64,000 bases of DNA, from the NCBI RefSeq assembly GCF_025905425.1, contig NZ_CP109603.1, forward strand, positions 3,798,501 to 3,862,500. Direction: 5' to 3'. This DNA comes from Pseudomonas putida. Lineage in GTDB: Bacteria; Pseudomonadota; Gammaproteobacteria; Pseudomonadales; Pseudomonadaceae. A program made the position numbers and the translations under genes. Positions 1 to 64,000 of this stretch are shown one piece after another. The first letter of the stretch is position 1, and every line of letters starts with the position of its first letter. The notes under the pieces are model-generated. The model saw nothing but the letters and a program-made list of their open reading frames with translations. It did not search any database and was not told where the DNA came from.

Positions 1-1273
1 TGAGCAGCACTGCATGCTCCAGGGCCAACTGTTCGAGGCTGGCAACGTCACGCCCCGGCACCCGCGCCCAGACGAACATGCCGCCATAGGGTTCACAGAA
101 CACCTCCCAGCCTGCCTGCTCCAGCTGCCCGAGCAGCTTGGCCATGTGCTGGCCAAGGCGTACGCGCAGGCGTTGCACGGTTTTGCGGTAGCTGCCGTTG
201 GCCAGCATCTGCCCCACCACCCGCTCGGCGAACCGCGACGTGCCGATGCCACTGACCATCTTCAGCTCGGCCAGCCGCGCCAGCAGCGCCGGGTCGGCGA
301 CCAGGTAACCCACCCGCAACGAACTGCTCAGGGTCTTGGAGAAGCTGGCCATGTAGATCACCCGCTGCTCGCTGTCGAGGGTGGCCAAGCGCGTTGCCGG
401 GCCCTCCTGGAAGTCGGCGTAGATATCGTCTTCGACGATGCGCAGGTCGTGCTCGCGGGCCAGCTCCAGCAGGCGGTAGGCAACCTTGGGGGTAAGGCTG
501 GTGCCCGTCGGGTTGTGGTACAGGCTGTTGATGAACAGGCAGCGCGGTCGGTGTTCGGCAAGCAGCCGCTCAAGGGTGGCCAGGTCCGGGCCTTCGGCCA
601 GGCGCGGCACGGGCAGCATGCGCACCTGGTGCTGACGCAGCAGGTTGTACAAGTTGTAGTAACCGGGGTTTTCCACCAGCACCGTATCGCCCGGGCGCAG
701 CAGGGTGCGGACCAACAAGTCGAGGCCATGGCTGGCACCCTGGGTGGTGAGAATGCGCTCGGGGCCGGCGGCGATGTCCAGGCGCGCCAGGCGCTTGTGC
801 AACTGCTGACGCAGGCTGGCCAAGCCAAGGGGTGGGCAGTAGTCGAACAGGTCTTGCGGGTTGCCGCGGCTGACCTGGCGTATTGCCTGGGCCAGCTCGG
901 TAGCCGCACGCCAGGTAGTGGGCAACCAGCCGCAACCAAGCTTGAGCAGTTCGTCATGGCCTTCGCGAAATTGCCGCCAGTTGCCATCACCGGCCTCGCC
1001 CCAGGGCAGACCATCATCTGCCTCACCCCCCGCTTTGCGCTCAGCGACGAAGAAGCCGGTGCCGTGACGCGCCTCCAGCCAGCCGCTGGCGACCAGCCGA
1101 TCATAAGCCTCGATTACACAGGACGCGCTGACCGCCTGGCTGCGCGCCAACGCACGGATCGACGGCAGACGGGCACCGGGGCGCAGGCGTTGGTGGTCGA
1201 TCCAGGCTTGCAGGTGGTCGGTGAGTTGCTGCACCAGGGGGGTGCTGCTGGTGCGGTCTAGAGGGAAGTGCAT
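1..1273 (-). CDS. MocR/PdxR-type transcriptional regulator (GntR wHTH fused to aminotransferase-like domain), C-terminus cut by window edge
   Basis: A DNA-binding regulator of the MocR family, in which a GntR winged helix (about residues 10-75, with LPSIRALAR and a QAVSASCVIEAYDRL helix) is joined to a fold-type I aminotransferase domain that senses PLP or an amino-acid ligand. The visible 424 codons include the NPTG motif and the PLP lysine (about K313, in SFSKTLSSSLRVGY). I chose the ATG at 1273 because it places the wHTH at the usual distance from the N-terminus. The frame stays open to base 1, so the last few dozen residues of a typical 460-480 aa protein are missing. It is divergent from the MFS transporter at 1503 across a REP-containing gap and may regulate it (inference). 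Confidence 0.9.
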   Translation of the reverse strand, partial: MHFPLDRTSSTPLVQQLTDHLQAWIDHQRLRPGARLPSIRALARSQAVSASCVIEAYDRLVASGWLEARHGTGFFVAERKAGGEADDGLPWGEAGDGNWRQFREGHDELLKLGCGWLPTTWRAATELAQAIRQVSRGNPQDLFDYCPPLGLASLRQQLHKRLARLDIAAGPERILTTQGASHGLDLLVRTLLRPGDTVLVENPGYYNLYNLLRQHQVRMLPVPRLAEGPDLATLERLLAEHRPRCLFINSLYHNPTGTSLTPKVAYRLLELAREHDLRIVEDDIYADFQEGPATRLATLDSEQRVIYMASFSKTLSSSLRVGYLVADPALLARLAELKMVSGIGTSRFAERVVGQMLANGSYRKTVQRLRVRLGQHMAKLLGQLEQAGWEVFCEPYGGMFVWARVPGRDVASLEQLALEHAVLL

Positions 1274-1361
1274 GGGGAGTGTTCGCTGATTTTGAGCGAA
1301 CAGTTAAGCATAAATGGGAAAGCGGTGTGTCTGGTTGCGCGGAGTGATTGGAATCAATGAT

Positions 1362-1478
1362 GGCAGTGCCGGCCTCTTCGCGGGCAAGCCCACTCCCACA
1401 AATGCCCCACTCGCTGTCTCAGACCTAGTGATATTTCTCTGTGGGAGCAGGCTTGCCCGCGAAGAGGCCGGCACTGAC
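1362..1478. repeat. Paired inverted REP elements (BIME-like)
   Basis: Two inverted copies of a REP sequence (core GCCGGCCTCTTCGCGGGCAA and its complement) face each other across about 40 bases of AT-richer spacer. The pair can fold into a long stem-loop. It sits between the divergent MocR and MFS genes. The other REP pairs of the window lie at 54831-54927, 57168-57257, 63021-63112 and 63897-64000. Confidence 0.85.
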
Positions 1479-1502
1479 ATCTAAAAACCCAGGATCCTAC
1501 CC

Positions 1503-2663
1503 ATGCCCCGCGCCCCCACCCGACTGGCCTTCGCCCTGTGCCTGATCACCCTCGCGGTCAACCTCCAGGCCCCGCTCTACATCACCTACGCCGACCTCTC
1601 CGGCCAAGGGGCCGCCGCCACTGCGGTGGCCTTCTCCGGCTACGTCCTGGGCGCACTGCCCGTACTCCTGGCCCTGGGCGGGCTGGCTGACCGAGTCGGG
1701 CGCCGCCCGCTGATCGTCGCCGCGCTGTTGCTGTCGATGATCGCCACCGTGCTCATGCTACTGGCCCCCAACCTGCAAACCCTCGGCCTGGCACGCCTGT
1801 TCCTGGGCCTGGGCACCGGCCTTGCCTCGGCCACGGCCACCGCTTACATGGGCGAGCTGATGGGCAGCGACGGCAGCGCCCGCGCCGCCAACTGGGTCAC
1901 CGCCAGCACCTCGCTGGGCTTTGGCCTGGGCGCGGCACTCACCAGCCTGTTCCTGCTGCGCGGCCCAAGCCTGACCCCTGGCAGCTTCCACCTGCACCTG
2001 CTGCTGGCCACCGCTGCACTGGTGCTGGTCTGGCGCTTGCCCGACCCTCGCCCGGCACAGCGAAGCGCCATGCTGCGGCTGCCTTGCTACCCGCGCGGCA
2101 GCGTTGCGTATGGCCTGGCCATCTTGCTGGCCTGGGCCTGCGTCGGCCTGGTCATCGCACTGCTGCCGGGGATCCTGCGCCAGCATGGCTTGAGCGCCTG
2201 GTCGGGGTTCTCGACCTTCTGCGTGATCAGCTGCGGTGTGTTGTTCCAGCCGATGGCACGTCGCCTGTCGAGCCTCAAAGCCACGCTGCTGGGGCTGGCG
2301 ATTCTGCCGTGCAGCTACGCGGTGCTGGCCTGGGGCGCCGATAGCGGGCAGCTGGGTGCGGTACTGCTGGGCGCCGTGGCGGCCAGCAGTGCGTGTTATG
2401 GGTTTATCTACCTGGGCGGCCTGGCGGCGGTGAACCAACTGGCCGGCAGCGAGAAGACCCGGGCCAGTGCCGGGTTCTTCCTGTTGGCGTACCTGGGGTT
2501 CAGCTTGCCGGTGATTTTTACCGGCTTGCTGAGCGACCGACTGGGGTCGCGGATGGCCTTGCTGGTGTTTGGTGGGGGCTTGCTGCTGGGGTGTGCGCTG
2601 GTTGGCCTGGCACTGGCGGTGTCTGCGCGTGCCGCCTCGCCGGCGCTCGGGCCGATCAGATAG
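1503..2663 (+). CDS. MFS transporter
   Basis: A 386-residue inner-membrane major facilitator with about 12 hydrophobic segments. The loop between helices 2 and 3 carries the MFS signature (GGLADRVGRRPL, about residues 57-68), and a related GLLSDRLGSR loop lies in the second half, as expected for the two six-helix bundles. The substrate cannot be read from sequence; drug/H+ antiport or amino-acid/sugar efflux are the usual roles of this group. The stop overlaps the end of the convergent SDR gene by eight bases, so the two transcripts run into each other. The divergent MocR gene is a candidate regulator. Confidence 0.88.
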   Translation: MPRAPTRLAFALCLITLAVNLQAPLYITYADLSGQGAAATAVAFSGYVLGALPVLLALGGLADRVGRRPLIVAALLLSMIATVLMLLAPNLQTLGLARLFLGLGTGLASATATAYMGELMGSDGSARAANWVTASTSLGFGLGAALTSLFLLRGPSLTPGSFHLHLLLATAALVLVWRLPDPRPAQRSAMLRLPCYPRGSVAYGLAILLAWACVGLVIALLPGILRQHGLSAWSGFSTFCVISCGVLFQPMARRLSSLKATLLGLAILPCSYAVLAWGADSGQLGAVLLGAVAASSACYGFIYLGGLAAVNQLAGSEKTRASAGFFLLAYLGFSLPVIFTGLLSDRLGSRMALLVFGGGLLLGCALVGLALAVSARAASPALGPIR

Positions 2664-3417
2664 CCGTCGCCCCACCGTCCACTGTCAGGCTGTGCCCCGT
2701 GGTGAAGGCCGCGCCATCACTGCACAGGTACAACACCGCACTGGCAATTTCCTCGACCTTGCCGATGCGCCCCACCGGGTGCATCGCCGCCGCGAACTCC
2801 GCTTTGCGCGGGTCGGCTTCGTAGGCACGGCGGAACATGTCGGTATCGATCACGGCCGGGCATACCGCGTTAACCCGGATGCCTTTCTTGGCATACTCGA
2901 TGGCTGCCGACTTGGTCAGGCCGATCACGGCATGCTTTGAGGCACTGTAGATGCTCATCTTCGGCGCCGCCCCCAGCCCCGCCACCGACGCGGTATTGAC
3001 GATCGCCCCACCGCCCTGGGCCAGCAGCAACGGCAGCTGGTACTTCATGCACAGCCACACACCTTTGACGTTGACGCCCATGATGGCGTCGAACTGAGCC
3101 TCGCTGCCCTCGGCCAAGCGGCCCTGCTCAATCTCGATGCCGGCATTGTTGTAGGCGTAGTCCAGCCGGCCATAGGCGGCAACGATCCGCTCATGCAGCT
3201 GGCGCACCTCAGCCTCCCGGGTCACGTCGCAGGCGATGAACATGGCCTCGCCGCCTGCATCGTGGATCAACGCCACTGTGGCCTCGCCGCCGACCGGGTC
3301 GAGGTCGGCGACCACCACCTTCAAGCCTTCACGGGCAAAGGCCAGCGCCGTCGCCCGGCCAATACCTGCAGCACCGCCGGTGACCAGGGCGACCTGGCCG
3401 GAAAAGGTCATGCTCAT
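2656..3417 (-). CDS. SDR family NAD(P)-dependent oxidoreductase
   Basis: A classical short-chain dehydrogenase/reductase of 253 residues. It shows TGGAAGIG (13-20) for cofactor binding, NNAG (90-93), and the catalytic S144, Y157 and K161 in YSASK. An acidic residue after beta-2 (VVADLD) suggests NAD rather than NADP. The ATG at 3417 is preceded by AGGAGC at good spacing and gives the family's usual N-terminus; an in-frame upstream start at 3459 would add 14 unsupported residues. The substrate is unknown. It is a single-gene unit convergent with the MFS gene. Confidence 0.88.
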   Translation of the reverse strand: MSMTFSGQVALVTGGAAGIGRATALAFAREGLKVVVADLDPVGGEATVALIHDAGGEAMFIACDVTREAEVRQLHERIVAAYGRLDYAYNNAGIEIEQGRLAEGSEAQFDAIMGVNVKGVWLCMKYQLPLLLAQGGGAIVNTASVAGLGAAPKMSIYSASKHAVIGLTKSAAIEYAKKGIRVNAVCPAVIDTDMFRRAYEADPRKAEFAAAMHPVGRIGKVEEIASAVLYLCSDGAAFTTGHSLTVDGGATAI

Positions 3418-3602
3418 TGTTTGCTCCTGAACAAGGAAGGTCGTGGACATCGCAGCCAAGCATAGTCAGCCAGCTGACCGGCTGGGCAGCATCATCAGGC
3501 CAACGGTTGGTCTACCATGCTTACCAGTGATGTTATGCACCTGGCTGCATCAGCAAGGTAAATTGAACACAGCCCACCCTCAACTGCCCACAAGGACCCG
3601 CC

Positions 3603-4604
3603 ATGACCCAGACCAATCGCCGCTTCCTGCTCGCCAAACGCCCGGTCGGCGCCGTGCGCCGTGACGACTTCAGCTTCGAGCGAGTACCTGCCGAACAGCC
3701 CGTCGACGGCCAGATCCTGGTGCGCAACCTGTACCTGTCCCTCGACCCTGCCATGCGCGGCTGGATGAACGAGGGCAAGTCCTACATTCCTCCGGTGGCC
3801 CTCGGCCAGGTGATGCGCGCCCTCGGCGTCGGCGAAGTGGTGGCCTCGAACCACCCCGACTTCAAGCCTGGCGACCACGTCAGCGGTGCCCTCGGCGTAC
3901 AGGACTACTTCACCGGCGAGCCCCAGGGCCTGCACAAGATAGACCCTAACCTCGCGCCCCTGCCCCGCTACCTCTCGGCCCTAGGCATGACCGGCATGAC
4001 CGCCTACTTCGCCCTGCTCGAAGTCGGCCAGCCCAAAGCTGGTGACACCGTGGTCATTTCCGGCGCCGCCGGGGCGGTGGGCAGCATCGTCGGGCAGATC
4101 GCCAAACTCAAAGGCTGCCGCGTAGTCGGCATCGCCGGCGGCGCCGAAAAATGCCACTACCTCAAGGACGAACTCGGCTTCGACGGCGTCATCGACTACA
4201 AGGCCGAGGACGTGCTGGCCGGCCTCAAGCGCGAATGCCCCAAAGGGGTGGACGTGTACTTCGACAACGTCGGTGGCGACATCCTTGATGCCGTGCTCAC
4301 CCGCATCAACCTCAGGGCCCGTATCGTCATCTGCGGCGCAATCAGCCAGTACAACAACAAAGAAGCCGTGAAAGGCCCGGCCAATTACCTGGCGCTACTG
4401 GTGAACCGTGCGCGCATGGAAGGCTTTGTGGTATTCGACCACGCCAAGGACTATGGCAAGGCCGCGCAGGAGATCGCCGGCTGGCTGGCCAGCGGCCAGG
4501 TGAAGAGTAAGGAAGATGTGGTGGAAGGGTTGGAAACCTTCCCAGAGACGCTGCTCAAGCTGTTCAGCGGGGAGAATTTTGGCAAGCTGGTATTGAAGGT
4601 CTGA
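3603..4604 (+). CDS. Zinc-independent MDR family NADP-dependent oxidoreductase (CurA / leukotriene B4 dehydrogenase-like)
   Basis: A 333-residue medium-chain reductase of the type that reduces alpha,beta-unsaturated ketones and aldehydes with NADPH (CurA, YncB, PTGR-like). The N-terminal segment with SLDPAMRGWM is typical of this subfamily. The Rossmann motif GAAGAVGSIVGQIAKLKG follows at about residues 151-168, then IDYKAED and YFDNVGG. No structural-zinc cysteine cluster is seen, as expected for this branch. The start has AAGGACC upstream. It is monocistronic, with a stem-loop downstream. Confidence 0.9.
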   Translation: MTQTNRRFLLAKRPVGAVRRDDFSFERVPAEQPVDGQILVRNLYLSLDPAMRGWMNEGKSYIPPVALGQVMRALGVGEVVASNHPDFKPGDHVSGALGVQDYFTGEPQGLHKIDPNLAPLPRYLSALGMTGMTAYFALLEVGQPKAGDTVVISGAAGAVGSIVGQIAKLKGCRVVGIAGGAEKCHYLKDELGFDGVIDYKAEDVLAGLKRECPKGVDVYFDNVGGDILDAVLTRINLRARIVICGAISQYNNKEAVKGPANYLALLVNRARMEGFVVFDHAKDYGKAAQEIAGWLASGQVKSKEDVVEGLETFPETLLKLFSGENFGKLVLKV

Positions 4605-4610
4605 AGCTGC

Positions 4611-4650
4611 AGGGTCACGGGGGCCCCGTTGCTTCGCGTGACCCTTGTAC
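4611..4650 (+). terminator. Stem-loop after the MDR oxidoreductase gene
   Basis: A nine-base stem (AGGGTCACG at 4611-4619 pairing with CGTGACCCT at 4637-4645) encloses a GC-rich loop containing a GGGGCCCC palindrome. It begins seven bases after the stop codon. There is no proper T-run, so it may act as a weak terminator or protect the mRNA 3' end. Confidence 0.45.
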
Positions 4651-4753
4651 CGCTAGCGCCCTGCGACTTGGCGCTTGCAACTTCGCCTAACCAGCCTACA
4701 TTCAGACGTTCATCAGAACCCATTGCGCAAGGTAGCCATAAGGTGGGCAATCA

Positions 4754-5779
4754 ATGCAACAGCGCTTGAATGCTGGACTGGATTTTTGCAGGATCGCAGC
4801 GTGCTTCATGGTGGTAGTGCTGCACATCGCTTCGGCCGGGGCAACGCAACTGGATGACAACTGGATGTCCTCCAATATCTACAACTCCATGGTCAGGTCA
4901 TGCGTTCCGCTGTTCCTGATGTTATCGGGCGCCTTGCTACTGCACCGGACGGAAAGCGCCCTGGCGTTCTACCAGAAACGCTTTGTGCGGATACTGCCGC
5001 CTCTTCTGTTCTGGTCGGTGTTCTATGTGCTCTGGAGGGCCTCGATGGGTGCAGGCCCCGGGGGTTTAGCCCAGGCTGTCGTGGCGATCCTACAAGGCCC
5101 GGTCTACTACCACCTCTGGTATTTGTACGCGATCATTGGCATTTACCTGTTCATGCCATTCATGGCCAAGGTCTACCAGCATTCAGGCCAGCAGGAAAAG
5201 CTCGCCTTCCTGGGGATCTGGTTGGTGGTCAGCTGCATTCTCCCTACCGCCGCACAATTCAACCCATCGCTCGCCAACTTTACCCACACTTACGAGCTGT
5301 TTTCATTTGTGGGGTTTGCCGGCTACACATTCCTGGGGGCCTATGTATTCGAGCGCATTCGCGAGAACGGCGCTACCCACAGAGCGCGGGACCTTGTCGG
5401 TTTTCTTGTGACCGGCGCCCTGACGGCGCTCGCTACGCATTACCTGTCGGTACAGCAAAACGCGCCCAGCCAAATTTTCTATTCCTACGTCTCGCCGCTG
5501 GTGGTCCTCGCCTCAATTTATGGCTTTCGGCTGCTGATTTCCTTCGGAGGGCTGCTCACACGGCACAGCAAGCTGCTGGCAGAGCTTTCGGGCTGCACGC
5601 TCGGGCTCTATTGCTTGCACGTCTTCGTCATGAACCGATCAAGTATTGTCTACGGCCCTTTGATCGAAGGCCACGGTATGTCGTGGTTGATTCCGCTGCT
5701 TTCGGTGGCGGTGTTCTTGTTGACGCTCCTTCCGATCTATCTCATCAGGATGATCAAACCCGTACGCGCGGTCATTTGA
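4754..5779 (+). CDS. Acyltransferase family 3 membrane protein (OafA/WecH-like)
   Basis: A 341-residue polytopic inner-membrane protein of the acyltransferase-3 family, which transfers acetyl or other acyl groups onto cell-surface sugars. The N-terminus starts directly with the first helix (GLDFCRIAACFMVVVLHIA), where the H in VVVLH corresponds to the conserved catalytic-site histidine of the family. About ten hydrophobic segments follow. AAGGTGGG lies upstream of the ATG at 4754. It is followed by a strong terminator shared with convergent pyrF. It lies just outside the polysaccharide region, so O-acetylation of that glycan is plausible but not shown. Confidence 0.87.
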   Translation: MQQRLNAGLDFCRIAACFMVVVLHIASAGATQLDDNWMSSNIYNSMVRSCVPLFLMLSGALLLHRTESALAFYQKRFVRILPPLLFWSVFYVLWRASMGAGPGGLAQAVVAILQGPVYYHLWYLYAIIGIYLFMPFMAKVYQHSGQQEKLAFLGIWLVVSCILPTAAQFNPSLANFTHTYELFSFVGFAGYTFLGAYVFERIRENGATHRARDLVGFLVTGALTALATHYLSVQQNAPSQIFYSYVSPLVVLASIYGFRLLISFGGLLTRHSKLLAELSGCTLGLYCLHVFVMNRSSIVYGPLIEGHGMSWLIPLLSVAVFLLTLLPIYLIRMIKPVRAVI

Positions 5780-5802
5780 CGGGTTTGGCCGCGCCGCGCA
5801 CT

Positions 5803-5846
5803 AAAAAGTAAAAGGCCAGCACGGGTGCTGGCCTTTTACTTTTCAG
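5803..5846. terminator. Bidirectional rho-independent terminator between acyltransferase gene and pyrF
   Basis: A near-perfect hairpin, AAAAGTAAAAGGCCAGCAC / GTGCTGGCCTTTTACTTTT, with A-runs on one side and T-runs on the other. It can terminate both the acyltransferase gene (+) and pyrF (-). Confidence 0.9.
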
Positions 5847-5874
5847 TGTCCCGCCTCAACGGCGAGCGGACCGG

Positions 5875-6576
5875 TTAACCACGAATCTGCGCAACCACTG
5901 CGGCCAATGCCTTGGCCGGGTCTGCCGCCTGGCTGATTGGGCGCCCGATCACCAGGTAATCCGAGCCTGCATCCAGCGCCTGGCGCGGGGTCAGAATCCG
6001 GCGCTGGTCATCCTGGGCGCTACCGGCAGGGCGAATGCCTGGGGTCACCAGCTGCAGCGAAGGGTGCGCAGCCTTCAGCGCCGGTGCTTCCAGCGCCGAG
6101 CACACCAAGCCATCCATCCCGGCTTTCTCGGCCAGCGCCGCCAGGCGCAGCACTTGCTCCTGCGGTTCGACATCCAGGCCGATACCGGCCAGGTCTTCAC
6201 GCTCCATGCTGGTCAGCACGGTCACACCAATCAGCAATGGCTGGGGGCCGCTGCGCTTGGCCAGCTCTTCACGGCAGGCCGACATCATGCGCAGCCCCCC
6301 GGAGCAGTGCACGTTGACCATCCACACGCCCATCTCGGCGGCGGCCTTGACCGCCATTGCCGTGGTGTTGGGGATATCGTGGAATTTGAGGTCGAGGAAC
6401 ACTTCGAAGCCCTTGGCACACAGGGTCTCGACGATGCCCGAGGCACTGCTGGTGAACAATTCCTTGCCAACCTTTACCCGGCACAGCGCAGGGTCGAGCT
6501 GGTCAGCCAGCTTCAGGGCGGCCTCACGGGTTGGGAAGTCGAGGGCGACGATCAGGGGCGTCTGGCAGGCGGACAT
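5875..6576 (-). CDS. pyrF: Orotidine-5'-phosphate decarboxylase
   Basis: A 233-residue OMP decarboxylase catalysing the last step of de novo UMP synthesis. The catalytic segment [10 protein letters not shown] carries the Asp-Lys-Asp network, and the phosphate-binding end VIGRPIS is present. The ATG at 6576 gives [15 protein letters not shown], the standard N-terminus and length; the frame upstream of it to 6759 is simply open. pyrF is convergent with the acyltransferase gene and divergent from the DUF2897 gene. It marks the conserved left border of the polysaccharide region. Confidence 0.96.
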
Positions 6577-6657
6577 GGTCAGGGTCTCTTGGCAAGTCGA
6601 AAACGGCGCGCATTGTAAACGAAGTGGCGCAGGCTTTGGGGGCCGCGGGTCACGGAA

Positions 6658-6686
6658 TTGGCCCCGCAGTGCGTGGCTCCTATAAT
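6658..6686 (+). promoter_or_regulatory. Sigma70-type promoter for the DUF2897 gene
   Basis: TTGGCC (6658-6663) and a perfect TATAAT (6681-6686) are separated by exactly 17 bases, about 70 bases ahead of the start codon at 6759. The -35 box matches consensus at four of six positions. Confidence 0.6.
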
Positions 6687-6758
6687 TGAACCAAAGGATC
6701 CGGCAATTGCTCAAAATCTGTACAAGTGCCGCCCACTGACGATCGAAGGAGAACGACA

Positions 6759-6926
6759 ATGCCCTGGTATGCCTGGCTGATACTCATTTTAGCCCTCGGC
6801 TCGATTGTCGGCGGGTTGATGCTGCTACGTGATACAGCGAAAAAACTGCCGCTGACCGAGGAGGAGCTGCGCAAGGTGCATGAGCGCAATGCCGAGGCGG
6901 ATGCCAAGGATGCGCAGGACCGCTAG
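6759..6926 (+). CDS. DUF2897 family small membrane protein
   Basis: A 55-residue protein with one N-terminal transmembrane helix ([21 protein letters not shown]) followed by a short charged, Glu/Lys-rich cytoplasmic tail ([20 protein letters not shown]). It resembles the DUF2897 family found next to pyrF in pseudomonads. The ATG at 6759 has AAGGAGAA upstream at good spacing. The function is unknown. Confidence 0.85.
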
Positions 6927-6975
6927 CCTCTGGTACTGGCTTGCCCCGCGATGAGGCAGGGCAAGCCCCCTCCCC

Positions 6976-7311
6976 TTACTCCACCATCACCTTGTCCCGG
7001 TTGCGCTCCAACAAGGCGCTGCCAATGCCCCTTATCTCCAGCAGCTCATCCACCGAAGCAAACGGCCCATTGGCCTCCCGATAGGCAACGATGGCTTCAG
7101 CCTTGGTCTTGCCAATCCCGTTGAGCTCTTTTTGCAGGGTCACGGCATCGGCCTTGTTCAGGTCCAGCCGCGACGGCTGGGCTGTCATCTGACTGACCAC
7201 CGGCACCGGGTCCTGCACCGCAGTGGTACTTGCCGGGGCGGCGCTGAGGGTGAAGGACAGGCTGGCGAACAGCGGTATCAGCAGGTAGGACAGAACAGTA
7301 TTACGCATCAT
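6976..7311 (-). CDS. ComEA-like helix-hairpin-helix protein, secreted
   Basis: A 111-residue protein with a Sec signal peptide (MMRNTVLSYLLIPLFASLSF, cleavage near ASLSFTLSAAPA). The C-terminal tandem helix-hairpin-helix (LDLNKADAVTLQKELNGIG and FASVDELLEIRGIG) is of the ComEA type, which binds double-stranded DNA in the periplasm. In competent bacteria ComEA pulls DNA across the outer membrane; in Pseudomonas these small homologues are widespread and not well characterised. The start at 7311 was chosen because it begins the signal peptide; a longer frame to 7497 adds no recognisable sequence. Confidence 0.88.
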   Translation of the reverse strand: MMRNTVLSYLLIPLFASLSFTLSAAPASTTAVQDPVPVVSQMTAQPSRLDLNKADAVTLQKELNGIGKTKAEAIVAYREANGPFASVDELLEIRGIGSALLERNRDKVMVE

Positions 7312-7996
7312 GAATATTCCTTGGGTTGGTTTAGCCAAACAGCCGCTTTCCTGTGGCTGCGCAATCAACCCTAGCGGTTCGCCTGTTATCGCAACAGGCA
7401 CTCCCCCTGGCGAATCGTTACCGAATCGAACAGCAAGCAAGGCAACTTCACGCCCCCAAAAATAATGGCGCAATGCCACATTTTGAGCTAACTTCATGAA
7501 CTAACTGAGGAAGCCGATAGCCTTATAGGTGAATTCCCGTTTAACCTACGTTTCATTCAGACCAAACGCTGTTGCTTTTCCTACAAGCCTTGCCGTATGT
7601 GGTCCCCATCCGCTCGTCGCATACCCTCGCTCGATTGACTTTATTGGCACGATGCCTGAATAACATCAAACAATCGTTTTTGTTGATTGCTCTGGCAAAG
7701 ATCGGATCCAATAATTCGATATCAATAAGCCAATTCGCAAATTCAGGGGAAAAAAACGTGCCAGACGGGATGCCATTCTGATGACTAAGTGATAAATTTG
7801 CGGCAATTGGACAACCGCTGTGCTTGAAGGATCCGAGCAAAATGAAATTTTTTTCACACCTTCCACTGGAACCGCTCGTTTCCTCGTACGCGGCGCCAGC
7901 CAGGCCAACCCCCCCGGCCGAATTGCATAACCCCTGAGTTTCACAGCCTTAGCCCAGTAACAACCGCCTTCACTCAACACAAAGAAGACCGTCGCC
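7312..7996. other. 685-bp intergenic region ahead of wecB
   Basis: No coding sequence is supported here. It is clearly more AT-rich than its flanks and is the likely promoter region of the plus-strand glycan operon. One weak sigma70-like pair is visible, TTGCTC (7687-7692) and AATAAT (7710-7715) with a 17-base spacer, which would leave a leader of about 275 bases. I found no JUMPstart/ops element. A hypothetical 69-aa frame at 7572-7781 has no features of a gene. Confidence 0.5.
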
Positions 7997-9139
7997 GTGT
8001 CCCTCAAGACCCTCATCGTATTTGGCACCCGCCCAGAGGCCATTAAAATGGCACCTCTGGCCCTCAACCTTGCCCAGGACGACCGTTTCGAGTCGCGCGT
8101 TTGCGTCACTGGCCAGCATCGCCAGATGCTCGACCAGGTACTGGAACTGTTCGAGATCACTCCCGACTACGACCTGAACATCATGAAGCCAGGCCAGGAC
8201 CTGACTGACGTGACCACGGCCATCCTGCAGGGGCTCAAGCCCGTGCTGGCCGAGTTCAAGCCGGACGTGGTGCTAGTTCACGGCGACACCGCAACCACCC
8301 TGGCGACCAGCCTTGCGGCCTACTACCAGCAGATTCCAATCGCCCACGTCGAAGCCGGCCTGCGCACCAACAACCTGTATTCGCCATGGCCTGAAGAAGG
8401 CAACCGTCGCCTGACCGGCACGCTGGCAGCGCTGCACTTCGCGCCGACCTCGACCTCGCGTGACAACCTGCTCAAGGAAGGCACCGACGCCGCGACCATT
8501 TACACCACCGGCAACACCGTGATCGATGCGCTGCTGGAAGTGGTCCGCAAGCTGGAAAGCCCAGCGCTCAAGAGCCACTTCGAAAAACAGTTCGAATTCC
8601 TCGACGCCAGCCGCCGCATGGTGCTGGTGACCGGCCACCGCCGCGAAAACTTTGGCGATGGCTTCGAACGCATCTGCCAGGCGCTGGTGCAGACCGCTCG
8701 CCAGTTCCCGGATGTGGACGTGGTGTACCCGGTCCACCTCAACCCCAACGTGCGCGAGCCGGTCAACCGCCTGCTGGCCGGGGTCGACAATATTCACCTG
8801 ATCGAGCCACTGGACTACCTGCCGTTCGTCTACCTGATGAGCCGCTCGTACCTGATCCTCACCGACTCCGGTGGCATCCAGGAAGAAGCCCCTGCCCTGG
8901 GCAAGCCGGTACTGGTCATGCGTGACACCACCGAGCGCCCGGAAGCGGTCGCGGCGGGCACCGTCAAGCTGGTTGGCACCGACGTCGACTCGATCAAAGA
9001 ACACCTGGTGCAGCTGCTCACCGATGAAGCGACCTATCGCGAGATGAGCGTTGCCCACAACCCCTACGGCGACGGAAAAGCGTGCGCGCGAATCCTTGAC
9101 GCCCTTTCCGTATTCTCTAACTCCAAGGACGCAGCATGA
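7997..9139 (+). CDS. wecB: UDP-N-acetylglucosamine 2-epimerase (non-hydrolysing)
   Basis: Interconverts UDP-GlcNAc and UDP-ManNAc in the cytoplasm, giving the precursor for UDP-ManNAcA. The 380-residue protein shows [13 protein letters not shown] at the N-terminus, HVEAGLRT, the EEGNRR segment, TGHRRENFG and SGGIQEEAP, all typical of the non-hydrolysing WecB/WbpI family. The start is a GTG at 7997 that gives the standard N-terminus. The stop overlaps the wecC start by four bases, so the two are translationally coupled. It is the first gene of the plus-strand glycan module. Confidence 0.94.
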
Positions 9140-10398
9140 GCTTCAACAAGATTTCTGTCGTAGGTCTGGGCTATATCGGCCTGCCAACTGCCGCCGTTTT
9201 CGCCGCCCGCAAGAAGCATGTCATCGGCATCGACGTCAACCAGCACGCGGTCGACACCATCAACCGCGGTGAAATCCACATCGTCGAGCCTGAGCTGGAC
9301 ATGGTTGTTCACGCCGCCGTGACCGAAGGGTTCCTGCGTGCCTCCACCGTGCCGGAAGCCGCCGATGCCTTCCTGATCGCCGTACCGACGCCGTTCATGG
9401 ACGACCACCAGCCGGACCTGAGCTACATCGAGTCCGCGAGCAAAGCCATCGCCCCAGTACTGAAACAGGGCGACCTGGTCATTCTGGAATCGACCTCCCC
9501 GGTCGGCGCCACCGAGCAGATGGCCTTCTGGCTGGCCCAGGCTCGCCCAGACCTGAGCTTCCCGCAGACCCACGGCGAAGAGTCCGACATTCGCATCGCC
9601 CACTGCCCTGAGCGCGTACTGCCAGGCCACGTGCTGCGTGAGCTGGTCGAGAACGACCGCATCATCGGCGGCATGACCAAAAAGTGCTCGGATGCTGCCG
9701 TACGCCTGTACCGCACCTTCGTCGAGGGCGAGTGCATCGTCACCAACGCCCGCACCGCCGAGATGTGCAAGCTGACCGAAAACAGCTTCCGTGACGTGAA
9801 CATCGCGTTCGCCAACGAACTGTCGATCATCTGCGACAAGCTGGACATCGACGTCTGGGAACTGATCCGCCTGGCCAACCACCACCCTCGCGTCAACATC
9901 CTGCAGCCGGGCCCAGGCGTAGGCGGCCACTGCATCGCCGTCGATCCATGGTTCATCGTCAGCCAGACTCCAGAGCAGGCGCGTTTGATCCGCACCGCCC
10001 GTGTGGTCAACGACAGCAAGCCTGAGTGGGTGATCGACAAGGTCAAGATGGCCCTGGCCAACTTCCTGATCAAGAACCCAGGTAAAACGGCCCAGCAAGT
10101 CAAAATCGCTTGCTACGGCCTGGCCTTCAAAGCCGACATCGACGACCTGCGCGAAAGCCCGGCCCTGAGCATTGCCGAGCGCCTGGGCAACGAACTGGAA
10201 GCCACCCTGCACCTGGTCGAGCCGAACATCGAAGCCCTGCCGCAGCGCCTGGCGCACCACGAGCACGTGGACTTCGACTTCGCCCAGGACAGCGCCGACA
10301 TTCACGTACTGCTGGTTAAGCACCGCGAATTCCGCGGCACCTTCACCGTCCGTGATGCTGCCTTCGTGATCGACGCCGCTGGCGTTACCCAGGGTTGA
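9136..10398 (+). CDS. wecC: UDP-N-acetyl-D-mannosamine dehydrogenase
   Basis: Oxidises UDP-ManNAc twice with NAD+ to UDP-ManNAcA. The 420-residue protein carries [14 protein letters not shown] for NAD binding (residues 11-24), [10 protein letters not shown], and the catalytic cysteine in [15 protein letters not shown]. Its length and domain order (NAD domain, central domain, UDP-binding domain) are standard. It overlaps wecB by ATGA and precedes the giant glycosyltransferase by 13 bases, so the three are probably one operon and ManNAcA is probably a substrate for the module. Confidence 0.94.
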
Positions 10399-10411
10399 TG
10401 GAACACTCCGC

Positions 10412-13400
10412 ATGAACAACACCACGCTTGAGAAACCTACCGTGAACAATGAGCTGCCGTCACCTTTGGCCGATATTCATGACCGTGTGATGGAAGCCTA
10501 CTACGGCAAGCTGGGTGATCAGTTCATGCGGGAAACCCAAGCCCGCATCCACTGGATCTGCGCCCAGGTAAAAGGGCGTCGGATCCTGGATGTCGGCTGC
10601 TCGCAGGGTATCGTGCCCCTGCTGCTGGCACGTGAAGGCTGCCAGGTCACCGGTGTGGACACCAGCCCGCAGGCCATTGAAGAGGCCAAGGGTTACCTGT
10701 CGACCGAGCCGGCCCACATCCAGCAAAACGTCACGTATATCAATTCTGACTTCCTCGCGCTGGACACGCTCGAGGTCGAACCCGACACCGTCGTCATCAG
10801 CGAAGTACTCGAACACCTGGTGCGCCCGGAGCTGTTCGTCGAAAAGGCCAACCAACTGCTCAAGCAGGGTGGCCGCCTGGTGATTACCGTGCCGTTCGGG
10901 GTCAATGACTTCATTGACCACAAGCACACGTTCTACCTGATGGAACCCTTCCGGCTGCTGGCCGAGCACTTGCAGATCATCGAGATCAAGATGCTCGGCA
11001 AGTGGCTGGGGATTGTCGCAGTCAAAAGCGAAACGCATAAACCCGGCATCGTCGACTCGCTGACGGTTGAGCGCGTGCGTGAGCTGGAAAAGGCGTTTGA
11101 GTCCATCGAGCGCACCCTGCGCGAGAACATTGGCGCGATCAGCAAACGCCTGGAAGAAGCGAACAAGAAGTATCGCGGCGCTACCGAGCAGATCGCCCAA
11201 CTCAAGCCTGAGGCCCAGCGGGCCGAGGCGCTGTCCAAGCAGTTGCAGACCCGCGATGCGGACATTGCAACCCTGCAGAAGTCCAACCGTGAAATCCTCG
11301 ACGCCAAGACCCAGCGGGCCCAGGAGCTTGAGGAAATCAAACAACGGTTGGAAGACGCCAACAAGAAGTATCGCGTGGCGACCGAGCAGCTTGCCCTGCT
11401 CAAACCCGAAGCGCTGAAAGCCGAAGCCCTCTCTCGCCAGCTCCAGGATCGTGAAGCGGATATCGCCTCGCTTGAACAGTCGAGCCGGGAGTCGCTTGAA
11501 GCCAGCGTTCGCAATATTCAGGCGCTCAGCGAAGAGCTCGACGCCTTCAAGGCGCAACTGACCGAGGCAAACCAGAAGTGCCTAACGGCTGCCGAGCAGT
11601 ACACGCTGCTGGAACAGCAGTTCGCGGCGCTCGAAGAGGCCCAAGTACAGAGCCTTGCAGACGCCGAGCAACGCTTTGACGCGCTGCTGAGCCAACATGA
11701 AGAAGCGCGAAAGCAATTGAGTGAAGCCAGCGACGAACTCGCTGCGCTGGCTCAAAGCAACAGCGACCTGCAAGACAACCTGACTAGCTCCGCCGACCTG
11801 CAACGCGCCCTGGAAGAGCAACTGCAGAGCACCCAGGCTCAATTGCAAGAGGCGCAGCACAATACTGACGCGCAGAACGGGCACATCAACCAGCTCAGCG
11901 CGGAACTCAGCCAGCGGGAATCTGCGCTGGAATCGCTGCAGCAATTGCATCAATCCATCGAGGAGCAATTGCAAGCAACGTCCCAGCAGCGAACTGCCGC
12001 CGAAGAGCGGGCAGCGAACAAGGCTGCAAGGCTCGAAACCCTGAGGGCGGAGCATGATGCGCTCGCCGCACAGCTGCAACAGATGTCTGAACTGCGCACT
12101 GAGGACCGGCGCGAAAACGTGACCTTGGGCGATAGCCTCGCCGCGCTTCGCGAGCAGCACAGTGAACTGGAAAACCAGTTCCGCTCGGTTGCCGAACAAC
12201 TGGCCGAGGTACAGCAGGTCAATGAGGGCCACGTCGCCACCATCACCGGCTTGCGTGCCCACCAGACAGCACTGGAAGCCGAGTTGGAGAATCAGCGGCA
12301 GCAGTCGTCTGATCTACTGGCGCAGGCGCAGCAAACCAATGTTGAGCATATAGACACCATTACCGCCCTGCGTGCTCATCAAGCGGCAGTGCATGCCAAG
12401 CTTGAAGACCAGGCTGAAGCCATGAGCGAATACCAAGCTCAGGCTCAGGACAAAGAAGCGGCCCATCTCGACACCATCGCAGCCTTGCAGTCGGGCCAAG
12501 CCGACCTGCACACCCAGCTGCAACAGGCTGCCGAGCTGCAAGCGCAGGCCGACCAGGCCAACGCTGCCCACCTCGACACCATCACAGCCTTGCAATCGGG
12601 CCATGCCGATCTGCACACCCAGCTGCAACAGGCTGCCGAGCTGCAGGCGCTGGCCGACCAGGCCAATGCTGCACACCTCGACACCATCGCGGCCTTGCAG
12701 TCGGACCACACCGACCTGCACACCCAGCTGCAACAGGCTGCCGAGCAGCAGGCTCTGGCCGACCAGGCCAATGCTGCACACCTCGACACCATCGCGGCCT
12801 TGCAGTCGGGCCACACCGACCTGCACACCCAGCTGCAACAGGCTGCCGAGCTGCAAGCGCAGGCCGACCAGGCTAACGCTGCCCACCTCGACACCATCGC
12901 AGCCTTGCAATTGGGCCATGCCGATCTGCACACCCAGCTGCAACAGGCTGCCGAGCTGCAAGTGCAGGCCGACCAGGCTAACGCTGCCCACCTCGACACC
13001 ATCGCAGCCTTGCAATCGGGCCATGCCGATCTGCACACCCAGCTGCAACAGGCTGCCGAGCTGCAGGCGCTGGCCGACCAGGCCAATGCTGCACACCTCG
13101 ACACCATCGCGGCCTTGCAGTCGGACCACACCGACCTGCACACCCAGCTGCAACAGGCTGCCGAGCAGCAGGCTCTGGCCGACCAGGCCAATGCTGCACA
13201 CCTCGACACCATCGCGGCCTTGCAGTCGGGCCACACCGACCTGCACACCCAGCTGCAACAGGCTGCCGAGCTGCAAGCGCAGGCCGACCAGGCTAACGCT
13301 GCCCACCTCGATACCATCGCAGCCTTGCAATCGGGCCATGCCGATCTGCACACCCAGCTGCACCTGGCTGCCGAGCTGCAGGACCAGGCTGACCGGGCCA

Positions 13401-16400
13401 ATGCTGCGCACTTGGACACCATTGCAGCGTTGCATTCGAGCCATGCCGAACTGGAAAGCCAGTTGTTAGAGGCCGCCGAACTGCAAGAACAAACCCATCT
13501 GGCCAACACAGCTCACGTTGAAGACATCGCCACTCTGCGTGCACACCAGGCAGCCCTGGAAACCGAGCTGGAAAACCAGATTCAGGCAATGACCCGTTTG
13601 CAAACCCAAAGCGATCAGGATATTGCCGAGAAGGACGACACGATCACCACGCTGCGCATGCGCCAAGCGGAACTGGAAGCCGAACTTGAAAGCGAGTTGG
13701 AGTATATGAACGAATTGCTGGCCCAAACCCAACGGGCCGACGCCGCTCAGGCTGAAACCATCGCTCTGTTGAAAGCCCGTCAAGCTGAACTGGAAACAGA
13801 GCTGGCCGATCAGCGCCAGACCATGAACGAACTGCAGGCTCAGAGCCAGCAGGCCAATGCCATTCAAGCGAACACGATTAGTGCCTTGCAAAACCGCCAG
13901 ACTGAGCTGGAAGTTCAGTTGCAGGTAATGAACGATGTTCAGGCACAGAGCCAGCGCGAGCATGCCGCTCAGGTCAACTCCATCAATGCTTTGGTTGAAC
14001 AACGCGCCGTGTTGGAAGACCGGTTGCAAGCACTGAACCAGGCCAACACCCAGTCGGAAGCAGCCCGGGCCTCGCTGACGGAGACCATTGCGTCCCTGAA
14101 CCAGGCCAAGACCATGCTTGAGGAGCAGCTCCAGCTGGAGAGCGTCAGCCGCCAGGCGGCCGAGGCCAGCCTCGCCGCTACCAACGAGGAATGGCAAGGT
14201 CTGCGCCTGCAACTGGAAGCCGAACTCAATTCGTCCAAGGCAGGCCTTGGCGCAGCAAACATGAAGTACCGCGCCCTCACCGGCGAGCAGATTCCGCAGT
14301 TGAAGGCCAGCCTCAATCAGCTGCTGGAGCGTAGCACCGTTCAGCAACGCAAGATCGACGAGCTCAACGAAAACCTGGACCGGGCAAACACCCAGCGCCA
14401 CCTGGCTGAACAGCGTCTGGTCAAGACGCGTTCCAGCATGACCTATCAGCTCGGCTACCAGATCAAGAACAGCGCCAGCTCCCTGGGCGGCCTGGTCAAG
14501 CTGCCGGTGCGCCTGCTGCGGCTTTACCGCAAGGCCAACCAGCAACGCCAGCAAAATGAGCAAAAACTGCTGGCCAACGAACCGCTCAAGGCACTGCTGC
14601 CGCCACCACCTGCCGTGCAGGACGAAAACTACCTCAAGCTGCCAGCGGCCCTGCCTACTAGCGAACAAAGCCGCACCACCCTGCTGCGCCAGGTCGACCA
14701 GCCCGTCAGCCGCCTGAAAGTGGCGTGCGTGATGGACGAGTTCACCTTCGGCTCGTATCGCTATGAATGCGACCTGATGCCGCTCACCCCGGCCAACTGG
14801 AAAGCCGAAATCGAAGGCTTCGGCCCCGAGTTGCTGTTCATCGAGTCTGCCTGGCGCGGCAAGGATGACCTGTGGGGTAGCAAGGTCGGCCACAACGGCC
14901 AGGAGCTGCAGGACATTATTGCCTGGTGCCGCCAGAACAAAGTGCCGACTGTCTTCTGGAACAAGGAAGACCCGGTCCACTTCGAGACCTTCCTGACGAC
15001 GGTCAAGCAGTTCGATCACGTGTTCACCACCGATATCGACTGCATCCACCGCTACAAGGGCGCACTGGGTCATGACCGCGTCTATCTGCTGCCGTTCGCT
15101 TGCCAGCCTGCGCTGCATAACCCGATCGAGCTGTACGAGCGCAAGGACGCCTTCTGCTTCGCCGGCGCCTACTACGCCCGTTACCCGGAGCGTACCCGCG
15201 ACCTGGGCAACTTCGTCACCGAGCTGCCCAAGTTCCGCCCACTGGAAATCTTCGACCGTAACTTCGGCAAGAACGATGTCAACTACCAGTTCCCCGAGGA
15301 ATACCAGCCGTACATCGTCGGCACCCTGCCCTTCGAGAAAATCGACACGGCTTACAAAGGTTACCGCTACGCGATCAACCTGAACTCGATCAAGCAGTCG
15401 CAATCGATGTTTGCCCGCCGCGTCTTCGAGCTGCTCGGCTGCAACACCCTGACCGTGAGCAACTTCTCACGCGGTGTGCGCCTGCTGTTCGGCGACCTGG
15501 TTGTCACCACCGACAATGGCGAAGAGATGCTGCGTCGCCTGCAGTTGCTGGCAGAAGACCCGCTCAACAGCGACAAGCTGCGGCTGGCCGCCCTGCGTAA
15601 AGTGATGCAGGAGCACACCTATACCCAGCGTCTGGAATACGTGATGAGCAAGGTCACCGGCACCTCGAAGGCCCAGCGCCTGCCGGAGATCGTGGTTGTC
15701 TGCGAAGCCCAAAATCGCCAGCAGTTCGACATGCTGCGTGCCCACCTGAACCGCCAGACCTATAGCCAAGTGCGCATGGTCATCATCAGCGATGCCTACC
15801 AGAGCAGCATCGTGACTGACGACCCACGTATCCTGGTGCTCAAGCCTGCCCAACTGAAGAAGACGTCTCTCGGTGAGCTGGTCGGCAATACCCCTTGGGT
15901 TGCCGCCTTCGTACCTGGCGACTACTACGGCCCCAACTACCTGCTCGACCTGGCGCTGGCAACCCGCTACAGCCGCGCCCAAGTGATCGGTAAAGCGGCC
16001 CACTTCACCTGCAAAGGCCAAACTGCCGAACTGCTGTCGAACGAACAGGCCTACCGCCCGACGCCGTCGCTGAGCGCCCGCCGTTCGCTGGTTGCGACCG
16101 AGATCGTCGCCGCCCAACCCCTGCGCAGCTGGCTGAAGAACCTGCCATCGATGCAGTACACCCACGCTCAAGGCCTGGCCATCGATCCGTTCAACTACTG
16201 CGAGAACGGCGCGGCACAACACGAGAGCATCAGCACCAAGGTCAACGACCTCGAACTGAACATGGGCATGACCATCGATCAGTTGCAAGCCCGTGCACAA
16301 TCGATCGCGCCGCTGCAAATCAGCCACGACGCGCCTGAAATCACTGGCCGCGGCTTGGCCGACATGTTTGGCGTCATTCGCAACAAGTTCGTTGACCTGC

Positions 16401-17881
16401 TGGTCGACGGCGACAACTGGCGCGTGCATTCCAAGCTCGCCGACGGCAAGCACGAATACATCTACGCCCAACAGGAAGTCCGCGTCGACGAAATGGGTTG
16501 CGAAGATGGCCGCCTCAAGCTGTTCCTCGACTGCACGCCCGGCTTGAATCTGCAGTTGGTCGTGCTGTTCCTGGATGCTGACAAACAGCGCATCAGCCAC
16601 GTCATGCAGTATGCGAACCGCAACCAGACCGCCGATGTTCCGCCAGAAGCTGTGTTCGTGCGTTTTGGCCTGCGCGCCTACTCTGCGGGCAGCACAGACC
16701 TGAAGGCACTGGTGCTGGGGCATCGTAACCTGCAGCCCTCGGAAATGATGGGCCGCGGCGAGCACCTGCTGCTGACCAACCACTACCCGTCTTACTCCGA
16801 CCTGTATCGCAACAAGTTCGTACACACCCGGGTTACGGCCTACCAGGAACACGGCATCGATGTAGACGTGTTCCGTCTGCGGCCCAACGAAACGGTGAGC
16901 TACCACGAATTCCAGAACATCGATGTCGTCACGGGTTGCACGTCGACCTTGTCGAAAATGCTCGAGAAGAATCGCTACAAATCGATCCTTGTGCACTTCC
17001 TCGACGAGCAGATGTGGAATGTCCTGCGTCCGTTCCTGAACAGCACACGCATCACTGTCTGGGTACACGGCGCGGATATTCAGCCTTGGTGGCGTCGTGA
17101 GTTCAACTTCGTGACTGACGAACAGCTGCACCTGGGCAAGCTCGCCAGCGAAAAACGCATGACGTTCTGGCGCGGCCTGCTGCAACCGATGCACCCGAAC
17201 CTCAAGCTGGTGTTCGTGTCTCGCTACTTCGCCGAAGAAGTGATGGAGGACCTTGGGTTCCGCCTGCCAGAAGGCCAGTACGAGATCATTCACAACCCGA
17301 TCAACACCGAGTTGTTCGATCATCGGGAGAAATCGGCCGAGCAGCGCAAGAAAGTGCTCTCGATTCGCCCTTATGCCTCGAAGACCTACGCCAACGACCT
17401 GACCGTCAAGGCAATCCAGAGCCTGGCGACCAAGCCCTGGTTCAATGACATGGAGTTCTGCCTGATCGGTGACGGCCCTCTGTTTGAAGAAACCCTGGCT
17501 CCGCTGCGCAGCTACGCCAACGTGAAAATCCAACAGGGCTTCCTCAACCACACGGAAATCGCTCAAACCCATAAAGACTACGGGATTTTCCTGTGCCCGA
17601 GCCGCATGGACACCCAAGGCGTATCCCGCGATGAGGCCATGTCGTCAGGTCTGGTTCCTGTGACGACCGCTGTAGCGGCAGTCCCTGAGTTCGTCGACAA
17701 CCAGTCTGGATACGTGGTCGAGCCAGAAAGCCACGAGCAACTGGCGAAAGCGATCGAGGACATGTACCACAATGGCAACACCTTCGTTGCGAAGTCCAAC
17801 GCCGCAGCCAAGCGCGTTCGTGGGCAAAGCGCCAGCGACAAAATGGCGGAACGGGAAGTTGCTGTGATTCAGAATCACTGA
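10412..17881 (+). CDS. Giant methyltransferase / long coiled coil / multi-glycosyltransferase protein (2489 aa)
   Basis: One intact frame encodes several enzymes. Residues 40-205 form a class I SAM methyltransferase (ILDVGCSQG 58-66; EVLEHLVRP 131-139). Residues ~220-1335 are Glu/Gln/Ala/Leu-rich coiled coil, including ten 35-residue repeats (685-1034). A proline-rich linker near 1394 follows. Residues ~1434-1760 resemble CgeB-like GT-B transferases (PTVFWNKEDPVHFETF). Residues ~1760-1943 resemble a GT2 domain whose acidic motif is degenerate (VPGDYYGPNYLLD). Residues ~1974-2110 look like a beta-rich module. Residues ~2113-2489 are a GT4 domain (VSRDEAMSSGLVPVTTAVAAVPEFVD). No signal peptide or membrane helix is seen, so it is cytoplasmic. 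It probably elongates and/or caps a ManNAcA-containing glycan; methyltransferase-plus-coil recalls WbdD chain-length rulers. Exact activities are unknown. Confidence 0.85.
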   Translation: MNNTTLEKPTVNNELPSPLADIHDRVMEAYYGKLGDQFMRETQARIHWICAQVKGRRILDVGCSQGIVPLLLAREGCQVTGVDTSPQAIEEAKGYLSTEPAHIQQNVTYINSDFLALDTLEVEPDTVVISEVLEHLVRPELFVEKANQLLKQGGRLVITVPFGVNDFIDHKHTFYLMEPFRLLAEHLQIIEIKMLGKWLGIVAVKSETHKPGIVDSLTVERVRELEKAFESIERTLRENIGAISKRLEEANKKYRGATEQIAQLKPEAQRAEALSKQLQTRDADIATLQKSNREILDAKTQRAQELEEIKQRLEDANKKYRVATEQLALLKPEALKAEALSRQLQDREADIASLEQSSRESLEASVRNIQALSEELDAFKAQLTEANQKCLTAAEQYTLLEQQFAALEEAQVQSLADAEQRFDALLSQHEEARKQLSEASDELAALAQSNSDLQDNLTSSADLQRALEEQLQSTQAQLQEAQHNTDAQNGHINQLSAELSQRESALESLQQLHQSIEEQLQATSQQRTAAEERAANKAARLETLRAEHDALAAQLQQMSELRTEDRRENVTLGDSLAALREQHSELENQFRSVAEQLAEVQQVNEGHVATITGLRAHQTALEAELENQRQQSSDLLAQAQQTNVEHIDTITALRAHQAAVHAKLEDQAEAMSEYQAQAQDKEAAHLDTIAALQSGQADLHTQLQQAAELQAQADQANAAHLDTITALQSGHADLHTQLQQAAELQALADQANAAHLDTIAALQSDHTDLHTQLQQAAEQQALADQANAAHLDTIAALQSGHTDLHTQLQQAAELQAQADQANAAHLDTIAALQLGHADLHTQLQQAAELQVQADQANAAHLDTIAALQSGHADLHTQLQQAAELQALADQANAAHLDTIAALQSDHTDLHTQLQQAAEQQALADQANAAHLDTIAALQSGHTDLHTQLQQAAELQAQADQANAAHLDTIAALQSGHADLHTQLHLAAELQDQADRANAAHLDTIAALHSSHAELESQLLEAAELQEQTHLANTAHVEDIATLRAHQAALETELENQIQAMTRLQTQSDQDIAEKDDTITTLRMRQAELEAELESELEYMNELLAQTQRADAAQAETIALLKARQAELETELADQRQTMNELQAQSQQANAIQANTISALQNRQTELEVQLQVMNDVQAQSQREHAAQVNSINALVEQRAVLEDRLQALNQANTQSEAARASLTETIASLNQAKTMLEEQLQLESVSRQAAEASLAATNEEWQGLRLQLEAELNSSKAGLGAANMKYRALTGEQIPQLKASLNQLLERSTVQQRKIDELNENLDRANTQRHLAEQRLVKTRSSMTYQLGYQIKNSASSLGGLVKLPVRLLRLYRKANQQRQQNEQKLLANEPLKALLPPPPAVQDENYLKLPAALPTSEQSRTTLLRQVDQPVSRLKVACVMDEFTFGSYRYECDLMPLTPANWKAEIEGFGPELLFIESAWRGKDDLWGSKVGHNGQELQDIIAWCRQNKVPTVFWNKEDPVHFETFLTTVKQFDHVFTTDIDCIHRYKGALGHDRVYLLPFACQPALHNPIELYERKDAFCFAGAYYARYPERTRDLGNFVTELPKFRPLEIFDRNFGKNDVNYQFPEEYQPYIVGTLPFEKIDTAYKGYRYAINLNSIKQSQSMFARRVFELLGCNTLTVSNFSRGVRLLFGDLVVTTDNGEEMLRRLQLLAEDPLNSDKLRLAALRKVMQEHTYTQRLEYVMSKVTGTSKAQRLPEIVVVCEAQNRQQFDMLRAHLNRQTYSQVRMVIISDAYQSSIVTDDPRILVLKPAQLKKTSLGELVGNTPWVAAFVPGDYYGPNYLLDLALATRYSRAQVIGKAAHFTCKGQTAELLSNEQAYRPTPSLSARRSLVATEIVAAQPLRSWLKNLPSMQYTHAQGLAIDPFNYCENGAAQHESISTKVNDLELNMGMTIDQLQARAQSIAPLQISHDAPEITGRGLADMFGVIRNKFVDLLVDGDNWRVHSKLADGKHEYIYAQQEVRVDEMGCEDGRLKLFLDCTPGLNLQLVVLFLDADKQRISHVMQYANRNQTADVPPEAVFVRFGLRAYSAGSTDLKALVLGHRNLQPSEMMGRGEHLLLTNHYPSYSDLYRNKFVHTRVTAYQEHGIDVDVFRLRPNETVSYHEFQNIDVVTGCTSTLSKMLEKNRYKSILVHFLDEQMWNVLRPFLNSTRITVWVHGADIQPWWRREFNFVTDEQLHLGKLASEKRMTFWRGLLQPMHPNLKLVFVSRYFAEEVMEDLGFRLPEGQYEIIHNPINTELFDHREKSAEQRKKVLSIRPYASKTYANDLTVKAIQSLATKPWFNDMEFCLIGDGPLFEETLAPLRSYANVKIQQGFLNHTEIAQTHKDYGIFLCPSRMDTQGVSRDEAMSSGLVPVTTAVAAVPEFVDNQSGYVVEPESHEQLAKAIEDMYHNGNTFVAKSNAAAKRVRGQSASDKMAEREVAVIQNH
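12464..13513 (+). repeat. Ten tandem 105-bp in-frame repeats, with a duplicated 420-bp block
   Basis: The motif encoding HLDTIAALQ recurs at 12464, 12569, 12674, 12779, 12884, 12989, 13094, 13199, 13304 and 13409, exactly 105 bases apart. Each unit codes for 35 residues, that is five heptads of coiled coil. Copies 2-5 and 6-9 form a higher-order 420-bp pair: bases 12585-12891 recur without a mismatch at 13005-13311. Copies 1 and 10 are the most divergent, and degenerate 39-residue units flank the array. This pattern indicates recent unequal recombination or slippage. Confidence 0.97.
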
Positions 17882-17886
17882 AGACG

Positions 17887-19689
17887 ATGATGAAACCCGC
17901 TTTGAAGCATTTCGTTTTTACCAACTTTGGTATCGGCATCAAGGATGAACTGTGGCTGACCTACAGACTGGAGATCTTTAGCAATACTGCTCTCCCGTCT
18001 TTGGTCAACCAGAGCAATCAGGGTTTCGAATGGATCATCTTCGTTGATAAGGCACTGCCGACCCTGCACCGAACGCGCCTGGAGACGCTGCTAAGTGGTT
18101 CTGGCCTGAATGCGCGAACGCTTCAGGTCAGCGACTACTCCATGGTCAGTCGCGAAATCCTGCGCCTCATCAAGGACGTTGACGAGGCGGTACTGGTAAC
18201 GTCGCGCATCGATGATGATGACTGCATTCATGAGCAGGTCATCGAGCTGATTCAAACCGAGGCCACCTCTGAGCACAACATCTCGGAGGTGCTGCTGATA
18301 TCGCTTAAAAACGGTATCGAATTTCTGCCTTCGGATGAGTGCCATCGCCCGGTCGAATACGACACGCTGGCAATTGCGCTGACGCTGGTCGACAAGACCG
18401 CAGGGCCCAAGTCACACGCCATTACCCAGTACGCCCACCACCTCGTCGTCTCAACGCTGGAACAGCATCGGATTTCAGCCGAGCACATCCATCTGACGAG
18501 AGCGGAACCGCTTTACCTGTATACCAAGCACCCGCTCAGCGACTCGTACTTCTTTGGCGCCCGCGCGCGGATACTCAGCGCCCCTGAATGCGTGAACGGG
18601 TTCGATCCCGAGCTGTTTGCACGGTTCGGCCTGCAGACTACCCAGCTTGAATACCTGACTCAGCTGCTGCGAGAGTCTCCGCTGGGCATGCCCCACAAGT
18701 ACCTTGAGAAGCTGAGCACCGTTCGCCAGCAAATCAAGGCAGAGCAACAGAACGTATTTGGTGCCGACGAAACGGTATTGAACAACCTGTTGTCGCAAAA
18801 AGCCCGGCTTGAGGTCAAGGCATCGCGCCCGAACCCGGTGAAAGCCAACGCGGGGAAGATTCGCGTTGCCATTCTCGGCTCAAGCGCTTCGCACAATTTG
18901 TTCACGTTTCAAAGAGAAACCCTGGAACGCTTCGAGGTGTGTTTTTACATGTCTCAATCGTCGGTTATCGCTTACATGGCGCCGCCCTGCCTCGATGCTC
19001 GGTTCAAGGTCGAGACCGAAGACGCCGAGGCCAAGCGTATTCAATGGGATGCCTCTAAAGCACACTGGCAACAGCTTGAGCAATCGCGCCCCGACATCGT
19101 GATTGTCGATTTCCTTGACGAAAGCATCGGCATTGCAACATGTGGGACCTCCATCGTTTCGGCCAGCCCGCTCATGCTCAAAACCCTGGCGCGCTGTGGT
19201 ATCGAGTACAAGCTGCAGGCCCCATGGAGTGAAGAGGCGAAACAATTGCGCGCCTGGGCGCTGCCCATGTTCCTTGAGCGCCTGGCCAGCCTGTGCCCGA
19301 ACATTTTTGTGCACCAGGCTAACTGGGCGAACCAGTACAAAAGCAAGGAAACCGTTGCAAGCTTCGCCGGGAGCACCTTCGAGAGCTTGATCGACCTCAA
19401 CAACGCAATCATCGACCCGATGCTGGAAGGCTTGGAGAACTCGACGATCCCCGTTGAGAGAATCGGCGGCAAGGACGCTGGCTTGATCGGGGGAGCGGCG
19501 CCTCGCTGGGCCTACTGCCCGTATCACTATGACAGCACGTACTACAGAACCATCGCCAAACAAGCCTTTGCCAAGATGGTGCAGTACGTCTCGAAAAACG
19601 AGCACAAATGGGCGTTTTGCCCCTACTACTACCACGGCACCTATTACAGAACCCTCGCCAAACAATTGTTGGCGCGGATCATCAATTGA
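17887..19689 (+). CDS. Glycosyltransferase (putative rhamnosyltransferase family) fused to a DUF6270-like domain
   Basis: A 600-residue protein. Residues 1-280 resemble the putative rhamnosyltransferase family (Pfam Rhamno_transf): KHFVFTNFGIGI, SLVNQSNQGFEWIIFVD and an acidic DDDD cluster (in SRIDDDDCIHEQV) suited to metal and nucleotide-sugar binding. Residues ~315-560 resemble DUF6270, also encoded alone at 26768; the nucleophile-like motif reads GSSASHN here against GSCVSRD there, so it may be inactive. The C-terminus holds two copies of a 34-residue unit, RWAYCPYHY (540-548) and KWAFCPYYY (574-582). It starts six bases after the giant gene ends, so it is co-transcribed with it. Confidence 0.75.
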   Translation: MMKPALKHFVFTNFGIGIKDELWLTYRLEIFSNTALPSLVNQSNQGFEWIIFVDKALPTLHRTRLETLLSGSGLNARTLQVSDYSMVSREILRLIKDVDEAVLVTSRIDDDDCIHEQVIELIQTEATSEHNISEVLLISLKNGIEFLPSDECHRPVEYDTLAIALTLVDKTAGPKSHAITQYAHHLVVSTLEQHRISAEHIHLTRAEPLYLYTKHPLSDSYFFGARARILSAPECVNGFDPELFARFGLQTTQLEYLTQLLRESPLGMPHKYLEKLSTVRQQIKAEQQNVFGADETVLNNLLSQKARLEVKASRPNPVKANAGKIRVAILGSSASHNLFTFQRETLERFEVCFYMSQSSVIAYMAPPCLDARFKVETEDAEAKRIQWDASKAHWQQLEQSRPDIVIVDFLDESIGIATCGTSIVSASPLMLKTLARCGIEYKLQAPWSEEAKQLRAWALPMFLERLASLCPNIFVHQANWANQYKSKETVASFAGSTFESLIDLNNAIIDPMLEGLENSTIPVERIGGKDAGLIGGAAPRWAYCPYHYDSTYYRTIAKQAFAKMVQYVSKNEHKWAFCPYYYHGTYYRTLAKQLLARIIN

Positions 19690-19701
19690 AGTGATCACAC
19701 C

Positions 19702-20115
19702 ATGAAACCGTACCTGTTTCTTATTGCACTCCTGACAATGTTGGCCGGTTGCGACCAAGCGCCAACAGGCGAGGTAACGCCAGCGCAAAAGTCGGCAAAT
19801 ATCCTGCGCCTGAGTGACGCCACTGAAGTGCTCCTCAGGGGCACCCATCAGAAATCGCACAAGAAGCCGAACAGCGCGGGGTTCATGAGCATGCATGAGT
19901 TTGTGTATGCCGGCGTTGACAAGATCGCTGAAAATGACGTTTACGCCGTTCTGAAAAACAACGGGTACACGCGCAAGATCATCCTCAACGACGCACGCCA
20001 ATTCAAAGTGCAGTATTACAAAAAGTCGCTGCCGCCGATCGGGGCGATATTTGTTACCCGTACCAAGGATGACGGGCACGAAACCCTCGCCAGTATTTAT
20101 TGGCAGGAGAAATGA
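19702..20115 (+). CDS. Small lipoprotein, paralogue of the one at 24425
   Basis: A 137-residue protein with a lipoprotein signal peptide ending in a lipobox (LTMLAGC, acylated Cys at residue 18). It should be membrane-anchored on the periplasmic side; the residue after Cys is Asp, which in many gamma-proteobacteria favours inner-membrane retention. The C-terminal half matches the lipoprotein at 24425, ending in a shared SIYWQEK, with KVQYYKK before it. Function unknown. It lies between two glycan-module genes, 13 bases after the GT/DUF6270 gene. Confidence 0.8.
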   Translation: MKPYLFLIALLTMLAGCDQAPTGEVTPAQKSANILRLSDATEVLLRGTHQKSHKKPNSAGFMSMHEFVYAGVDKIAENDVYAVLKNNGYTRKIILNDARQFKVQYYKKSLPPIGAIFVTRTKDDGHETLASIYWQEK

Positions 20116-20157
20116 TGAACGCTCGCCGCACAGTTGCGCACACGGTTTCGGTTTAGC

Positions 20158-21894
20158 ATGAAACTCCAGCAACAGATAAAAGCCACTATCGGCTGGTGCA
20201 TTTCCCTGGGCGTGAAATTCGTCAAGGTCGTGCCGATCATTACCGGGCTGGTGCAAATCAGTACCTTGGCGAGCCAGATATTTCTATTGCTGGCCTTCTT
20301 TCTGCCCCTTAAAGTCATCATTCTGCTAGGGTCCGAAAAAACGCCTGCCTATTTTCCTTCGATCCTGCATGCGCTGGAGAAGGATCATCTGATCTATGCG
20401 TTGACGGCCGCGGCGGCCCTTTCGTATATCGCCTATCTTCTGGCCGAACTGGCGACCGCACTGCTGTGCCGCAAAGGCACGCAGAGACTCCTCGCTCGCA
20501 CCTCCAAGCTCAATTTGTTCGAGAATCAGGAAAAAATTGCTACCAATGCCTACTCTCGCTTTAACCGAGCGATGGCAGGTGGCGTCTTTTTTGGCCTGAG
20601 CACGGTGGCACTGGCCTTTGTATACCCGAGCCTGCTGCTGGCGATTTTCGCGTATCTGGCCATAGCATCGACCATCTGCGTCCTGGCATACAACCACATA
20701 AAGAGCATTCGAGAGCGCTTCCATCAGCACTACAGCCCTATTCTGAATGCCTTGGCGGCAACAGGCTTTCTGCTAAGTTTCTTCTTTCTGGTGACTGACT
20801 TCCTGTACTTCCAGCACACCAAGATTTTCAACGCTGTCATTGCCGTTCTGATCATGCGCCAGGGCTTGCAGAGGCTGTCGGGCATGATGCTGGACGTGAT
20901 TGGCCTGCGTATTCAGCATCGGCAGGTCAATGCGCTGTTCTATCAGTCTCAGCCCCTCATCGAGCTGCGCCCGCAAAGCAATGGGTTGGACTACATTCTT
21001 GAGGCAGAAAACCGAGACAAGTGGGTCCGGGCACTGCTGCAAAAACTCAAGGCCGAGGCGGTCGAAAGCTATCAGATGCATTGGCACCAGGTGGGCTTTA
21101 CCGATATCTATGCCTTTACCCTGCAGTTTAGCGATGGGCCGGTTGAACACAGCCTGCTGGTCAAGGTGTTTGGCAATAACATTTCGTCTTCCGCCCTGCA
21201 GGAAAGAACACTGCTGACCACACAACGCGGATTGCCGGTATTACCCTTTGTAGGCCACTACAAGGTCAGCGATATCGACTGCCATGTGTATCGCTTTGAA
21301 GCGGCTGACAAGCTGGCCGGTCGGCAGATTGGGGAAGGCATACTGGGCGTGGCACAGAAGCTGATGCTGCTGGAGCCCGCTGCCGCGCTCATTGCACAAT
21401 TCACCCGCACGCGCCTGTACCTCGAACAGCGCCTGGATGAAGCCATGATCAGCTCACTTCGCCTGGCCTGTATCAATGATGACGACACCCAACGTGTCGA
21501 ACGCATCATCAGTAACCTGCCCTCCATTACCCGGCAACTGGCCGAGCTGCCTCGCCAGATCGTGCCGCTGGATATCACCAACAACACACTACTGGCGTCC
21601 CCCACCTCCGGCTTTGTCCTCAGCCACTGGAGTAACTGGCGTATTGAAGCGATTGGCTGCAGTTGGCCAATCACTCAAAAAGACGCGCTTTTTGAAACGC
21701 TCAGTTCTGGCGACCAGCGCCCGGCACTTGCTGGCGCCGAGCAGCAAAAGGTCTGGCTGGCCGCACTGATGTACATGCTGGAACGACATATTGTGCGAAA
21801 AGACTATTCGGCAGCCCTTGCATTGACACCTGAAATCGTCAGCTGCATCGAGATTTTTGATACACCCACAGCGGTAGAGGGCGCGACGCAATGA
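20158..21894 (+). CDS. Polytopic membrane protein with C-terminal degenerate kinase-like domain
   Basis: A 578-residue protein not assigned to a known family. The N-terminal ~270 residues hold about five or six hydrophobic helices with a layout reminiscent of an ABC-exporter membrane domain, but no ATPase domain follows. The cytoplasmic C-terminal ~300 residues have traces of an aminoglycoside-phosphotransferase fold: PLDITNNTLL where HGDxxxxN is expected and LSHWSNWRIEAIG where the second Asp should be. The key aspartates are partly lost, so catalysis is doubtful. The ATG at 20158 follows an in-frame TTG at 20134. Its stop overlaps the next gene by four bases, tying it to the glycosyltransferases. 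Confidence 0.65.
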   Translation: MKLQQQIKATIGWCISLGVKFVKVVPIITGLVQISTLASQIFLLLAFFLPLKVIILLGSEKTPAYFPSILHALEKDHLIYALTAAAALSYIAYLLAELATALLCRKGTQRLLARTSKLNLFENQEKIATNAYSRFNRAMAGGVFFGLSTVALAFVYPSLLLAIFAYLAIASTICVLAYNHIKSIRERFHQHYSPILNALAATGFLLSFFFLVTDFLYFQHTKIFNAVIAVLIMRQGLQRLSGMMLDVIGLRIQHRQVNALFYQSQPLIELRPQSNGLDYILEAENRDKWVRALLQKLKAEAVESYQMHWHQVGFTDIYAFTLQFSDGPVEHSLLVKVFGNNISSSALQERTLLTTQRGLPVLPFVGHYKVSDIDCHVYRFEAADKLAGRQIGEGILGVAQKLMLLEPAAALIAQFTRTRLYLEQRLDEAMISSLRLACINDDDTQRVERIISNLPSITRQLAELPRQIVPLDITNNTLLASPTSGFVLSHWSNWRIEAIGCSWPITQKDALFETLSSGDQRPALAGAEQQKVWLAALMYMLERHIVRKDYSAALALTPEIVSCIEIFDTPTAVEGATQ

Positions 21895-23126
21895 CGAAAG
21901 TCTCGATGATTGTATGGAATGAATTCCTCAACGACGCGCGTGTGATGAAGGAAGCTCAAACGCTTCAACGGGCGGGTTATCAAGTTCGAGTGTTCGCACT
22001 GCACACCCCTGGCGTCACCCAACAGCAGGTGGTTCTGGACGATGGCATAGAAGTGGTTCGCGTCGCCCGCTCGCCCTTGTGGAAACTGCGTAAGAAGAAC
22101 CTGCAACCGGCCATGAAAGCCAGCGGCGAATCGCATCAGTCCGCGCCTGTAAAACCCAGCTTGAAACTGCTCGTTCTAAGAGCCATTTCACGCGGGTGGA
22201 CGCACCTCGCGCTGCTGTTCAAGATGCTGGAGTACCGGGCAACAGTGGTGCACTCGCATGATGTCAACACCCTCCCCACTGCCTGGCTTGCGGCAAAACT
22301 GTCGCGCGCTAAGCTGGTGTACGACGCACACGAAATCAGCACAAGCCGAGAAGGCTACAATAGCCTGAGAAAGGTCGTAGGGTTTGTAGAAAAACGGCTG
22401 ATGCCTTCGGCAAATGGCACGATCACCACAACCGACGCACGCGCCAAGTATTTCGCTCGCGCCTACGGCGTGGAGCGGCCATTGGTTTTACAAAACCGCC
22501 CCAGGCTGATCGAAAGCCCACCCTCAAACCGTATTCGAGATGAACTCGGCCTTGCTGAACCGTGGCCGATCGTGCTCTATCAGGGTGGTTTACAGCAAGG
22601 CCGCGGCCTGGAAAAGCTGGTCCGCACCGCGCAGCATGTGCCTGATTGTTACTTCGTGCTGATCGGCGGAGGCCGGCTGACCCAACCGCTGATGCAATTG
22701 GCGCAAGAACTGAACCTGCAGCACAAAGTGCACTTCATTCCAACGGTGGCGCTGGCCGAGCTGCCGAGCTATACGGCATCTGCTGACGTGGGCGTACAGC
22801 CCATTGAAAACACCTGCCTCAATCATTACACCACCGACTCGAACAAACTCTTCGAATATGTGATTGCCGGCCTACCGGTGATCGCAACTGACTTCCCTGA
22901 AATCCGCAGGATTGTCAGGAACAATGACATCGGCCTGCTGGTGCCGGCAAATAATGAGCAGGCCCTCGGCACCACGATCATTCAACTGCTGGAAGACCGC
23001 GCGCTGCGCGCACACTTCGCCAGCAACGCCAGGAAGACGGCTCAAAACTTGAATTGGGAAAGCCAGGAAAAGTGTTTAGTTGATCTCTACGAGCGGGTGT
23101 TACTCACCCCCGCTCACACCAGGTGA
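21891..23126 (+). CDS. GT4 family glycosyltransferase
   Basis: A 411-residue GT-B enzyme. The acceptor half begins with NEFLNDARVMKEAQTLQRAGY, and a second domain contains LYQGGLQQGRGLEKL and the acidic region FEYVIAGLPVIATDFPEIRRIV that binds the nucleotide sugar in GT4 enzymes. It is cytoplasmic or peripheral to the inner membrane. The start overlaps the previous stop by ATGA, and its stop overlaps the next start, so three genes are translationally coupled. Donor and acceptor are unknown. Confidence 0.85.
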   Translation: MTKVSMIVWNEFLNDARVMKEAQTLQRAGYQVRVFALHTPGVTQQQVVLDDGIEVVRVARSPLWKLRKKNLQPAMKASGESHQSAPVKPSLKLLVLRAISRGWTHLALLFKMLEYRATVVHSHDVNTLPTAWLAAKLSRAKLVYDAHEISTSREGYNSLRKVVGFVEKRLMPSANGTITTTDARAKYFARAYGVERPLVLQNRPRLIESPPSNRIRDELGLAEPWPIVLYQGGLQQGRGLEKLVRTAQHVPDCYFVLIGGGRLTQPLMQLAQELNLQHKVHFIPTVALAELPSYTASADVGVQPIENTCLNHYTTDSNKLFEYVIAGLPVIATDFPEIRRIVRNNDIGLLVPANNEQALGTTIIQLLEDRALRAHFASNARKTAQNLNWESQEKCLVDLYERVLLTPAHTR

Positions 23127-24352
23127 CCCCGGCCGTGAAAACACGCATTCTCTTTTTGAGCTTTTACTACCCGCCGGATCTGTCGGCGGGCTCCTTCCGT
23201 GCTGAGGCATTGGTAAAAGCACTCTTGGAGAATGTCGGCGACCATGTGGAAATCGATGTAATCACCACACAGCCCAATCGATACCATACGTTCAAGACCA
23301 GTGCCTCCAGCTTTGAACAATCACCTAGCCTGACGGTGCGACGACTCGCAGTGCCTGCGCACAAAAGTGGCTTCATAGACCAGGCGTTTTCGTTCGGCTC
23401 GTTTGCCTACCAAGTGTGCAAAGTTGCCAAAAGCAAACACTACGACCTGATCTTTGCCACGTCCTCGCGCCTGATGACAGCCTCGTTGGGCGCTTACATC
23501 TCTCGAAGAACAGGCACCAAGCTGTACCTGGATATTCGCGATATTTTTGTCGATACCCTGCAAGGGGTACTACCGCCCGCCCTCGGTAAAATAGCGTCTA
23601 TGGTGTTTTCATCCATTGAAGCTACCACCATCCGACAGGCTGACAAAGTTAATCTTATTTCACCTGGATTTACGCCGTACTTTAACAAGCGCTACCCCGA
23701 CAAGGTATTCACCTTGCATACCAACGGGATCGATGAGCTTTTCCTGACCCCACCTCCCGCTCCGGCCGTCACGCCAAACCTGCCGGCACTGCCGCGCCGA
23801 CTGAAGATTGTATACGCCGGCAATATTGGCACCGGGCAAGGCCTTCACCTGATTGTTCCGCAACTGGCCAAGCACCTGGAGGGTGAAGCGGACTTTCATC
23901 TGATCGGGTCTGGCGGCGCCATTGAACGGCTTAAAAAAGCACTTGCCCGCGAGCAGGTGACAAACGTCTACCTTGCGCCCCCGATGAAGCGTGACTCTTT
24001 GCTGAAGCTTTATCGTGAGGCTGATGTACTGTTCTTGCATTTGAATGACATGAAGGCGTTCCGTCGGGTGTTGCCGTCCAAGCTGTTCGAATATGCAGCC
24101 ACACAGAAGCCGATTCTGGCTGGCTTGTCTGGGTACCCCGGTCGCTTTGCCAGCAGACGCATTCACAATACGGCTGTGTTCAACCCCTGTGACCTCGAAG
24201 CCGCCATCAAATCATTCAGGAGCCTGGAACTCGGCCCCACAGCTCGAAATGATTTCATACAAAAATATTCGCGAACAGCTATCAAAAGGAGGATGGCCTT
24301 CGACTTGCTGACAACATCACCCAAGCACTCGAAGTTCGAGCAGACTGAATAG
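23123..24352 (+). CDS. GT4 family glycosyltransferase (WbuB-like)
   Basis: A 409-residue GT-B glycosyltransferase. The N-terminal FYYPPDLSAGSFR is characteristic of WbuB-like transferases. The C-terminal donor domain has IVYAGNIGTGQGLHLIV and FEYAATQKPILAGLSG. It starts with GTG at 23123, overlapping the preceding stop; a second possible start lies a few codons downstream. It is the last glycosyltransferase of the plus-strand operon. A fresh promoter follows it, which suggests that the next lipoprotein has its own transcript. Confidence 0.83.
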   Translation: MTPAVKTRILFLSFYYPPDLSAGSFRAEALVKALLENVGDHVEIDVITTQPNRYHTFKTSASSFEQSPSLTVRRLAVPAHKSGFIDQAFSFGSFAYQVCKVAKSKHYDLIFATSSRLMTASLGAYISRRTGTKLYLDIRDIFVDTLQGVLPPALGKIASMVFSSIEATTIRQADKVNLISPGFTPYFNKRYPDKVFTLHTNGIDELFLTPPPAPAVTPNLPALPRRLKIVYAGNIGTGQGLHLIVPQLAKHLEGEADFHLIGSGGAIERLKKALAREQVTNVYLAPPMKRDSLLKLYREADVLFLHLNDMKAFRRVLPSKLFEYAATQKPILAGLSGYPGRFASRRIHNTAVFNPCDLEAAIKSFRSLELGPTARNDFIQKYSRTAIKRRMAFDLLTTSPKHSKFEQTE

Positions 24353-24369
24353 TCACCCGCCGATAAGTT

Positions 24370-24378
24370 TGCTAGAAT
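24370..24378 (+). promoter_or_regulatory. Extended -10 promoter ahead of the second lipoprotein gene
   Basis: TGCTAGAAT fits the extended -10 consensus TGnTAnAAT and lies about 50 bases before the start at 24425 in a locally AT-rich gap. The -35 region is weak, as extended -10 promoters allow. Confidence 0.5.
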
Positions 24379-24424
24379 TCAGATTTTGCATCTACATTAA
24401 CGAACCCAAGGTCTAACGCTTAAC

Positions 24425-24808
24425 ATGAAAAAAATCACCTACGTCGCGGTTTTGTCCTGCCTGCTCGCTCTGGGCGGCTGCAATGAAGAAAAAGGGACTG
24501 ACATCCAACTTCCTTCCGGCGAAAAGCTGACGCTCCAAGGTAACATGACTAAAAATGCTACCAAGCCTATCGAAAACGGTACACTGAAAACCTTCGACAT
24601 CCAGTACAACCTGGCTCAGGCTGAAGCCAAGGCCAAAGTGGACGAGCGTTTCAAGGCACTGGGCTACGTCGCTGCCGAACAGCCAAACACCGGGTCGACT
24701 ACGCTCAAGGTTCACTACATGAAGAAAAACTCGCCTACCATTGGCGTGTTGATCAACGACAAGAACCCGGCGCTGGTCAGCATTTACTGGCAGGAAAAGC
24801 AGCAATAA
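24425..24808 (+). CDS. Small lipoprotein, paralogue of the one at 19702
   Basis: A 127-residue lipoprotein with a signal peptide and a lipobox LGGC (Cys about residue 19). The C-terminal half resembles the product of 19702: KVHYMKKNSPTIGVL here against KVQYYKKSLPPIGAI there, and both end in SIYWQEK. AAGG precedes the start. A clear terminator follows at 24850, so it is probably transcribed alone from the extended -10 promoter. No function can be assigned. The duplication suggests a periplasmic role linked to the glycan module. Confidence 0.8.
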   Translation: MKKITYVAVLSCLLALGGCNEEKGTDIQLPSGEKLTLQGNMTKNATKPIENGTLKTFDIQYNLAQAEAKAKVDERFKALGYVAAEQPNTGSTTLKVHYMKKNSPTIGVLINDKNPALVSIYWQEKQQ

Positions 24809-24849
24809 TAGCCTGCTGATTAAATGAAATCCTGCAGGTGGCAGGCATC

Positions 24850-24892
24850 AATATTCCCATTGCAGATGAAATCTCAATGGGAATATTTTTGA
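24850..24892 (+). terminator. Rho-independent terminator after the lipoprotein gene
   Basis: A 13-base perfect stem (AATATTCCCATTG, 24850-24862, with CAATGGGAATATT, 24875-24887) and a 12-base loop run directly into a T-run. Confidence 0.9.
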
Positions 24893-25176
24893 GTTGAATA
24901 ATATCCCTTCCGCCTCAAATTGCATCCGAGGCACCTTCAAGGCACGAATAAGGAATTTTCCTACAAAAACCTTATCACCTTGAACCTTCAAACAGGTGAC
25001 AATCATCACTCGGCACGCCTACTGAGACTACCGAAGCTCAACCTAATACAACGGCCAAAAGCTTCACAGTGCGCAAGCGCCCGCCCTACAAAACAGGCTA
25101 ATTAGCGCTAGTAGCTTGCCGCTACACCACCGCAAACATCAAAAACTACCCCCATGGAAGCCAGGTAGCACAGCAC
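24893..25176. other. AT-rich intergenic stretch
   Basis: With the terminator, the gap from 24809 to 25176 spans 368 bases and has no supported gene. Base composition drops well below the surrounding Pseudomonas level. A 61-codon frame at 24920-25105 has no start-site or protein features that support it. It probably contains the promoter of the 25177 gene. Confidence 0.4.
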
Positions 25177-26151
25177 ATGAAAATACATTATGAAACACTA
25201 ACACAGGACTGGTTCGACAAAGCCTTAAGCACAGGGCCCCACAAATCAGGCTGGATTCCGAAACACCACCTTGACCTTTTTAGGCCGTGGCCCGAAAAGT
25301 ACGTCAACCACTATCATCAACCATTTAACCCCTTTGCATTTGCGATTAATGCGTGCGCACTGGCAACTTCATGCAAAACGCATGGCGCCCTTAAAACCAT
25401 ACTCGACCAAATTGACTATCTCGACCTAGCGGCAAGCAGTTACACTGAAACCATTGGTAACCATACCTACATCAGAAACGACTTTGATTTCCCCATGTAC
25501 TGGGCCACCATGAAAAAGCCTTTTTATGGCGCCTTTATGAATGCCTACACTGCGTACGGCTACATCAAGCTGCACGAAGCCACCGGTGACGACAAGTACT
25601 TCAATAAGGCGCTCAAATTAATAACGACCCTAACCTCGAAAGACGCACAAATACAACTCTCCAATCGTGATTCCGACGGAGATTTTTGGCTCTACGAATA
25701 TGTGTTCACCCCACAAGAAACTGAATTAAATTATCTCAAAGACATCGGCACTGAGATCCAAGAAGACGGCAGAATGCGTTTTCGCGTTTTCAACGGCCAC
25801 ATTGCCGCGATTTTCGCATTAATGAAATTCAGAAAGCACACCAGCATGAGCTTTGTTGATGAAGCGATTGAGCAGTCCATTCTGACCATGTCCAAAAACT
25901 TAAATTTACAACTTTTTAAGCAAAAATATTTTTCTTACTCAATTGAGGCCGCTGTGTTACCGGATTACGGACAGAAGAGAGCTGTCCATCTGGCCAAACA
26001 CCTTGCCGAAGCAACAGACGACAAAACTCTGAAGCTCACTCATGAGGCGTTTGATACTTTTTACAACGAGTCCCTGAAGGCGTGTGAACAAGAAATCTAT
26101 CAGGCGGGGAGAAAATCAGCACTGGACCTCTACACCCCACTGAAAGCATGA
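25177..26151 (+). CDS. Putative uronyl C5-epimerase-like (alpha/alpha-toroid) protein
   Basis: A 324-residue soluble protein without a signal peptide. Pieces resemble the C-terminal toroid domain of D-glucuronyl C5-epimerases: YGAFMNAYTAYGYIKLHEATG followed by DDKYFNKAL, then WLYEYVF and a NGHIAAIFALMKF segment matching the family's EY...NGF.. pattern. Such enzymes invert C5 of uronic acids in polymers such as heparosan. Here the substrate could be a ManNAcA-containing glycan made by the upstream genes (inference). Codon use is AT-rich, unlike wecB or rml genes, pointing to recent transfer. An uncharacterised toroid glycoside-related protein is the alternative. Confidence 0.5.
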   Translation: MKIHYETLTQDWFDKALSTGPHKSGWIPKHHLDLFRPWPEKYVNHYHQPFNPFAFAINACALATSCKTHGALKTILDQIDYLDLAASSYTETIGNHTYIRNDFDFPMYWATMKKPFYGAFMNAYTAYGYIKLHEATGDDKYFNKALKLITTLTSKDAQIQLSNRDSDGDFWLYEYVFTPQETELNYLKDIGTEIQEDGRMRFRVFNGHIAAIFALMKFRKHTSMSFVDEAIEQSILTMSKNLNLQLFKQKYFSYSIEAAVLPDYGQKRAVHLAKHLAEATDDKTLKLTHEAFDTFYNESLKACEQEIYQAGRKSALDLYTPLKA

Positions 26152-26767
26152 GCCTATGCATTCGACGTTCTCATGGCACCGGCAAGGCCCCTTAAGACAT
26201 ACTGCCAAGCGCCATGAATTCACCCGATAATAAAAATAACTATTTACTTAGTATTAACACCGACTCTACTGCGGCAATCTTGATCAACAGTGCAACCGCA
26301 CACAATGCCGCAGAGTCAATCATGCGCCGGTTGGTGACGGCGAGTACCGCGTCCTCTTCTGCAAACCCGAGCAATGGCGAATACCATGATGCCGGGCCCT
26401 ACATAGCTCTCCGCGCCTGTCATGGCTCTCTGACACTCACAGCACGATAGCGCGGGCACCTACCAAATTGTAGAACGCCTCTCGTTTTTACTCAGTTCGA
26501 CCAGCGCAACCAAGCGCTCAGCGTTTTTGTAGAGACGAGCGCGTTGCATTCCTCGCCCAGCTATGGATAATGAATTTTCAATGACATACACATGGCATTC
26601 GCTGGAGCATTTATGTTCACCCCTACAATGAGCGCTGGCCGTTCGGCAGTGCGCGCAGCTCGCACGCACAAGCTGCCCATTCGCCATTGCAGGGAATTAT
26701 TGAACTTATGGCCATGCTTATTATGCAATGTTGACCATAGCATCAGTACAAAAGGCTGGCATAAATA
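26152..26767. other. 616-bp gap without a supported gene
   Basis: This stretch is AT-rich and poor in conserved features. A 78-codon frame (26214-26450) is Ser/Ala/Asn-rich with no domain, and I see no good ribosome site for it. Short minus-strand frames at 26460-26743 are equally unsupported. It may be decayed coding DNA left by earlier exchange, or regulatory sequence for the gene at 26768. Confidence 0.4.
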
Positions 26768-27847
26768 GTGATCAAGAACTTACTGATCTACGGTAGCTGC
26801 GTATCTAGAGATATATTCAACCTCAAGGAAAGCCGTAACTTTAAGTTAACGGGCTATTTCGCAAGATCCTCGATGGCTTCCTTGTGCAGTGAACCCTATA
26901 ACAACACAGCCGCTTTAAATCGAATTCCCTCGGCTTTCCAGCGCCGCATGGTGGCCTATGACTTCTCCAAAGAACTTATAACGTCGGCGCATGCACTCGC
27001 CAAAGCACACACTGTCTTAATTGACTTGATCGATGAAAGATTTGATCTTATAGCGTTACCGACAGGGCACATCATCACCTACTCAAGCGAGCTCACTGCA
27101 AGCGGCCTGCTAGACGAGAAAGGCGCTCAAGGTTTTAGAGTAATCCCGCATGGCTCTGATGAACATCGAGCACTCTGGCTGCAAGGCATGCACCTGCTTT
27201 TCGAGGCACTAAAGAACCACAACAAGCTAGACCGCGTCATTGTAAACAAGGTATTTTGGGCATCAAAATTCGAGCAAGAAAGCGACTCAAGCTTCCCTGT
27301 CACTTCTGCGGCAGTCGACAAGGCCAACCGTGAGCTTGAATGGATGTACGAACAACTCGGCAACGAACTAGATGACAGTCAGTTCTTGCACTTCGAGCCC
27401 GAACTCCTAACAGCTGATGCATTTCACCGCTGGGGCGCTTCTCCGTTCCATTATTGCGAACGGTATTATCAAGAAGCTTTATCGCAGATTAATTCCAAAC
27501 AAAAAGTGGAAGGCGAAATGGATATGCCAAACACGACCTTTGGCACTGACTCGCCTCCGGTTTCTTCCGGGGTGAAGCTTTCGGTAGCGGCTTATCGCAC
27601 CGAGCGAGAAGTCTTTGCTCACTGTTCTTTGATCCTCGATGGAAGAATCTGTGACAGCGGTAACTTTGCTTTCTATCTCTTAAATGATGGCAATCGCCAT
27701 GACGCTCGCTGGTACGACGCGTCAGAAAGCGCGCGTTTCCTTGTACCTAACCAACCTGGCGAGCTGACCGTTGTGGCGTTCTACAAAGACGATGAAGACA
27801 AAACAATCACATTGAAATGTGATGTATTGCCATTGACCTTATCCTGA
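26768..27847 (+). CDS. DUF6270 domain protein
   Basis: A 359-residue protein. The N-terminal LLIYGSCVSRDIF is the hallmark of DUF6270 and resembles the nucleophile loop of SGNH-type hydrolases/acyltransferases. The segment HRWGASPFHYCERYYQEAL (about residues 220-238) is the C-terminal part of this domain. A further ~100 residues (from about 260) form a beta-rich appendage. The start is a GTG at 26768. It is related to the C-terminal half of the 17887 protein. The base composition is lower in G+C than the flanks. Its role may be glycan O-acyl modification, but no activity is proven for the family. Confidence 0.7.
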   Translation: MIKNLLIYGSCVSRDIFNLKESRNFKLTGYFARSSMASLCSEPYNNTAALNRIPSAFQRRMVAYDFSKELITSAHALAKAHTVLIDLIDERFDLIALPTGHIITYSSELTASGLLDEKGAQGFRVIPHGSDEHRALWLQGMHLLFEALKNHNKLDRVIVNKVFWASKFEQESDSSFPVTSAAVDKANRELEWMYEQLGNELDDSQFLHFEPELLTADAFHRWGASPFHYCERYYQEALSQINSKQKVEGEMDMPNTTFGTDSPPVSSGVKLSVAAYRTEREVFAHCSLILDGRICDSGNFAFYLLNDGNRHDARWYDASESARFLVPNQPGELTVVAFYKDDEDKTITLKCDVLPLTLS

Positions 27848-27875
27848 ATAGAGCAATGCGTTAGATCACATGTGG

Positions 27876-27914
27876 AACCTGCCAGCAAGCGCCTATCACT
27901 TAGGCTGGCAGGTT
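27876..27914. terminator. Terminator between convergent DUF6270 gene and rmlA
   Basis: An 11-base perfect stem (AACCTGCCAGC / GCTGGCAGGTT) with a 17-base loop lies between the two convergent stops and is followed by a short T-run on the plus strand. It separates the two glycan modules. Confidence 0.75.
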
Positions 27915-27985
27915 TCATTACACTTACGGATCCAGCACTTGCGCCCTTCGCGGTCTGTACATCAAAGCGGAGTCTCAAATCCCGC

Positions 27986-28867
27986 TCAATACACCGTATC
28001 CTGCACCAACCGCTTCAAATACTGCCCATACCCATTCTTAGCCAACGGCTCAGCCAGCTTCAACAACTGCTCCGCCCCAATCCACCCTTGGCGGAACGAT
28101 ACCTCCTCCGGGCACGCCACTTTCAACCCCTGCCGACGCTCAATGGTAGCGATATACCCACTGGCCTCCAGCAACGAGTCGTGCGTGCCTGTATCCAGCC
28201 AGGCATACCCCCGCCCCATGATCTCCACCGACAACCGGTTCTGCTCCAGATACACACGGTTCAGGTCGGTAATCTCCAGCTCACCGCGCGCAGACGGCTT
28301 GATGCCTTTGGCGATCTCGACCACGTCTTTGTCGTAGAAGTACAGGCCGGTCACGGCATAGCTGGACTTCGGCTGGGTGGGCTTCTCTTCCAGGCTGATC
28401 GCTTTGCCCTGCGCGTCGAACTCGACCACGCCGTAACGCTCGGGGTCGTGCACATGGTAGGCAAAAACGCTGGCGCCTTCGCCGCGTTCCATGGCATTGC
28501 GCAGCAGCTGCTGGAAGTCATGGCCATAATAGATGTTGTCACCCAGCACCAGCGCCGACAGGTCGTTGCCGATGAAGCTTTCACCAATCAGGAACGCCTG
28601 TGCCAGGCCGTCCGGGGAGGCTTGCACGGCGTAGGTGATGTTGATGCCCCACTGGTGGCCATCGCCCAGCAACTGCTCGAAGCGCGGGGTGTCTTGCGGG
28701 GTGGAAATGATCAGGATGTCACGAATGCCCGCCAGCATCAGCGTGGTGAGCGGGTAGTAGATCATCGGTTTGTCGTAGACCGGCAGCAACTGCTTGGAAA
28801 TTGCCAACGTCGCAGGGTGCAGACGAGTACCCGACCCGCCTGCCAGGATGATGCCTTTACGGTTCAT
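27986..28867 (-). CDS. rmlA: Glucose-1-phosphate thymidylyltransferase
   Basis: Makes dTDP-glucose from Glc-1-P and dTTP, the entry to dTDP-rhamnose and other dTDP-6-deoxy sugars. The 293-residue protein begins [18 protein letters not shown] and carries the activator-site and active-site segments [21 protein letters not shown] and [12 protein letters not shown] chose the ATG at 28867, which aligns with other Pseudomonas RmlA starts and has GAGAA upstream; the ATG at 28876 overlaps the rmlD stop. It is the last gene of the minus-strand rmlBDA set. Confidence 0.95.
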
Positions 28868-28872
28868 GTTGT

Positions 28873-29769
28873 TCATTTCTCGTTTATTTCCGTAAGCATG
28901 CGAGCCACACCCAGGCGCCAATCAGGCAGCGTCAGGGCAAAAGCTTTCTGCAGTTTATTGATATCAAGACGTGAGTTCGCCGGGCGCTTGGCCGGGGTCG
29001 GGTAGGCGTCGGTGGTCAATGGGTTGACCTGTTCGGCAGCGACTTTCAGGGGTACGCCGAGGGCTGACGCCTGCGCCAGGACGAAACGGGCATAGCCGCA
29101 CCACGTGGTTTCACCGGCAGCGGCCAGGTGGTACACGCCGGCCAGACTGGGGTCACGCAGGGTTGCAGTGATGGCGTGGGCAGTCACGTCTGCGATCAGC
29201 TCCGCGCCCGTCGGGGCGCCAAACTGGTCATCGATCACGCCCAGGCTGTCCCTTTCAGCGGCGAGGCGCAGCATGGTGCGGGCAAAATTGTTGCCGCGTG
29301 CGGCGTATACCCAGCAGGTGCGGAATATCAAATGGGCGCAGCCAGAGGCCTGGATCGCCCGTTCGCCTGCCAGCTTGCTCTCGCCATAGGCATTGACTGG
29401 GCCAACGGTATCTTCTTCGCGCCAAGCCTCGGTCCCCGTGCCTGGGAACACGTAGTCGGTGGAGTAATGCACCAGCAGCGCGCCGCACTCGGCCGCAGCC
29501 TGCGCCAGCACTTCAACCGCCTCAGCATTGACCTTGAACGCCAGCTCGCGATCCGACTCGGCCTTGTCCACTGCGGTATAGGCCGCGGCGTTGACGATTA
29601 CATCAGGCGCATAGCGGCGGACGGTCTCGGCCAACCCTGCCAAGTTCGACAGATCACCGCAGTATTCCTGGCTTCTGGCGTTAAGCGCCAGCAAGTGCCC
29701 GAGTGGGGCCAGACTGCGCTGCAATTCCCAGCCGACTTGGCCGTCCATGCCAAGCAGGAGAATCTTCAT
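28873..29769 (-). CDS. rmlD: dTDP-4-dehydrorhamnose reductase
   Basis: Reduces dTDP-4-keto-L-rhamnose to dTDP-L-rhamnose with NAD(P)H. The 298-residue SDR-type enzyme has [14 protein letters not shown] at the N-terminus, the [10 protein letters not shown] segment carrying the catalytic Thr, and the YGESKLAGE motif with Tyr and Lys. It overlaps rmlB by four bases and touches the rmlA start. A separate rmlC, which would supply its substrate, is not found here; the RmlC domain lies in the fusion protein at 44255. Confidence 0.95.
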
Positions 29770-30836
29770 ACGGTGCGCCCTGCGTAGTTTTTTTCGACCC
29801 AGTCACGGTAATTGCCGGACTGTACGTTTTCTACCCACTCCTGGTTGGCGAGGTACCATTGGACGGTCTTGCGAATACCAGTTTCGAAGGTTTCGGCTGG
29901 TTTCCAGCCGAGTTCGCGCTCAAGTTTGCGGGCATCGATGGCATAGCGGCGGTCATGCCCGGGGCGGTCGGTGACGTAGGTGATCTGTTCGGCGTAGCGC
30001 TTGCCGTCCGCGCGGGGGCGCAACTCATCCAGCAGCGCGCATACGCAGTTGACGATTTCCAGGTTTGGCTTCTCGTTCCAGCCACCCACGTTGTACACCT
30101 CGCCGGTCTGCCCTGCCTCGAGTACACGGCGAATGGCACTGCAATGGTCCTTCACGTACAACCAGTCGCGAATCTGCTGGCCATCGCCGTACACCGGCAG
30201 TGGTTTACCGCCCAGAGCGTTGACGATCATCAGCGGAATGAGCTTTTCCGGGAAGTGGTACGGGCCATAGTTGTTCGAGCAGTTGGTGGTCAGTACTGGC
30301 AGGCCGTAGGTGTGGTGGTAGGAGCGCACCAGGTGGTCGCTTGCCGCCTTGCTCGCCGAATAAGGGCTGTTCGGTTGGTACTGATGGGTTTCGGTGAACG
30401 CCGGTTCGTCTGCAGACAGCGAGCCGTACACTTCATCGGTGGAAACGTGCAGAAAGCGAAATGCCGCCCGCGCTTCGTCATTTAGCCCTTTCCAGTAGCC
30501 GCGCACCGCCTCGAGCAGACGGAAAGTGCCAACAATGTTGGTTTCTATGAAGTCTTCAGGGCCGTGAATCGAGCGGTCGACATGGGACTCGGCTGCGAAG
30601 TTGACGATGGCCCGGGGTTGATGATCCTTCAGCAGCTGCTCCACCAGCGCCGAGTCACCAATATCACCGTGCACGAAGATATGCCGCTCATCACCTTGCA
30701 GGCTGCTCAAGGTTTGCAGGTTGCCCGCATAGGTGAGCTTGTCGAGGTTGACCACAGGCTCATTGCCGTTGGCGAGCCAGTCCAGGACAAAGTTCGCACC
30801 GATAAAGCCAGCACCACCCGTTACAAGAATAGTCAT
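29766..30836 (-). CDS. rmlB: dTDP-glucose 4,6-dehydratase
   Basis: Converts dTDP-glucose to dTDP-4-keto-6-deoxyglucose, the shared precursor for rhamnose and for 3-amino sugars such as Fuc3NAc. The 356-residue protein has [24 protein letters not shown] and [12 protein letters not shown] with the catalytic Tyr and Lys. The ATG at 30836, just before TILVTGG, is the family start; an in-frame codon at 30866 would add ten residues. Its product feeds two branches in this locus, RmlC/RmlD and FdtA/B/C. Confidence 0.95.
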
Positions 30837-30952
30837 CGTTCCGTTCTTCCCAATATCCGCTGACAAACTTCGCAGTGTGTGAAGTTCGTCTGTCTAGCGC
30901 CGCACTGTCGGCAACGCTTGTTGTATTTTCACGCGTAGCGCTTGGCCCGTGC

Positions 30953-32980
30953 TCAGGGCTCCAGGCGCCGACGCTGATACAGCCAGTCGACGATCTCGCC
31001 GCCGGGTGAATAACCACTGACGGTATCCCTCAGCAACTGGCGTACCGTCTTGAAGTCTTCGTCAGCCGTCGCTGCCTTCAACGCGTCCAGGCGCTGCTTG
31101 AGCACATCCCAGGAAAGGTAGTCCTCATTTGCGCTCATGATCATCGGATGGCGCGTAGCAATCACGTTCTCGCCGATCAGCAGCTCTTCATACAGTTTCT
31201 CGCCAGGACGCAAGCCTGTGAAGGTGATGGAGATATCCCCCAACGGGTTGCGTTCCGAGCGAATACTGAAACCTGACAGGTGAATCATCTTTTCTGCCAG
31301 TTCGACAATTTTCACCGGCTCGCCCATGTCCAGAACGAAGACATCGCCACCCTGCCCCATCGAGCCTGCCTGGATCACCAGTTGCGCAGCCTCGGGGATG
31401 GTCATGAAGTAGCGGGTGATCTTCGGGTGAGTCACGGTCAGCGGCCCACCGGCCTTGATCTGTTTGTGGAACAACGGGATGACAGAGCCGGAAGAGCCCA
31501 GCACGTTACCGAAGCGCACCATGGTGAAGCGGGTCTTGTTGACCTGCGAGACGTTCCCGGCGTCGCCCATGAGCACGGGGGCCAACTCCCGGCTCAAGGC
31601 CTGCAGTACCATTTCGGCAAGGCGCTTGGTACTGCCCATCACATTGGTCGGCCGCACGGCCTTGTCGGTAGAAATCAGCACAAAGTTGGCCACGCCGGCC
31701 TGCAAGGCCGCCTGAGCGGTATACAAGGTGCCAAAGACATTGTTCGCCAGGCCTTCGGCAATGTTGTGCTCGACCATGGGTACGTGTTTGTAGGCCGCCG
31801 CGTGGTACACCGTATCGACCTGCCAGGCCCGCATGATATCGAGCATCCTCGCCTGGTCGCGGACCGACCCCAATATCGGGATCAACTGTACTGACAACCC
31901 CTCTCGGACGATGCGCTGCTCAAGTTCACTGGCGATGCTGTAGAGGTTGAATTCGCTGTGCTCGAACAGCAGCAAGATACGCGGCGTCTGCCCCAGGATT
32001 TGCCGGCACAGCTCGGAGCCGATCGAGCCACCGGCACCGGTCACCATCACTGTCTGGTCGATGATGCAGTGCTGCAACAGATCGCCTTGCGCAGGCACCG
32101 CATCGCGCCCCAGCAAGTCGGCGATGTCCACTTCCTGGATATCGTCCACTTTGACCCGGCCGCTGGCCAGGTCCATGAAGCCGGGCACACTGCGTACGTG
32201 CAGCGGGTAGCCTTCGAGCAGGTTGAGGATTTCGCGGCGGCGGCTGCGGCTGACCGAGGGCAGCGCCAGCAGAACCTCTTCGGCGCCGGTGTCGTCGATC
32301 ATGCGTTGCAACTGCTGCGGCTGGTACACCTGCAGGCCGGCAATGACCCGGTCGGTGATGCTGGCATCATCGTCGATAAACGCGACCGGGCGCATGGCTT
32401 TACCCATGCGCAGGGCGGCCACCAGCTGGTTACCGGCCGAGCCGGCGCCGTAGATGGCAACCCGTGGCAGGCCGTCGTCGCGGTTGGCAAAAGGCACATG
32501 CTGCACCGCGGTGGCAAACCAGTCACCGAGGAAGTACTGGCGCATGGCCAGGCGCAGGCCACCGACCATGATCAGGCTCAACCACCAATAGTTGAAGGTG
32601 ATGGAGCGCGGCACCACGTTCTGGTGGTTGCTGGCCCAGTAGATGATAAAGCCCAGAATCAGCGCTGACAGGGTCACGGCCTTGATGATCGCGATCAGCG
32701 CGTCATTGCCGAAATAGCGCATTACCGCTCTGTACAGTCCAAAGCGGATGAACAGCGGGATCGAGATGAGCGGCGCGGTGACGAACAACCAGGTGTGGTC
32801 ACGGACAGGGTTGGCCAGGTCATCGATACCCAGGCGCACAACGAACGCCAGCCACAGCGCGAACCAGACCAGCACGACATCGGTCGCTACCTGAATCAGC
32901 CGTTTATGGCGTCGAGGCAGTCCCAGCAGTCTTGAGCGCAGCTTATCCATAGAACCTCTGAGTGCATTCCAAAGTGACAT
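30953..32980 (-). CDS. wbpM: WbpM-like membrane UDP-GlcNAc 4,6-dehydratase
   Basis: A 675-residue inner-membrane nucleotide-sugar dehydratase. About four N-terminal transmembrane helices (from residue 29) precede a CoA-binding-like Rossmann domain (VAIYGAGSAGNQLVAAL) and the catalytic SDR domain with VTGAGGSIGSELCRQ. The usual YxxxK is replaced by MGSTK, the SMK signature of WbpM/PglF/CapD enzymes. The product UDP-4-keto-6-deoxy-GlcNAc leads to QuiNAc or FucNAc with the reductase at 34019. In P. aeruginosa wbpM ends the O-antigen locus and is needed for most serotypes. Confidence 0.92.
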   Translation of the reverse strand: MSLWNALRGSMDKLRSRLLGLPRRHKRLIQVATDVVLVWFALWLAFVVRLGIDDLANPVRDHTWLFVTAPLISIPLFIRFGLYRAVMRYFGNDALIAIIKAVTLSALILGFIIYWASNHQNVVPRSITFNYWWLSLIMVGGLRLAMRQYFLGDWFATAVQHVPFANRDDGLPRVAIYGAGSAGNQLVAALRMGKAMRPVAFIDDDASITDRVIAGLQVYQPQQLQRMIDDTGAEEVLLALPSVSRSRRREILNLLEGYPLHVRSVPGFMDLASGRVKVDDIQEVDIADLLGRDAVPAQGDLLQHCIIDQTVMVTGAGGSIGSELCRQILGQTPRILLLFEHSEFNLYSIASELEQRIVREGLSVQLIPILGSVRDQARMLDIMRAWQVDTVYHAAAYKHVPMVEHNIAEGLANNVFGTLYTAQAALQAGVANFVLISTDKAVRPTNVMGSTKRLAEMVLQALSRELAPVLMGDAGNVSQVNKTRFTMVRFGNVLGSSGSVIPLFHKQIKAGGPLTVTHPKITRYFMTIPEAAQLVIQAGSMGQGGDVFVLDMGEPVKIVELAEKMIHLSGFSIRSERNPLGDISITFTGLRPGEKLYEELLIGENVIATRHPMIMSANEDYLSWDVLKQRLDALKAATADEDFKTVRQLLRDTVSGYSPGGEIVDWLYQRRRLEP

Positions 32981-33008
32981 CTCTAACGCCTTCTTCCTAT
33001 CACTTTAG

Positions 33009-34022
33009 CTAGTGTTCGAGTTCACCGGCGCGCCAGCGCACGGCCAGATACGCCAATGGCAGGTAGCCGATGATCACGCCCCACACGCCGTCCAGGCCCA
33101 GCAACAGCACACACAGGGCCACCGGCAGCAACCAGAACAGGTTGAGCCCGGCCACCGCCAGTGTCACCGGCAAGTGTTTGCCGTAATGGCGCGAGGCGAA
33201 CTGGTAGGCATGGCTGCGGTGAGCTTCGTACACCTTGTCACCACGCAGCAGGCGGCGGATCAGGGTGAAGGTGGCATCCACCACAAACACGCCCAGCAGG
33301 ATCAGCCAGCACCAGAACAACTGCGGCGCTGCCCAGGCAGCCTGCAGCGACAACCCCGCGAGCACGATGCCGAGGAAGCCGCTGCCAGCATCGCCCATGA
33401 AGATCTTGGCTGGGGGGAAGTTCCAGAACAGGAAACCGAGCGTGGCAGCGGCCAGTAACAGCGGCAGCGGCATCAGCTGCGGCGCGCCGGCCAGGGCCGA
33501 CAGCAGCACCATCCCCAAGCAGGCGGTGACGGCTTCGACACTGGCAATGCCGTCGATGCCGTCCATGAAGTTGTACAAGTTGAGCATCCACACGCAGTAG
33601 AAAGCCGCCAACAGATAGCCGAACCACTGCAGGTCAACGCTGAAGCCGAATACCTGCAACGGCGCCAGGCCTCCCAGCCAGTACAACATCCAGGCGGCTG
33701 CGGCAAAGTGGCCGAGCAAGCGCCAGCGGGCGGCGATATGGCCGTGGTCGTCCATGAAGCCGATCACCGCGATCAGCGCACCTGCCCCGCCAATGGCGAC
33801 CAGCTCCGGCAGTGGCACTGCACCCACCAGGCCCAGCACCGGCAGGCAGGCCAGAAAACTCAGCACAATCGCCACACCGCCGCCCCGTGGGGTGGGCACG
33901 GTGTGTGAACTGCGCGCATTGGGCACGTCGATGATCTGCTTGTTCAGGGCGTAGCGCCGCAGTGCTGCGGTCAAAAGCAGGGATGCCCCTGCAACAAGGG
34001 GAATAAGCCACCATGCCGTCAT
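33009..34022 (-). CDS. wbpL: WbpL/WecA-like initiating glycosyl-1-phosphate transferase
   Basis: A 337-residue polytopic membrane enzyme of the MraY/WecA family that moves a sugar-1-phosphate onto undecaprenyl phosphate and so starts the O-unit. About ten hydrophobic helices are seen, with NARSSHTVPTPRGGG, the Asp-rich FMDGIDGIA, FMGDAGSGFLG and a basic HRSHAYQ loop, all family motifs. It sits between the WbpV-like reductase and the WbpM-like dehydratase, the arrangement that in P. aeruginosa supplies UDP-FucNAc/QuiNAc to WbpL. It overlaps the upstream gene by four bases. Confidence 0.92.
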   Translation of the reverse strand: MTAWWLIPLVAGASLLLTAALRRYALNKQIIDVPNARSSHTVPTPRGGGVAIVLSFLACLPVLGLVGAVPLPELVAIGGAGALIAVIGFMDDHGHIAARWRLLGHFAAAAWMLYWLGGLAPLQVFGFSVDLQWFGYLLAAFYCVWMLNLYNFMDGIDGIASVEAVTACLGMVLLSALAGAPQLMPLPLLLAAATLGFLFWNFPPAKIFMGDAGSGFLGIVLAGLSLQAAWAAPQLFWCWLILLGVFVVDATFTLIRRLLRGDKVYEAHRSHAYQFASRHYGKHLPVTLAVAGLNLFWLLPVALCVLLLGLDGVWGVIIGYLPLAYLAVRWRAGELEH

Positions 34023-35008
34023 TTGTCTTGCTCTTTCAGGAAGTTGTTAGCCGTGGCCCGCAGTGCCTGGTCGACATCAAGCGGCGGTACCCAGCCCAGA
34101 AGTTCACGGTTCTTGGCGATGTCCACCTGCAGCGATCCGCACAGGCGCTGGGATAACCCGCCCTTGCCTGCCAGCTTTGCCGCGCCCTTGATCAAGGCAT
34201 CGGGAACCGGCAGCAGCCTTGCAGGCTTGCCCAGTGCCCGGCCCAGTCGCTGAAGCAACTGAGTCGTGGAGAGGTCTTCCCCATCGCTGGCAAGAAAGGT
34301 CTGGTTAGCCGCTGCCGGGTGGTCAATGCACGTCACCAGCAGGTCCACCAGGTTATCCAGCGCCACCAGGCTGCGCTTGTTGTGAATGGCGCCAAAGGGC
34401 AGAGGCACGCCCTTGCTGAGCCATTTCATCATGTTGTGGAAGTTGGCTTTGACTCCCGGCCCATATACCAGGACGGGGCGCACGATCACCACTTCAAGCG
34501 CACTCTGCGTCGCCAACAACCGCAGGCCATCTTCGGCTTCGCGTTTGGAGATACCATACGGGTCCAGCGGTGCGGGCGCCTCGTCGGCCAGAAAGGGCAA
34601 ACGGCCGTCGGTGGTCTCTCCGTTGACCTTGACCGAGCTTACAAAAACAAAACGCCGGACGCCCGCTGCAATTGCCGTCCGGGCAAGCGCCAGCGTGCCC
34701 TCGACATTGACCCGGCGAAACTCAGCCAGGGGGTTTTCAGCGGTTTCATGCATCACGTGGACCCGCGACGCAAGATGGATCACGGTGTCGACCTGCTCTA
34801 AATGCTTCGAAGTGGCGTCGATTGCCGACAGCTCAGTAAACAGGCGGTAATCGACGGCCTGCACCCGCTGCACTGGCGGCTTTCTGACCAGCGCCCTTGT
34901 TGCCCATACCGGGTTGCCGGCCAGACGTTCGAGCAGGGCCTTGCCTACGAATCCGCTGCCACCGGTCACTAGAATCGCTCGGTGCTGGGCGTTGTCCTGG
35001 TCGGCCAT
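34019..35008 (-). CDS. NAD-dependent epimerase/dehydratase, WbpV-like UDP-4-keto-6-deoxy-GlcNAc reductase
   Basis: A 329-residue extended SDR. AILVTGGSGFVGKALLERL binds the cofactor, FVSSVKVNG supplies the active-site Ser, and YGISKREAE holds the Tyr and Lys. In O-antigen loci such proteins (WbpV, WbpK) reduce the WbpM product to UDP-QuiNAc or UDP-FucNAc. The stereochemistry cannot be settled by eye. The ATG at 35008 follows GGAGAGGG and overlaps the upstream stop; an in-frame codon at 35077 would run into the upstream gene. Confidence 0.87.
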   Translation of the reverse strand: MADQDNAQHRAILVTGGSGFVGKALLERLAGNPVWATRALVRKPPVQRVQAVDYRLFTELSAIDATSKHLEQVDTVIHLASRVHVMHETAENPLAEFRRVNVEGTLALARTAIAAGVRRFVFVSSVKVNGETTDGRLPFLADEAPAPLDPYGISKREAEDGLRLLATQSALEVVIVRPVLVYGPGVKANFHNMMKWLSKGVPLPFGAIHNKRSLVALDNLVDLLVTCIDHPAAANQTFLASDGEDLSTTQLLQRLGRALGKPARLLPVPDALIKGAAKLAGKGGLSQRLCGSLQVDIAKNRELLGWVPPLDVDQALRATANNFLKEQDK

Positions 35009-36120
35009 CACCCTCTCCCCGCCCGGCTCAGCAGACGGGTGAACACGGCCCGATACTGGTCGGCAACGACAGACCAACGGTAGCGGCGATTGGCGATCTC
35101 ATGCAGACGCTCGGCCAACTGCGCACGCCGCGATTCATCTTCCATCAGCGCTTGCGCATGGTTGCGCAAGGAGGCGCTGTCGGCAAAGTACAAGGCCTGA
35201 TCTTCGGTGGTGGCGCGGTTGAACGAAACATCGAAGGCAACAATAGGCAAGCCTAACCACATGGCTTCGACCAGCGAGGGGTTGGTACCTCCGGCACTGT
35301 GGCCATGCAGGTATACCGTTGCGTTGCTGCGCAGCGGGCTCAGTTGCTCCACTTCGTAGATCGGGTCTAGCAGGTAGATGCCGTTCACCCCTTCATACTG
35401 CTTGCGCAGTTGCACGCCGTAATCGCTGTGGTTCCAGTTGCCGATGATCACCAACGGCATGCCAGAGCCGGCGAAGGCCTCGAGAATGACATGGATGTTG
35501 TTCTCAGGCTCGATCCGACACACTGTGAAAGCGTAGGGCGCCACAAGGAAGGGGTACGCCTGGCGTGCGTGTGCCGTCGGCTCCCCCGCCCTGGCCTGGT
35601 CACCGCCATAGGCAATCAGTTCGCTGGCCTTGTTGTATTGCGCGGTTACGTATTCCTGCAGCACTTTGTTATCGGTGATGACCGCATGGGCGAAACGCAC
35701 TGCCATCGCTTCCGACAACTTCAGGAACCAGCGGGCGAAGTTCGACCACTTGGCCCGCTTCCATTCATAGCCATCGATATTGACCACGATTGGCTTGCGG
35801 GTCAGTAGACGGATAAACGGCAGGGCAATACAACCGGAGACACCGAGAATCAGCATCAGGTCATGCTTGCGGTAGGCGTGCAGCATACTCAGAACATCGT
35901 AAGGAATACTCTGAATACCGTTGGCTTTAAGATTGATGTACACCAGACGGGCACGCTCGAAAAACGTCGGGCGCTCAGGGTAATGTGGCGCACTGCAATA
36001 CACGCTGAGTTCGCAGTCACTCGGCAGGTTGCGCACCAATTGTTCGGTCAGTGTTTCCCAGCCACCGTATTGAGCCGGCAAACCTACCGTTCCAATCACT
36101 GCAATCTTATAGGTCATCAA
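35008..36120 (-). CDS. Glycosyltransferase, DUF1972/GT4 type
   Basis: A 370-residue GT-B enzyme. The N-terminal VIGTVGLPAQYGGWETLTEQL is the DUF1972 signature found in rhamnosyltransferase-like O-antigen enzymes, and the donor-site acidic segment is SLVEAMWLGLPIVAFDV. It probably adds one sugar, possibly L-rhamnose, to the lipid-linked O-unit. The start overlaps the upstream glycosyltransferase gene by 14 bases, and two consecutive ATG codons leave a one-residue uncertainty. Confidence 0.87.
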   Translation of the reverse strand: MMTYKIAVIGTVGLPAQYGGWETLTEQLVRNLPSDCELSVYCSAPHYPERPTFFERARLVYINLKANGIQSIPYDVLSMLHAYRKHDLMLILGVSGCIALPFIRLLTRKPIVVNIDGYEWKRAKWSNFARWFLKLSEAMAVRFAHAVITDNKVLQEYVTAQYNKASELIAYGGDQARAGEPTAHARQAYPFLVAPYAFTVCRIEPENNIHVILEAFAGSGMPLVIIGNWNHSDYGVQLRKQYEGVNGIYLLDPIYEVEQLSPLRSNATVYLHGHSAGGTNPSLVEAMWLGLPIVAFDVSFNRATTEDQALYFADSASLRNHAQALMEDESRRAQLAERLHEIANRRYRWSVVADQYRAVFTRLLSRAGRG

Positions 36121-37198
36121 ACACCATCACGATATTTTTCTGGAAGTTGGCGGTGGAAAACTCACTCGCTTTCATACGTGCTCGCTCAGACAACGCTTGG
36201 CACGCCTGAGGGTCTTGCGACAGGCGCGCAACCGTGCGCACCAGCTGTTCATGGTTCTTCGAATCGATCTGGTAGCCCTCTACACCATCGCTTACCAGTT
36301 CGACCGGGCCACCTACCGGCGGCACGATGGTGGGTATGCCAAAGGCCATGGCCTCAAGAATGGTCAGGCCGAAGGTTTCTACCCAGCCATCCACATGGGA
36401 GAGGTTAAGCACCAGGCTGGCTTCGCGGTAAAACCGCGCCACATCGGCACTCGCCGGGCTCAGCGTGAGGTTTGCTGGCAGCGCCATGCCGGCGAAGTAA
36501 TGGTCCACTTCCTGCGGGCTGGCGTTGAGCACCAGGGTAAACTTCATCAAGGGGTCGGCGGCCAGTGCGCAGGCCAGCGCGACGAATTCGTCCACCCCCT
36601 TGTAAGCTTTCAACGACGCCAGCATCAGTACATTGAAGCGCCCCCCGTGCAGGTGCTGGTAAGGCGTGGCCATGGCCTGCTGCTGGAAACCCTCGGCCAG
36701 GCCGTTGTACACGGTCACCGACGGCACCCCGGCCACTGCCTCTTGTGCCTGCAGATACTTGGAGACGTAGACCACCTTGCTGGCACAGCCGGCGATCACC
36801 CGGCGTAAAAACGCCTTGAGCACAGCAGGCCGGATGGAGGTTTCGTGTACATGGTAAACCACCTTGGCACCGCGCAAGCGGGCAGCCAGGGCGGCACCAA
36901 AGGGCAGCATGGTGTTGACCAGTACAACCGACCCCGGCCGCACTCGGCGCAACAAACTGAAGAACAACGCCACCTGTGAGCCGGCATACGCCAGCAAGGT
37001 CAGCCAGCGGTTATCGAAGCGCTTGTAGGCAAACTTGCAGGTCGGCACCTGCAGCTCGTCAAGCACGCCGTGGCCGCTGGAGCCCACATGCAGGGTGCAG
37101 TCGGCGCCACTTTGCTGCAGCGCGGTAATGGTCTGGTTCAGTACCCGGGGGCTGCCGCTGTAGTCATTGAGCAGATGGACAAAGTGCAAGGTTTTCAT
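36107..37198 (-). CDS. GT4 family glycosyltransferase
   Basis: A 363-residue GT-B enzyme starting MKTLHFVHLLNDYSGSPRVL. The donor domain has LMLASLKAYKGVDEFVALA and ETFGLTILEAMAFGIPTIV with the two conserved glutamates of GT4. Acts on the cytoplasmic face on lipid-linked intermediates. It overlaps its neighbours on both sides within the O-antigen operon. Donor unknown. Confidence 0.88.
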   Translation of the reverse strand: MKTLHFVHLLNDYSGSPRVLNQTITALQQSGADCTLHVGSSGHGVLDELQVPTCKFAYKRFDNRWLTLLAYAGSQVALFFSLLRRVRPGSVVLVNTMLPFGAALAARLRGAKVVYHVHETSIRPAVLKAFLRRVIAGCASKVVYVSKYLQAQEAVAGVPSVTVYNGLAEGFQQQAMATPYQHLHGGRFNVLMLASLKAYKGVDEFVALACALAADPLMKFTLVLNASPQEVDHYFAGMALPANLTLSPASADVARFYREASLVLNLSHVDGWVETFGLTILEAMAFGIPTIVPPVGGPVELVSDGVEGYQIDSKNHEQLVRTVARLSQDPQACQALSERARMKASEFSTANFQKNIVMVFDDL

Positions 37199-37902
37199 GC
37201 CACCCCTTCTTCAGCGACACGCGCCTTGATGAACTTGGCCGGCACACCGCCATAAATCGAGTTCTTGCGGTATACCCCCGCCGCCACCACCGCCCCTGCG
37301 GCGAACACGCAACCGTCCTCGATCACCGCACCATCGAGCACGGTCACCTTGGCGCCGATCCAGCAGTTGCGACCCACTTTGATGCCCTGGCGAGTCACGC
37401 CCTGCAGGCGGATGGGCTGGTGCGGGTCCTCAAAGTTGTGGTTTTCCGAATGGAAGCTGACGAAGTTGCCGATTATGGTGTCGCTGCCAATTTCGATGCC
37501 GCCGGCGCACCCCAGGAAGCAGCCAGCGCCAAGGCCGACGTTGTCACCGATCACCAGGCCTTTGCCGATGTTGGCCAGGCTGCCAGTGCACTCGATGATG
37601 ATCTGCTTGTTCAGCGACACAGCAGTGCCGAAGCGGATGCCGTCATTGGACAAGGCATCGACGAAACAGCCCTGGTCGATCACCAGCCCAGGGCCGTACT
37701 CGATCTTGCCGACTTCCTTCAGGGTCACCCCCGAGCCAATGAACGCCAGCTGGCGCCGGCGCAGACGGATCACGCCGCGGCAAGCCATCACCAGCTTGGT
37801 CACGAACAGCCCCAGCAAGTAGCCCGACGAGATGCGTCGGTCGACCGTCAAGTGGCGTTTCTTGACCAACAGCACCAGCCTTTCGAGCAAGGCATGCATC
37901 AT
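37195..37902 (-). CDS. Left-handed beta-helix acetyltransferase (WbbJ/WcaF-like)
   Basis: A 235-residue hexapeptide-repeat acyltransferase that would use acetyl-CoA to O-acetylate a sugar of the O-unit. Hexapeptide turns are visible (IGDNVGLGAGCFLG, IEDGCVFAAGAVVAAG), and VSFHSENHNFED contains the catalytic-type histidines typical of WbbJ-like enzymes. The C-terminal NSIYGGVPAKFIK closes the helix. It overlaps both neighbouring glycosyltransferase genes by four bases. Confidence 0.88.
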   Translation of the reverse strand: MMHALLERLVLLVKKRHLTVDRRISSGYLLGLFVTKLVMACRGVIRLRRRQLAFIGSGVTLKEVGKIEYGPGLVIDQGCFVDALSNDGIRFGTAVSLNKQIIIECTGSLANIGKGLVIGDNVGLGAGCFLGCAGGIEIGSDTIIGNFVSFHSENHNFEDPHQPIRLQGVTRQGIKVGRNCWIGAKVTVLDGAVIEDGCVFAAGAVVAAGVYRKNSIYGGVPAKFIKARVAEEGVA

Positions 37903-38771
37903 TTCACGGCCCTCACCTGGGTAAACAAGGCTTTGACGAAGGCCGGGCTGCGGTAGGCCACAGCTTTGCGGATGGCCGCATAGACCAAGTACAGGTCGAG
38001 CAGGCCGCGCTCAAGCAAGCCATGGGAATGGAAACTGATACGCAGGCCGTGGATCATTTCTTCGAAGCGGAACAAGGCGCGCTCCGGCGTATCCGCGCTG
38101 TGCTCGGAGAGGTCGTGGGCAATCTCCACATCCAGCACGCAGGCCTTGGGGAAGTACCCCTCGTAGCGAATGAAGAAGTCGGTGTCGGTGGCATAGAAAC
38201 GCAGCCGCTCGTCATAGAAAGGCGTCATGCGCTGGAAGCACTCACGGGTGAAGATCAGCCCGCTGTTGATCCCCAGCAGGTTTTTCGAATCGACCAGCCC
38301 CGCCGCCACGCTTGGCGTCAGGCGGCCCATGAACAGCCAGCGCTTGCCAGGGCTGACCAATTGGCCGTGGCTGACCAGCCGGGGCATGAACACGCCCACT
38401 TGGTCGCCACCCGGCGCGCTACGGACCTGGGCGATCTGCGTCAGGCAGCTGGACAGGCGTATGTTCGAATAGTTGGTGTCGTCGTCCGAAATCATGAACA
38501 GGTCGACCCCGGCGGCAAACGCCTCCTTGGCCACCTGGTTGTAGATCGCCGACAAGCGCAGGTTGTCGGCCTCGTACCAGCGCACACCCGGGCACGGCTG
38601 CGCAACGCCGGGGGAGTTGTTCCAGACGTACAGTTGCAGGTCGATCCCCTCGCCATGCAGCAGCGCCTGCTGCGTGAGCAGCGACTGCAGGGCAATCGAG
38701 TCCTGGCTAGCTTTCCGATACAGAACGATCAGTACTGCCAAGCTCAACTTTTTTTCTTCTGTTTTCACCAA
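37899..38771 (-). CDS. GT2 family glycosyltransferase
   Basis: A 290-residue GT-A enzyme. SLAVLIVLYRKA is the first strand, and FMISDDDTNYSN contains the metal-binding DDD. It resembles rhamnosyltransferase-type GT2 proteins. The start overlaps the 3' end of the wzy-like gene by 65 bases. The overlap is real unless the protein starts at an internal TTG, because the first beta strand is encoded inside it. Confidence 0.85.
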   Translation of the reverse strand: MVKTEEKKLSLAVLIVLYRKASQDSIALQSLLTQQALLHGEGIDLQLYVWNNSPGVAQPCPGVRWYEADNLRLSAIYNQVAKEAFAAGVDLFMISDDDTNYSNIRLSSCLTQIAQVRSAPGGDQVGVFMPRLVSHGQLVSPGKRWLFMGRLTPSVAAGLVDSKNLLGINSGLIFTRECFQRMTPFYDERLRFYATDTDFFIRYEGYFPKACVLDVEIAHDLSEHSADTPERALFRFEEMIHGLRISFHSHGLLERGLLDLYLVYAAIRKAVAYRSPAFVKALFTQVRAVK

Positions 38772-39972
38772 TGATCACCATCACCACAACCGCAAAAATG
38801 TAAAGGACCACGCTGTTCGTATAGGACTGGAAAAAGAACGAGCTCAGGAAGAACGGGTAGCTGGCAATCACGAAGTTGCCCAGCCCGTTCTTCCAGGCGC
38901 TGGCATGGGGCCGGTCCCGGACGATGATCGTCACCAGTTTGTGATACCAGAGGATCAACCCGGCCATGATCAGCAGACCAACCACCCCGCACGTGGCCAG
39001 CAGGTTGAGCCAGAACGAATCGAACCAGTGCGGCTGGCCCGGGCCTACCGCACCAAAGCCGTAACCCATTGGATGCGCGGTCAGCACCTGGTACATGTGC
39101 AGCCACTGGCGCTCGCGGTCCAGCGCCGACAGGTCTTGGGTGTACCCCATCGACAGGTAGGCGAAAATGGCCACGGTGAGGACAACGAACTGCAGGTAGC
39201 CCAGCATCGAGATCAGCCAGGCCGTGCGCAGCACTCTGGCCACCACCAGCATCATGCAGATGCACACCAGGCCGATCATTGCCGTGCGTACTGAACCGAT
39301 CACGATCAGCCCACACAACAGCACAAATGCAGCGCTTAGCAGCAGGCGTCGGGCCAACGACCAGTTTCGCCCGCTGAGCAGCACGGCCAGCGTCATGGCG
39401 GCGGTGTTGAGAATCACCGCAGAGAACTCCAGCGTGCCGGTGAAAAAGCCGGATACACGCGGCAGCCCGTCGCGCATCGAGTTATAGGGTTGCAGCTCAT
39501 AGCCTTTGGCAGAAAGCAATGGCCAATACCAGAACTGCTCGGCCGAGGCGATAGTCAGGTACTGGTACAACGCATACACGCCGGTGAGCACACTCATGGC
39601 CAGCACCGACCAGTACACATGGCGCAGTTTTTTCTCTATCGACATGGCCTGCGCCCAGATGGCCACCGCCATACCGACAAAGACCGGCACGGCCAATGCG
39701 CGGAACATGCGCAAGGACGACGCACTCAGGTCGCCGAACAGCAGGTACAAAAAGGCAAAGAACAGCACGATCAGCAATGACCGCGCAACGTCGAGGTTGA
39801 CCGTGCCACGCGCCGTGACGGTGGCCAGCGCGCGCAGCAGCAGCCACATGATTATCAGCAGGCTGATCATTTCTCGCCAACCGGCAAAGACACTGCTCAG
39901 TCCCAGCGTCAACACGGCAAAATCGCTGAAGAACAGCAGGCCGAACAGCACGCCGATAAAGATCTTGATCAC
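38707..39972 (-). CDS. wzy: O-antigen polymerase
   Basis: A 421-residue protein with about eleven to twelve hydrophobic helices and a large periplasmic loop in its second half (around LSALDRERQWLHMYQVL), the layout of O-antigen polymerase/ligase-type proteins. Wzy joins O-units at the periplasmic face. Sequence similarity in this family is always weak; the assignment rests on topology and on its place among wzx, wzz and the glycosyltransferases. Confidence 0.82.
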   Translation of the reverse strand: MIKIFIGVLFGLLFFSDFAVLTLGLSSVFAGWREMISLLIIMWLLLRALATVTARGTVNLDVARSLLIVLFFAFLYLLFGDLSASSLRMFRALAVPVFVGMAVAIWAQAMSIEKKLRHVYWSVLAMSVLTGVYALYQYLTIASAEQFWYWPLLSAKGYELQPYNSMRDGLPRVSGFFTGTLEFSAVILNTAAMTLAVLLSGRNWSLARRLLLSAAFVLLCGLIVIGSVRTAMIGLVCICMMLVVARVLRTAWLISMLGYLQFVVLTVAIFAYLSMGYTQDLSALDRERQWLHMYQVLTAHPMGYGFGAVGPGQPHWFDSFWLNLLATCGVVGLLIMAGLILWYHKLVTIIVRDRPHASAWKNGLGNFVIASYPFFLSSFFFQSYTNSVVLYIFAVVVMVIIGENRRKKVELGSTDRSVSES

Positions 39973-41411
39973 ACTCCCCCTCGCGCTCTAGTCAGCCTGG
40001 CCAGCCGGAACAGCGTGACCTTGATCAAGATCTTGATTCTTGGCACCCAGGCGTAGGAAAGCAGCGTTCGCAGCGCCAGGTTTGCGTCTATGCGGCACAG
40101 GGTATCGAAGACATCCGCAGGGATCATGCTAGTGACCTTTCCTGTCGGTTTCATGAAATCGAGGTTACCCGTCCACGGCAGCATGGCCGCCAGTTGGTTT
40201 TCGCTGTACTCGCCTCGCTCGATGCAGGCCAGGTAACGTGCTTTCACGGCCTCCACCGAGTTCACCCGCTGTACCGCTTCGACCACCGGGGCACTGGGCC
40301 GGGGCTGTTCGATGCTGGCAAGCAGCTGTCCGATAGTGGCAACCTTCAAGCCATCTGCAGGGGAATACCCCTGGATCGGCGCGACCAGCCCCACGCAACG
40401 CCGGCCCTTGAGCAATTGCTCAGCGAACGCAGTGCCACCGGGTATAGGGTAGCTGTCCAGGTAGAAATCGGCCTTTTCCGCAAACGCCAGGTAGTCCTTG
40501 TACGGCAAATGGCGGCGGATGAAAAAGCGCGTGGGGTAACGCAGCTTCACTGTCCACCACCACATGTTGGTCAAGGGGTTGGCCCCGATGATCCAGCACT
40601 CGGCATTTGGGAACCGGTCCAGAATTGCCGTGATCGACGGGCGCATGTCCAGGCCGCCGTGTGGCTTGTACTTGGCCGCCGAGGCTGCACTGAATATCTT
40701 GATCCGCTCGTGCGTGGGCGCCGCGTCCGAAACGATGGCAGCGCTGGTTTCGATGGGGATCGCCAGGAAGCTCTTCTGGCAGGTGAGGTGCTTTTTCTTG
40801 TCCAGGTGGTGCCCGTAGGCGCTGATCTCAAAATACACATCGGCCACTGAAGCGCCGAAGCTGAATACATGGTCCGCGTGGTTGACGAAATACACGGTCA
40901 CCGCAGCGCCACGCTGCTGCTTCAGCAGGCCGCAGGCGACGGTGGTAATGATGTCGTCCGGGTGGATGTGCAGCACCACCTTGTCGTATTGGCCCAGGGT
41001 GTCGACGATGGACTGCAACCGCTCACAAGGGCCATTACCGCGCGCTACCTCGATATGGGCGAAGTAGCCAGCCAGGCGCTCGAGCACCTGGGGCTTGGCG
41101 CTGCGCGTCACCAGCAGGTCCACGGGCCCCTCGTGCATATGCGCCAGGCGCTCCATCAGCCGGGTGTGACCGCCTTGCAGATAGGGTTCGCTGACCACAT
41201 GCAAGCAGCCCCGCGATACGCCGCTGGCGGGGGGTACGCTGACCTGGCTGGCACATTGGGCCACAAGGTGGCGCTCCAGCGCGGCCGCTTCGTAGAGGTT
41301 CAAGTCCACCGCCCAGAGCAACGCGCCATAGACCTGCGCCTGGACCAGTGCCGGCCCTGGCGCTGCTTTGAGTATTCGTGCCTGAAGCTGCTCTAGCACT
41401 TCCTTCATCAC
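39969..41411 (-). CDS. Predicted GT-B glycosyltransferase of the O-antigen operon
   Basis: A 480-residue cytoplasmic protein without a close family match that I recognise. The middle has SRGCLHVVSEPYLQGGHTRLMERL, typical of a GT-B acceptor half, VVLHIHPDDI, and a donor-like half with KIFSAASAAKYKP, CWIIGAN and YLDSYPIPGGTAFAEQLLKG (an O-GlcNAc-transferase/GT41-like pattern). The C-terminal ~40 residues are basic and hydrophobic and may dock to the membrane. It overlaps wzy by four bases and abuts wzx. Confidence 0.7.
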   Translation of the reverse strand: MMKEVLEQLQARILKAAPGPALVQAQVYGALLWAVDLNLYEAAALERHLVAQCASQVSVPPASGVSRGCLHVVSEPYLQGGHTRLMERLAHMHEGPVDLLVTRSAKPQVLERLAGYFAHIEVARGNGPCERLQSIVDTLGQYDKVVLHIHPDDIITTVACGLLKQQRGAAVTVYFVNHADHVFSFGASVADVYFEISAYGHHLDKKKHLTCQKSFLAIPIETSAAIVSDAAPTHERIKIFSAASAAKYKPHGGLDMRPSITAILDRFPNAECWIIGANPLTNMWWWTVKLRYPTRFFIRRHLPYKDYLAFAEKADFYLDSYPIPGGTAFAEQLLKGRRCVGLVAPIQGYSPADGLKVATIGQLLASIEQPRPSAPVVEAVQRVNSVEAVKARYLACIERGEYSENQLAAMLPWTGNLDFMKPTGKVTSMIPADVFDTLCRIDANLALRTLLSYAWVPRIKILIKVTLFRLARLTRARGGV

Positions 41412-42683
41412 TCAGCTCCGAGCCGAATTAGCGACAATCGACGGTAGACGCCGGAAAACCGTGAAATACATGACTATCGCGTACAACAGGTAATTGACGG
41501 CGTAGGCAAGTGTGACCTTCTCATACCCCCAGAGTTGCGTGAGGTACACGGTCAAGCCATACAGCGACAGCGTGGCAAGGATTTCAGTCACCAGGTACAA
41601 CCGCGTCAAGGCCTTGCCCAACATCAAGTACGCCATCAGCCAGCTGGCGATCTTCAGGCTGTCGCCCACCATTTGCCAGGCGAACAACTCGCGCATCGGC
41701 AGGAACGACTCAGAGAACAGCACCAGGATGATGAAGTCCCGCAGCAGGTAGATCACCAGCCCGGCGAAAATGGTCATGGGCAGGATCAGCTTGTAGCCCT
41801 GCAGGATTTCCCGGCGCAGCTCACCGGCATCCGCCAGTTCGGAAAGCCTCGGCAGGTAATACACCGCCAGGGTGGTGGTGATCAGCATCAGGTACGCTGA
41901 GCTCAGACGCCACATGGCCTCCCAGTACCCGGCTTGCTCCCAGCCGAACGTGTTGCCCAGGTAGTCCCGCAGGAACACATGGCAAACCGGCAGCGAACAG
42001 GCCGTGACCACGGCCATCAGGGCAAACTTCGAGAGCCGGGCCAGCGCTAGCCGGTCCAGGCCACCAAAAAAGTCGGCAAGGCGGAACCATGGGGTGCGCA
42101 TGCAGATCAGCAAAGTGGCCACAAAACTCAAGGACTGGTACACCGCCAGGGCCACCAATGCACCATACAGCCCTAGCTGAATGGTCAGCGCACAGGTGAC
42201 GACCAGCGAAATCAGGCTACCGAGGATATTGGCCAGCACATAGCGGGCCACATCCTTCTTGCCATTGAGCACACCCAGCAGCAACGAGTTGAACGCAAAA
42301 AACACCAGGGTTGCGGCAAACCAAAGCAACACCGTAGCCAGCGATTCGTCATTGAAGAACCAGCTGGCCAGGGGCTTGCGCAGCACGATGATGAACACCG
42401 CAAGCAGCAGCGACACCAGCACCGACAGTGTCCCGGCGGTTTTCCATATCTTGCGTTGCAGCTCGGGCTGTTCGGCGAATTCCGCCGTGTATTTGGTAAC
42501 GCCGGTGCTGACGGCACCGCTGGCCAGGGTGGTGAACATCGTCACCGCATTTTGCAGTTGGCCGATGGCCGCGTAGCCAGACGGCCCTACGTACAGGGCC
42601 AGCACCTTGTTGAGGCCCAACAAGGTGGCCATCTTCACCGCGACCGCGATGGCATTGAGCAGGCTAGTTCTGATCAGGGTCAT
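41412..42683 (-). CDS. wzx: O-antigen flippase, WzxE-like
   Basis: A 423-residue MATE/PST-type flippase with about twelve helices that moves the undecaprenyl-linked O-unit to the periplasmic face. The N-terminus MTLIRTSLLNAIAVAVKM and the later GVTKYTAEF resemble WzxE-type transporters. I chose the ATG at 42683 because it aligns with WzxE; a GTG at 42692 is an alternative. It lies directly downstream of the fdtB-like gene. Confidence 0.88.
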   Translation of the reverse strand: MTLIRTSLLNAIAVAVKMATLLGLNKVLALYVGPSGYAAIGQLQNAVTMFTTLASGAVSTGVTKYTAEFAEQPELQRKIWKTAGTLSVLVSLLLAVFIIVLRKPLASWFFNDESLATVLLWFAATLVFFAFNSLLLGVLNGKKDVARYVLANILGSLISLVVTCALTIQLGLYGALVALAVYQSLSFVATLLICMRTPWFRLADFFGGLDRLALARLSKFALMAVVTACSLPVCHVFLRDYLGNTFGWEQAGYWEAMWRLSSAYLMLITTTLAVYYLPRLSELADAGELRREILQGYKLILPMTIFAGLVIYLLRDFIILVLFSESFLPMRELFAWQMVGDSLKIASWLMAYLMLGKALTRLYLVTEILATLSLYGLTVYLTQLWGYEKVTLAYAVNYLLYAIVMYFTVFRRLPSIVANSARS

Positions 42684-42692
42684 ACCTGGCAC

Positions 42693-43799
42693 TCAAGGAC
42701 GCGAGAAGCTGTTGCAGGCGTCAATGACGTGCTGGACTGAGGACGCAGTCAGGGTCGGGTCCATGGGCAGGCTCAGCACCTGCTCATGCAGGCGTTCGGT
42801 CAGCGGCAGCGACAGGTCGGCCAGCTGAGGATAGGCTTGCTGCCGGTGCGGCGGTATGGGGTAGTGCACCAGGGTTTGTACACCCTGCTGTGCCAAGTGC
42901 TGCTGCAACTGCTCACGGCAATCGCTGCGCACCACGAACAGGTGCCAGGCATGCTGGCCGGCAGCGCCCGGATCAGGCAACTGGATGGCCGGGTTACGAA
43001 TGCCAGCCAGGTACTGCTGCGCAACTTGCTGGCGCAGCCGTGTCTCTTCATCCAGGTACGGCAGCTTCACGCTCAACAAGGCAGCCTGCAGTTCATCCAG
43101 GCGGCTGTTCACCCCTTGGAACATGTTCATGTACTTCACGTGCGAACCATAGTTGCGCAGCGACTTCAGCGTCTCGGCCAGCGCATCGTCGTTGGTGGTG
43201 ACCGCACCGGCGTCACCCAGCGCCCCCAGGTTCTTGCCCGGGTAGAAACTGAAGCCCGACGCATCGCCCCAGGCACCCGCCCGGCGACCGTCCAGCTCGG
43301 CACCGTGGGACTGAGCAGAGTCTTCCAGCACCAATAGATCATGCTCACCGGCGAATGCGTTGATCGCGGGCATGTCGGCCAGTCGCCCGTACAGGTGCAC
43401 AGGCATGATCACGCGCGTGCGCGGCGTCAGTGCTTGCGCCAAGTTGTGTGCCCCCAGGTTGAAGCTGCCCTCATCGGGCTCCACCAGCACAGGTACCAGC
43501 TTGTTCTCGGTAATCGCGAGGATGGTCGCGATATAGGTGTTGGCAGGCACCACTACCTCGTCGCCCTCGGCGATACGGCCCAGCAGTTTCCAGGCACGCA
43601 AAGTCAGGGTCAGGGCGTCCAGGCCGTTGGCCACACCAATGCAGTGCTTCACCCCGCAGTAGCTGGCGAACTGGGCCTCAAACTGCTTGAGTTTTTCGCC
43701 CATGATGTACCAGCCCGAGTCGATGACATCGGTGCAGGCATCAATCAATGCCTGACGGTATTGCGCATTCACACCCTGCAGATCGAGAAACTTAACCAT
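42693..43799 (-). CDS. fdtB: DegT/DnrJ/EryC1 sugar aminotransferase (FdtB/QdtB-like)
   Basis: A 368-residue PLP-dependent aminotransferase that would convert the 3-keto sugar made by FdtA into dTDP-3-amino-3,6-dideoxyhexose. The PLP lysine is in [14 protein letters not shown], with EDSAQSHGA upstream and a sugar-binding stretch beginning [12 protein letters not shown]. The adjacent FdtC-like acetyltransferase and the FdtA domain support the Fuc3N/Qui3N assignment. It overlaps fdtC by eight bases. Confidence 0.88.
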
Positions 43800-44262
43800 T
43801 GCGGTCTATCACCCTGATAATTTTTGCTGGATTCCCTACAACCACTGCATAGGGCGGGACGTCTTTGGTCACGACCGCCCCGGCCCCCACCATGGCGTAC
43901 TCGCCAACGACAACGCCTGGCAGCAAGGTGGCATTCGCACCAATGCTGGCCCCGCGCTCCAGGCGAATACCGTTGAACTGCTCCGGGTAGTGCTTGGAGC
44001 GCGGCATCGCATCGTTGGTAAAGGTGGCGTTGGGGCCGATGAATACGTCATCCGCAACGCGCGTACCGTCCCACAGGTAAACGCCGGACTTGACCGTCAC
44101 GTTATCGCCCAGCACCACATCGCCCTCAATCAGGGTATGTGCGCACAGGTTGCAATTACGCCCGATCTGCGCACCTTTCATGATCACCACGAATTGCCAG
44201 ACTCTGGTGCCTTCGCCGATGGCATCACTTTGCACATCTGCCAGTTGATGAATGCTAGGCAT
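43792..44262 (-). CDS. fdtC: dTDP-3-amino-3,6-dideoxyhexose N-acetyltransferase (FdtC/QdtC-like)
   Basis: A 156-residue left-handed beta-helix N-acetyltransferase. Repeats include [20 protein letters not shown] and VYLWDGTRV, then [16 protein letters not shown], a loop characteristic of this subfamily, and [23 protein letters not shown]. It would make dTDP-Fuc3NAc or dTDP-Qui3NAc. It overlaps both neighbours by eight bases. A WlbB/WbpD-like 3-N-acetyltransferase for a UDP sugar is the nearest alternative. Confidence 0.85.
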
Positions 44263-45226
44263 CGCGTTTCAACTCCGTGAACGTTGTGTAGTCACGAATG
44301 TAGTCGGCCTCGTCGTAATGGGCGTCGGCCAGTACGAGCAGGACACAATCCGGGCTGAAATCATGCATTTCGTGCCAGACCATAGGCGGAATCAGGATGC
44401 CTTTGTTGAAGGTATCCAGCCATTGGTCGGTGCGGTTCGCACCGTCGTCCATGATCATCCGGCAGCGCCCAGACACACAGATGGCCAGTTGATTGAGCGC
44501 CTTGTGGGCGTGAAACCCGCGGGCAACACCGGGCAGCGTCTCGGTCAGGTAATAGACACGCTGGATTGCGAACGGCACGTTATCCAGGGCTTGCAAGGCC
44601 ACCAACTGGCCGCGGTGATCACCCAGGACTTTGAACAGTTCGAGCTGGGACAAGGCCCCTTCCCCGGCGGCATTGAGGTGATGCCTGAAGGGTGGGGCCA
44701 GGTTGTCTTTTTCGCTGACGATGAGGCCGTCACGCATGGGCCAGTCAATCGCCAGGTCTGGGTCATCCCAGTGAATGCTGCCTTCGGCGGCCTTGTTGTA
44801 CACATCCGTGGTTTTGTACAGGAAGTGTGTTTCGTCCTCGAGGGCGATAAAACCATGCGCGAACCCTTCGGGAATCCACAGCATACGGTTGTTGCGCTCG
44901 GTCAGCTCCACCCCCACCCACTGCCCGAACGTCGGGGAGCCAGGGCGGATATCGACTGCTACGTCATAGGCCGCACCACGCACCACCCTGACGAGTTTGC
45001 CTTGGGCGTGCGGTGCACGCTGGAAATGCAGCCCGCGCAAAACGCCGCGATGGGACATCGAATGGTTGTCTTGGACGAACGCCCGGGGCTTGCTCAAGCC
45101 AAGCTTGAGCAATTCGCCATGAAAGCGGGTTTCATTGAAGGTTTCCGTGAACCACCCGCGATCATCCTCGTACACGGCGGGTTCCACTATGACTACATCG
45201 GGAATGTTCGTTTGAACAAGCTTCAT
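44255..45226 (-). CDS. RmlC-FdtA fusion: dTDP-4-dehydrorhamnose 3,5-epimerase joined to dTDP-4-keto-6-deoxyglucose 3,4-ketoisomerase
   Basis: Two cupin enzymes lie in one 323-residue chain. Residues 1-180 match RmlC: VLRGLHFQ with the catalytic His (H67), [11 protein letters not shown], the YKTTDVY segment (Y143) and [11 protein letters not shown]. Residues ~194-323 match Fdt[11 protein letters not shown], then RGFHAHK with the paired histidines H239 and H241, and DEADYIRDY at the end. R205 and H285 sit where FdtA, not QdtA, residues are expected, which predicts the galacto (Fuc3N) product. Both halves use the RmlB product. The ATG at 45226 has AAAGG upstream; a TTG at 45232 is an alternative. 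Confidence 0.88.
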
Positions 45227-45355
45227 CGGCAAACCTTTCGCATGTTTTTCTCGGAGCCAGTGAGGCCGGCCCCCTTTACTTCAGTAGTTTCACCGTTAAC
45301 ACGGTAAATGTCTCGCGCAAAATTCCACGTGCGCTGCCCTGCTCGTTTCCCAAGG

Positions 45356-46402
45356 TCAGGCCCGACGCCTTTGCACATTTTGCAGGGCATATCGCAGGGT
45401 CGCTACCAGGCAGCCCAGGCCAAAACCAACAACCACACCCAGCGCAATAATCAAGTTGCGCCGTGGCTTAATCGGCACATCCGGCTGTTCTATCGTCCCG
45501 TCCAGTTGATAGACACTCACCGTTCGCTTGGTCGCAACGATCCCCTGATAGAACTGCTGTTTCGTTTGCACTTCCCGGAGCTCAGCAATAAAGGGATCTT
45601 CGCTTTTACGCTGTTGCAAATTAGCGATTTCAGCGGCCAACGCCTTGCTGCCACGCATATACGTCAGTTCGCCGTCCATCTTCGACGACAACGCCTTGGA
45701 CACTTCCCCGCTAATCAGCGGTGGGTTTTCCAGGCCAATAGTAGTTGCAATACGCAACGCCTCTTGCAAGCGAATGATCTTGTCTTCACGTTGAAGCTGG
45801 CCGTTTTCACGCAGGTTGTCGACCTCCAACTGCAGCGCGCTGGCGCGGACCTCAGCCTCCTTGGTCGCATCGTGCAACACCTCGACCTTGGCGGCGTCAC
45901 TGGCCTTGTCGACATAGGCGGCAGCCCACTTCGACGCCACGGCCGGGTCACGACCGCGGAAGGCCACGTAGGCCCGCGCCGGCTCACCCGCCAATTGCAC
46001 GACGTCAAAGGCGCTGTTGAACGCTGCATACAATGCGCCTTGTGTACCCTGCCCCGCAGGCAGGGAAGGCAAGTAAACTTCTTTGAAGAACTGACGGCGC
46101 AGGGTCTCACCGTTCAAATGTTCGATGAAGGTATCAAAGACCTTCCGGGACGTGAAAGGCTCCAGCCCGGTCTGCCGGGTACGCCCATAGTTCAGGTCGG
46201 CAATATCACTGGATGACGGTGCCGCCAGAAAAAGTTTGGCCTCATAAACCGGCTTGGCCAACAGTGCATAAGCCACGGCAACCGCGGTGACAGCAATCGT
46301 CACTAGAAAGATGAGAAACTTTTGCCGCCACACCCCCTCCAGAAACTCCAACAGGTCAACTTCATCACTATTACTACTGTGGCGCTCAAGGTCATTGCGC
46401 AT
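45356..46402 (-). CDS. wzz: O-antigen chain-length determinant
   Basis: A 348-residue polysaccharide co-polymerase. One transmembrane helix lies near the N-terminus (FLIFLVTIAVTAVAVAYALL, about residues 32-51) and a second near the C-terminus, after IKPRRNLIIALGVVVGFGLG; the periplasmic part between them is largely helical. It sets the modal length of Wzy-made O-antigen. The ATG at 46402 (MRNDLERH) has GGAAAG upstream; the frame open to 46486 lacks Wzz-like sequence. It is the first gene of the minus-strand operon, 129 bases before the RmlC-FdtA gene. Confidence 0.92.
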   Translation of the reverse strand: MRNDLERHSSNSDEVDLLEFLEGVWRQKFLIFLVTIAVTAVAVAYALLAKPVYEAKLFLAAPSSSDIADLNYGRTRQTGLEPFTSRKVFDTFIEHLNGETLRRQFFKEVYLPSLPAGQGTQGALYAAFNSAFDVVQLAGEPARAYVAFRGRDPAVASKWAAAYVDKASDAAKVEVLHDATKEAEVRASALQLEVDNLRENGQLQREDKIIRLQEALRIATTIGLENPPLISGEVSKALSSKMDGELTYMRGSKALAAEIANLQQRKSEDPFIAELREVQTKQQFYQGIVATKRTVSVYQLDGTIEQPDVPIKPRRNLIIALGVVVGFGLGCLVATLRYALQNVQRRRA

Positions 46403-46623
46403 TTCTTGTGTCTTTCCTTGGGTCTGACTGTGCACACGGTTTCTGGCATACCAAAACAACACGAGCCACTGCATGGAGGCTGGCAAGACGCGCGCTCTCT
46501 CAGTGTAGCGGCATTATGCCAACATATAGCCCATCCAGCATCAGGGTTAGTCGCAGTAGATAAACCCCACCCGCAATAGTTCCCGCCTTGCGTCGGCCAG
46601 CACACCGCTGTCAGACCAAGGGT
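46403..46623. other. Promoter region ahead of wzz
   Basis: This 221-base gap lies between wzz and the MBL-fold gene and presumably carries the promoter of the minus-strand O-antigen operon. I found no convincing -35/-10 pair at good spacing and no ops/JUMPstart element. Confidence 0.4.
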
Positions 46624-48054
46624 TCAGGGTATGGTAACCGCCAGGCTCACACCCACCCGCTCAGCCTCCTGACGCAAAGCCCTTTGCAGCGCCTTTTTCG
46701 CGCCTTTTTCGCCATGCACCAACACCACGCTGGCGGGCTTCACCTGACCACCCAGGGCGAACCTCACCAAGCCTTTCTGGTCGGCGTGCGCCGAATAACC
46801 CGGCAAGGTCATGACCTTTGCCCGCAGTTCGTGCATCTGCCCATCCAGGTCGATCTGCACGCCCCCTTCTGCCCCCTCGCTCGCCTGTATCAACGCCCCC
46901 GGTGTGCCTTTGCCCTGATAGCCGACGAACATCACCTCGTGCCGGGGATCACCCAGCATGGCCTTGAAGTAATTGACGATGCGCCCACCCGAGCACATGC
47001 CGTTGCCGGCAATGACTATCGCCGGGCGCCCAGTGCTCTTGAGGTAATTAACCACTTGCTGATGCCTGGCATGGGTGTCCACGCTGATCAGCTGCGTGAA
47101 ACCAAGCGGGTCGCGGCCTTCGTCCAAACGAGCTCTGGCTTCCTCATTCCAGTAATCATGCAACTGCGAGTAAATCGAAGTGATGCGCTGGGCCAAAGGA
47201 GAGTCAAGAATGATGGGCAGTTGTGACCAGTCGAGTGAATCCTCACCAGTAGCACCATCCGAACCTCTGAGCAGGGACTTATGGTGAAGGATGTCTTCAA
47301 GCTCGTATAACAACTCCTGGGTTCTGCCCAAACTGAATGCCGGGATAAGAATCGCTCCCTTGTCAGCCAGGGCGCGATCGATGGCTGCTTCGAGCCTCTG
47401 CCTGCGGTCGCCAAGACAGGGGTGCAGGCGATCGCCATAAGTGCTTTCGAGCACCAGCACATCTGCTCGCTCTGGGGGCTGCAGCGGGCGCAGCAAGGGA
47501 TTGGCAGATGGACCAAGGTCGCCCGAGAACACGTAACGCGTACTACCCTGCTCATTTTCCACATGGCATTCCGCATAGGCAGACCCCAGCAGATGGCCAG
47601 CCCGCTGCAAGCGGATACGGCAAGTGAGCCCGGTAGGGTCTACAAGGTCATGCCAATGCTCGAACGGCACCGGTACGATCAGCTCATCGAGAAGGGCGAG
47701 ATAATGCGCCACATGCACCGGCTCACGGCTGACACTCAAGCGGAAGGCATCCTCCAGTACTACCGGAAGAAGCTTGGCAGATGGCTCACTGCAGAGGATG
47801 GGGCCGCGGTAACCGGCGGCCAGAAGTGCCGGGATGCGGCCAACGTGGTCGAGATGCACGTGTGTGACGATCAGCGCCTGAATGCCACTCACCTCGAAAC
47901 CCAGCGGTGCGGCCCCAGCATCCGATGGCGCATCGACCCCTTGCTCCAGACCACAATCGATCAGCAGGCTGGTAGCGTGACCCAGATGAAGCTGGTGACA
48001 GGACCCGGTTACGCCTCGGGTCCCACCGTGGTGGGAAAGGACGGGATATTCCAT
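46624..48054 (-). CDS. MBL-fold / beta-CASP metallohydrolase with RNA-specificity domain
   Basis: A 476-residue metallo-beta-lactamase-fold protein of the beta-CASP group, which includes RNases and CPSF-like nucleases. The metal motif HVHLDHVGR, VFSGDLGPS and ESTYGDRLH are present, followed by a beta-CASP insertion (IPAFSLGRTQELLYEL, VIAGNGMCSGGRIVNYF) and the C-terminal RMMBL motif LPGYSAHADQKGL. It probably acts in RNA processing in the cytoplasm. The ATG at 48054 was preferred over a GTG at 48063. Confidence 0.88.
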   Translation of the reverse strand: MEYPVLSHHGGTRGVTGSCHQLHLGHATSLLIDCGLEQGVDAPSDAGAAPLGFEVSGIQALIVTHVHLDHVGRIPALLAAGYRGPILCSEPSAKLLPVVLEDAFRLSVSREPVHVAHYLALLDELIVPVPFEHWHDLVDPTGLTCRIRLQRAGHLLGSAYAECHVENEQGSTRYVFSGDLGPSANPLLRPLQPPERADVLVLESTYGDRLHPCLGDRRQRLEAAIDRALADKGAILIPAFSLGRTQELLYELEDILHHKSLLRGSDGATGEDSLDWSQLPIILDSPLAQRITSIYSQLHDYWNEEARARLDEGRDPLGFTQLISVDTHARHQQVVNYLKSTGRPAIVIAGNGMCSGGRIVNYFKAMLGDPRHEVMFVGYQGKGTPGALIQASEGAEGGVQIDLDGQMHELRAKVMTLPGYSAHADQKGLVRFALGGQVKPASVVLVHGEKGAKKALQRALRQEAERVGVSLAVTIP

Positions 48055-48157
48055 GCTGCGCACGCTCGCCTGGGCCGAAAATGAAGTGCGCTATTACTCC
48101 ATGACGACCGACGCAGGCATAGGTGACGCTTTCCCATGTAACTGTAGGAATTATCCC

Positions 48158-48421
48158 TTAATTGCCGTTCAGTGCTGCCTGACGAGCAGAAGCCCTGATC
48201 TTGCGCTTGCTGCGCTGCACGCCGTAGGCCCCCAGCAAAGGCCCAACTGCCAAACCAATGACCAGTGCCGCCAGCACCAGCACCGCAACCGGCAAGGCCG
48301 GTGCCGACCAGCCAAACAGGACCAGCGAGACAGTCTGCTGATTTTCCAGCACGAAGAACAACACCACAGCCGCCAACAGCAGCACGAACAACGCCGCCAG
48401 GGCGCGCTTGAGGTTACGCAT
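48158..48421 (-). CDS. LapA-domain (DUF1049) inner-membrane protein
   Basis: An 87-residue protein with two transmembrane helices (LAALFVLLLAAVVLFFVL and a second from about residue 40 with VAVLVLAALVIGLAVGPLLG) and a basic C-terminus. This is the layout of the LapA (YciS) family linked to LPS assembly with LapB. It follows ihfB by 18 bases, the usual position for this gene. No LapB-like gene is adjacent. Confidence 0.88.
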   Translation of the reverse strand: MRNLKRALAALFVLLLAAVVLFFVLENQQTVSLVLFGWSAPALPVAVLVLAALVIGLAVGPLLGAYGVQRSKRKIRASARQAALNGN

Positions 48422-48439
48422 CAGACTGCTCCTTTATGA

Positions 48440-48736
48440 TCAGGCCTCGGCCTCATCTTCTTCATTGACCCGGTCACGCAGCTCCTTGCCCGGTTTGAAG
48501 TGCGGCACGAATTTGCCCTCGAGACTGACCGACTGGCCGGTTTTCGGGTTGCGGCCGACACGAGGTGCGCGATAGTGCAGCGAGAAGCTGCCAAAACCGC
48601 GAATCTCGATGCGATCGCCCGTGGCCAGGCATTGTGACATCTGCTCAAGCATGGTCTTGATGGCCAGCTCCACGTCCTTGGACGAGAGCAGCCCCTGATG
48701 GGTGACAATACGTTCGATCAGCTCCGACTTCGTCAT
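48440..48736 (-). CDS. ihfB: Integration host factor subunit beta
   Basis: A 98-residue HU/IHF-family DNA-bending protein ([20 protein letters not shown] at the start, then [12 protein letters not shown] and the conserved arm [15 protein letters not shown] with the proline that intercalates into DNA). It pairs with IhfA. In P. aeruginosa ihfB directly follows rpsA and borders the O-antigen locus; here an acyltransferase gene lies between it and rpsA. Confidence 0.96.
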
Positions 48737-48891
48737 ATTTTTCCCTTCGTTATCAAGCAGCTAGATCATTGCTTAACCAGTTTGTAGCACGCCGAGAAGG
48801 ATTTGAACAGGGCGCTTCTTGACTTAATAAAAAAATTCAAGATTGATGTTTTACAAGAATGGTCTAAGCCGCAAGGCCCGTACACGAGCGC

Positions 48892-49935
48892 TCAAGCCAA
48901 TTGCTGCTGGGGCGATACGCGCGAAAAGCGCTTCCTTAGCGCCAGGGCAGGCTTTTCGACCAACTCCCACGACACATACCCTGCCAACCAGGAGGCAGGC
49001 ACTGCAGCCAACATCAACCAATAAGGCCCAGCCCACGGCATCGCCCCAGCCAACAGCTGCTGGATCGGAAATGCATACAGATAAATGCCGTAGGAGTAAT
49101 CCTGCACAAACGAAGGAAGCTTCAACTGTGGGCAGTAGGCGAAGTACAAGGTGGCGTAAATCGTCAGGACGGCGAAGGTGAAAACCTCAAAGCGCCCTCC
49201 CTTGCTCAGCAAGAACACCGCAGCACAGGCAAGCAACAGCCAGCCGGCATGCGGAATCACTGCCCGGCACCCATAAAACGCCGACCCCGCCAGGAAACAC
49301 ACCACCAACTTGAACGGGTAGACCGCAAAGGCCGGGTACAGGGCATGAAGCCCCAGCGCAATCAGCATTACCGGCAGCGCCAACCCCGCCATTGGCCAGC
49401 GGCAAACTCTGGCCAAGACAACCAGCACCCCCAGCACCAAGTACATGCGCATTTCCAGCGGGATGGTCCACAAACTGCCATTGACCGAAACCCCTTGGAA
49501 TCTCGGGGTAAAACTCACCCCAGGCAGCACGAACTGGGCATCCTTGAAAATCAGCAATGGGCTGTAGAAATAGTTGTAAACCTGGCCTTTAGAGAAGTAC
49601 TCGGCAAGCGGCAGCGAGGTAACGAGCGGCCCTAACACAAAGGCCATGAGGAACAGGCACACCAGCAACCCAGGCAAGATCCTCAATGCACGCGCCAGGT
49701 AGAAGTCCCTGACGCCATTTCTTTCGCCGCTGGCAGCAATCAAAAAACCACTAACCATGAAAAACACTTCCACTCCCAGGCTGTGGACTGGAACAGGCAC
49801 ACCTAGCTGCAGCGCCGGGTCTGCACAGCTCAGGCACTCCAGATAAGAGAGCGCGAAGGAGTGCCCCACCACAACCGCCGTTGCCGCAAGCAACCTGATG
49901 ATCAGGAAGTTATTGTCCCGCCCGCGACCTTTCAT
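48892..49935 (-). CDS. Acyltransferase family 3 membrane protein
   Basis: A polytopic acyltransferase-3 protein (347 residues from 49935). DNNFLIIRLLAATAVVVGH holds the first helix and the conserved histidine; a later GSLWTIPLEMRMYLVLGV contains the family's W-T-x-x-x-E motif. About ten helices. It may O-acetylate LPS sugars. Start uncertain: in-frame ATGs lie at 49956, 49950 and 49935; the last leaves the shortest lead before the first helix. It sits between rpsA and ihfB, which are neighbours in P. aeruginosa, so it was probably inserted there. Confidence 0.87.
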   Translation of the reverse strand: MKGRGRDNNFLIIRLLAATAVVVGHSFALSYLECLSCADPALQLGVPVPVHSLGVEVFFMVSGFLIAASGERNGVRDFYLARALRILPGLLVCLFLMAFVLGPLVTSLPLAEYFSKGQVYNYFYSPLLIFKDAQFVLPGVSFTPRFQGVSVNGSLWTIPLEMRMYLVLGVLVVLARVCRWPMAGLALPVMLIALGLHALYPAFAVYPFKLVVCFLAGSAFYGCRAVIPHAGWLLLACAAVFLLSKGGRFEVFTFAVLTIYATLYFAYCPQLKLPSFVQDYSYGIYLYAFPIQQLLAGAMPWAGPYWLMLAAVPASWLAGYVSWELVEKPALALRKRFSRVSPQQQLA

Positions 49936-50008
49936 GACGTCGCCAAACATCAACATCACCACACCCCCGATATGGCCCAAGCCGACTATACCGCCATTCT
50001 TCCGACAC

Positions 50009-50041
50009 AAAAAAAGGGCGACCCGAGGGTCGCCCTTTTTT
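50009..50041 (-). terminator. Rho-independent terminator after rpsA
   Basis: AAAAAGGGCGACC and GGTCGCCCTTTTT form a strong hairpin 17 bases after the rpsA stop, with T-runs on both strands. It should separate rpsA from the acyltransferase gene. Confidence 0.9.
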
Positions 50042-50057
50042 ACCGATCAAACAGAAC

Positions 50058-51734
50058 TCAGTTCTGCTTGGCCATTGCTTCGCGCAGCAGCGCAGCCATG
50101 GTGGTGTCGGCAGCCGCTTCCGGAGCGTTTTTCAGGCTCTGGATGGCTTCGCGCTCTTCAGCGTCGTCTTTCGATTTGATCGACAGGCTGATAACGCGGG
50201 ACTTGCGGTCAACGCTGATGATCTTGGCTTCGATCTCTTCGCCTTCCTTCAGAACGTTACGCGCGTCTTCAACGCGGTCACGGCTGATTTCGGAAGCTTT
50301 CAGAGTAGCTTCGATGTCGTCGGCCAGGGTGACGATGGCGCCTTTGGCGTCAACTTCTTTCACGATGCCCTTGACGATAGCGCCCTTGTCATTGACAGCA
50401 ACGAAGTTGGAGAACGGATCGTCTTCCAGCTGCTTGATGCCCAGGGAGATGCGCTCGCGCTCTGGGTCGACCGACAGGATGACGGTTTCCAGCTCGTCGC
50501 CCTTCTTGAAACGACGTACGGCTTCTTCGCCGGTTTCGTTCCAGGAGATGTCGGACAGGTGAACCAGGCCGTCGATGCCGCCGTCCAGACCAATGAAGAT
50601 ACCGAAGTCGGTGATCGACTTGATGGTACCGGTGATCTTGTCACCCTTGTTGAACTGGCCGGAGAAGTCTTCCCATGGGTTGGACTTGCACTGCTTGATG
50701 CCCAGGGAGATACGACGACGCTCTTCGTCGATGTCCAGAACCATGACTTCCACTTCGTCGCCAACCTGAACGACTTTCGACGGGTGGATGTTCTTGTTGG
50801 TCCAGTCCATTTCGGAAACGTGTACCAGACCTTCAACGCCTTCTTCCAGCTCAGCGAAGCAGCCGTAGTCGGTCAGGTTGGTAACGCGAGCTTGTACGCG
50901 AGTACCTTCTGGGTAGCGGGCAGTGATAGCAACCCACGGATCTTCGCCCATCTGCTTCAGACCCAGCGAAACGCGGTTGCGCTCACGGTCGAACTTCAGA
51001 ACGCGAACGTCGACTTCGTCGCCAACGTTAACGATTTCGGAAGGATGCTTGATGCGCTTCCAGGCCATGTCGGTGATGTGCAGCAGGCCGTCGATACCGC
51101 CCAGGTCCACGAAGGCGCCGTAGTCGGTGAGGTTCTTGACGATACCTTTGACTTGTTGGCCTTCCTGCAGGGTCTCCAGCAGGGCTTCGCGCTCGGCGCT
51201 GTTCTCGGCTTCCAGCACGCTGCGACGGGAAACGACAACGTTGTTGCGCTTCTGGTCCAGCTTGATGACCTTGAATTCCAGCTCTTTGCCTTCCAGGTGG
51301 GTGGTGTCGCGCACAGGGCGGACATCAACCAGGGAGCCCGGCAGGAACGCACGGATGCCGTTAACGTCGACAGTGAAGCCGCCTTTAACCTTACCGTTGA
51401 TAACGCCCTTGACCACTTCTTCGGCGGCGAAAGCTGCTTCCAGAACAATCCAGCACTCGGCGCGCTTGGCTTTTTCACGGGACAGTTTGGTTTCGCCAAA
51501 GCCGTCTTCGACCGCGTCCAGCGCAACGTGAACTTCGTCACCGACCTTGATGGTCAGCTCGCCAGCTTCGTTGTAGAACTGCTCGAGCGGGATGACGCCC
51601 TCGGACTTCAGGCCAGCGTGTACGGTAACCCAGTCGCCGTCGATGTCGACAACGATACCGGTGATGATCGCACCCGGCTGAAGATTGAGGGTTTTCAGGC
51701 TTTCTTCAAAGAGTTCTGCAAAGCTTTCGCTCAT
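50058..51734 (-). CDS. rpsA: 30S ribosomal protein S1
   Basis: A 558-residue protein with six S1 (OB-fold) repeats, recognisable from the recurring pattern [17 protein letters not shown] and the segments between them. It binds mRNA upstream of the ribosome site. The start at 51734 ([13 protein letters not shown], with AGGA upstream) is standard; the frame open to 51788 is the leader. It follows cmk, and a leader hairpin may mediate S1 autoregulation. Confidence 0.97.
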
Positions 51735-51773
51735 TTTAATTCCTGTAGATTTGGGCGAAACAGACGCCCCTCG

Positions 51774-51793
51774 CCACATTCCAGACAATGTGG
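51774..51793 (-). promoter_or_regulatory. Hairpin in the rpsA mRNA leader
   Basis: CCACATT and AATGTGG pair perfectly around the six-base loop GTCTGG, about 40 bases before the rpsA start. S1 autoregulates rpsA through leader hairpins in E. coli; whether this one does so is an inference. Confidence 0.4.
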
Positions 51794-51861
51794 GTTTCGT
51801 TATGTAAAGGAAAGCCGGCAGGACGTTGACTGGTGCACCTGCCTGCTCTCCTGGCTATCAG

Positions 51862-52545
51862 TTAAAGGTCGCGAAGCGCGATCTCACTCCTGATACGTTC
51901 CAACACCTGCTCGATGGACAACTCGGTAGAGTCCAACTGAATGGCATCAGCCGCTGGTTTCAGCGGGGCCACTGCACGTTGGGTGTCACGCTCATCGCGT
52001 GCACGAATCTCATCCAGCAGACTCGACAGACTAACATCTTCGCCCTTGCCCTTCAACTGCAGGTAACGGCGACGTGCCCGCTCCTCCGCACTGGCGGTGA
52101 GAAACACCTTCAAAGGCGCGTCCGGGAACACCACGGTACCCATGTCGCGACCATCGGCGATCAGGCCCGGCGCTTCGCGGAATGCGCGCTGGCGCATCAG
52201 CAAGGCATCGCGCACGGCAGGCAGCGAAGCCACCATCGAGGCGCCCGCACCGACGGTTTCGGTACGGATGACGTTACTGACGTCCTCGCCTTCGAGGATG
52301 ATTTGTTGCAGCTTACCGGGCTCAGCCGCGATGAACTGCACATCCAGATGGGCGGCAAGCTGCTTGAGCAGCTCTTCGTTGGTCAGGTCGACGCCGTGAT
52401 TGCTGGCATTGAAGGCCAGCAAACGATAAAGCGCGCCGGAATCCAGCAACCGCCAGCCCAGCTCGCGGGCCAGCAGGCCGGCAACCGTGCCTTTACCCGA
52501 GCCGCTTGGCCCGTCGATGGTGATGACTGGCGCCTGGGCACTCAC
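51862..52545 (-). CDS. cmk: Cytidylate kinase
   Basis: A 227-residue nucleoside monophosphate kinase that phosphorylates CMP and dCMP. The P-loop is [15 protein letters not shown] (about residues 12-26), and [14 protein letters not shown] holds the conserved acidic and Arg residues. It overlaps the tyrA/aroA gene by four bases and precedes rpsA, the common gamma-proteobacterial order. Confidence 0.97.
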
Positions 52546-54782
52546 GACTTGCCCTCTTCAGCCACACGAATGCCGACCTCGGCGCACAGCGCCAGGAAGT
52601 TGGGGAACGAGGTGGCGACGTTGGCGCAGTCATGGATGCGGATCGGCGCACTGGCGCGCAGCGAGGCAACGCTGAACGCCATGGCGATACGGTGATCACC
52701 GTGGCCATGCACCTCACCGCCGCCGATCTGGCCACCGTCGATGATGATGCCATCCGGGGTCGGTTCGCACTTCACGCCCAGGCTGATCAGGCCATCGGCC
52801 ATCACCTGGATGCGGTCGGATTCCTTGACCCGCAACTCCTCAGCCCCGCGCAGCACGGTGCGCCCTTCGGCACAGGCAGCAGCAACGAACAGCACCGGGA
52901 ATTCGTCGATAGCCAGCGGCACCAGGTGCTCAGGGATGTCGATACCCTTGAGCTGGGCGCCGCGCACACGCAGGTCGGCCACAGGTTCGCCGCCGACTTC
53001 ACGCTGGTTCTCCAGGGTGATGTCGCCGCCCATCAGGCGCAGGATGTCAATGACGCCGGTACGGGTCGGGTTGATGCCGACATGCTCAAGCACCAGCTCC
53101 GAGCCTTGGGCGATCGAGGCCGCCACCAGGAAGAACGCCGCCGACGAGATGTCGGCCGGCACTTCGATGCGGGTTGCAGTGAGCTTGCCGCCGGACTGCA
53201 GCGAAGCCACCGGGCCGTTGGACTCGACCGAATAACCAAAGCCGCGCAGCATGCGCTCGGTGTGATCACGGGTCGGCGCAGGCTCGGTGACCGTGGTCTT
53301 GCCTTCGGCATACAGGCCAGCCAGCAGCAGGCAGGATTTGACCTGGGCACTGGCCATCGGCAGCGTGTAGGTGAGCGCCTCGAGCGGATGGCCACCGCGA
53401 ATGGTCAGCGGCGGACGGCCTTCAGGGCCGGTCTCGACCACTGCACCCATTTCGCGCAGCGGGTTGGCCACACGGTTCATCGGGCGCTTGGACAGCGAGG
53501 CGTCACCGGTCATGGTCACGTCGAACGACTGACCGGCCAGCAGGCCGGAGAGCAGGCGCATCGAGGTGCCGGAGTTACCCACGTAGATTGGCCCAGGTGG
53601 CGGCTTGAGGCCGTGCAGGCCGACGCCGTGGATGGTCACGCGACCGTGGTTCGGGCCTTCGATGACCACCCCCATGTCACGGAAAGCCTGCAAGGTCGCC
53701 AGCGCATCCTCACCTTCAAGGAAGCCTTCGACCTCGGTCGTGCCTTCGGCCAGCGAGCCGAGCATGATCGAGCGGTGGGAAATCGACTTGTCGCCCGGTA
53801 CGCGGATTCGCCCGGACAGGCGGCCACCCGGTTGGGCCAGGAAAATCAGATCGTTGGCGTTCATAGCGTCCACATAGGCCCGGCGGGCCAGGATTTTACT
53901 GAAATGCTCGCGGGCAACACGCGCGCGGGTGAACACACCCAGCAGCTGGTGCCCGTCCCCTGCATCGATCGCGTCGCGCAAGGCGTCGAGATCGCTGCGA
54001 TATGTATCTAACGTGCGCAGGACAGCTTCGCGGTTGGCGAGGAAGATGTCGTGCCACATGGTCGGGTCGCTGCCAGCGATTCTCGTGAAATCGCGGAAGC
54101 CTCCCGCAGCGTACCGGAAGATCTCGAGGTTTTCATTGCGCTTGGCCAGCGAATCGACCAGGCCGAAGGCCAGCAGGTGTGGCAGATGGCTGGTGGCGGC
54201 CAGCACTTCGTCGTGCCGCTCGACCGGCATGTGCTCGACATCGGCATCCAATGCACGCCACAGGCGGTCGACCTTGGCCAAGGCGTCCGGGTCGGTTTCC
54301 GGCAGCGGCGTGAGAATGACCTTGTGGCGGCGGAACAGGGTGGCATTGGAGGCCTCTACCCCGCTTTGCTCGGAACCGGCGATCGGGTGACCGGGAACGA
54401 AGCGCGACAGGCGCGCACCAAAGACCTCGCGCGCGGCACGCACCACATTGCCCTTGGCGCTGCCGACGTCAGTGATGACAGCATCACCGAGGTCGAGCTG
54501 GGCCAGGCGTGCAAGGAGTTTTTCCATGGCCAGGATGGGTACGGCCAGCTGGATAACGTCGGCACCGACACAGGCGGCGGCAAGGTCTTCTTCGCAGCGA
54601 TCGACCACACCCAGGGCCACGGCCTGCTTGCGCGAAGGGGCATCCAGATCGACACCGACCACTTCGCGGCACAGGCCGCTTTCGCGCAGGCCCTTGGCAA
54701 AGGAGCCGCCGATCAGGCCCAGGCCTACGACGACGAGGCGACCGATGAGCGGTGCGGGTTTGGTTATTACTGCATCTACCAC
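52542..54782 (-). CDS. tyrA-aroA: Bifunctional prephenate dehydrogenase / 3-phosphoshikimate 1-carboxyvinyltransferase
   Basis: A 746-residue fusion typical of Pseudomonas. Residues 1-305 are the TyrA part ([36 protein letters not shown]), acting in tyrosine synthesis. Residues ~310-746 are EPSP synthase ([36 protein letters not shown]), the sixth shikimate-pathway step. The start is a GTG at 54782. A 159-base gap with a REP pair separates it from pheA, but co-transcription is likely. Confidence 0.95.
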
Positions 54783-54830
54783 TTGTGCGAACCCTGTTCA
54801 GAAATCAAGACAGTCTTTGAGACCGCAAGG

Positions 54831-54927
54831 GCTGCTGCGTACCCCTTCGCGGGGCAAGCCCGCTCCCACAGGTACAACAATGCCCCTGTGGGAGCGGGCT
54901 TGCCCCGCGAAGGGGTGCGCAGCAGCC
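54831..54927. repeat. Inverted REP pair between pheA and tyrA-aroA
   Basis: Two arms of about 42 bases (GCTGCTGCGTACCCCTTCGC and its complement, continuing through the GGGCAAGCCCGCTCCCACAGG core) are almost perfectly complementary across a 12-base loop. Confidence 0.9.
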
Positions 54928-54941
54928 CCAGCGGCCTTCAG

Positions 54942-56036
54942 TCAAAGCACCGCCTTCGGATAAGACCCCAACACCTTCAGCCCCACAGCCTCCTGGCTGA
55001 TCGCCTCCAGCACCGCCTTGATCAGCGGGTCACGGTGGTGACCAACGAAGTCAATGAAGAACACGTAGGTCCACTTGCCGCTGCGCGACGGACGGGTCTC
55101 GATGCGGGTGAGGTCGATACCGTTCTCGTGGAACGGCACCAACAGCTCGTGCAAGGCACCCGGCTTGTTGCTCATCGAGACGATGATCGAAGTCTTGTCG
55201 TCGCCGGTCGGTGGCACTTCCTGGCTGCCGATCATCAAGAAGCGCGTCGAGTTGTCCGGGCGGTCTTCGATCTTCTCGGCCAGACGGGTCAGGCCGTACA
55301 GGTTTGCCGCCATGTCGCCGGCGATCGCTGCCGAATTCCATTCACCCTTGACCCGTTTGGCCGCCTCGGCGTTGCTCGAAACCGCGACACGCTCGACGTT
55401 CGGGTAATGCGCATCCAGCCACTTGCGGCACTGGGCCAGGGACTGGGCGTGGGAGTAGATGCGGGTGATGCTGTCGGTCTTGGTGTTCTCGCCCACCAGC
55501 AAATGGTGGTGGATGCGCAGCTCGACCTCACCGCAAATCACCATATCGTGTTCGAGGAAGCTATCCAGGGTGTGGCTGACCGCACCCTCGGTGGAGTTTT
55601 CCACCGGCACCACGCCGAAGTTGACGGCACCGGCCGCCACTTCGCGGAACACTTCGTCGATGGCCGCCATCGGGCGGCTGATCACGGCATGGCCGAAGTG
55701 CTTCATCGCTGCTGCCTGGGTGAAGGTACCTTCAGGCCCCAGGTAGGCGATTTTCAGCGGCTCTTCCAGGGCCAGGCAGGACGACATGATCTCGCGGAAC
55801 AGCCGCGCCATCTCTTCGTTGCCCAGCGGCCCCTTGTTGCGCTCCATCACCCGCTTGAGCACGGCTGCTTCACGCTCAGGGCGATAGAACACCGGCTTTT
55901 CACCCTCGGCGAGCGAGGCGGTCTTGACCCTGGCCACTTCCTGGGCGCAACGGGCACGCTCGCTGATCAGCTCGAGGATCTTCTCGTCGAGGCTGTCGAT
56001 GCGTACGCGCAGCGCCTTGAGCTCGTGTTCGGACAT
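54942..56036 (-). CDS. pheA: Bifunctional chorismate mutase / prephenate dehydratase (P-protein)
   Basis: A 364-residue enzyme of phenylalanine synthesis. Residues 1-90 are chorismate mutase (LRVRIDSLDEKILELISERA), residues ~95-270 are prephenate dehydratase (YLGPEGTFTQAA, VPVENSTEGAV), and the last ~85 residues are the ACT domain with GALHELLVPF and IETRPSR for phenylalanine feedback control. It shares one base with the serC stop. Confidence 0.96.
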   Translation of the reverse strand: MSEHELKALRVRIDSLDEKILELISERARCAQEVARVKTASLAEGEKPVFYRPEREAAVLKRVMERNKGPLGNEEMARLFREIMSSCLALEEPLKIAYLGPEGTFTQAAAMKHFGHAVISRPMAAIDEVFREVAAGAVNFGVVPVENSTEGAVSHTLDSFLEHDMVICGEVELRIHHHLLVGENTKTDSITRIYSHAQSLAQCRKWLDAHYPNVERVAVSSNAEAAKRVKGEWNSAAIAGDMAANLYGLTRLAEKIEDRPDNSTRFLMIGSQEVPPTGDDKTSIIVSMSNKPGALHELLVPFHENGIDLTRIETRPSRSGKWTYVFFIDFVGHHRDPLIKAVLEAISQEAVGLKVLGSYPKAVL

Positions 56037-57121
56037 CAGCCGTGCTCCTTCTCGAATTCGGCCATGTAGCCAACCAGCGCTTCAACCGCCTCCAGGCCCA
56101 GGGCGTTGTAGATCGAGGCACGCATGCCGCCGACCGAGCGATGGCCCTTGAGGTTGAGCAAGCCACGGGCGTCGGCACCGGCCAGGAAGGCCTTGTCCAG
56201 GCGCTCGTCGGCCAGGCGGAACGGCACGTTCATCCACGACCGGGCGTTGAGGCTGATCGGGTTGGTGTAGAAGTCGCTGGCATCGATGAAGCTGTACAGG
56301 CGGTCTTTCTTGGCGCGGTTGCGCTGCTCCATGGCCTCGACGCCGCCCTGCTCCTTGAGCCACTCGAAGACCAGGCCCGAGAGGTACCAGGAATAAGTAG
56401 CCGGGGTGTTGTACATCGAGCCGTTGTCAGCCGAGACCTTGTAGTCGAGCATGGTCGGGCAGCTGCTGCGGGCATGGCCCAGCAGGTCTTCGCGAACGAT
56501 CACCACCACCAAGCCGCTTGGGCCGATGTTCTTCTGCGCGCCGGCGTAGATCAGGCCGAACTGCGACACGTCGATCGGGCGGGAGAGGATGTCGGACGAC
56601 ATGTCGACCACCAGCGGAACATCACCGGTCTCTGGCACCCAGTCGAACTGCAGGCCACCAATGGTCTCGTTAGACGCATAGTGAACGTAGGCTGCGTTCT
56701 TGGTCAGGTTCCAGTCATTCTGCCCCGGGATGGCCAGGTAGTCGTAGAGCTTGGCGCTGGCGGCAACATTGATATTGCCGAAACGACGCCCTTCCTCGAT
56801 GGCCTTCTTCGACCAGATACCGGTCTCGATATAGTCGGCGGTACCGTTTTCCGGCAGCAGGTTCAGCGGAATTTCAGCGAACTGCTGGCTGGCGCCGCCC
56901 TGCAGGAACAGGACCTTGTAGTTGGAGGGGACGGACAGCAGGTCACGCAGGTCCTGCTCGGCCTTCTCGGCGATGGCCACGTAATCGTCGCTGCGATGGC
57001 TCATTTCCATCACCGACAAACCCTTGCCACGCCAGTCCAGCATTTCGGCCTGGGCGCGCTGCAGGACAGCGTCAGGAAGCGCGGCAGGGCCTGCGCAGAA
57101 GTTAAAGGCTCGTTTGCTCAC
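56036..57121 (-). CDS. serC: Phosphoserine aminotransferase
   Basis: Makes phosphoserine from phosphohydroxypyruvate with PLP, and also serves vitamin B6 synthesis. The 361-residue protein starts at the GTG at 57121 (VSKRAFNFCAGPAALP), the same N-terminus as the P. aeruginosa enzyme. The PLP lysine lies in YAGAQKNIGPSG. Part of the gyrA-serC-pheA-tyrA/aroA-cmk-rpsA string. A GTG six bases upstream (57127) is a minor alternative. Confidence 0.96.
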   Translation of the reverse strand: MSKRAFNFCAGPAALPDAVLQRAQAEMLDWRGKGLSVMEMSHRSDDYVAIAEKAEQDLRDLLSVPSNYKVLFLQGGASQQFAEIPLNLLPENGTADYIETGIWSKKAIEEGRRFGNINVAASAKLYDYLAIPGQNDWNLTKNAAYVHYASNETIGGLQFDWVPETGDVPLVVDMSSDILSRPIDVSQFGLIYAGAQKNIGPSGLVVVIVREDLLGHARSSCPTMLDYKVSADNGSMYNTPATYSWYLSGLVFEWLKEQGGVEAMEQRNRAKKDRLYSFIDASDFYTNPISLNARSWMNVPFRLADERLDKAFLAGADARGLLNLKGHRSVGGMRASIYNALGLEAVEALVGYMAEFEKEHG

Positions 57122-57167
57122 ATCCACTCTCGCTCTAATAGATCTAAACAGCTAGTTCTGCGGGAAC

Positions 57168-57257
57168 CCTGTGGGAGCGGGCTTGCCCCGCGAACACCGG
57201 CGAAGCCGGTGCCAAACACCGCGCCGCCTGGTCACGGGCAAGCCCGCTCCCACAGGG
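57168..57257. repeat. Inverted REP pair with inner hairpin between gyrA and serC
   Basis: Outer arms CCCTGTGGGAGCGGGCTTGC and their complement enclose a second small palindrome, CACCGGCGAAGCCGGTG, near 57195-57211. Confidence 0.9.
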
Positions 57258-57284
57258 CCAGGCATTGCCCGGCCTAATCAGTCA

Positions 57285-57310
57285 AACGGGGCGACCTTGG
57301 TCGCCCCGTT
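57285..57310 (-). terminator. Terminator-like hairpin after gyrA
   Basis: AACGGGGCGA and TCGCCCCGTT pair around CCTTGG, 16 bases after the gyrA stop. The T-run on the minus strand is short. Confidence 0.65.
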
Positions 57311-57325
57311 CGGGTTTACGCTTGC

Positions 57326-60091
57326 TTACTCCTGCGGGGCCTCTTCGGCACCCGCAGCGTCTTCATTGTCTGGCGCTTCAGCCTCGACGCCCTCCTCGTC
57401 CGTCTCGATCACCTCATCGAGCTCGTCCTCGGATGGCTCCTGGATACGCTCCAGGCCTACCAGCGTTTCGTCAGCCGCCAGCTTGATCAGCGTCACACCC
57501 TGGGTGTTACGGCTCAGGCTGGAAACTTCGCCAACCCGTGTCCGCACCAAGGTGCCCTGGTCCGAGATGAGCATGATCTCTTCGCCTTCCTGGACCTGGA
57601 TGGCACCGATCAACAGACCGTTGCGACCCTTGGTACCCATCGCGATCACGCCCTGACCACCACGGCCGCGACGCGGGAACTTGGACAGCGGCGTACGCTT
57701 GCCGAAGCCACGCTCGGAGGCGGTGAGGATCTGCGCGCCGGATTCCGGGATCAGCATCGAAATGATCTGCTGCCCCTTGCCCAGCTTCATGCCGCGCACA
57801 CCACGGGCGGTACGGCCCATTTCGCGCACCACGCTCTCGGCGAAGCGGATCACCTTGCCGGCGTCGGAGAACATCATGACTTCTTTGGCACCATCGGTGA
57901 TGGCCGCAGCAATCAGGGTGTCGCCTTCTTTTAGCTTCAGGGCGATCAGGCCGTTGGAGCGCGGACGGGCGAACTGCACCAGCGGGGTTTTCTTGACGGT
58001 ACCGGACGCAGTCGCCATGAAGATGTACGCGCCAGTCGGCTCTGCCACCCACTCTGGGGTGTCGCCGTCTTCTTCGTCGACTTCTTCGACCTCTACCACT
58101 TCACCTTCGATCACACCCTCGTCGCCGTCTTCCAGCTCTTCATCCGGATCGGCGCTTTGCTGCAAGGCTTCGAGGTCGATCTGCAGCATGGCGGTGATGC
58201 GCTCACCTTCCTCCAGCGGCAGCAGGTTGACCAACGGGCGGCCACGGGCGGCACGGGAGGCCTCGGGGATCTCGTAGGTCTTCTTCCAGTACACCTTGCC
58301 CTTGCTGGAGAACAGCAACAGGGTGGCGTGACTGTTGGCGACCAACAGGTGCTCGATGTAGTCCTCGTCCTTCACGCCAGTCGCCGACTTGCCCTTGCCG
58401 CCACGGCGCTGGGCCTGGTAGGCGGACAGCGGCTGGGTCTTGGCGTAGCCACCGTGGGAGATGGTCACCACGCGCTCTTCTTCCGGGATCATGTCGCCGT
58501 AGTTGAGGTCATGGCTGGCGTTGAGGATTTCGGTACGGCGAACATCGCCGTATTCGGCGCGGATCGCTTCAAGCTCTTCGCGGATCACTTCCATCAGGCG
58601 CTCGGCGCTGCTGAGGATGCGGATCAGTTCGCCGATCTGCTCGAGAATTTCCTGGTACTCGGCCAGCAGCTTCTCATGCTCCAGGCCAGTCAGGCGGTGC
58701 AGACGCAGGTCGAGGATCGCCTGGGCCTGTTCCGGCGACAGGTAATACTTGCCGTCGCGCAGGCCGTATTGCTCTGGCAGGTCTTCAGGGCGGCAGGAAT
58801 CGGCGCCTGCGCGCTCGACCATGACCTGCACGGCGCTGGATTCCCAGGCAGTGGCAATCAACGCTTCCCTGGCTTCCGATGGCGTCGGCGAGGCCTTGAT
58901 CAGGGCGATGACCGGGTCGATGTTGGACAGCGCAACCGCCTGACCTTCAAGGATGTGGCCACGTTCGCGGGCCTTGCGCAGCTCGAACACGGTACGGCGC
59001 GTGACCACTTCACGACGGTGACGGACGAACGCTTCGAGCAGGTCCTTGAGGTTGAGCAGACGCGGGCGACCATCGATCAGCGCCACGACGTTGATACCGA
59101 ACACGCTCTGCAGCTGGGTTTGCTGGTAGAGGTTGTTGAGCACCACCTCCGGCACCTCGCCGCGACGCAGCTCGATGACGATGCGCATACCGTCCTTGTC
59201 GGACTCATCGCGCAGCTCGGTGATGCCTTCGATCTTCTTCTCTTTGACCAGCTCGGCGATCTTCTCGATCAGACGCGCCTTGTTCAGCTGGTACGGCAGC
59301 TCGGTGACGACGATCTGCTGACGGCCACCGACCTTGTCGATGTCTTCGATCTCGGAGCGGGCGCGCATGTAGATGCGGCCACGGCCGGTACGGTAGGCCT
59401 CGATGATGCCCTGACGGCCATTGATGATACCGGCAGTCGGGAAGTCCGGCCCAGGGATGAACTGCATCAGTTCATCGATGGTGACTTCCGGGTTGTCGAT
59501 CAGCGCCAGGCAGCCATCGATGACTTCACCGAGGTTGTGCGGCGGAATGTTGGTCGCCATGCCCACGGCGATACCGCTGGAGCCGTTGACCAGCAGGTTG
59601 GGGATCCGGGTCGGCATGACCGCCGGGATCTGCTCGGTGCCGTCATAGTTGGGCACCCAGTCGACGGTCTCTTTGTGCAGGTCGGCCAGCAGCTCGTGGG
59701 CCAGCTTGGACATGCGCACTTCGGTGTATCGCATGGCCGCGGCGTTGTCGCCGTCGACCGAACCGAAGTTGCCCTGACCATCGACCAGCAGGTAGCGCAG
59801 CGAGAACGGCTGGGCCATACGCACGATGGTGTCGTAGACCGCAGTGTCGCCGTGCGGGTGGTACTTACCGATCACGTCACCGACCACACGGGCGGACTTC
59901 TTGTACGGTTTGTTCCAGTCGTTGCCCAGTTCGCTCATCGCATAGAGAACGCGACGATGCACGGGCTTCAAGCCGTCACGTGCATCGGGCAGCGCTCGCC
60001 CGACAATCACGCTCATCGCGTAGTCGAGGTAAGACTGTCTCAGTTCGTCTTCGATATTGACCGGGAGGATTTCTTTGGCCAGTTCGCCCAT
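57326..60091 (-). CDS. gyrA: DNA gyrase subunit A
   Basis: A 921-residue type II topoisomerase subunit. The quinolone-resistance region reads [18 protein letters not shown], with Thr at the position of E. coli Ser83 and Asp at 87, which is wild type for Pseudomonas. The catalytic Tyr lies in [11 protein letters not shown]. The C-terminal DNA-wrapping beta-pinwheel contains the GyrA box QRRGGKG, and the protein ends with a long acidic tail. It is the first gene of the minus-strand block that runs to ihfB. Confidence 0.98.
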
Positions 60092-60293
60092 GAGAAGCCT
60101 GATTCCTTTTTCTGGTGAAACTTCGCAGCGCCATCAAGGGCCGAACGAAGCTCGCCGCCGCGACGCGCAGTGGTGCGACGACTTACGACAAATCAATGAG
60201 TTGTGCCATGGATCTGCGCAAATTTGGCCGCCGTGATGGGCGGTCTTGGAAACTGCCGGATGTTATCACAAAGGCGGTGCTGGTGGGGAGATG

Positions 60294-60434
60294 TGTAGGA
60301 GCGGCCTAGCCGGGCGCCGGACCGGTCGGAAAGGGGCGCGCAGCGGCCCCAGGATTTGTGTTGCGACATAGATTGCTGGGGCCTTGCGCGCCCCTTTCCG
60401 ACCGGTCCGGCGCCCCGGCAAGGCCGCTCCTACA
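60294..60434. repeat. Large imperfect palindrome between gyrA and mtnA, of a different REP family
   Basis: Arms of about 60 bases (TGTAGGAGCGGCCTAGCCGG and its near-complement, through GGACCGGTCGGAAAGGGGCG) are complementary around an AT-richer loop. The sequence differs from the CTTCGCGGGCAAG-type REPs elsewhere in the window. On either strand it can form a very stable hairpin. Confidence 0.85.
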
Positions 60435-60438
60435 GAAA

Positions 60439-61515
60439 TCAATGCAAACGCTTGCGACACATCAGCTGGGCCAGCTTGGCGGCATCCGGGCGCTCGACCA
60501 CGCCCCTTTCGGTCACGATCACGTCGATCAGGTCAGCCGGGGTCACGTCGAATACCGGGTTGAATACCTCGACATCCGGCGCCACACGGGTTCCGGCGTA
60601 ATCCAGCAGCTCGTCAGCATCGCGCTCTTCGAGCGGAATGTCCTCGCCCGTGGCCAGGTTAAGGTCGATGCTGGTGCTCGGCGCCACCACCATAAAGCGC
60701 ACACCGTGGTGCATGGCACTGACCGCCAGCTGGTAAGTGCCGATCTTACTGGCCACATCGCCATTGGCGGCGATGCAGTCGGCACCGACCACCACCCAGG
60801 TAATGCCTTTGCTCTTCATCAAGTGGGCCAGGGCCGAATCGGCACACAGGGTCACCGGAATACCTTCGTTGGCCAGCTCCCAGGCGGTCAGGCGCGCGCC
60901 TTGGAGCCAGGGCCGGGTTTCGCCGGCGTACACGCGTTCGACCATGCCCTCCAGGTACCCCGCGCGGATCACCCCCAGCGCAGTGCCAAAACCGCCGCTG
61001 GCCAGGGCACCGGCATTGCCGTAGGTAAGCAGGGTCTGGGCATTGCCCTGATGACGGCGAATCAGTTCGATGCCGTGCTGGGCCATGGTCAGGTTGGCTT
61101 CGCGATCGCTTTCATGGATCGCCACCGCCTCGGCCTCCAGCATCGCCAGCACGTCGTCTTCCGGGCGCAGACGCTGCAGGCGCTCGCGCATGCGGTTCAG
61201 TGCCCAGAACAGGTTGGCAGCGGTGGGGCGCGCCTCGGCCAGGCTGAGGAAGTCTTCTTCCAGGTCCAGCTCCCAGTCGCCACCCTCGGCCAGGCGCTCT
61301 TCCAGGGCCAGGACCAGGCCGTAGGCCGCGGCAATGCCGATGGCCGAAGCGCCACGTACGGCCATGTCACGGATCGCGGCCACTACCTGCGCGACATTGT
61401 CGCAGGCCAGCCAAACCTCCTGCGACGGCAGCAGACGCTGGTCGAGCAGATGCAGGACGCCGCCTTGCCAGCGGATCGCGGTCACCTTCTCCGCCGCCAA
61501 AAGTCGCTCGCGCAT
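60439..61515 (-). CDS. mtnA: Methylthioribose-1-phosphate isomerase
   Basis: A 358-residue enzyme of the methionine salvage pathway that isomerises MTR-1-P to methylthioribulose-1-P. It has [27 protein letters not shown] with the catalytic-loop Gly/Ala pattern, and [20 protein letters not shown] holding the conserved Asp. The ATG at 61515 follows GGGGAGAGGCG; a frame open to 61542 is not supported. It is divergent from ubiG. Confidence 0.96.
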
Positions 61516-61625
61516 CGCCTCTCCCCGTCGTTCGGATATCAAAAGCCGGCGATTATAGCGACCCTCGGCCTTGAGCGCTCGGGTATACTCCGGCCCAATT
61601 TAGCGAAGTTTCAGAGGACTCTTAA

Positions 61626-62324
61626 ATGAGCAACGTCGACCACGCCGAAATTGCCAAGTTCGAAGCCTTGGCCCACCGCTGGTGGGACCGTGAAAGCGAG
61701 TTCAAGCCGCTGCATGAAATCAACCCGTTGCGCGTCAACTGGATCGACGAGCGGGTCGGCCTGGCTGGCAAGAAGGTACTGGACGTAGGTTGCGGTGGCG
61801 GCATTCTCAGCGAATCCATGGCCCTGCGCGGCGCCACGGTGACCGGCATCGACATGGGCGAGGCACCGCTGGCGGTTGCCCAACTGCACCAGCTGGAATC
61901 CGGCGTCGAAGTGGAGTACCGGCAGATCACCGCCGAAGCCCTGGCCGAAGAGATGCCCGAGCAGTTCGACGTGGTCACCTGCCTGGAAATGCTCGAACAC
62001 GTCCCTGACCCGTCGTCGGTGATCCGTGCCTGCTACCGCATGGTCAAGCCTGGCGGGCAGGTGTTCTTCTCGACCATCAACCGCAACCCCAAGGCCTACC
62101 TGCTGGCCATCGTCGGCGCCGAGTACATCCTCAAGATGCTGCCGCGCGGCACCCACGACTTCAAGAAGTTCATCCGCCCCTCGGAGCTTGGCGCCTGGAG
62201 CCGCGCTGCCGGCCTTGAAGTCAAGGACATCATTGGCCTGACCTACAACCCGCTGACCAAGCACTACAAGCTCTGCGGCGATGTGGACGTCAACTACATG
62301 ATCCAGACCCTGCGCGAGGAATGA
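61626..62324 (+). CDS. ubiG: Ubiquinone biosynthesis O-methyltransferase
   Basis: A 232-residue SAM methyltransferase acting twice in ubiquinone synthesis. [20 protein letters not shown] binds SAM, and [13 protein letters not shown] and [17 protein letters not shown] are UbiG-specific stretches. It overlaps the start region of the HAD gene, so the two are probably co-transcribed. Confidence 0.96.
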
Positions 62325-62326
62325 GC

Positions 62327-62998
62327 ATGCGTTTGCGAGCAGTACTCTTCGACATGGACGGCACCCTGCTCGACACGGCGCCGGACTTCATCGCCATCTG
62401 CCAGGCCATGCTTGCCGAACGCGGCTTGCCAGCAATCGACGACAACCTGATTCGTGGGGTGATTTCCGGCGGTGCCCGTGCCATGGTCGCCGTCACCTTT
62501 GCCATGGACCCGGAGGCCGAAGGCTTCGAGGCCCTGCGCCTGGAGTTTCTGGAGCGCTACCAGCGCGACTGCGCGGTGCACAGCAAGCTGTTCGACGGCA
62601 TGGCCGAGCTCTTGGCCGACATCGAGAAAGGCAATCTGCTGTGGGGCGTGGTCACCAACAAGCCAGTGCGCTTCGCTGAGCCGATCATGCAGCGCCTGGG
62701 CCTGGCCGAGCGTTCGGCACTGTTGATCTGCCCGGACCACGTGAAGAACAGCAAGCCTGACCCCGAGCCGCTGATCCTGGCCTGCAAGACGCTGAACCTG
62801 GACCCGGCCAGCGTATTGTTCGTCGGCGACGACCTGCGCGACATTGAGTCTGGCCGCGACGCCGGCACCCGCACGGCGGCGGTGCGCTACGGCTATATTC
62901 ATCCAGAAGACAACCCGAACAACTGGGGTGCCGACGTGGTGGTGGACCACCCGCTGGAACTGCGCAAGGTGATCGACAGCGCGCTGTGCGGCTGCTGA
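62327..62998 (+). CDS. mupP: N-acetylmuramic acid 6-phosphate phosphatase (HAD superfamily)
   Basis: A 223-residue HAD phosphatase. The nucleophile motif is [15 protein letters not shown], motif II is VVTNKP, and [12 protein letters not shown] holds the metal acids. Genes in this position were long called gph; in P. putida and P. aeruginosa the ubiG-linked homologue is MupP, which dephosphorylates MurNAc-6-P in the peptidoglycan recycling route that bypasses MurA and gives fosfomycin tolerance. GAGGA lies at good spacing before the ATG at 62327; an ATG at 62321 overlaps the ubiG stop. Confidence 0.9.
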
Positions 62999-63020
62999 TC
63001 GAGACCTGGAGTCAGCAGGG

Positions 63021-63112
63021 CCTGTGGGAGCGGGCTTGCCCCGCGAACACGGGCGAAGCCCGTGCCATCCTCCGCGCCGCCTGCTTCGCGGGGCAAGCCC
63101 GCTCCCACAAGG
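63021..63112. repeat. Inverted REP pair between mupP and yciK
   Basis: Arms CCTGTGGGAGCGGGCTTGCC and complement, with an inner GAACACGGGCGAAGCCCGTG hairpin. Same family as the copies near gyrA and pheA. Confidence 0.9.
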
Positions 63113-63146
63113 AACGGCACAGCCCAATGAACAAGGGAAAAATCTG

Positions 63147-63887
63147 ATGTTCGACTACACCGCCCGTCCCGACCTGCTGCAAGGCCGGGTCATCCTGATC
63201 ACCGGTGCCGGCCGCGGCATCGGTGCCGCTGCCGCCAAGGCCTACGCTGCACTGGGTGCCACCGTGCTGCTGCTGGGCAAGACCGAGGCCAACCTCAACG
63301 AGGTCTACGACCAGATCGAGGCCGCCGGGCACCCACAACCGGTGGTCATCCCGTTCAACCTGGAAACCGCCCTGCCCCACCAGTACGACGAGCTGGCGGT
63401 CATGATCGAAGACCAGTTCGGGCGCCTCGACGGCTTGCTCAACAACGCCTCGATCATCGGCCCGCGCACACCCCTGGAGCAGTTGTCGGGTGACAACTTC
63501 ATGCGTGTGATGCACATCAACGTCGATGCCACCTTCATGCTCACCAGCACCCTGCTACCGCTGCTCAAGCTGTCGGAGGATGCCTCAGTGGTGTTCACCT
63601 CCAGCAGTGTCGGGCGTAAAGGCCGGGCCTACTGGGGTGCCTACGGTGTCTCGAAGTTCGCCACCGAAGGCCTGATGCAGACCTTGGCCGACGAATTGGA
63701 AGGGGTTGCGCCGGTGCGCTCGAACAGCATCAACCCAGGCGCCACGCGCACGGCGATGCGGGCCCAGGCCTACCCCAGCGAGAACCCGCTGAACAACCCG
63801 CTGCCTGAGGAGATCTTGCCAGTGTACCTGTACCTGATGGGGCCGGACAGTACCGGGGTGAATGGGCAGGCGTTCAACGCGCAGTGA
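63147..63887 (+). CDS. yciK: YciK family SDR oxidoreductase
   Basis: A 246-residue short-chain dehydrogenase with ITGAGRGIGAAAAKAYA for cofactor binding, LLNNASIIGP in place of the usual NNAG, and Tyr/Lys in YGVSKFATEG. YciK-type enzymes are conserved in gamma-proteobacteria with no settled substrate. The ATG at 63147 (MFDYTARPDLLQG) is the family start; the frame upstream runs through a REP pair and is not coding. It probably belongs to the ubiG-mupP transcript. Confidence 0.92.
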   Translation: MFDYTARPDLLQGRVILITGAGRGIGAAAAKAYAALGATVLLLGKTEANLNEVYDQIEAAGHPQPVVIPFNLETALPHQYDELAVMIEDQFGRLDGLLNNASIIGPRTPLEQLSGDNFMRVMHINVDATFMLTSTLLPLLKLSEDASVVFTSSSVGRKGRAYWGAYGVSKFATEGLMQTLADELEGVAPVRSNSINPGATRTAMRAQAYPSENPLNNPLPEEILPVYLYLMGPDSTGVNGQAFNAQ

Positions 63888-63896
63888 TTTGTGGGT

Positions 63897-64000
63897 TGCC
63901 GGTGCTGGCCTCTTCACGGGCAAGCCCGCCCCCACAGGATTTGCACGATGCCAAAAGGCAGTGACAACCCTGTGGGAGCGGGCCCGCCAAGAGGCCGGTA
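63897..64000. repeat. Inverted REP pair, cut by the window edge
   Basis: CCGGTGCTGGCCTCTTCACG with GGGCAAGCCCGCCCCCACAG, then a complementary arm starting CCCTGTGGGAGCGGGCCCGC and ending at the last base. It is more degenerate than the other copies. Confidence 0.8.

Follow-up and report, generated by a model that had tools for sequence, protein, structure and literature searches.

A coiled coil that carries a chain-terminating enzyme is called a widespread strategy in polysaccharide pathways with an ATP-binding cassette (ABC) exporter (PMC11231755), and the view that the length of the coil sets the length of the glycan is based on engineered WbdD and on WbbB (PMC5082667, PMC11231755), as far as the accessible portions of these sources state. 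According to the same kind of partial text, the catalytic domains of Escherichia coli WbdD lie about 20 nm from the membrane (PMC5082667), while the homolog from E. coli O8 is without a kinase and methylates sugar hydroxyls, and thus provides a precedent for a terminator that is solely a methyltransferase (PMC3482155). Single proteins that unite a terminator, a coil, and a polymerase are also already known, the examples given in the available text being WbbB from Klebsiella pneumoniae O12 and ORF6 from K. pneumoniae O7, single chains that consist of a terminator, a coiled coil, and polymerizing glycosyltransferases (GTs; PMC11231755). In the literature covered, from which subscription papers are largely missing, nothing was found on the Pseudomonas protein described here or on changes in repeat number in such rulers. 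New here are a rod that is built from repeats and varies naturally in length by whole units, and the missing exporter.

Here, we investigated a stretch of 64,000 nucleotides (hereafter the window), which comprises bases 3798501–3862500 of a one-contig, 6.14-Mb Pseudomonas genome. The list of open reading frames and its translation bear out a single intact frame for a protein of 2489 residues (10412–17881, forward strand), as the original prediction had claimed. Among named genomes, the nearest locus is that of P. capeferrum WCS358, a laboratory strain beneficial to plants, with 97% identity in the GT core and about 90–92% DNA identity to the window strain across the shared region. On the same strand, upstream, lie wecB (7997–9139; UDP-GlcNAc 2-epimerase, Epimerase_2 with 416 bits), which is likely the first gene of the operon, and wecC (9136–10398), which encodes a UDP-ManNAc dehydrogenase-type enzyme with UDPG_MGDP_dh domains; the two overlap by 4 nt, and 13 nt separate wecC from the gene of the 2489-residue protein. 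This gene is followed, 5 nt downstream and again on the forward strand, by a gene for a protein with Rhamno_transf and DUF6270 (17887–19689), then by a conserved polytopic membrane protein with seven hydrophobic stretches that is a candidate for an export or lipid step (20158–21894), and by a GT4 protein (21891–23126) and a GT4-like protein (23123–24352), both recognized by family matches and conserved in gene order.

In its general layout the Pseudomonas protein resembles O7 ORF6, which also has an N-terminal methyltransferase, a central coiled coil, and C-terminal GT modules, but ORF6 is described in the available text as having a kinase, a CBM, GT2 GTs, and a wzm/wzt locus (PMC11231755), whereas the Pseudomonas protein, compared by description only, has no kinase, has GT-B domains, and has no Wzm/Wzt that was found. 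WbbB of K. pneumoniae O12 and Raoultella likewise unites terminator, coil, and two polymerizing GTs in one protein, but its terminator is a β-Kdo transferase instead of a methyltransferase and an ABC exporter is present (PMC11231755, same portion). With E. coli WbdD the protein shares the N-terminal methyltransferase, the coil, and, in our proposal, chain-length control (PMC3482155, PMC5082667). WbdD differs, as far as the accessible descriptions go, in that it recruits a separate polymerase (C-terminal region at residues 460–708 of 708), and the kinase that follows the methyltransferase in WbdD from O9a is absent in the Pseudomonas protein.

The N-terminal end (residues 1–215; 10412–11056, forward strand) is a class I SAM methyltransferase, in agreement with the original prediction: the Pfam profile search of the protein gave a Methyltransf_23 match at residues 52–198 (E 4.2e-16), and comparison with solved structures returned 35 sequences at E ≤ 0.001, nearly all of which are named methyltransferases. 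As a methyltransferase match, WbdD ranks behind 36 other listed chains (E 3e-5). No kinase family was matched in the 2489-residue protein at E ≤ 0.001, and no kinase domain precedes the coil, which begins at about residue 216. By the order of the domains, the methyltransferase sits at the end of the coil that is distal to the GT domains.

Between the two ends lies a helix-favoring stretch, residues 216–1340, which consists of 19% Ala, 15% Gln, 14% Leu, and 10% Glu, with only 0.3% Pro. The heptad pattern was assessed with a custom contrast test (windows of 70, z relative to 300 shuffles). About 1100 heptad-rich residues had been predicted, and this holds for the proximal coil (residues 216–606; 11057–12229, forward strand), where the signal was strong in all 11 windows starting at 206–556 (z 2.7–6.3), but not for the 20 windows starting at 591–1256, where it was weak (z 0.5–2.6); the periodicity spectrum over the whole stretch of 216–1340 had no strong 3.5-residue peak over shuffles. 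From residue 607 to about 1225 (12230–14086, forward strand) the spacing of motifs marks the starts of 17 tandem units, which lie 35 or 39 residues apart, with successive distances of 39, 39, ten times 35, 39, 39, 39, and 35. Whereas a unit of 35 equals five heptads, a unit of 39 equals four heptads plus a hendecad and adds a stutter of four. The ten consecutive units of 35 residues (105 nt; residues 685–1034; 12464–13513, forward strand) are nearly identical and coincide with a DNA tandem array at 12461–13487 (period 105 nt, 9.8 copies), in which units 6–8 are copies of units 2–4 with 99–100% DNA identity, pointing to a recent duplication of a 420-nt block. The tandem units, which the original prediction did not mention, are the main feature. 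By arithmetic, a helix of 0.15 nm per residue would, if continuous, span up to about 170 nm, compared with about 20 nm for WbdD; such a rod is extreme and calls for caution, because the heptad signal of the array is weak, and the rod may bend or fold. At the junction of coil and GT domains, a possible membrane-binding, amphipathic, and cationic segment was found at residues 1340–1378 (14429–14545, forward strand), of which the 18-residue window at 1358 has a moment of 0.59 and a charge of +5, while windows in the methyltransferase reach 0.60 with a lower charge.

A search with the GT core scored 7998 candidate proteins; 1078 of them reached E ≤ 0.001, and the best 120 of these were analyzed. 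Of the 121 proteins (query included), 96 carry the same type of methyltransferase, 21 have an FkbM type, and four (P0025, P0028, P0029, P0060) have neither. For the 94 of the 96 that have a near-complete GT core, core length was 1099.2 ± 4.1 residues and coil length 615.1 ± 214.1 residues (range 125–1175). Even among the 16 members with at least about 92% GT identity, query included, the coil ranges from 462 to 1175 residues. Relatives that are almost the same in the methyltransferase (99%) and the GT core (97%) thereby have coils that differ by whole units. The top-scoring P0002 and P0003 are shorter than the query by 280 residues (eight units of 35) and by 210 residues (six units), respectively, and show no length difference outside the repeats. 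The protein of Pseudomonas sp. B21-047 (2209 residues, coil of 895) is eight units shorter than that of the window strain (coil of 1175), and the protein of P. capeferrum WCS358 has 2279 residues with a coil of 965. Consecutive 35-mers number ten in the window strain and four in P. capeferrum WCS358, a comparison to be read with the caveat that tandem repeats are prone to mis-assembly and that our genome is a single contig while that of WCS358 is a whole-genome shotgun draft. The units differ between lineages (35, 39, 46–48, and other sizes). Among the matches listed, many P. monteilii and P. putida members have a coil of 839 residues in common, which may reflect shared descent; this group speaks against rapid change in length.

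The sizes of the gaps by which related coils differ were compared for 74 non-redundant members of the subfamily (130 pairs, coil identity of 80% or higher). Near-duplicates (equal length, >97% coil identity) had been removed first, as had pairs below 80% or 85% coil identity and pairs whose GT identities to the query differ by more than 12 points, and multi-gap pairs do not enter the single-gap counts. The single gaps came in 17 distinct sizes, and 15 of these equal 0 or 4 modulo 7, where 2/7 are expected (binomial 5e-7). Two limits apply to this value: the rule is post hoc ({0,4} is the best of 21 class pairs), and the sizes are non-independent, as common ancestry links the pairs and 35 and 39 add up to many of the sizes. 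Sizes that are not such sums obeyed the rule in 10 of 11 cases at the 80% cut; at the stricter 85% cut with three gap penalties the counts were 11 of 13 for all sizes and 6 of 7 for those not composed of 35 and 39, and when every distinct gap size was kept, 27 of 52 obeyed (P 3.3e-4). The FkbM subfamily, for which 377 pairs from 40 representatives of 72 proteins were compared, gave sizes of 1, 26, 46, 47, 72, and 73; here 46 is the sole size in agreement with the rule. We read the rule as a sign of selection for an unbroken helix in the subfamily with the same methyltransferase, and not as a general law. A single register class for the whole coil was rejected, as total lengths fill all seven classes modulo 7.

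At the C-terminal end, the CgeB-like and GT4 domains that had been predicted were both recovered, at residues 1634–1745 (PF13524) and 2307–2460 (PF00534) of the query and in all members of an alignment of 29 GT cores, for each of which Pfam family matches were determined. The approximate limits of the CgeB-type GT-B domain are residues 1434–1750 (14711–15661, forward strand), with PF13524 in 29/29 and DUF3880 in 27/29 members, and the GT4 domain extends over about residues 2116–2489 (16757–17881, forward strand), with PF00534/PF13692 in 29/29 and the N-terminal family PF13439 in 26/29. The region between them (about residues 1751–2115; 15662–16756, forward strand) had been assigned to a GT2-like domain and a beta-rich module; the former is unsupported, since no GT2 family was matched at E ≤ 1 in any of the 29 members, and the Pfam search gave no family match for the latter.

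The GT core also exists by itself. In Bordetella pseudohinzii, Leeia oryzae, and Caballeronia insecticola it has 55%, 53%, and 39% identity, respectively, and stands directly after wecB–wecC, as in Pseudomonas, but differs in that it has no fused methyltransferase-23 and long coil and that ABC exporter genes (KpsM/KpsT-type) are in the cluster. ABC-2 permease genes are present in all three clusters, an ATPase in those of Leeia and Caballeronia, and polysaccharide-export genes as well as separate methyltransferase genes adjoining the core in those of Bordetella and Caballeronia. In clusters with ABC exporters, chains are polymerized in the cytoplasm. Among 298 Pseudomonas genomes, 16 (window strain included) contain a near full-length GT core, three a partial one, 16 a weak match, and 263 none; in four of the 16 (G143, G191, G032, G067) the open frame has 1192–1235 residues and is too short for the fusion. 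A Methyloprofundus MAG encodes the fused form with a short coil. Because an FkbM methyltransferase takes the N-terminal place in the sister subfamily (residues 70–219 in P0098, 72–221 in P0110), the enzyme at the tip is exchangeable, with the GT core constant. The core was matched by 19 plasmid records, three of them over at least 80% of its length, and in the three records examined the methyltransferase–coil–GT form did not occur; phage families gave one weak GT match.

The products of wecB and wecC make UDP-ManNAcA, and the inferred role of wecC at this locus is in its supply. Among 20 loci compared, wecB–wecC lie upstream of the GT core in all 11 from Pseudomonas, and the same was found in 4/4 further stretches. 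Of the nine non-Pseudomonas loci, four carry complete copies of both genes (L023, L030, L032, L033). Matches to both are partial in L026, wecB occurs without wecC in L027, and in L024 a piece of wecB lies close to the end of a contig. Hardly any sequence is available upstream in L034; in L028, a methyltransferase–coil–GT locus, the 3.6 kb upstream show neither gene. On two Leisingera plasmids, wecC–wecB are near the GT core on the opposite strand. Bordetella, Leisingera sp. NJS201, and Caballeronia have heparinase II/III genes close to the core (at about 9 kb in Caballeronia). Because wecB–wecC lie directly upstream, an acidic polymer of ManNAcA is the likely product. Against it counts the O-antigen of WCS358, which in the available part of the source is reported to contain glucose and quinovosamine and no ManNAcA, in an analysis whose completeness its authors doubt (PMC4509608).

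An ABC polysaccharide exporter was sought in the genome of the window strain with PF01061, PF14524, and PF05159 and was not found. Profile searches gave no match to Wzt_C (PF14524) and none to KpsC/KpsS (Capsule_synth, PF05159), and ABC2_membrane (PF01061) was matched at four places, none with a polysaccharide context that could be seen: one is a YadH-type permease (PRK15066), another lies beside PQQ-dehydrogenase genes, and the remaining two we take, by frame size, to be RbbA and its neighbor. Membership in the group 2 (Kps) capsules was likewise rejected, with no Capsule_synth in the genome and no KpsM-like place among the four. Because the ABC exporter is the class feature that was sought and not found, we do not file the Pseudomonas system under the class of WbdD, WbbB, and O7 ORF6, but it probably works like one. 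Of the 16 Pseudomonas genomes with the core, four have Wzt_C (G145, G286, G282, G067), whereas it was not found in the other 12, and only G145 has Wzm and Wzt near, at about 16–18 kb from the core; in a wider set of 30 genome handles Wzt_C occurs in eight, of which G286 and G305 are apparently one genome, and G163 has one weak PF01061 match (35.6 bits). Judged from its genes, the window strain uses no recognizable Wzm/Wzt or Kps system for export. The first candidate for that step is the polytopic protein at 20158–21894, which, in the loci where it is found, follows the GT core together with a pair of GT4 genes and which had no Pfam family at the cut-off and no match in the PDB. A disguised ABC transmembrane domain was rejected for this protein (hhalign probability 0.3 of 100, E 0.23, against eight ABC_membrane domains of its own genome), and nothing supported a kinase-like C-terminal part suspected by eye. 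Next door, a minus-strand cluster contains a Wzx-like gene (41412–42692), a Wzz match (about 46079–46366 of the window), a Wzy candidate recognized by hydropathy only (38707–39972, 10 hydrophobic stretches), and Polysacc_synt_2 and Glycos_transf_4 genes, which are presumably of the wbpM and wbpL kind. P. protegens keeps its long OBC3 O-polysaccharide when the OSA wzx is missing, according to the available part of the report, and therefore a second route, not necessarily one akin to the window-strain system, exists in the genus (PMC10715155).

The reading that we favor, with modest confidence, is that of a membrane-associated cytoplasmic polymerase, ruler, and terminator for a ManNAcA-containing surface glycan; a ruler-type protein is the best explanation found, with termination and length control proposed by analogy. 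The two C-terminal GT-B domains would extend the chain at the membrane, and the methyltransferase at the far end of the rod would, as in WbdD and WbbB, methylate and so stop those chains that are long enough to reach it, while the rod changes in length by units of 35 or 39 residues, as the differences between relatives show. A ruler had been predicted originally, and this stands insofar as the ends are fixed and the coil is variable, with a cationic amphipathic segment between the coil and the GTs, but the combination is not new, and the cap-recognizing ABC exporter that a comparison with WbdD implies was not found. For a ruler speak the position of the methyltransferase at one end and of two GT domains at the other, the coils of 125–1175 residues on a core of 1099.2 ± 4.1, the confinement of the length differences of P0002 and P0003 to the repeats, the 15 of 17 gap sizes in classes 0/4 modulo 7 together with very low proline, wecB–wecC upstream in 11/11 Pseudomonas loci, the stand-alone core in ABC-exporter clusters (Leeia and Caballeronia; Bordetella by its permease), and single-chain precedents in the part of PMC11231755 available. 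Against it speak the genome without Wzt_C, KpsC/S, or an evident polysaccharide ABC2 permease, the Wzx- and Wzz-type genes next door, the weak heptad signal over the repeat half, the failure of the 0/4 rule in the FkbM subfamily, coil lengths in all seven classes modulo 7, and L028 without wecB/wecC in 3.6 kb upstream.

The adjacent Wzx- and Wzz-type genes could instead mean that the protein assembles repeat units for a Wzx/Wzy/Wzz O-antigen pathway, with the GTs adding sugars to a unit on a lipid carrier, the methyltransferase decorating one sugar, the coil as a scaffold, and chain length set by Wzz in the periplasm. Such a role fits the Wzx-like gene, the Wzz match, the hydropathy-based Wzy candidate, and the lack of an ABC exporter found in the genome, as well as the four of 16 genomes (G000, G103, G217, G072) in which a Wzx-family match is 18–27 kb away from the core. 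In the other 12, however, no Wzx-family (PF01943) match was found near the core: three lack one altogether, and in the rest it is distant or lies on a different contig, a count that is limited by the fragmentation of draft genomes and by the chance that divergent Wzx proteins escape PF01943. The O-antigen role appears unlikely to us, as the GT core also occurs within ABC-exporter capsule clusters and a variable rod with fixed ends would be left unexplained. Quite unlikely is a polymerase to which a methyltransferase for decoration is fused, the coil merely joining the enzymes and its length having no read-out: a tether requires neither 1100 residues nor indels that keep the phase, even though it would suit the stand-alone cores without coil or methyltransferase, the swap of the methyltransferase type for FkbM in the sister subfamily, and the separate methyltransferase genes that adjoin the core in Bordetella and Caballeronia. 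The recent 420-nt block duplication, the weak heptad pattern in the array, and the variety of units (35, 39, 46–48, and others across lineages) would also be expected if the array were a neutral product of DNA slippage, the rod tolerating extra units and its length going unmeasured by the cell. We consider this highly improbable, since the 0/4 rule is also followed by single gaps of sizes that 35 and 39 do not add up to (10 of 11, or 6 of 7 at the stricter cut) and many members keep a coil of 839 among the matches listed, though shared descent may explain the latter.

Going beyond the ruler reading, we put forward as a tentative and rather doubtful idea that the protein is a tunable glycan ruler, in which the length of the surface sugar is stepped by 105-nt units (35 residues, about 5 nm if helical), without the ABC exporter of the rulers studied and with exchangeable methyltransferases at the tip. 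The relatives may then serve as a natural length series, with near-identical ends and coils that differ by whole units, for which the ruler, if true, predicts stepwise chain lengths. Should the ruler prove true in the absence of Wzm/Wzt, coupling of termination to the known exporter would not be obligatory, and the P. putida group would have an as yet unrecognized exporter for a glycan completed in the cytoplasm. The window also contains a weak C5-epimerase match at 25177–26151 (25.9 bits, cut-off 23.3).

The homologues of the glycosyltransferase (GT) core with an FkbM-type methyltransferase at the N-terminus (e.g., P0110 and P0113), several of which bear Stutzerimonas names, form a sister subfamily. 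Their coil is 504 residues long in 39 of 72 proteins and 457 residues long in 15 of 72, and the main difference among them is one unit of 46/47 residues. The preference of coil gaps for sizes of 0 or 4 modulo 7 (heptads or stutters), seen in the methyltransferase subfamily of the main gene, does not hold among these 72 proteins.

Domain matches identified a DUF6270 protein with a putative rhamnosyltransferase domain fused in front (window 17887-19689, + strand) and a second DUF6270 protein in the same stretch (26768-27847, +). The product of 25177-26151 (+), which weakly matches D-glucuronyl C5-epimerase (25.9 bits, cut-off 23.3), might act as an epimerase on the polymer's uronic sugar. A polytopic protein with seven hydrophobic stretches and a C-terminal soluble part (20158-21894, +) belongs to no known family (no Pfam family at cut-off, no PDB match); two GT4 genes accompany it 3' of the GT core, also in other Pseudomonas loci.

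On the - strand, a second O-antigen cluster of the Wzx/Wzz type (30953-46486) includes Polysacc_synt_2 and Glycos_transf_4 genes, and the Wzz match sits on the - strand ORF at 45356-46486; the + strand ORFs at 44252-46216 are without Pfam match. The Pseudomonas genome G163, which encodes the fused protein, has a weak ABC2_membrane match (35.6 bits; G163:C1:2621840-2622418) on the same contig, at a long distance from it. The GT core is also present in beta-proteobacterial capsule clusters (loci L033, L032, and L067), where unnamed proteins of 611-827 residues that start with a similar Leu/Glu-rich stretch are positioned upstream of wecB.
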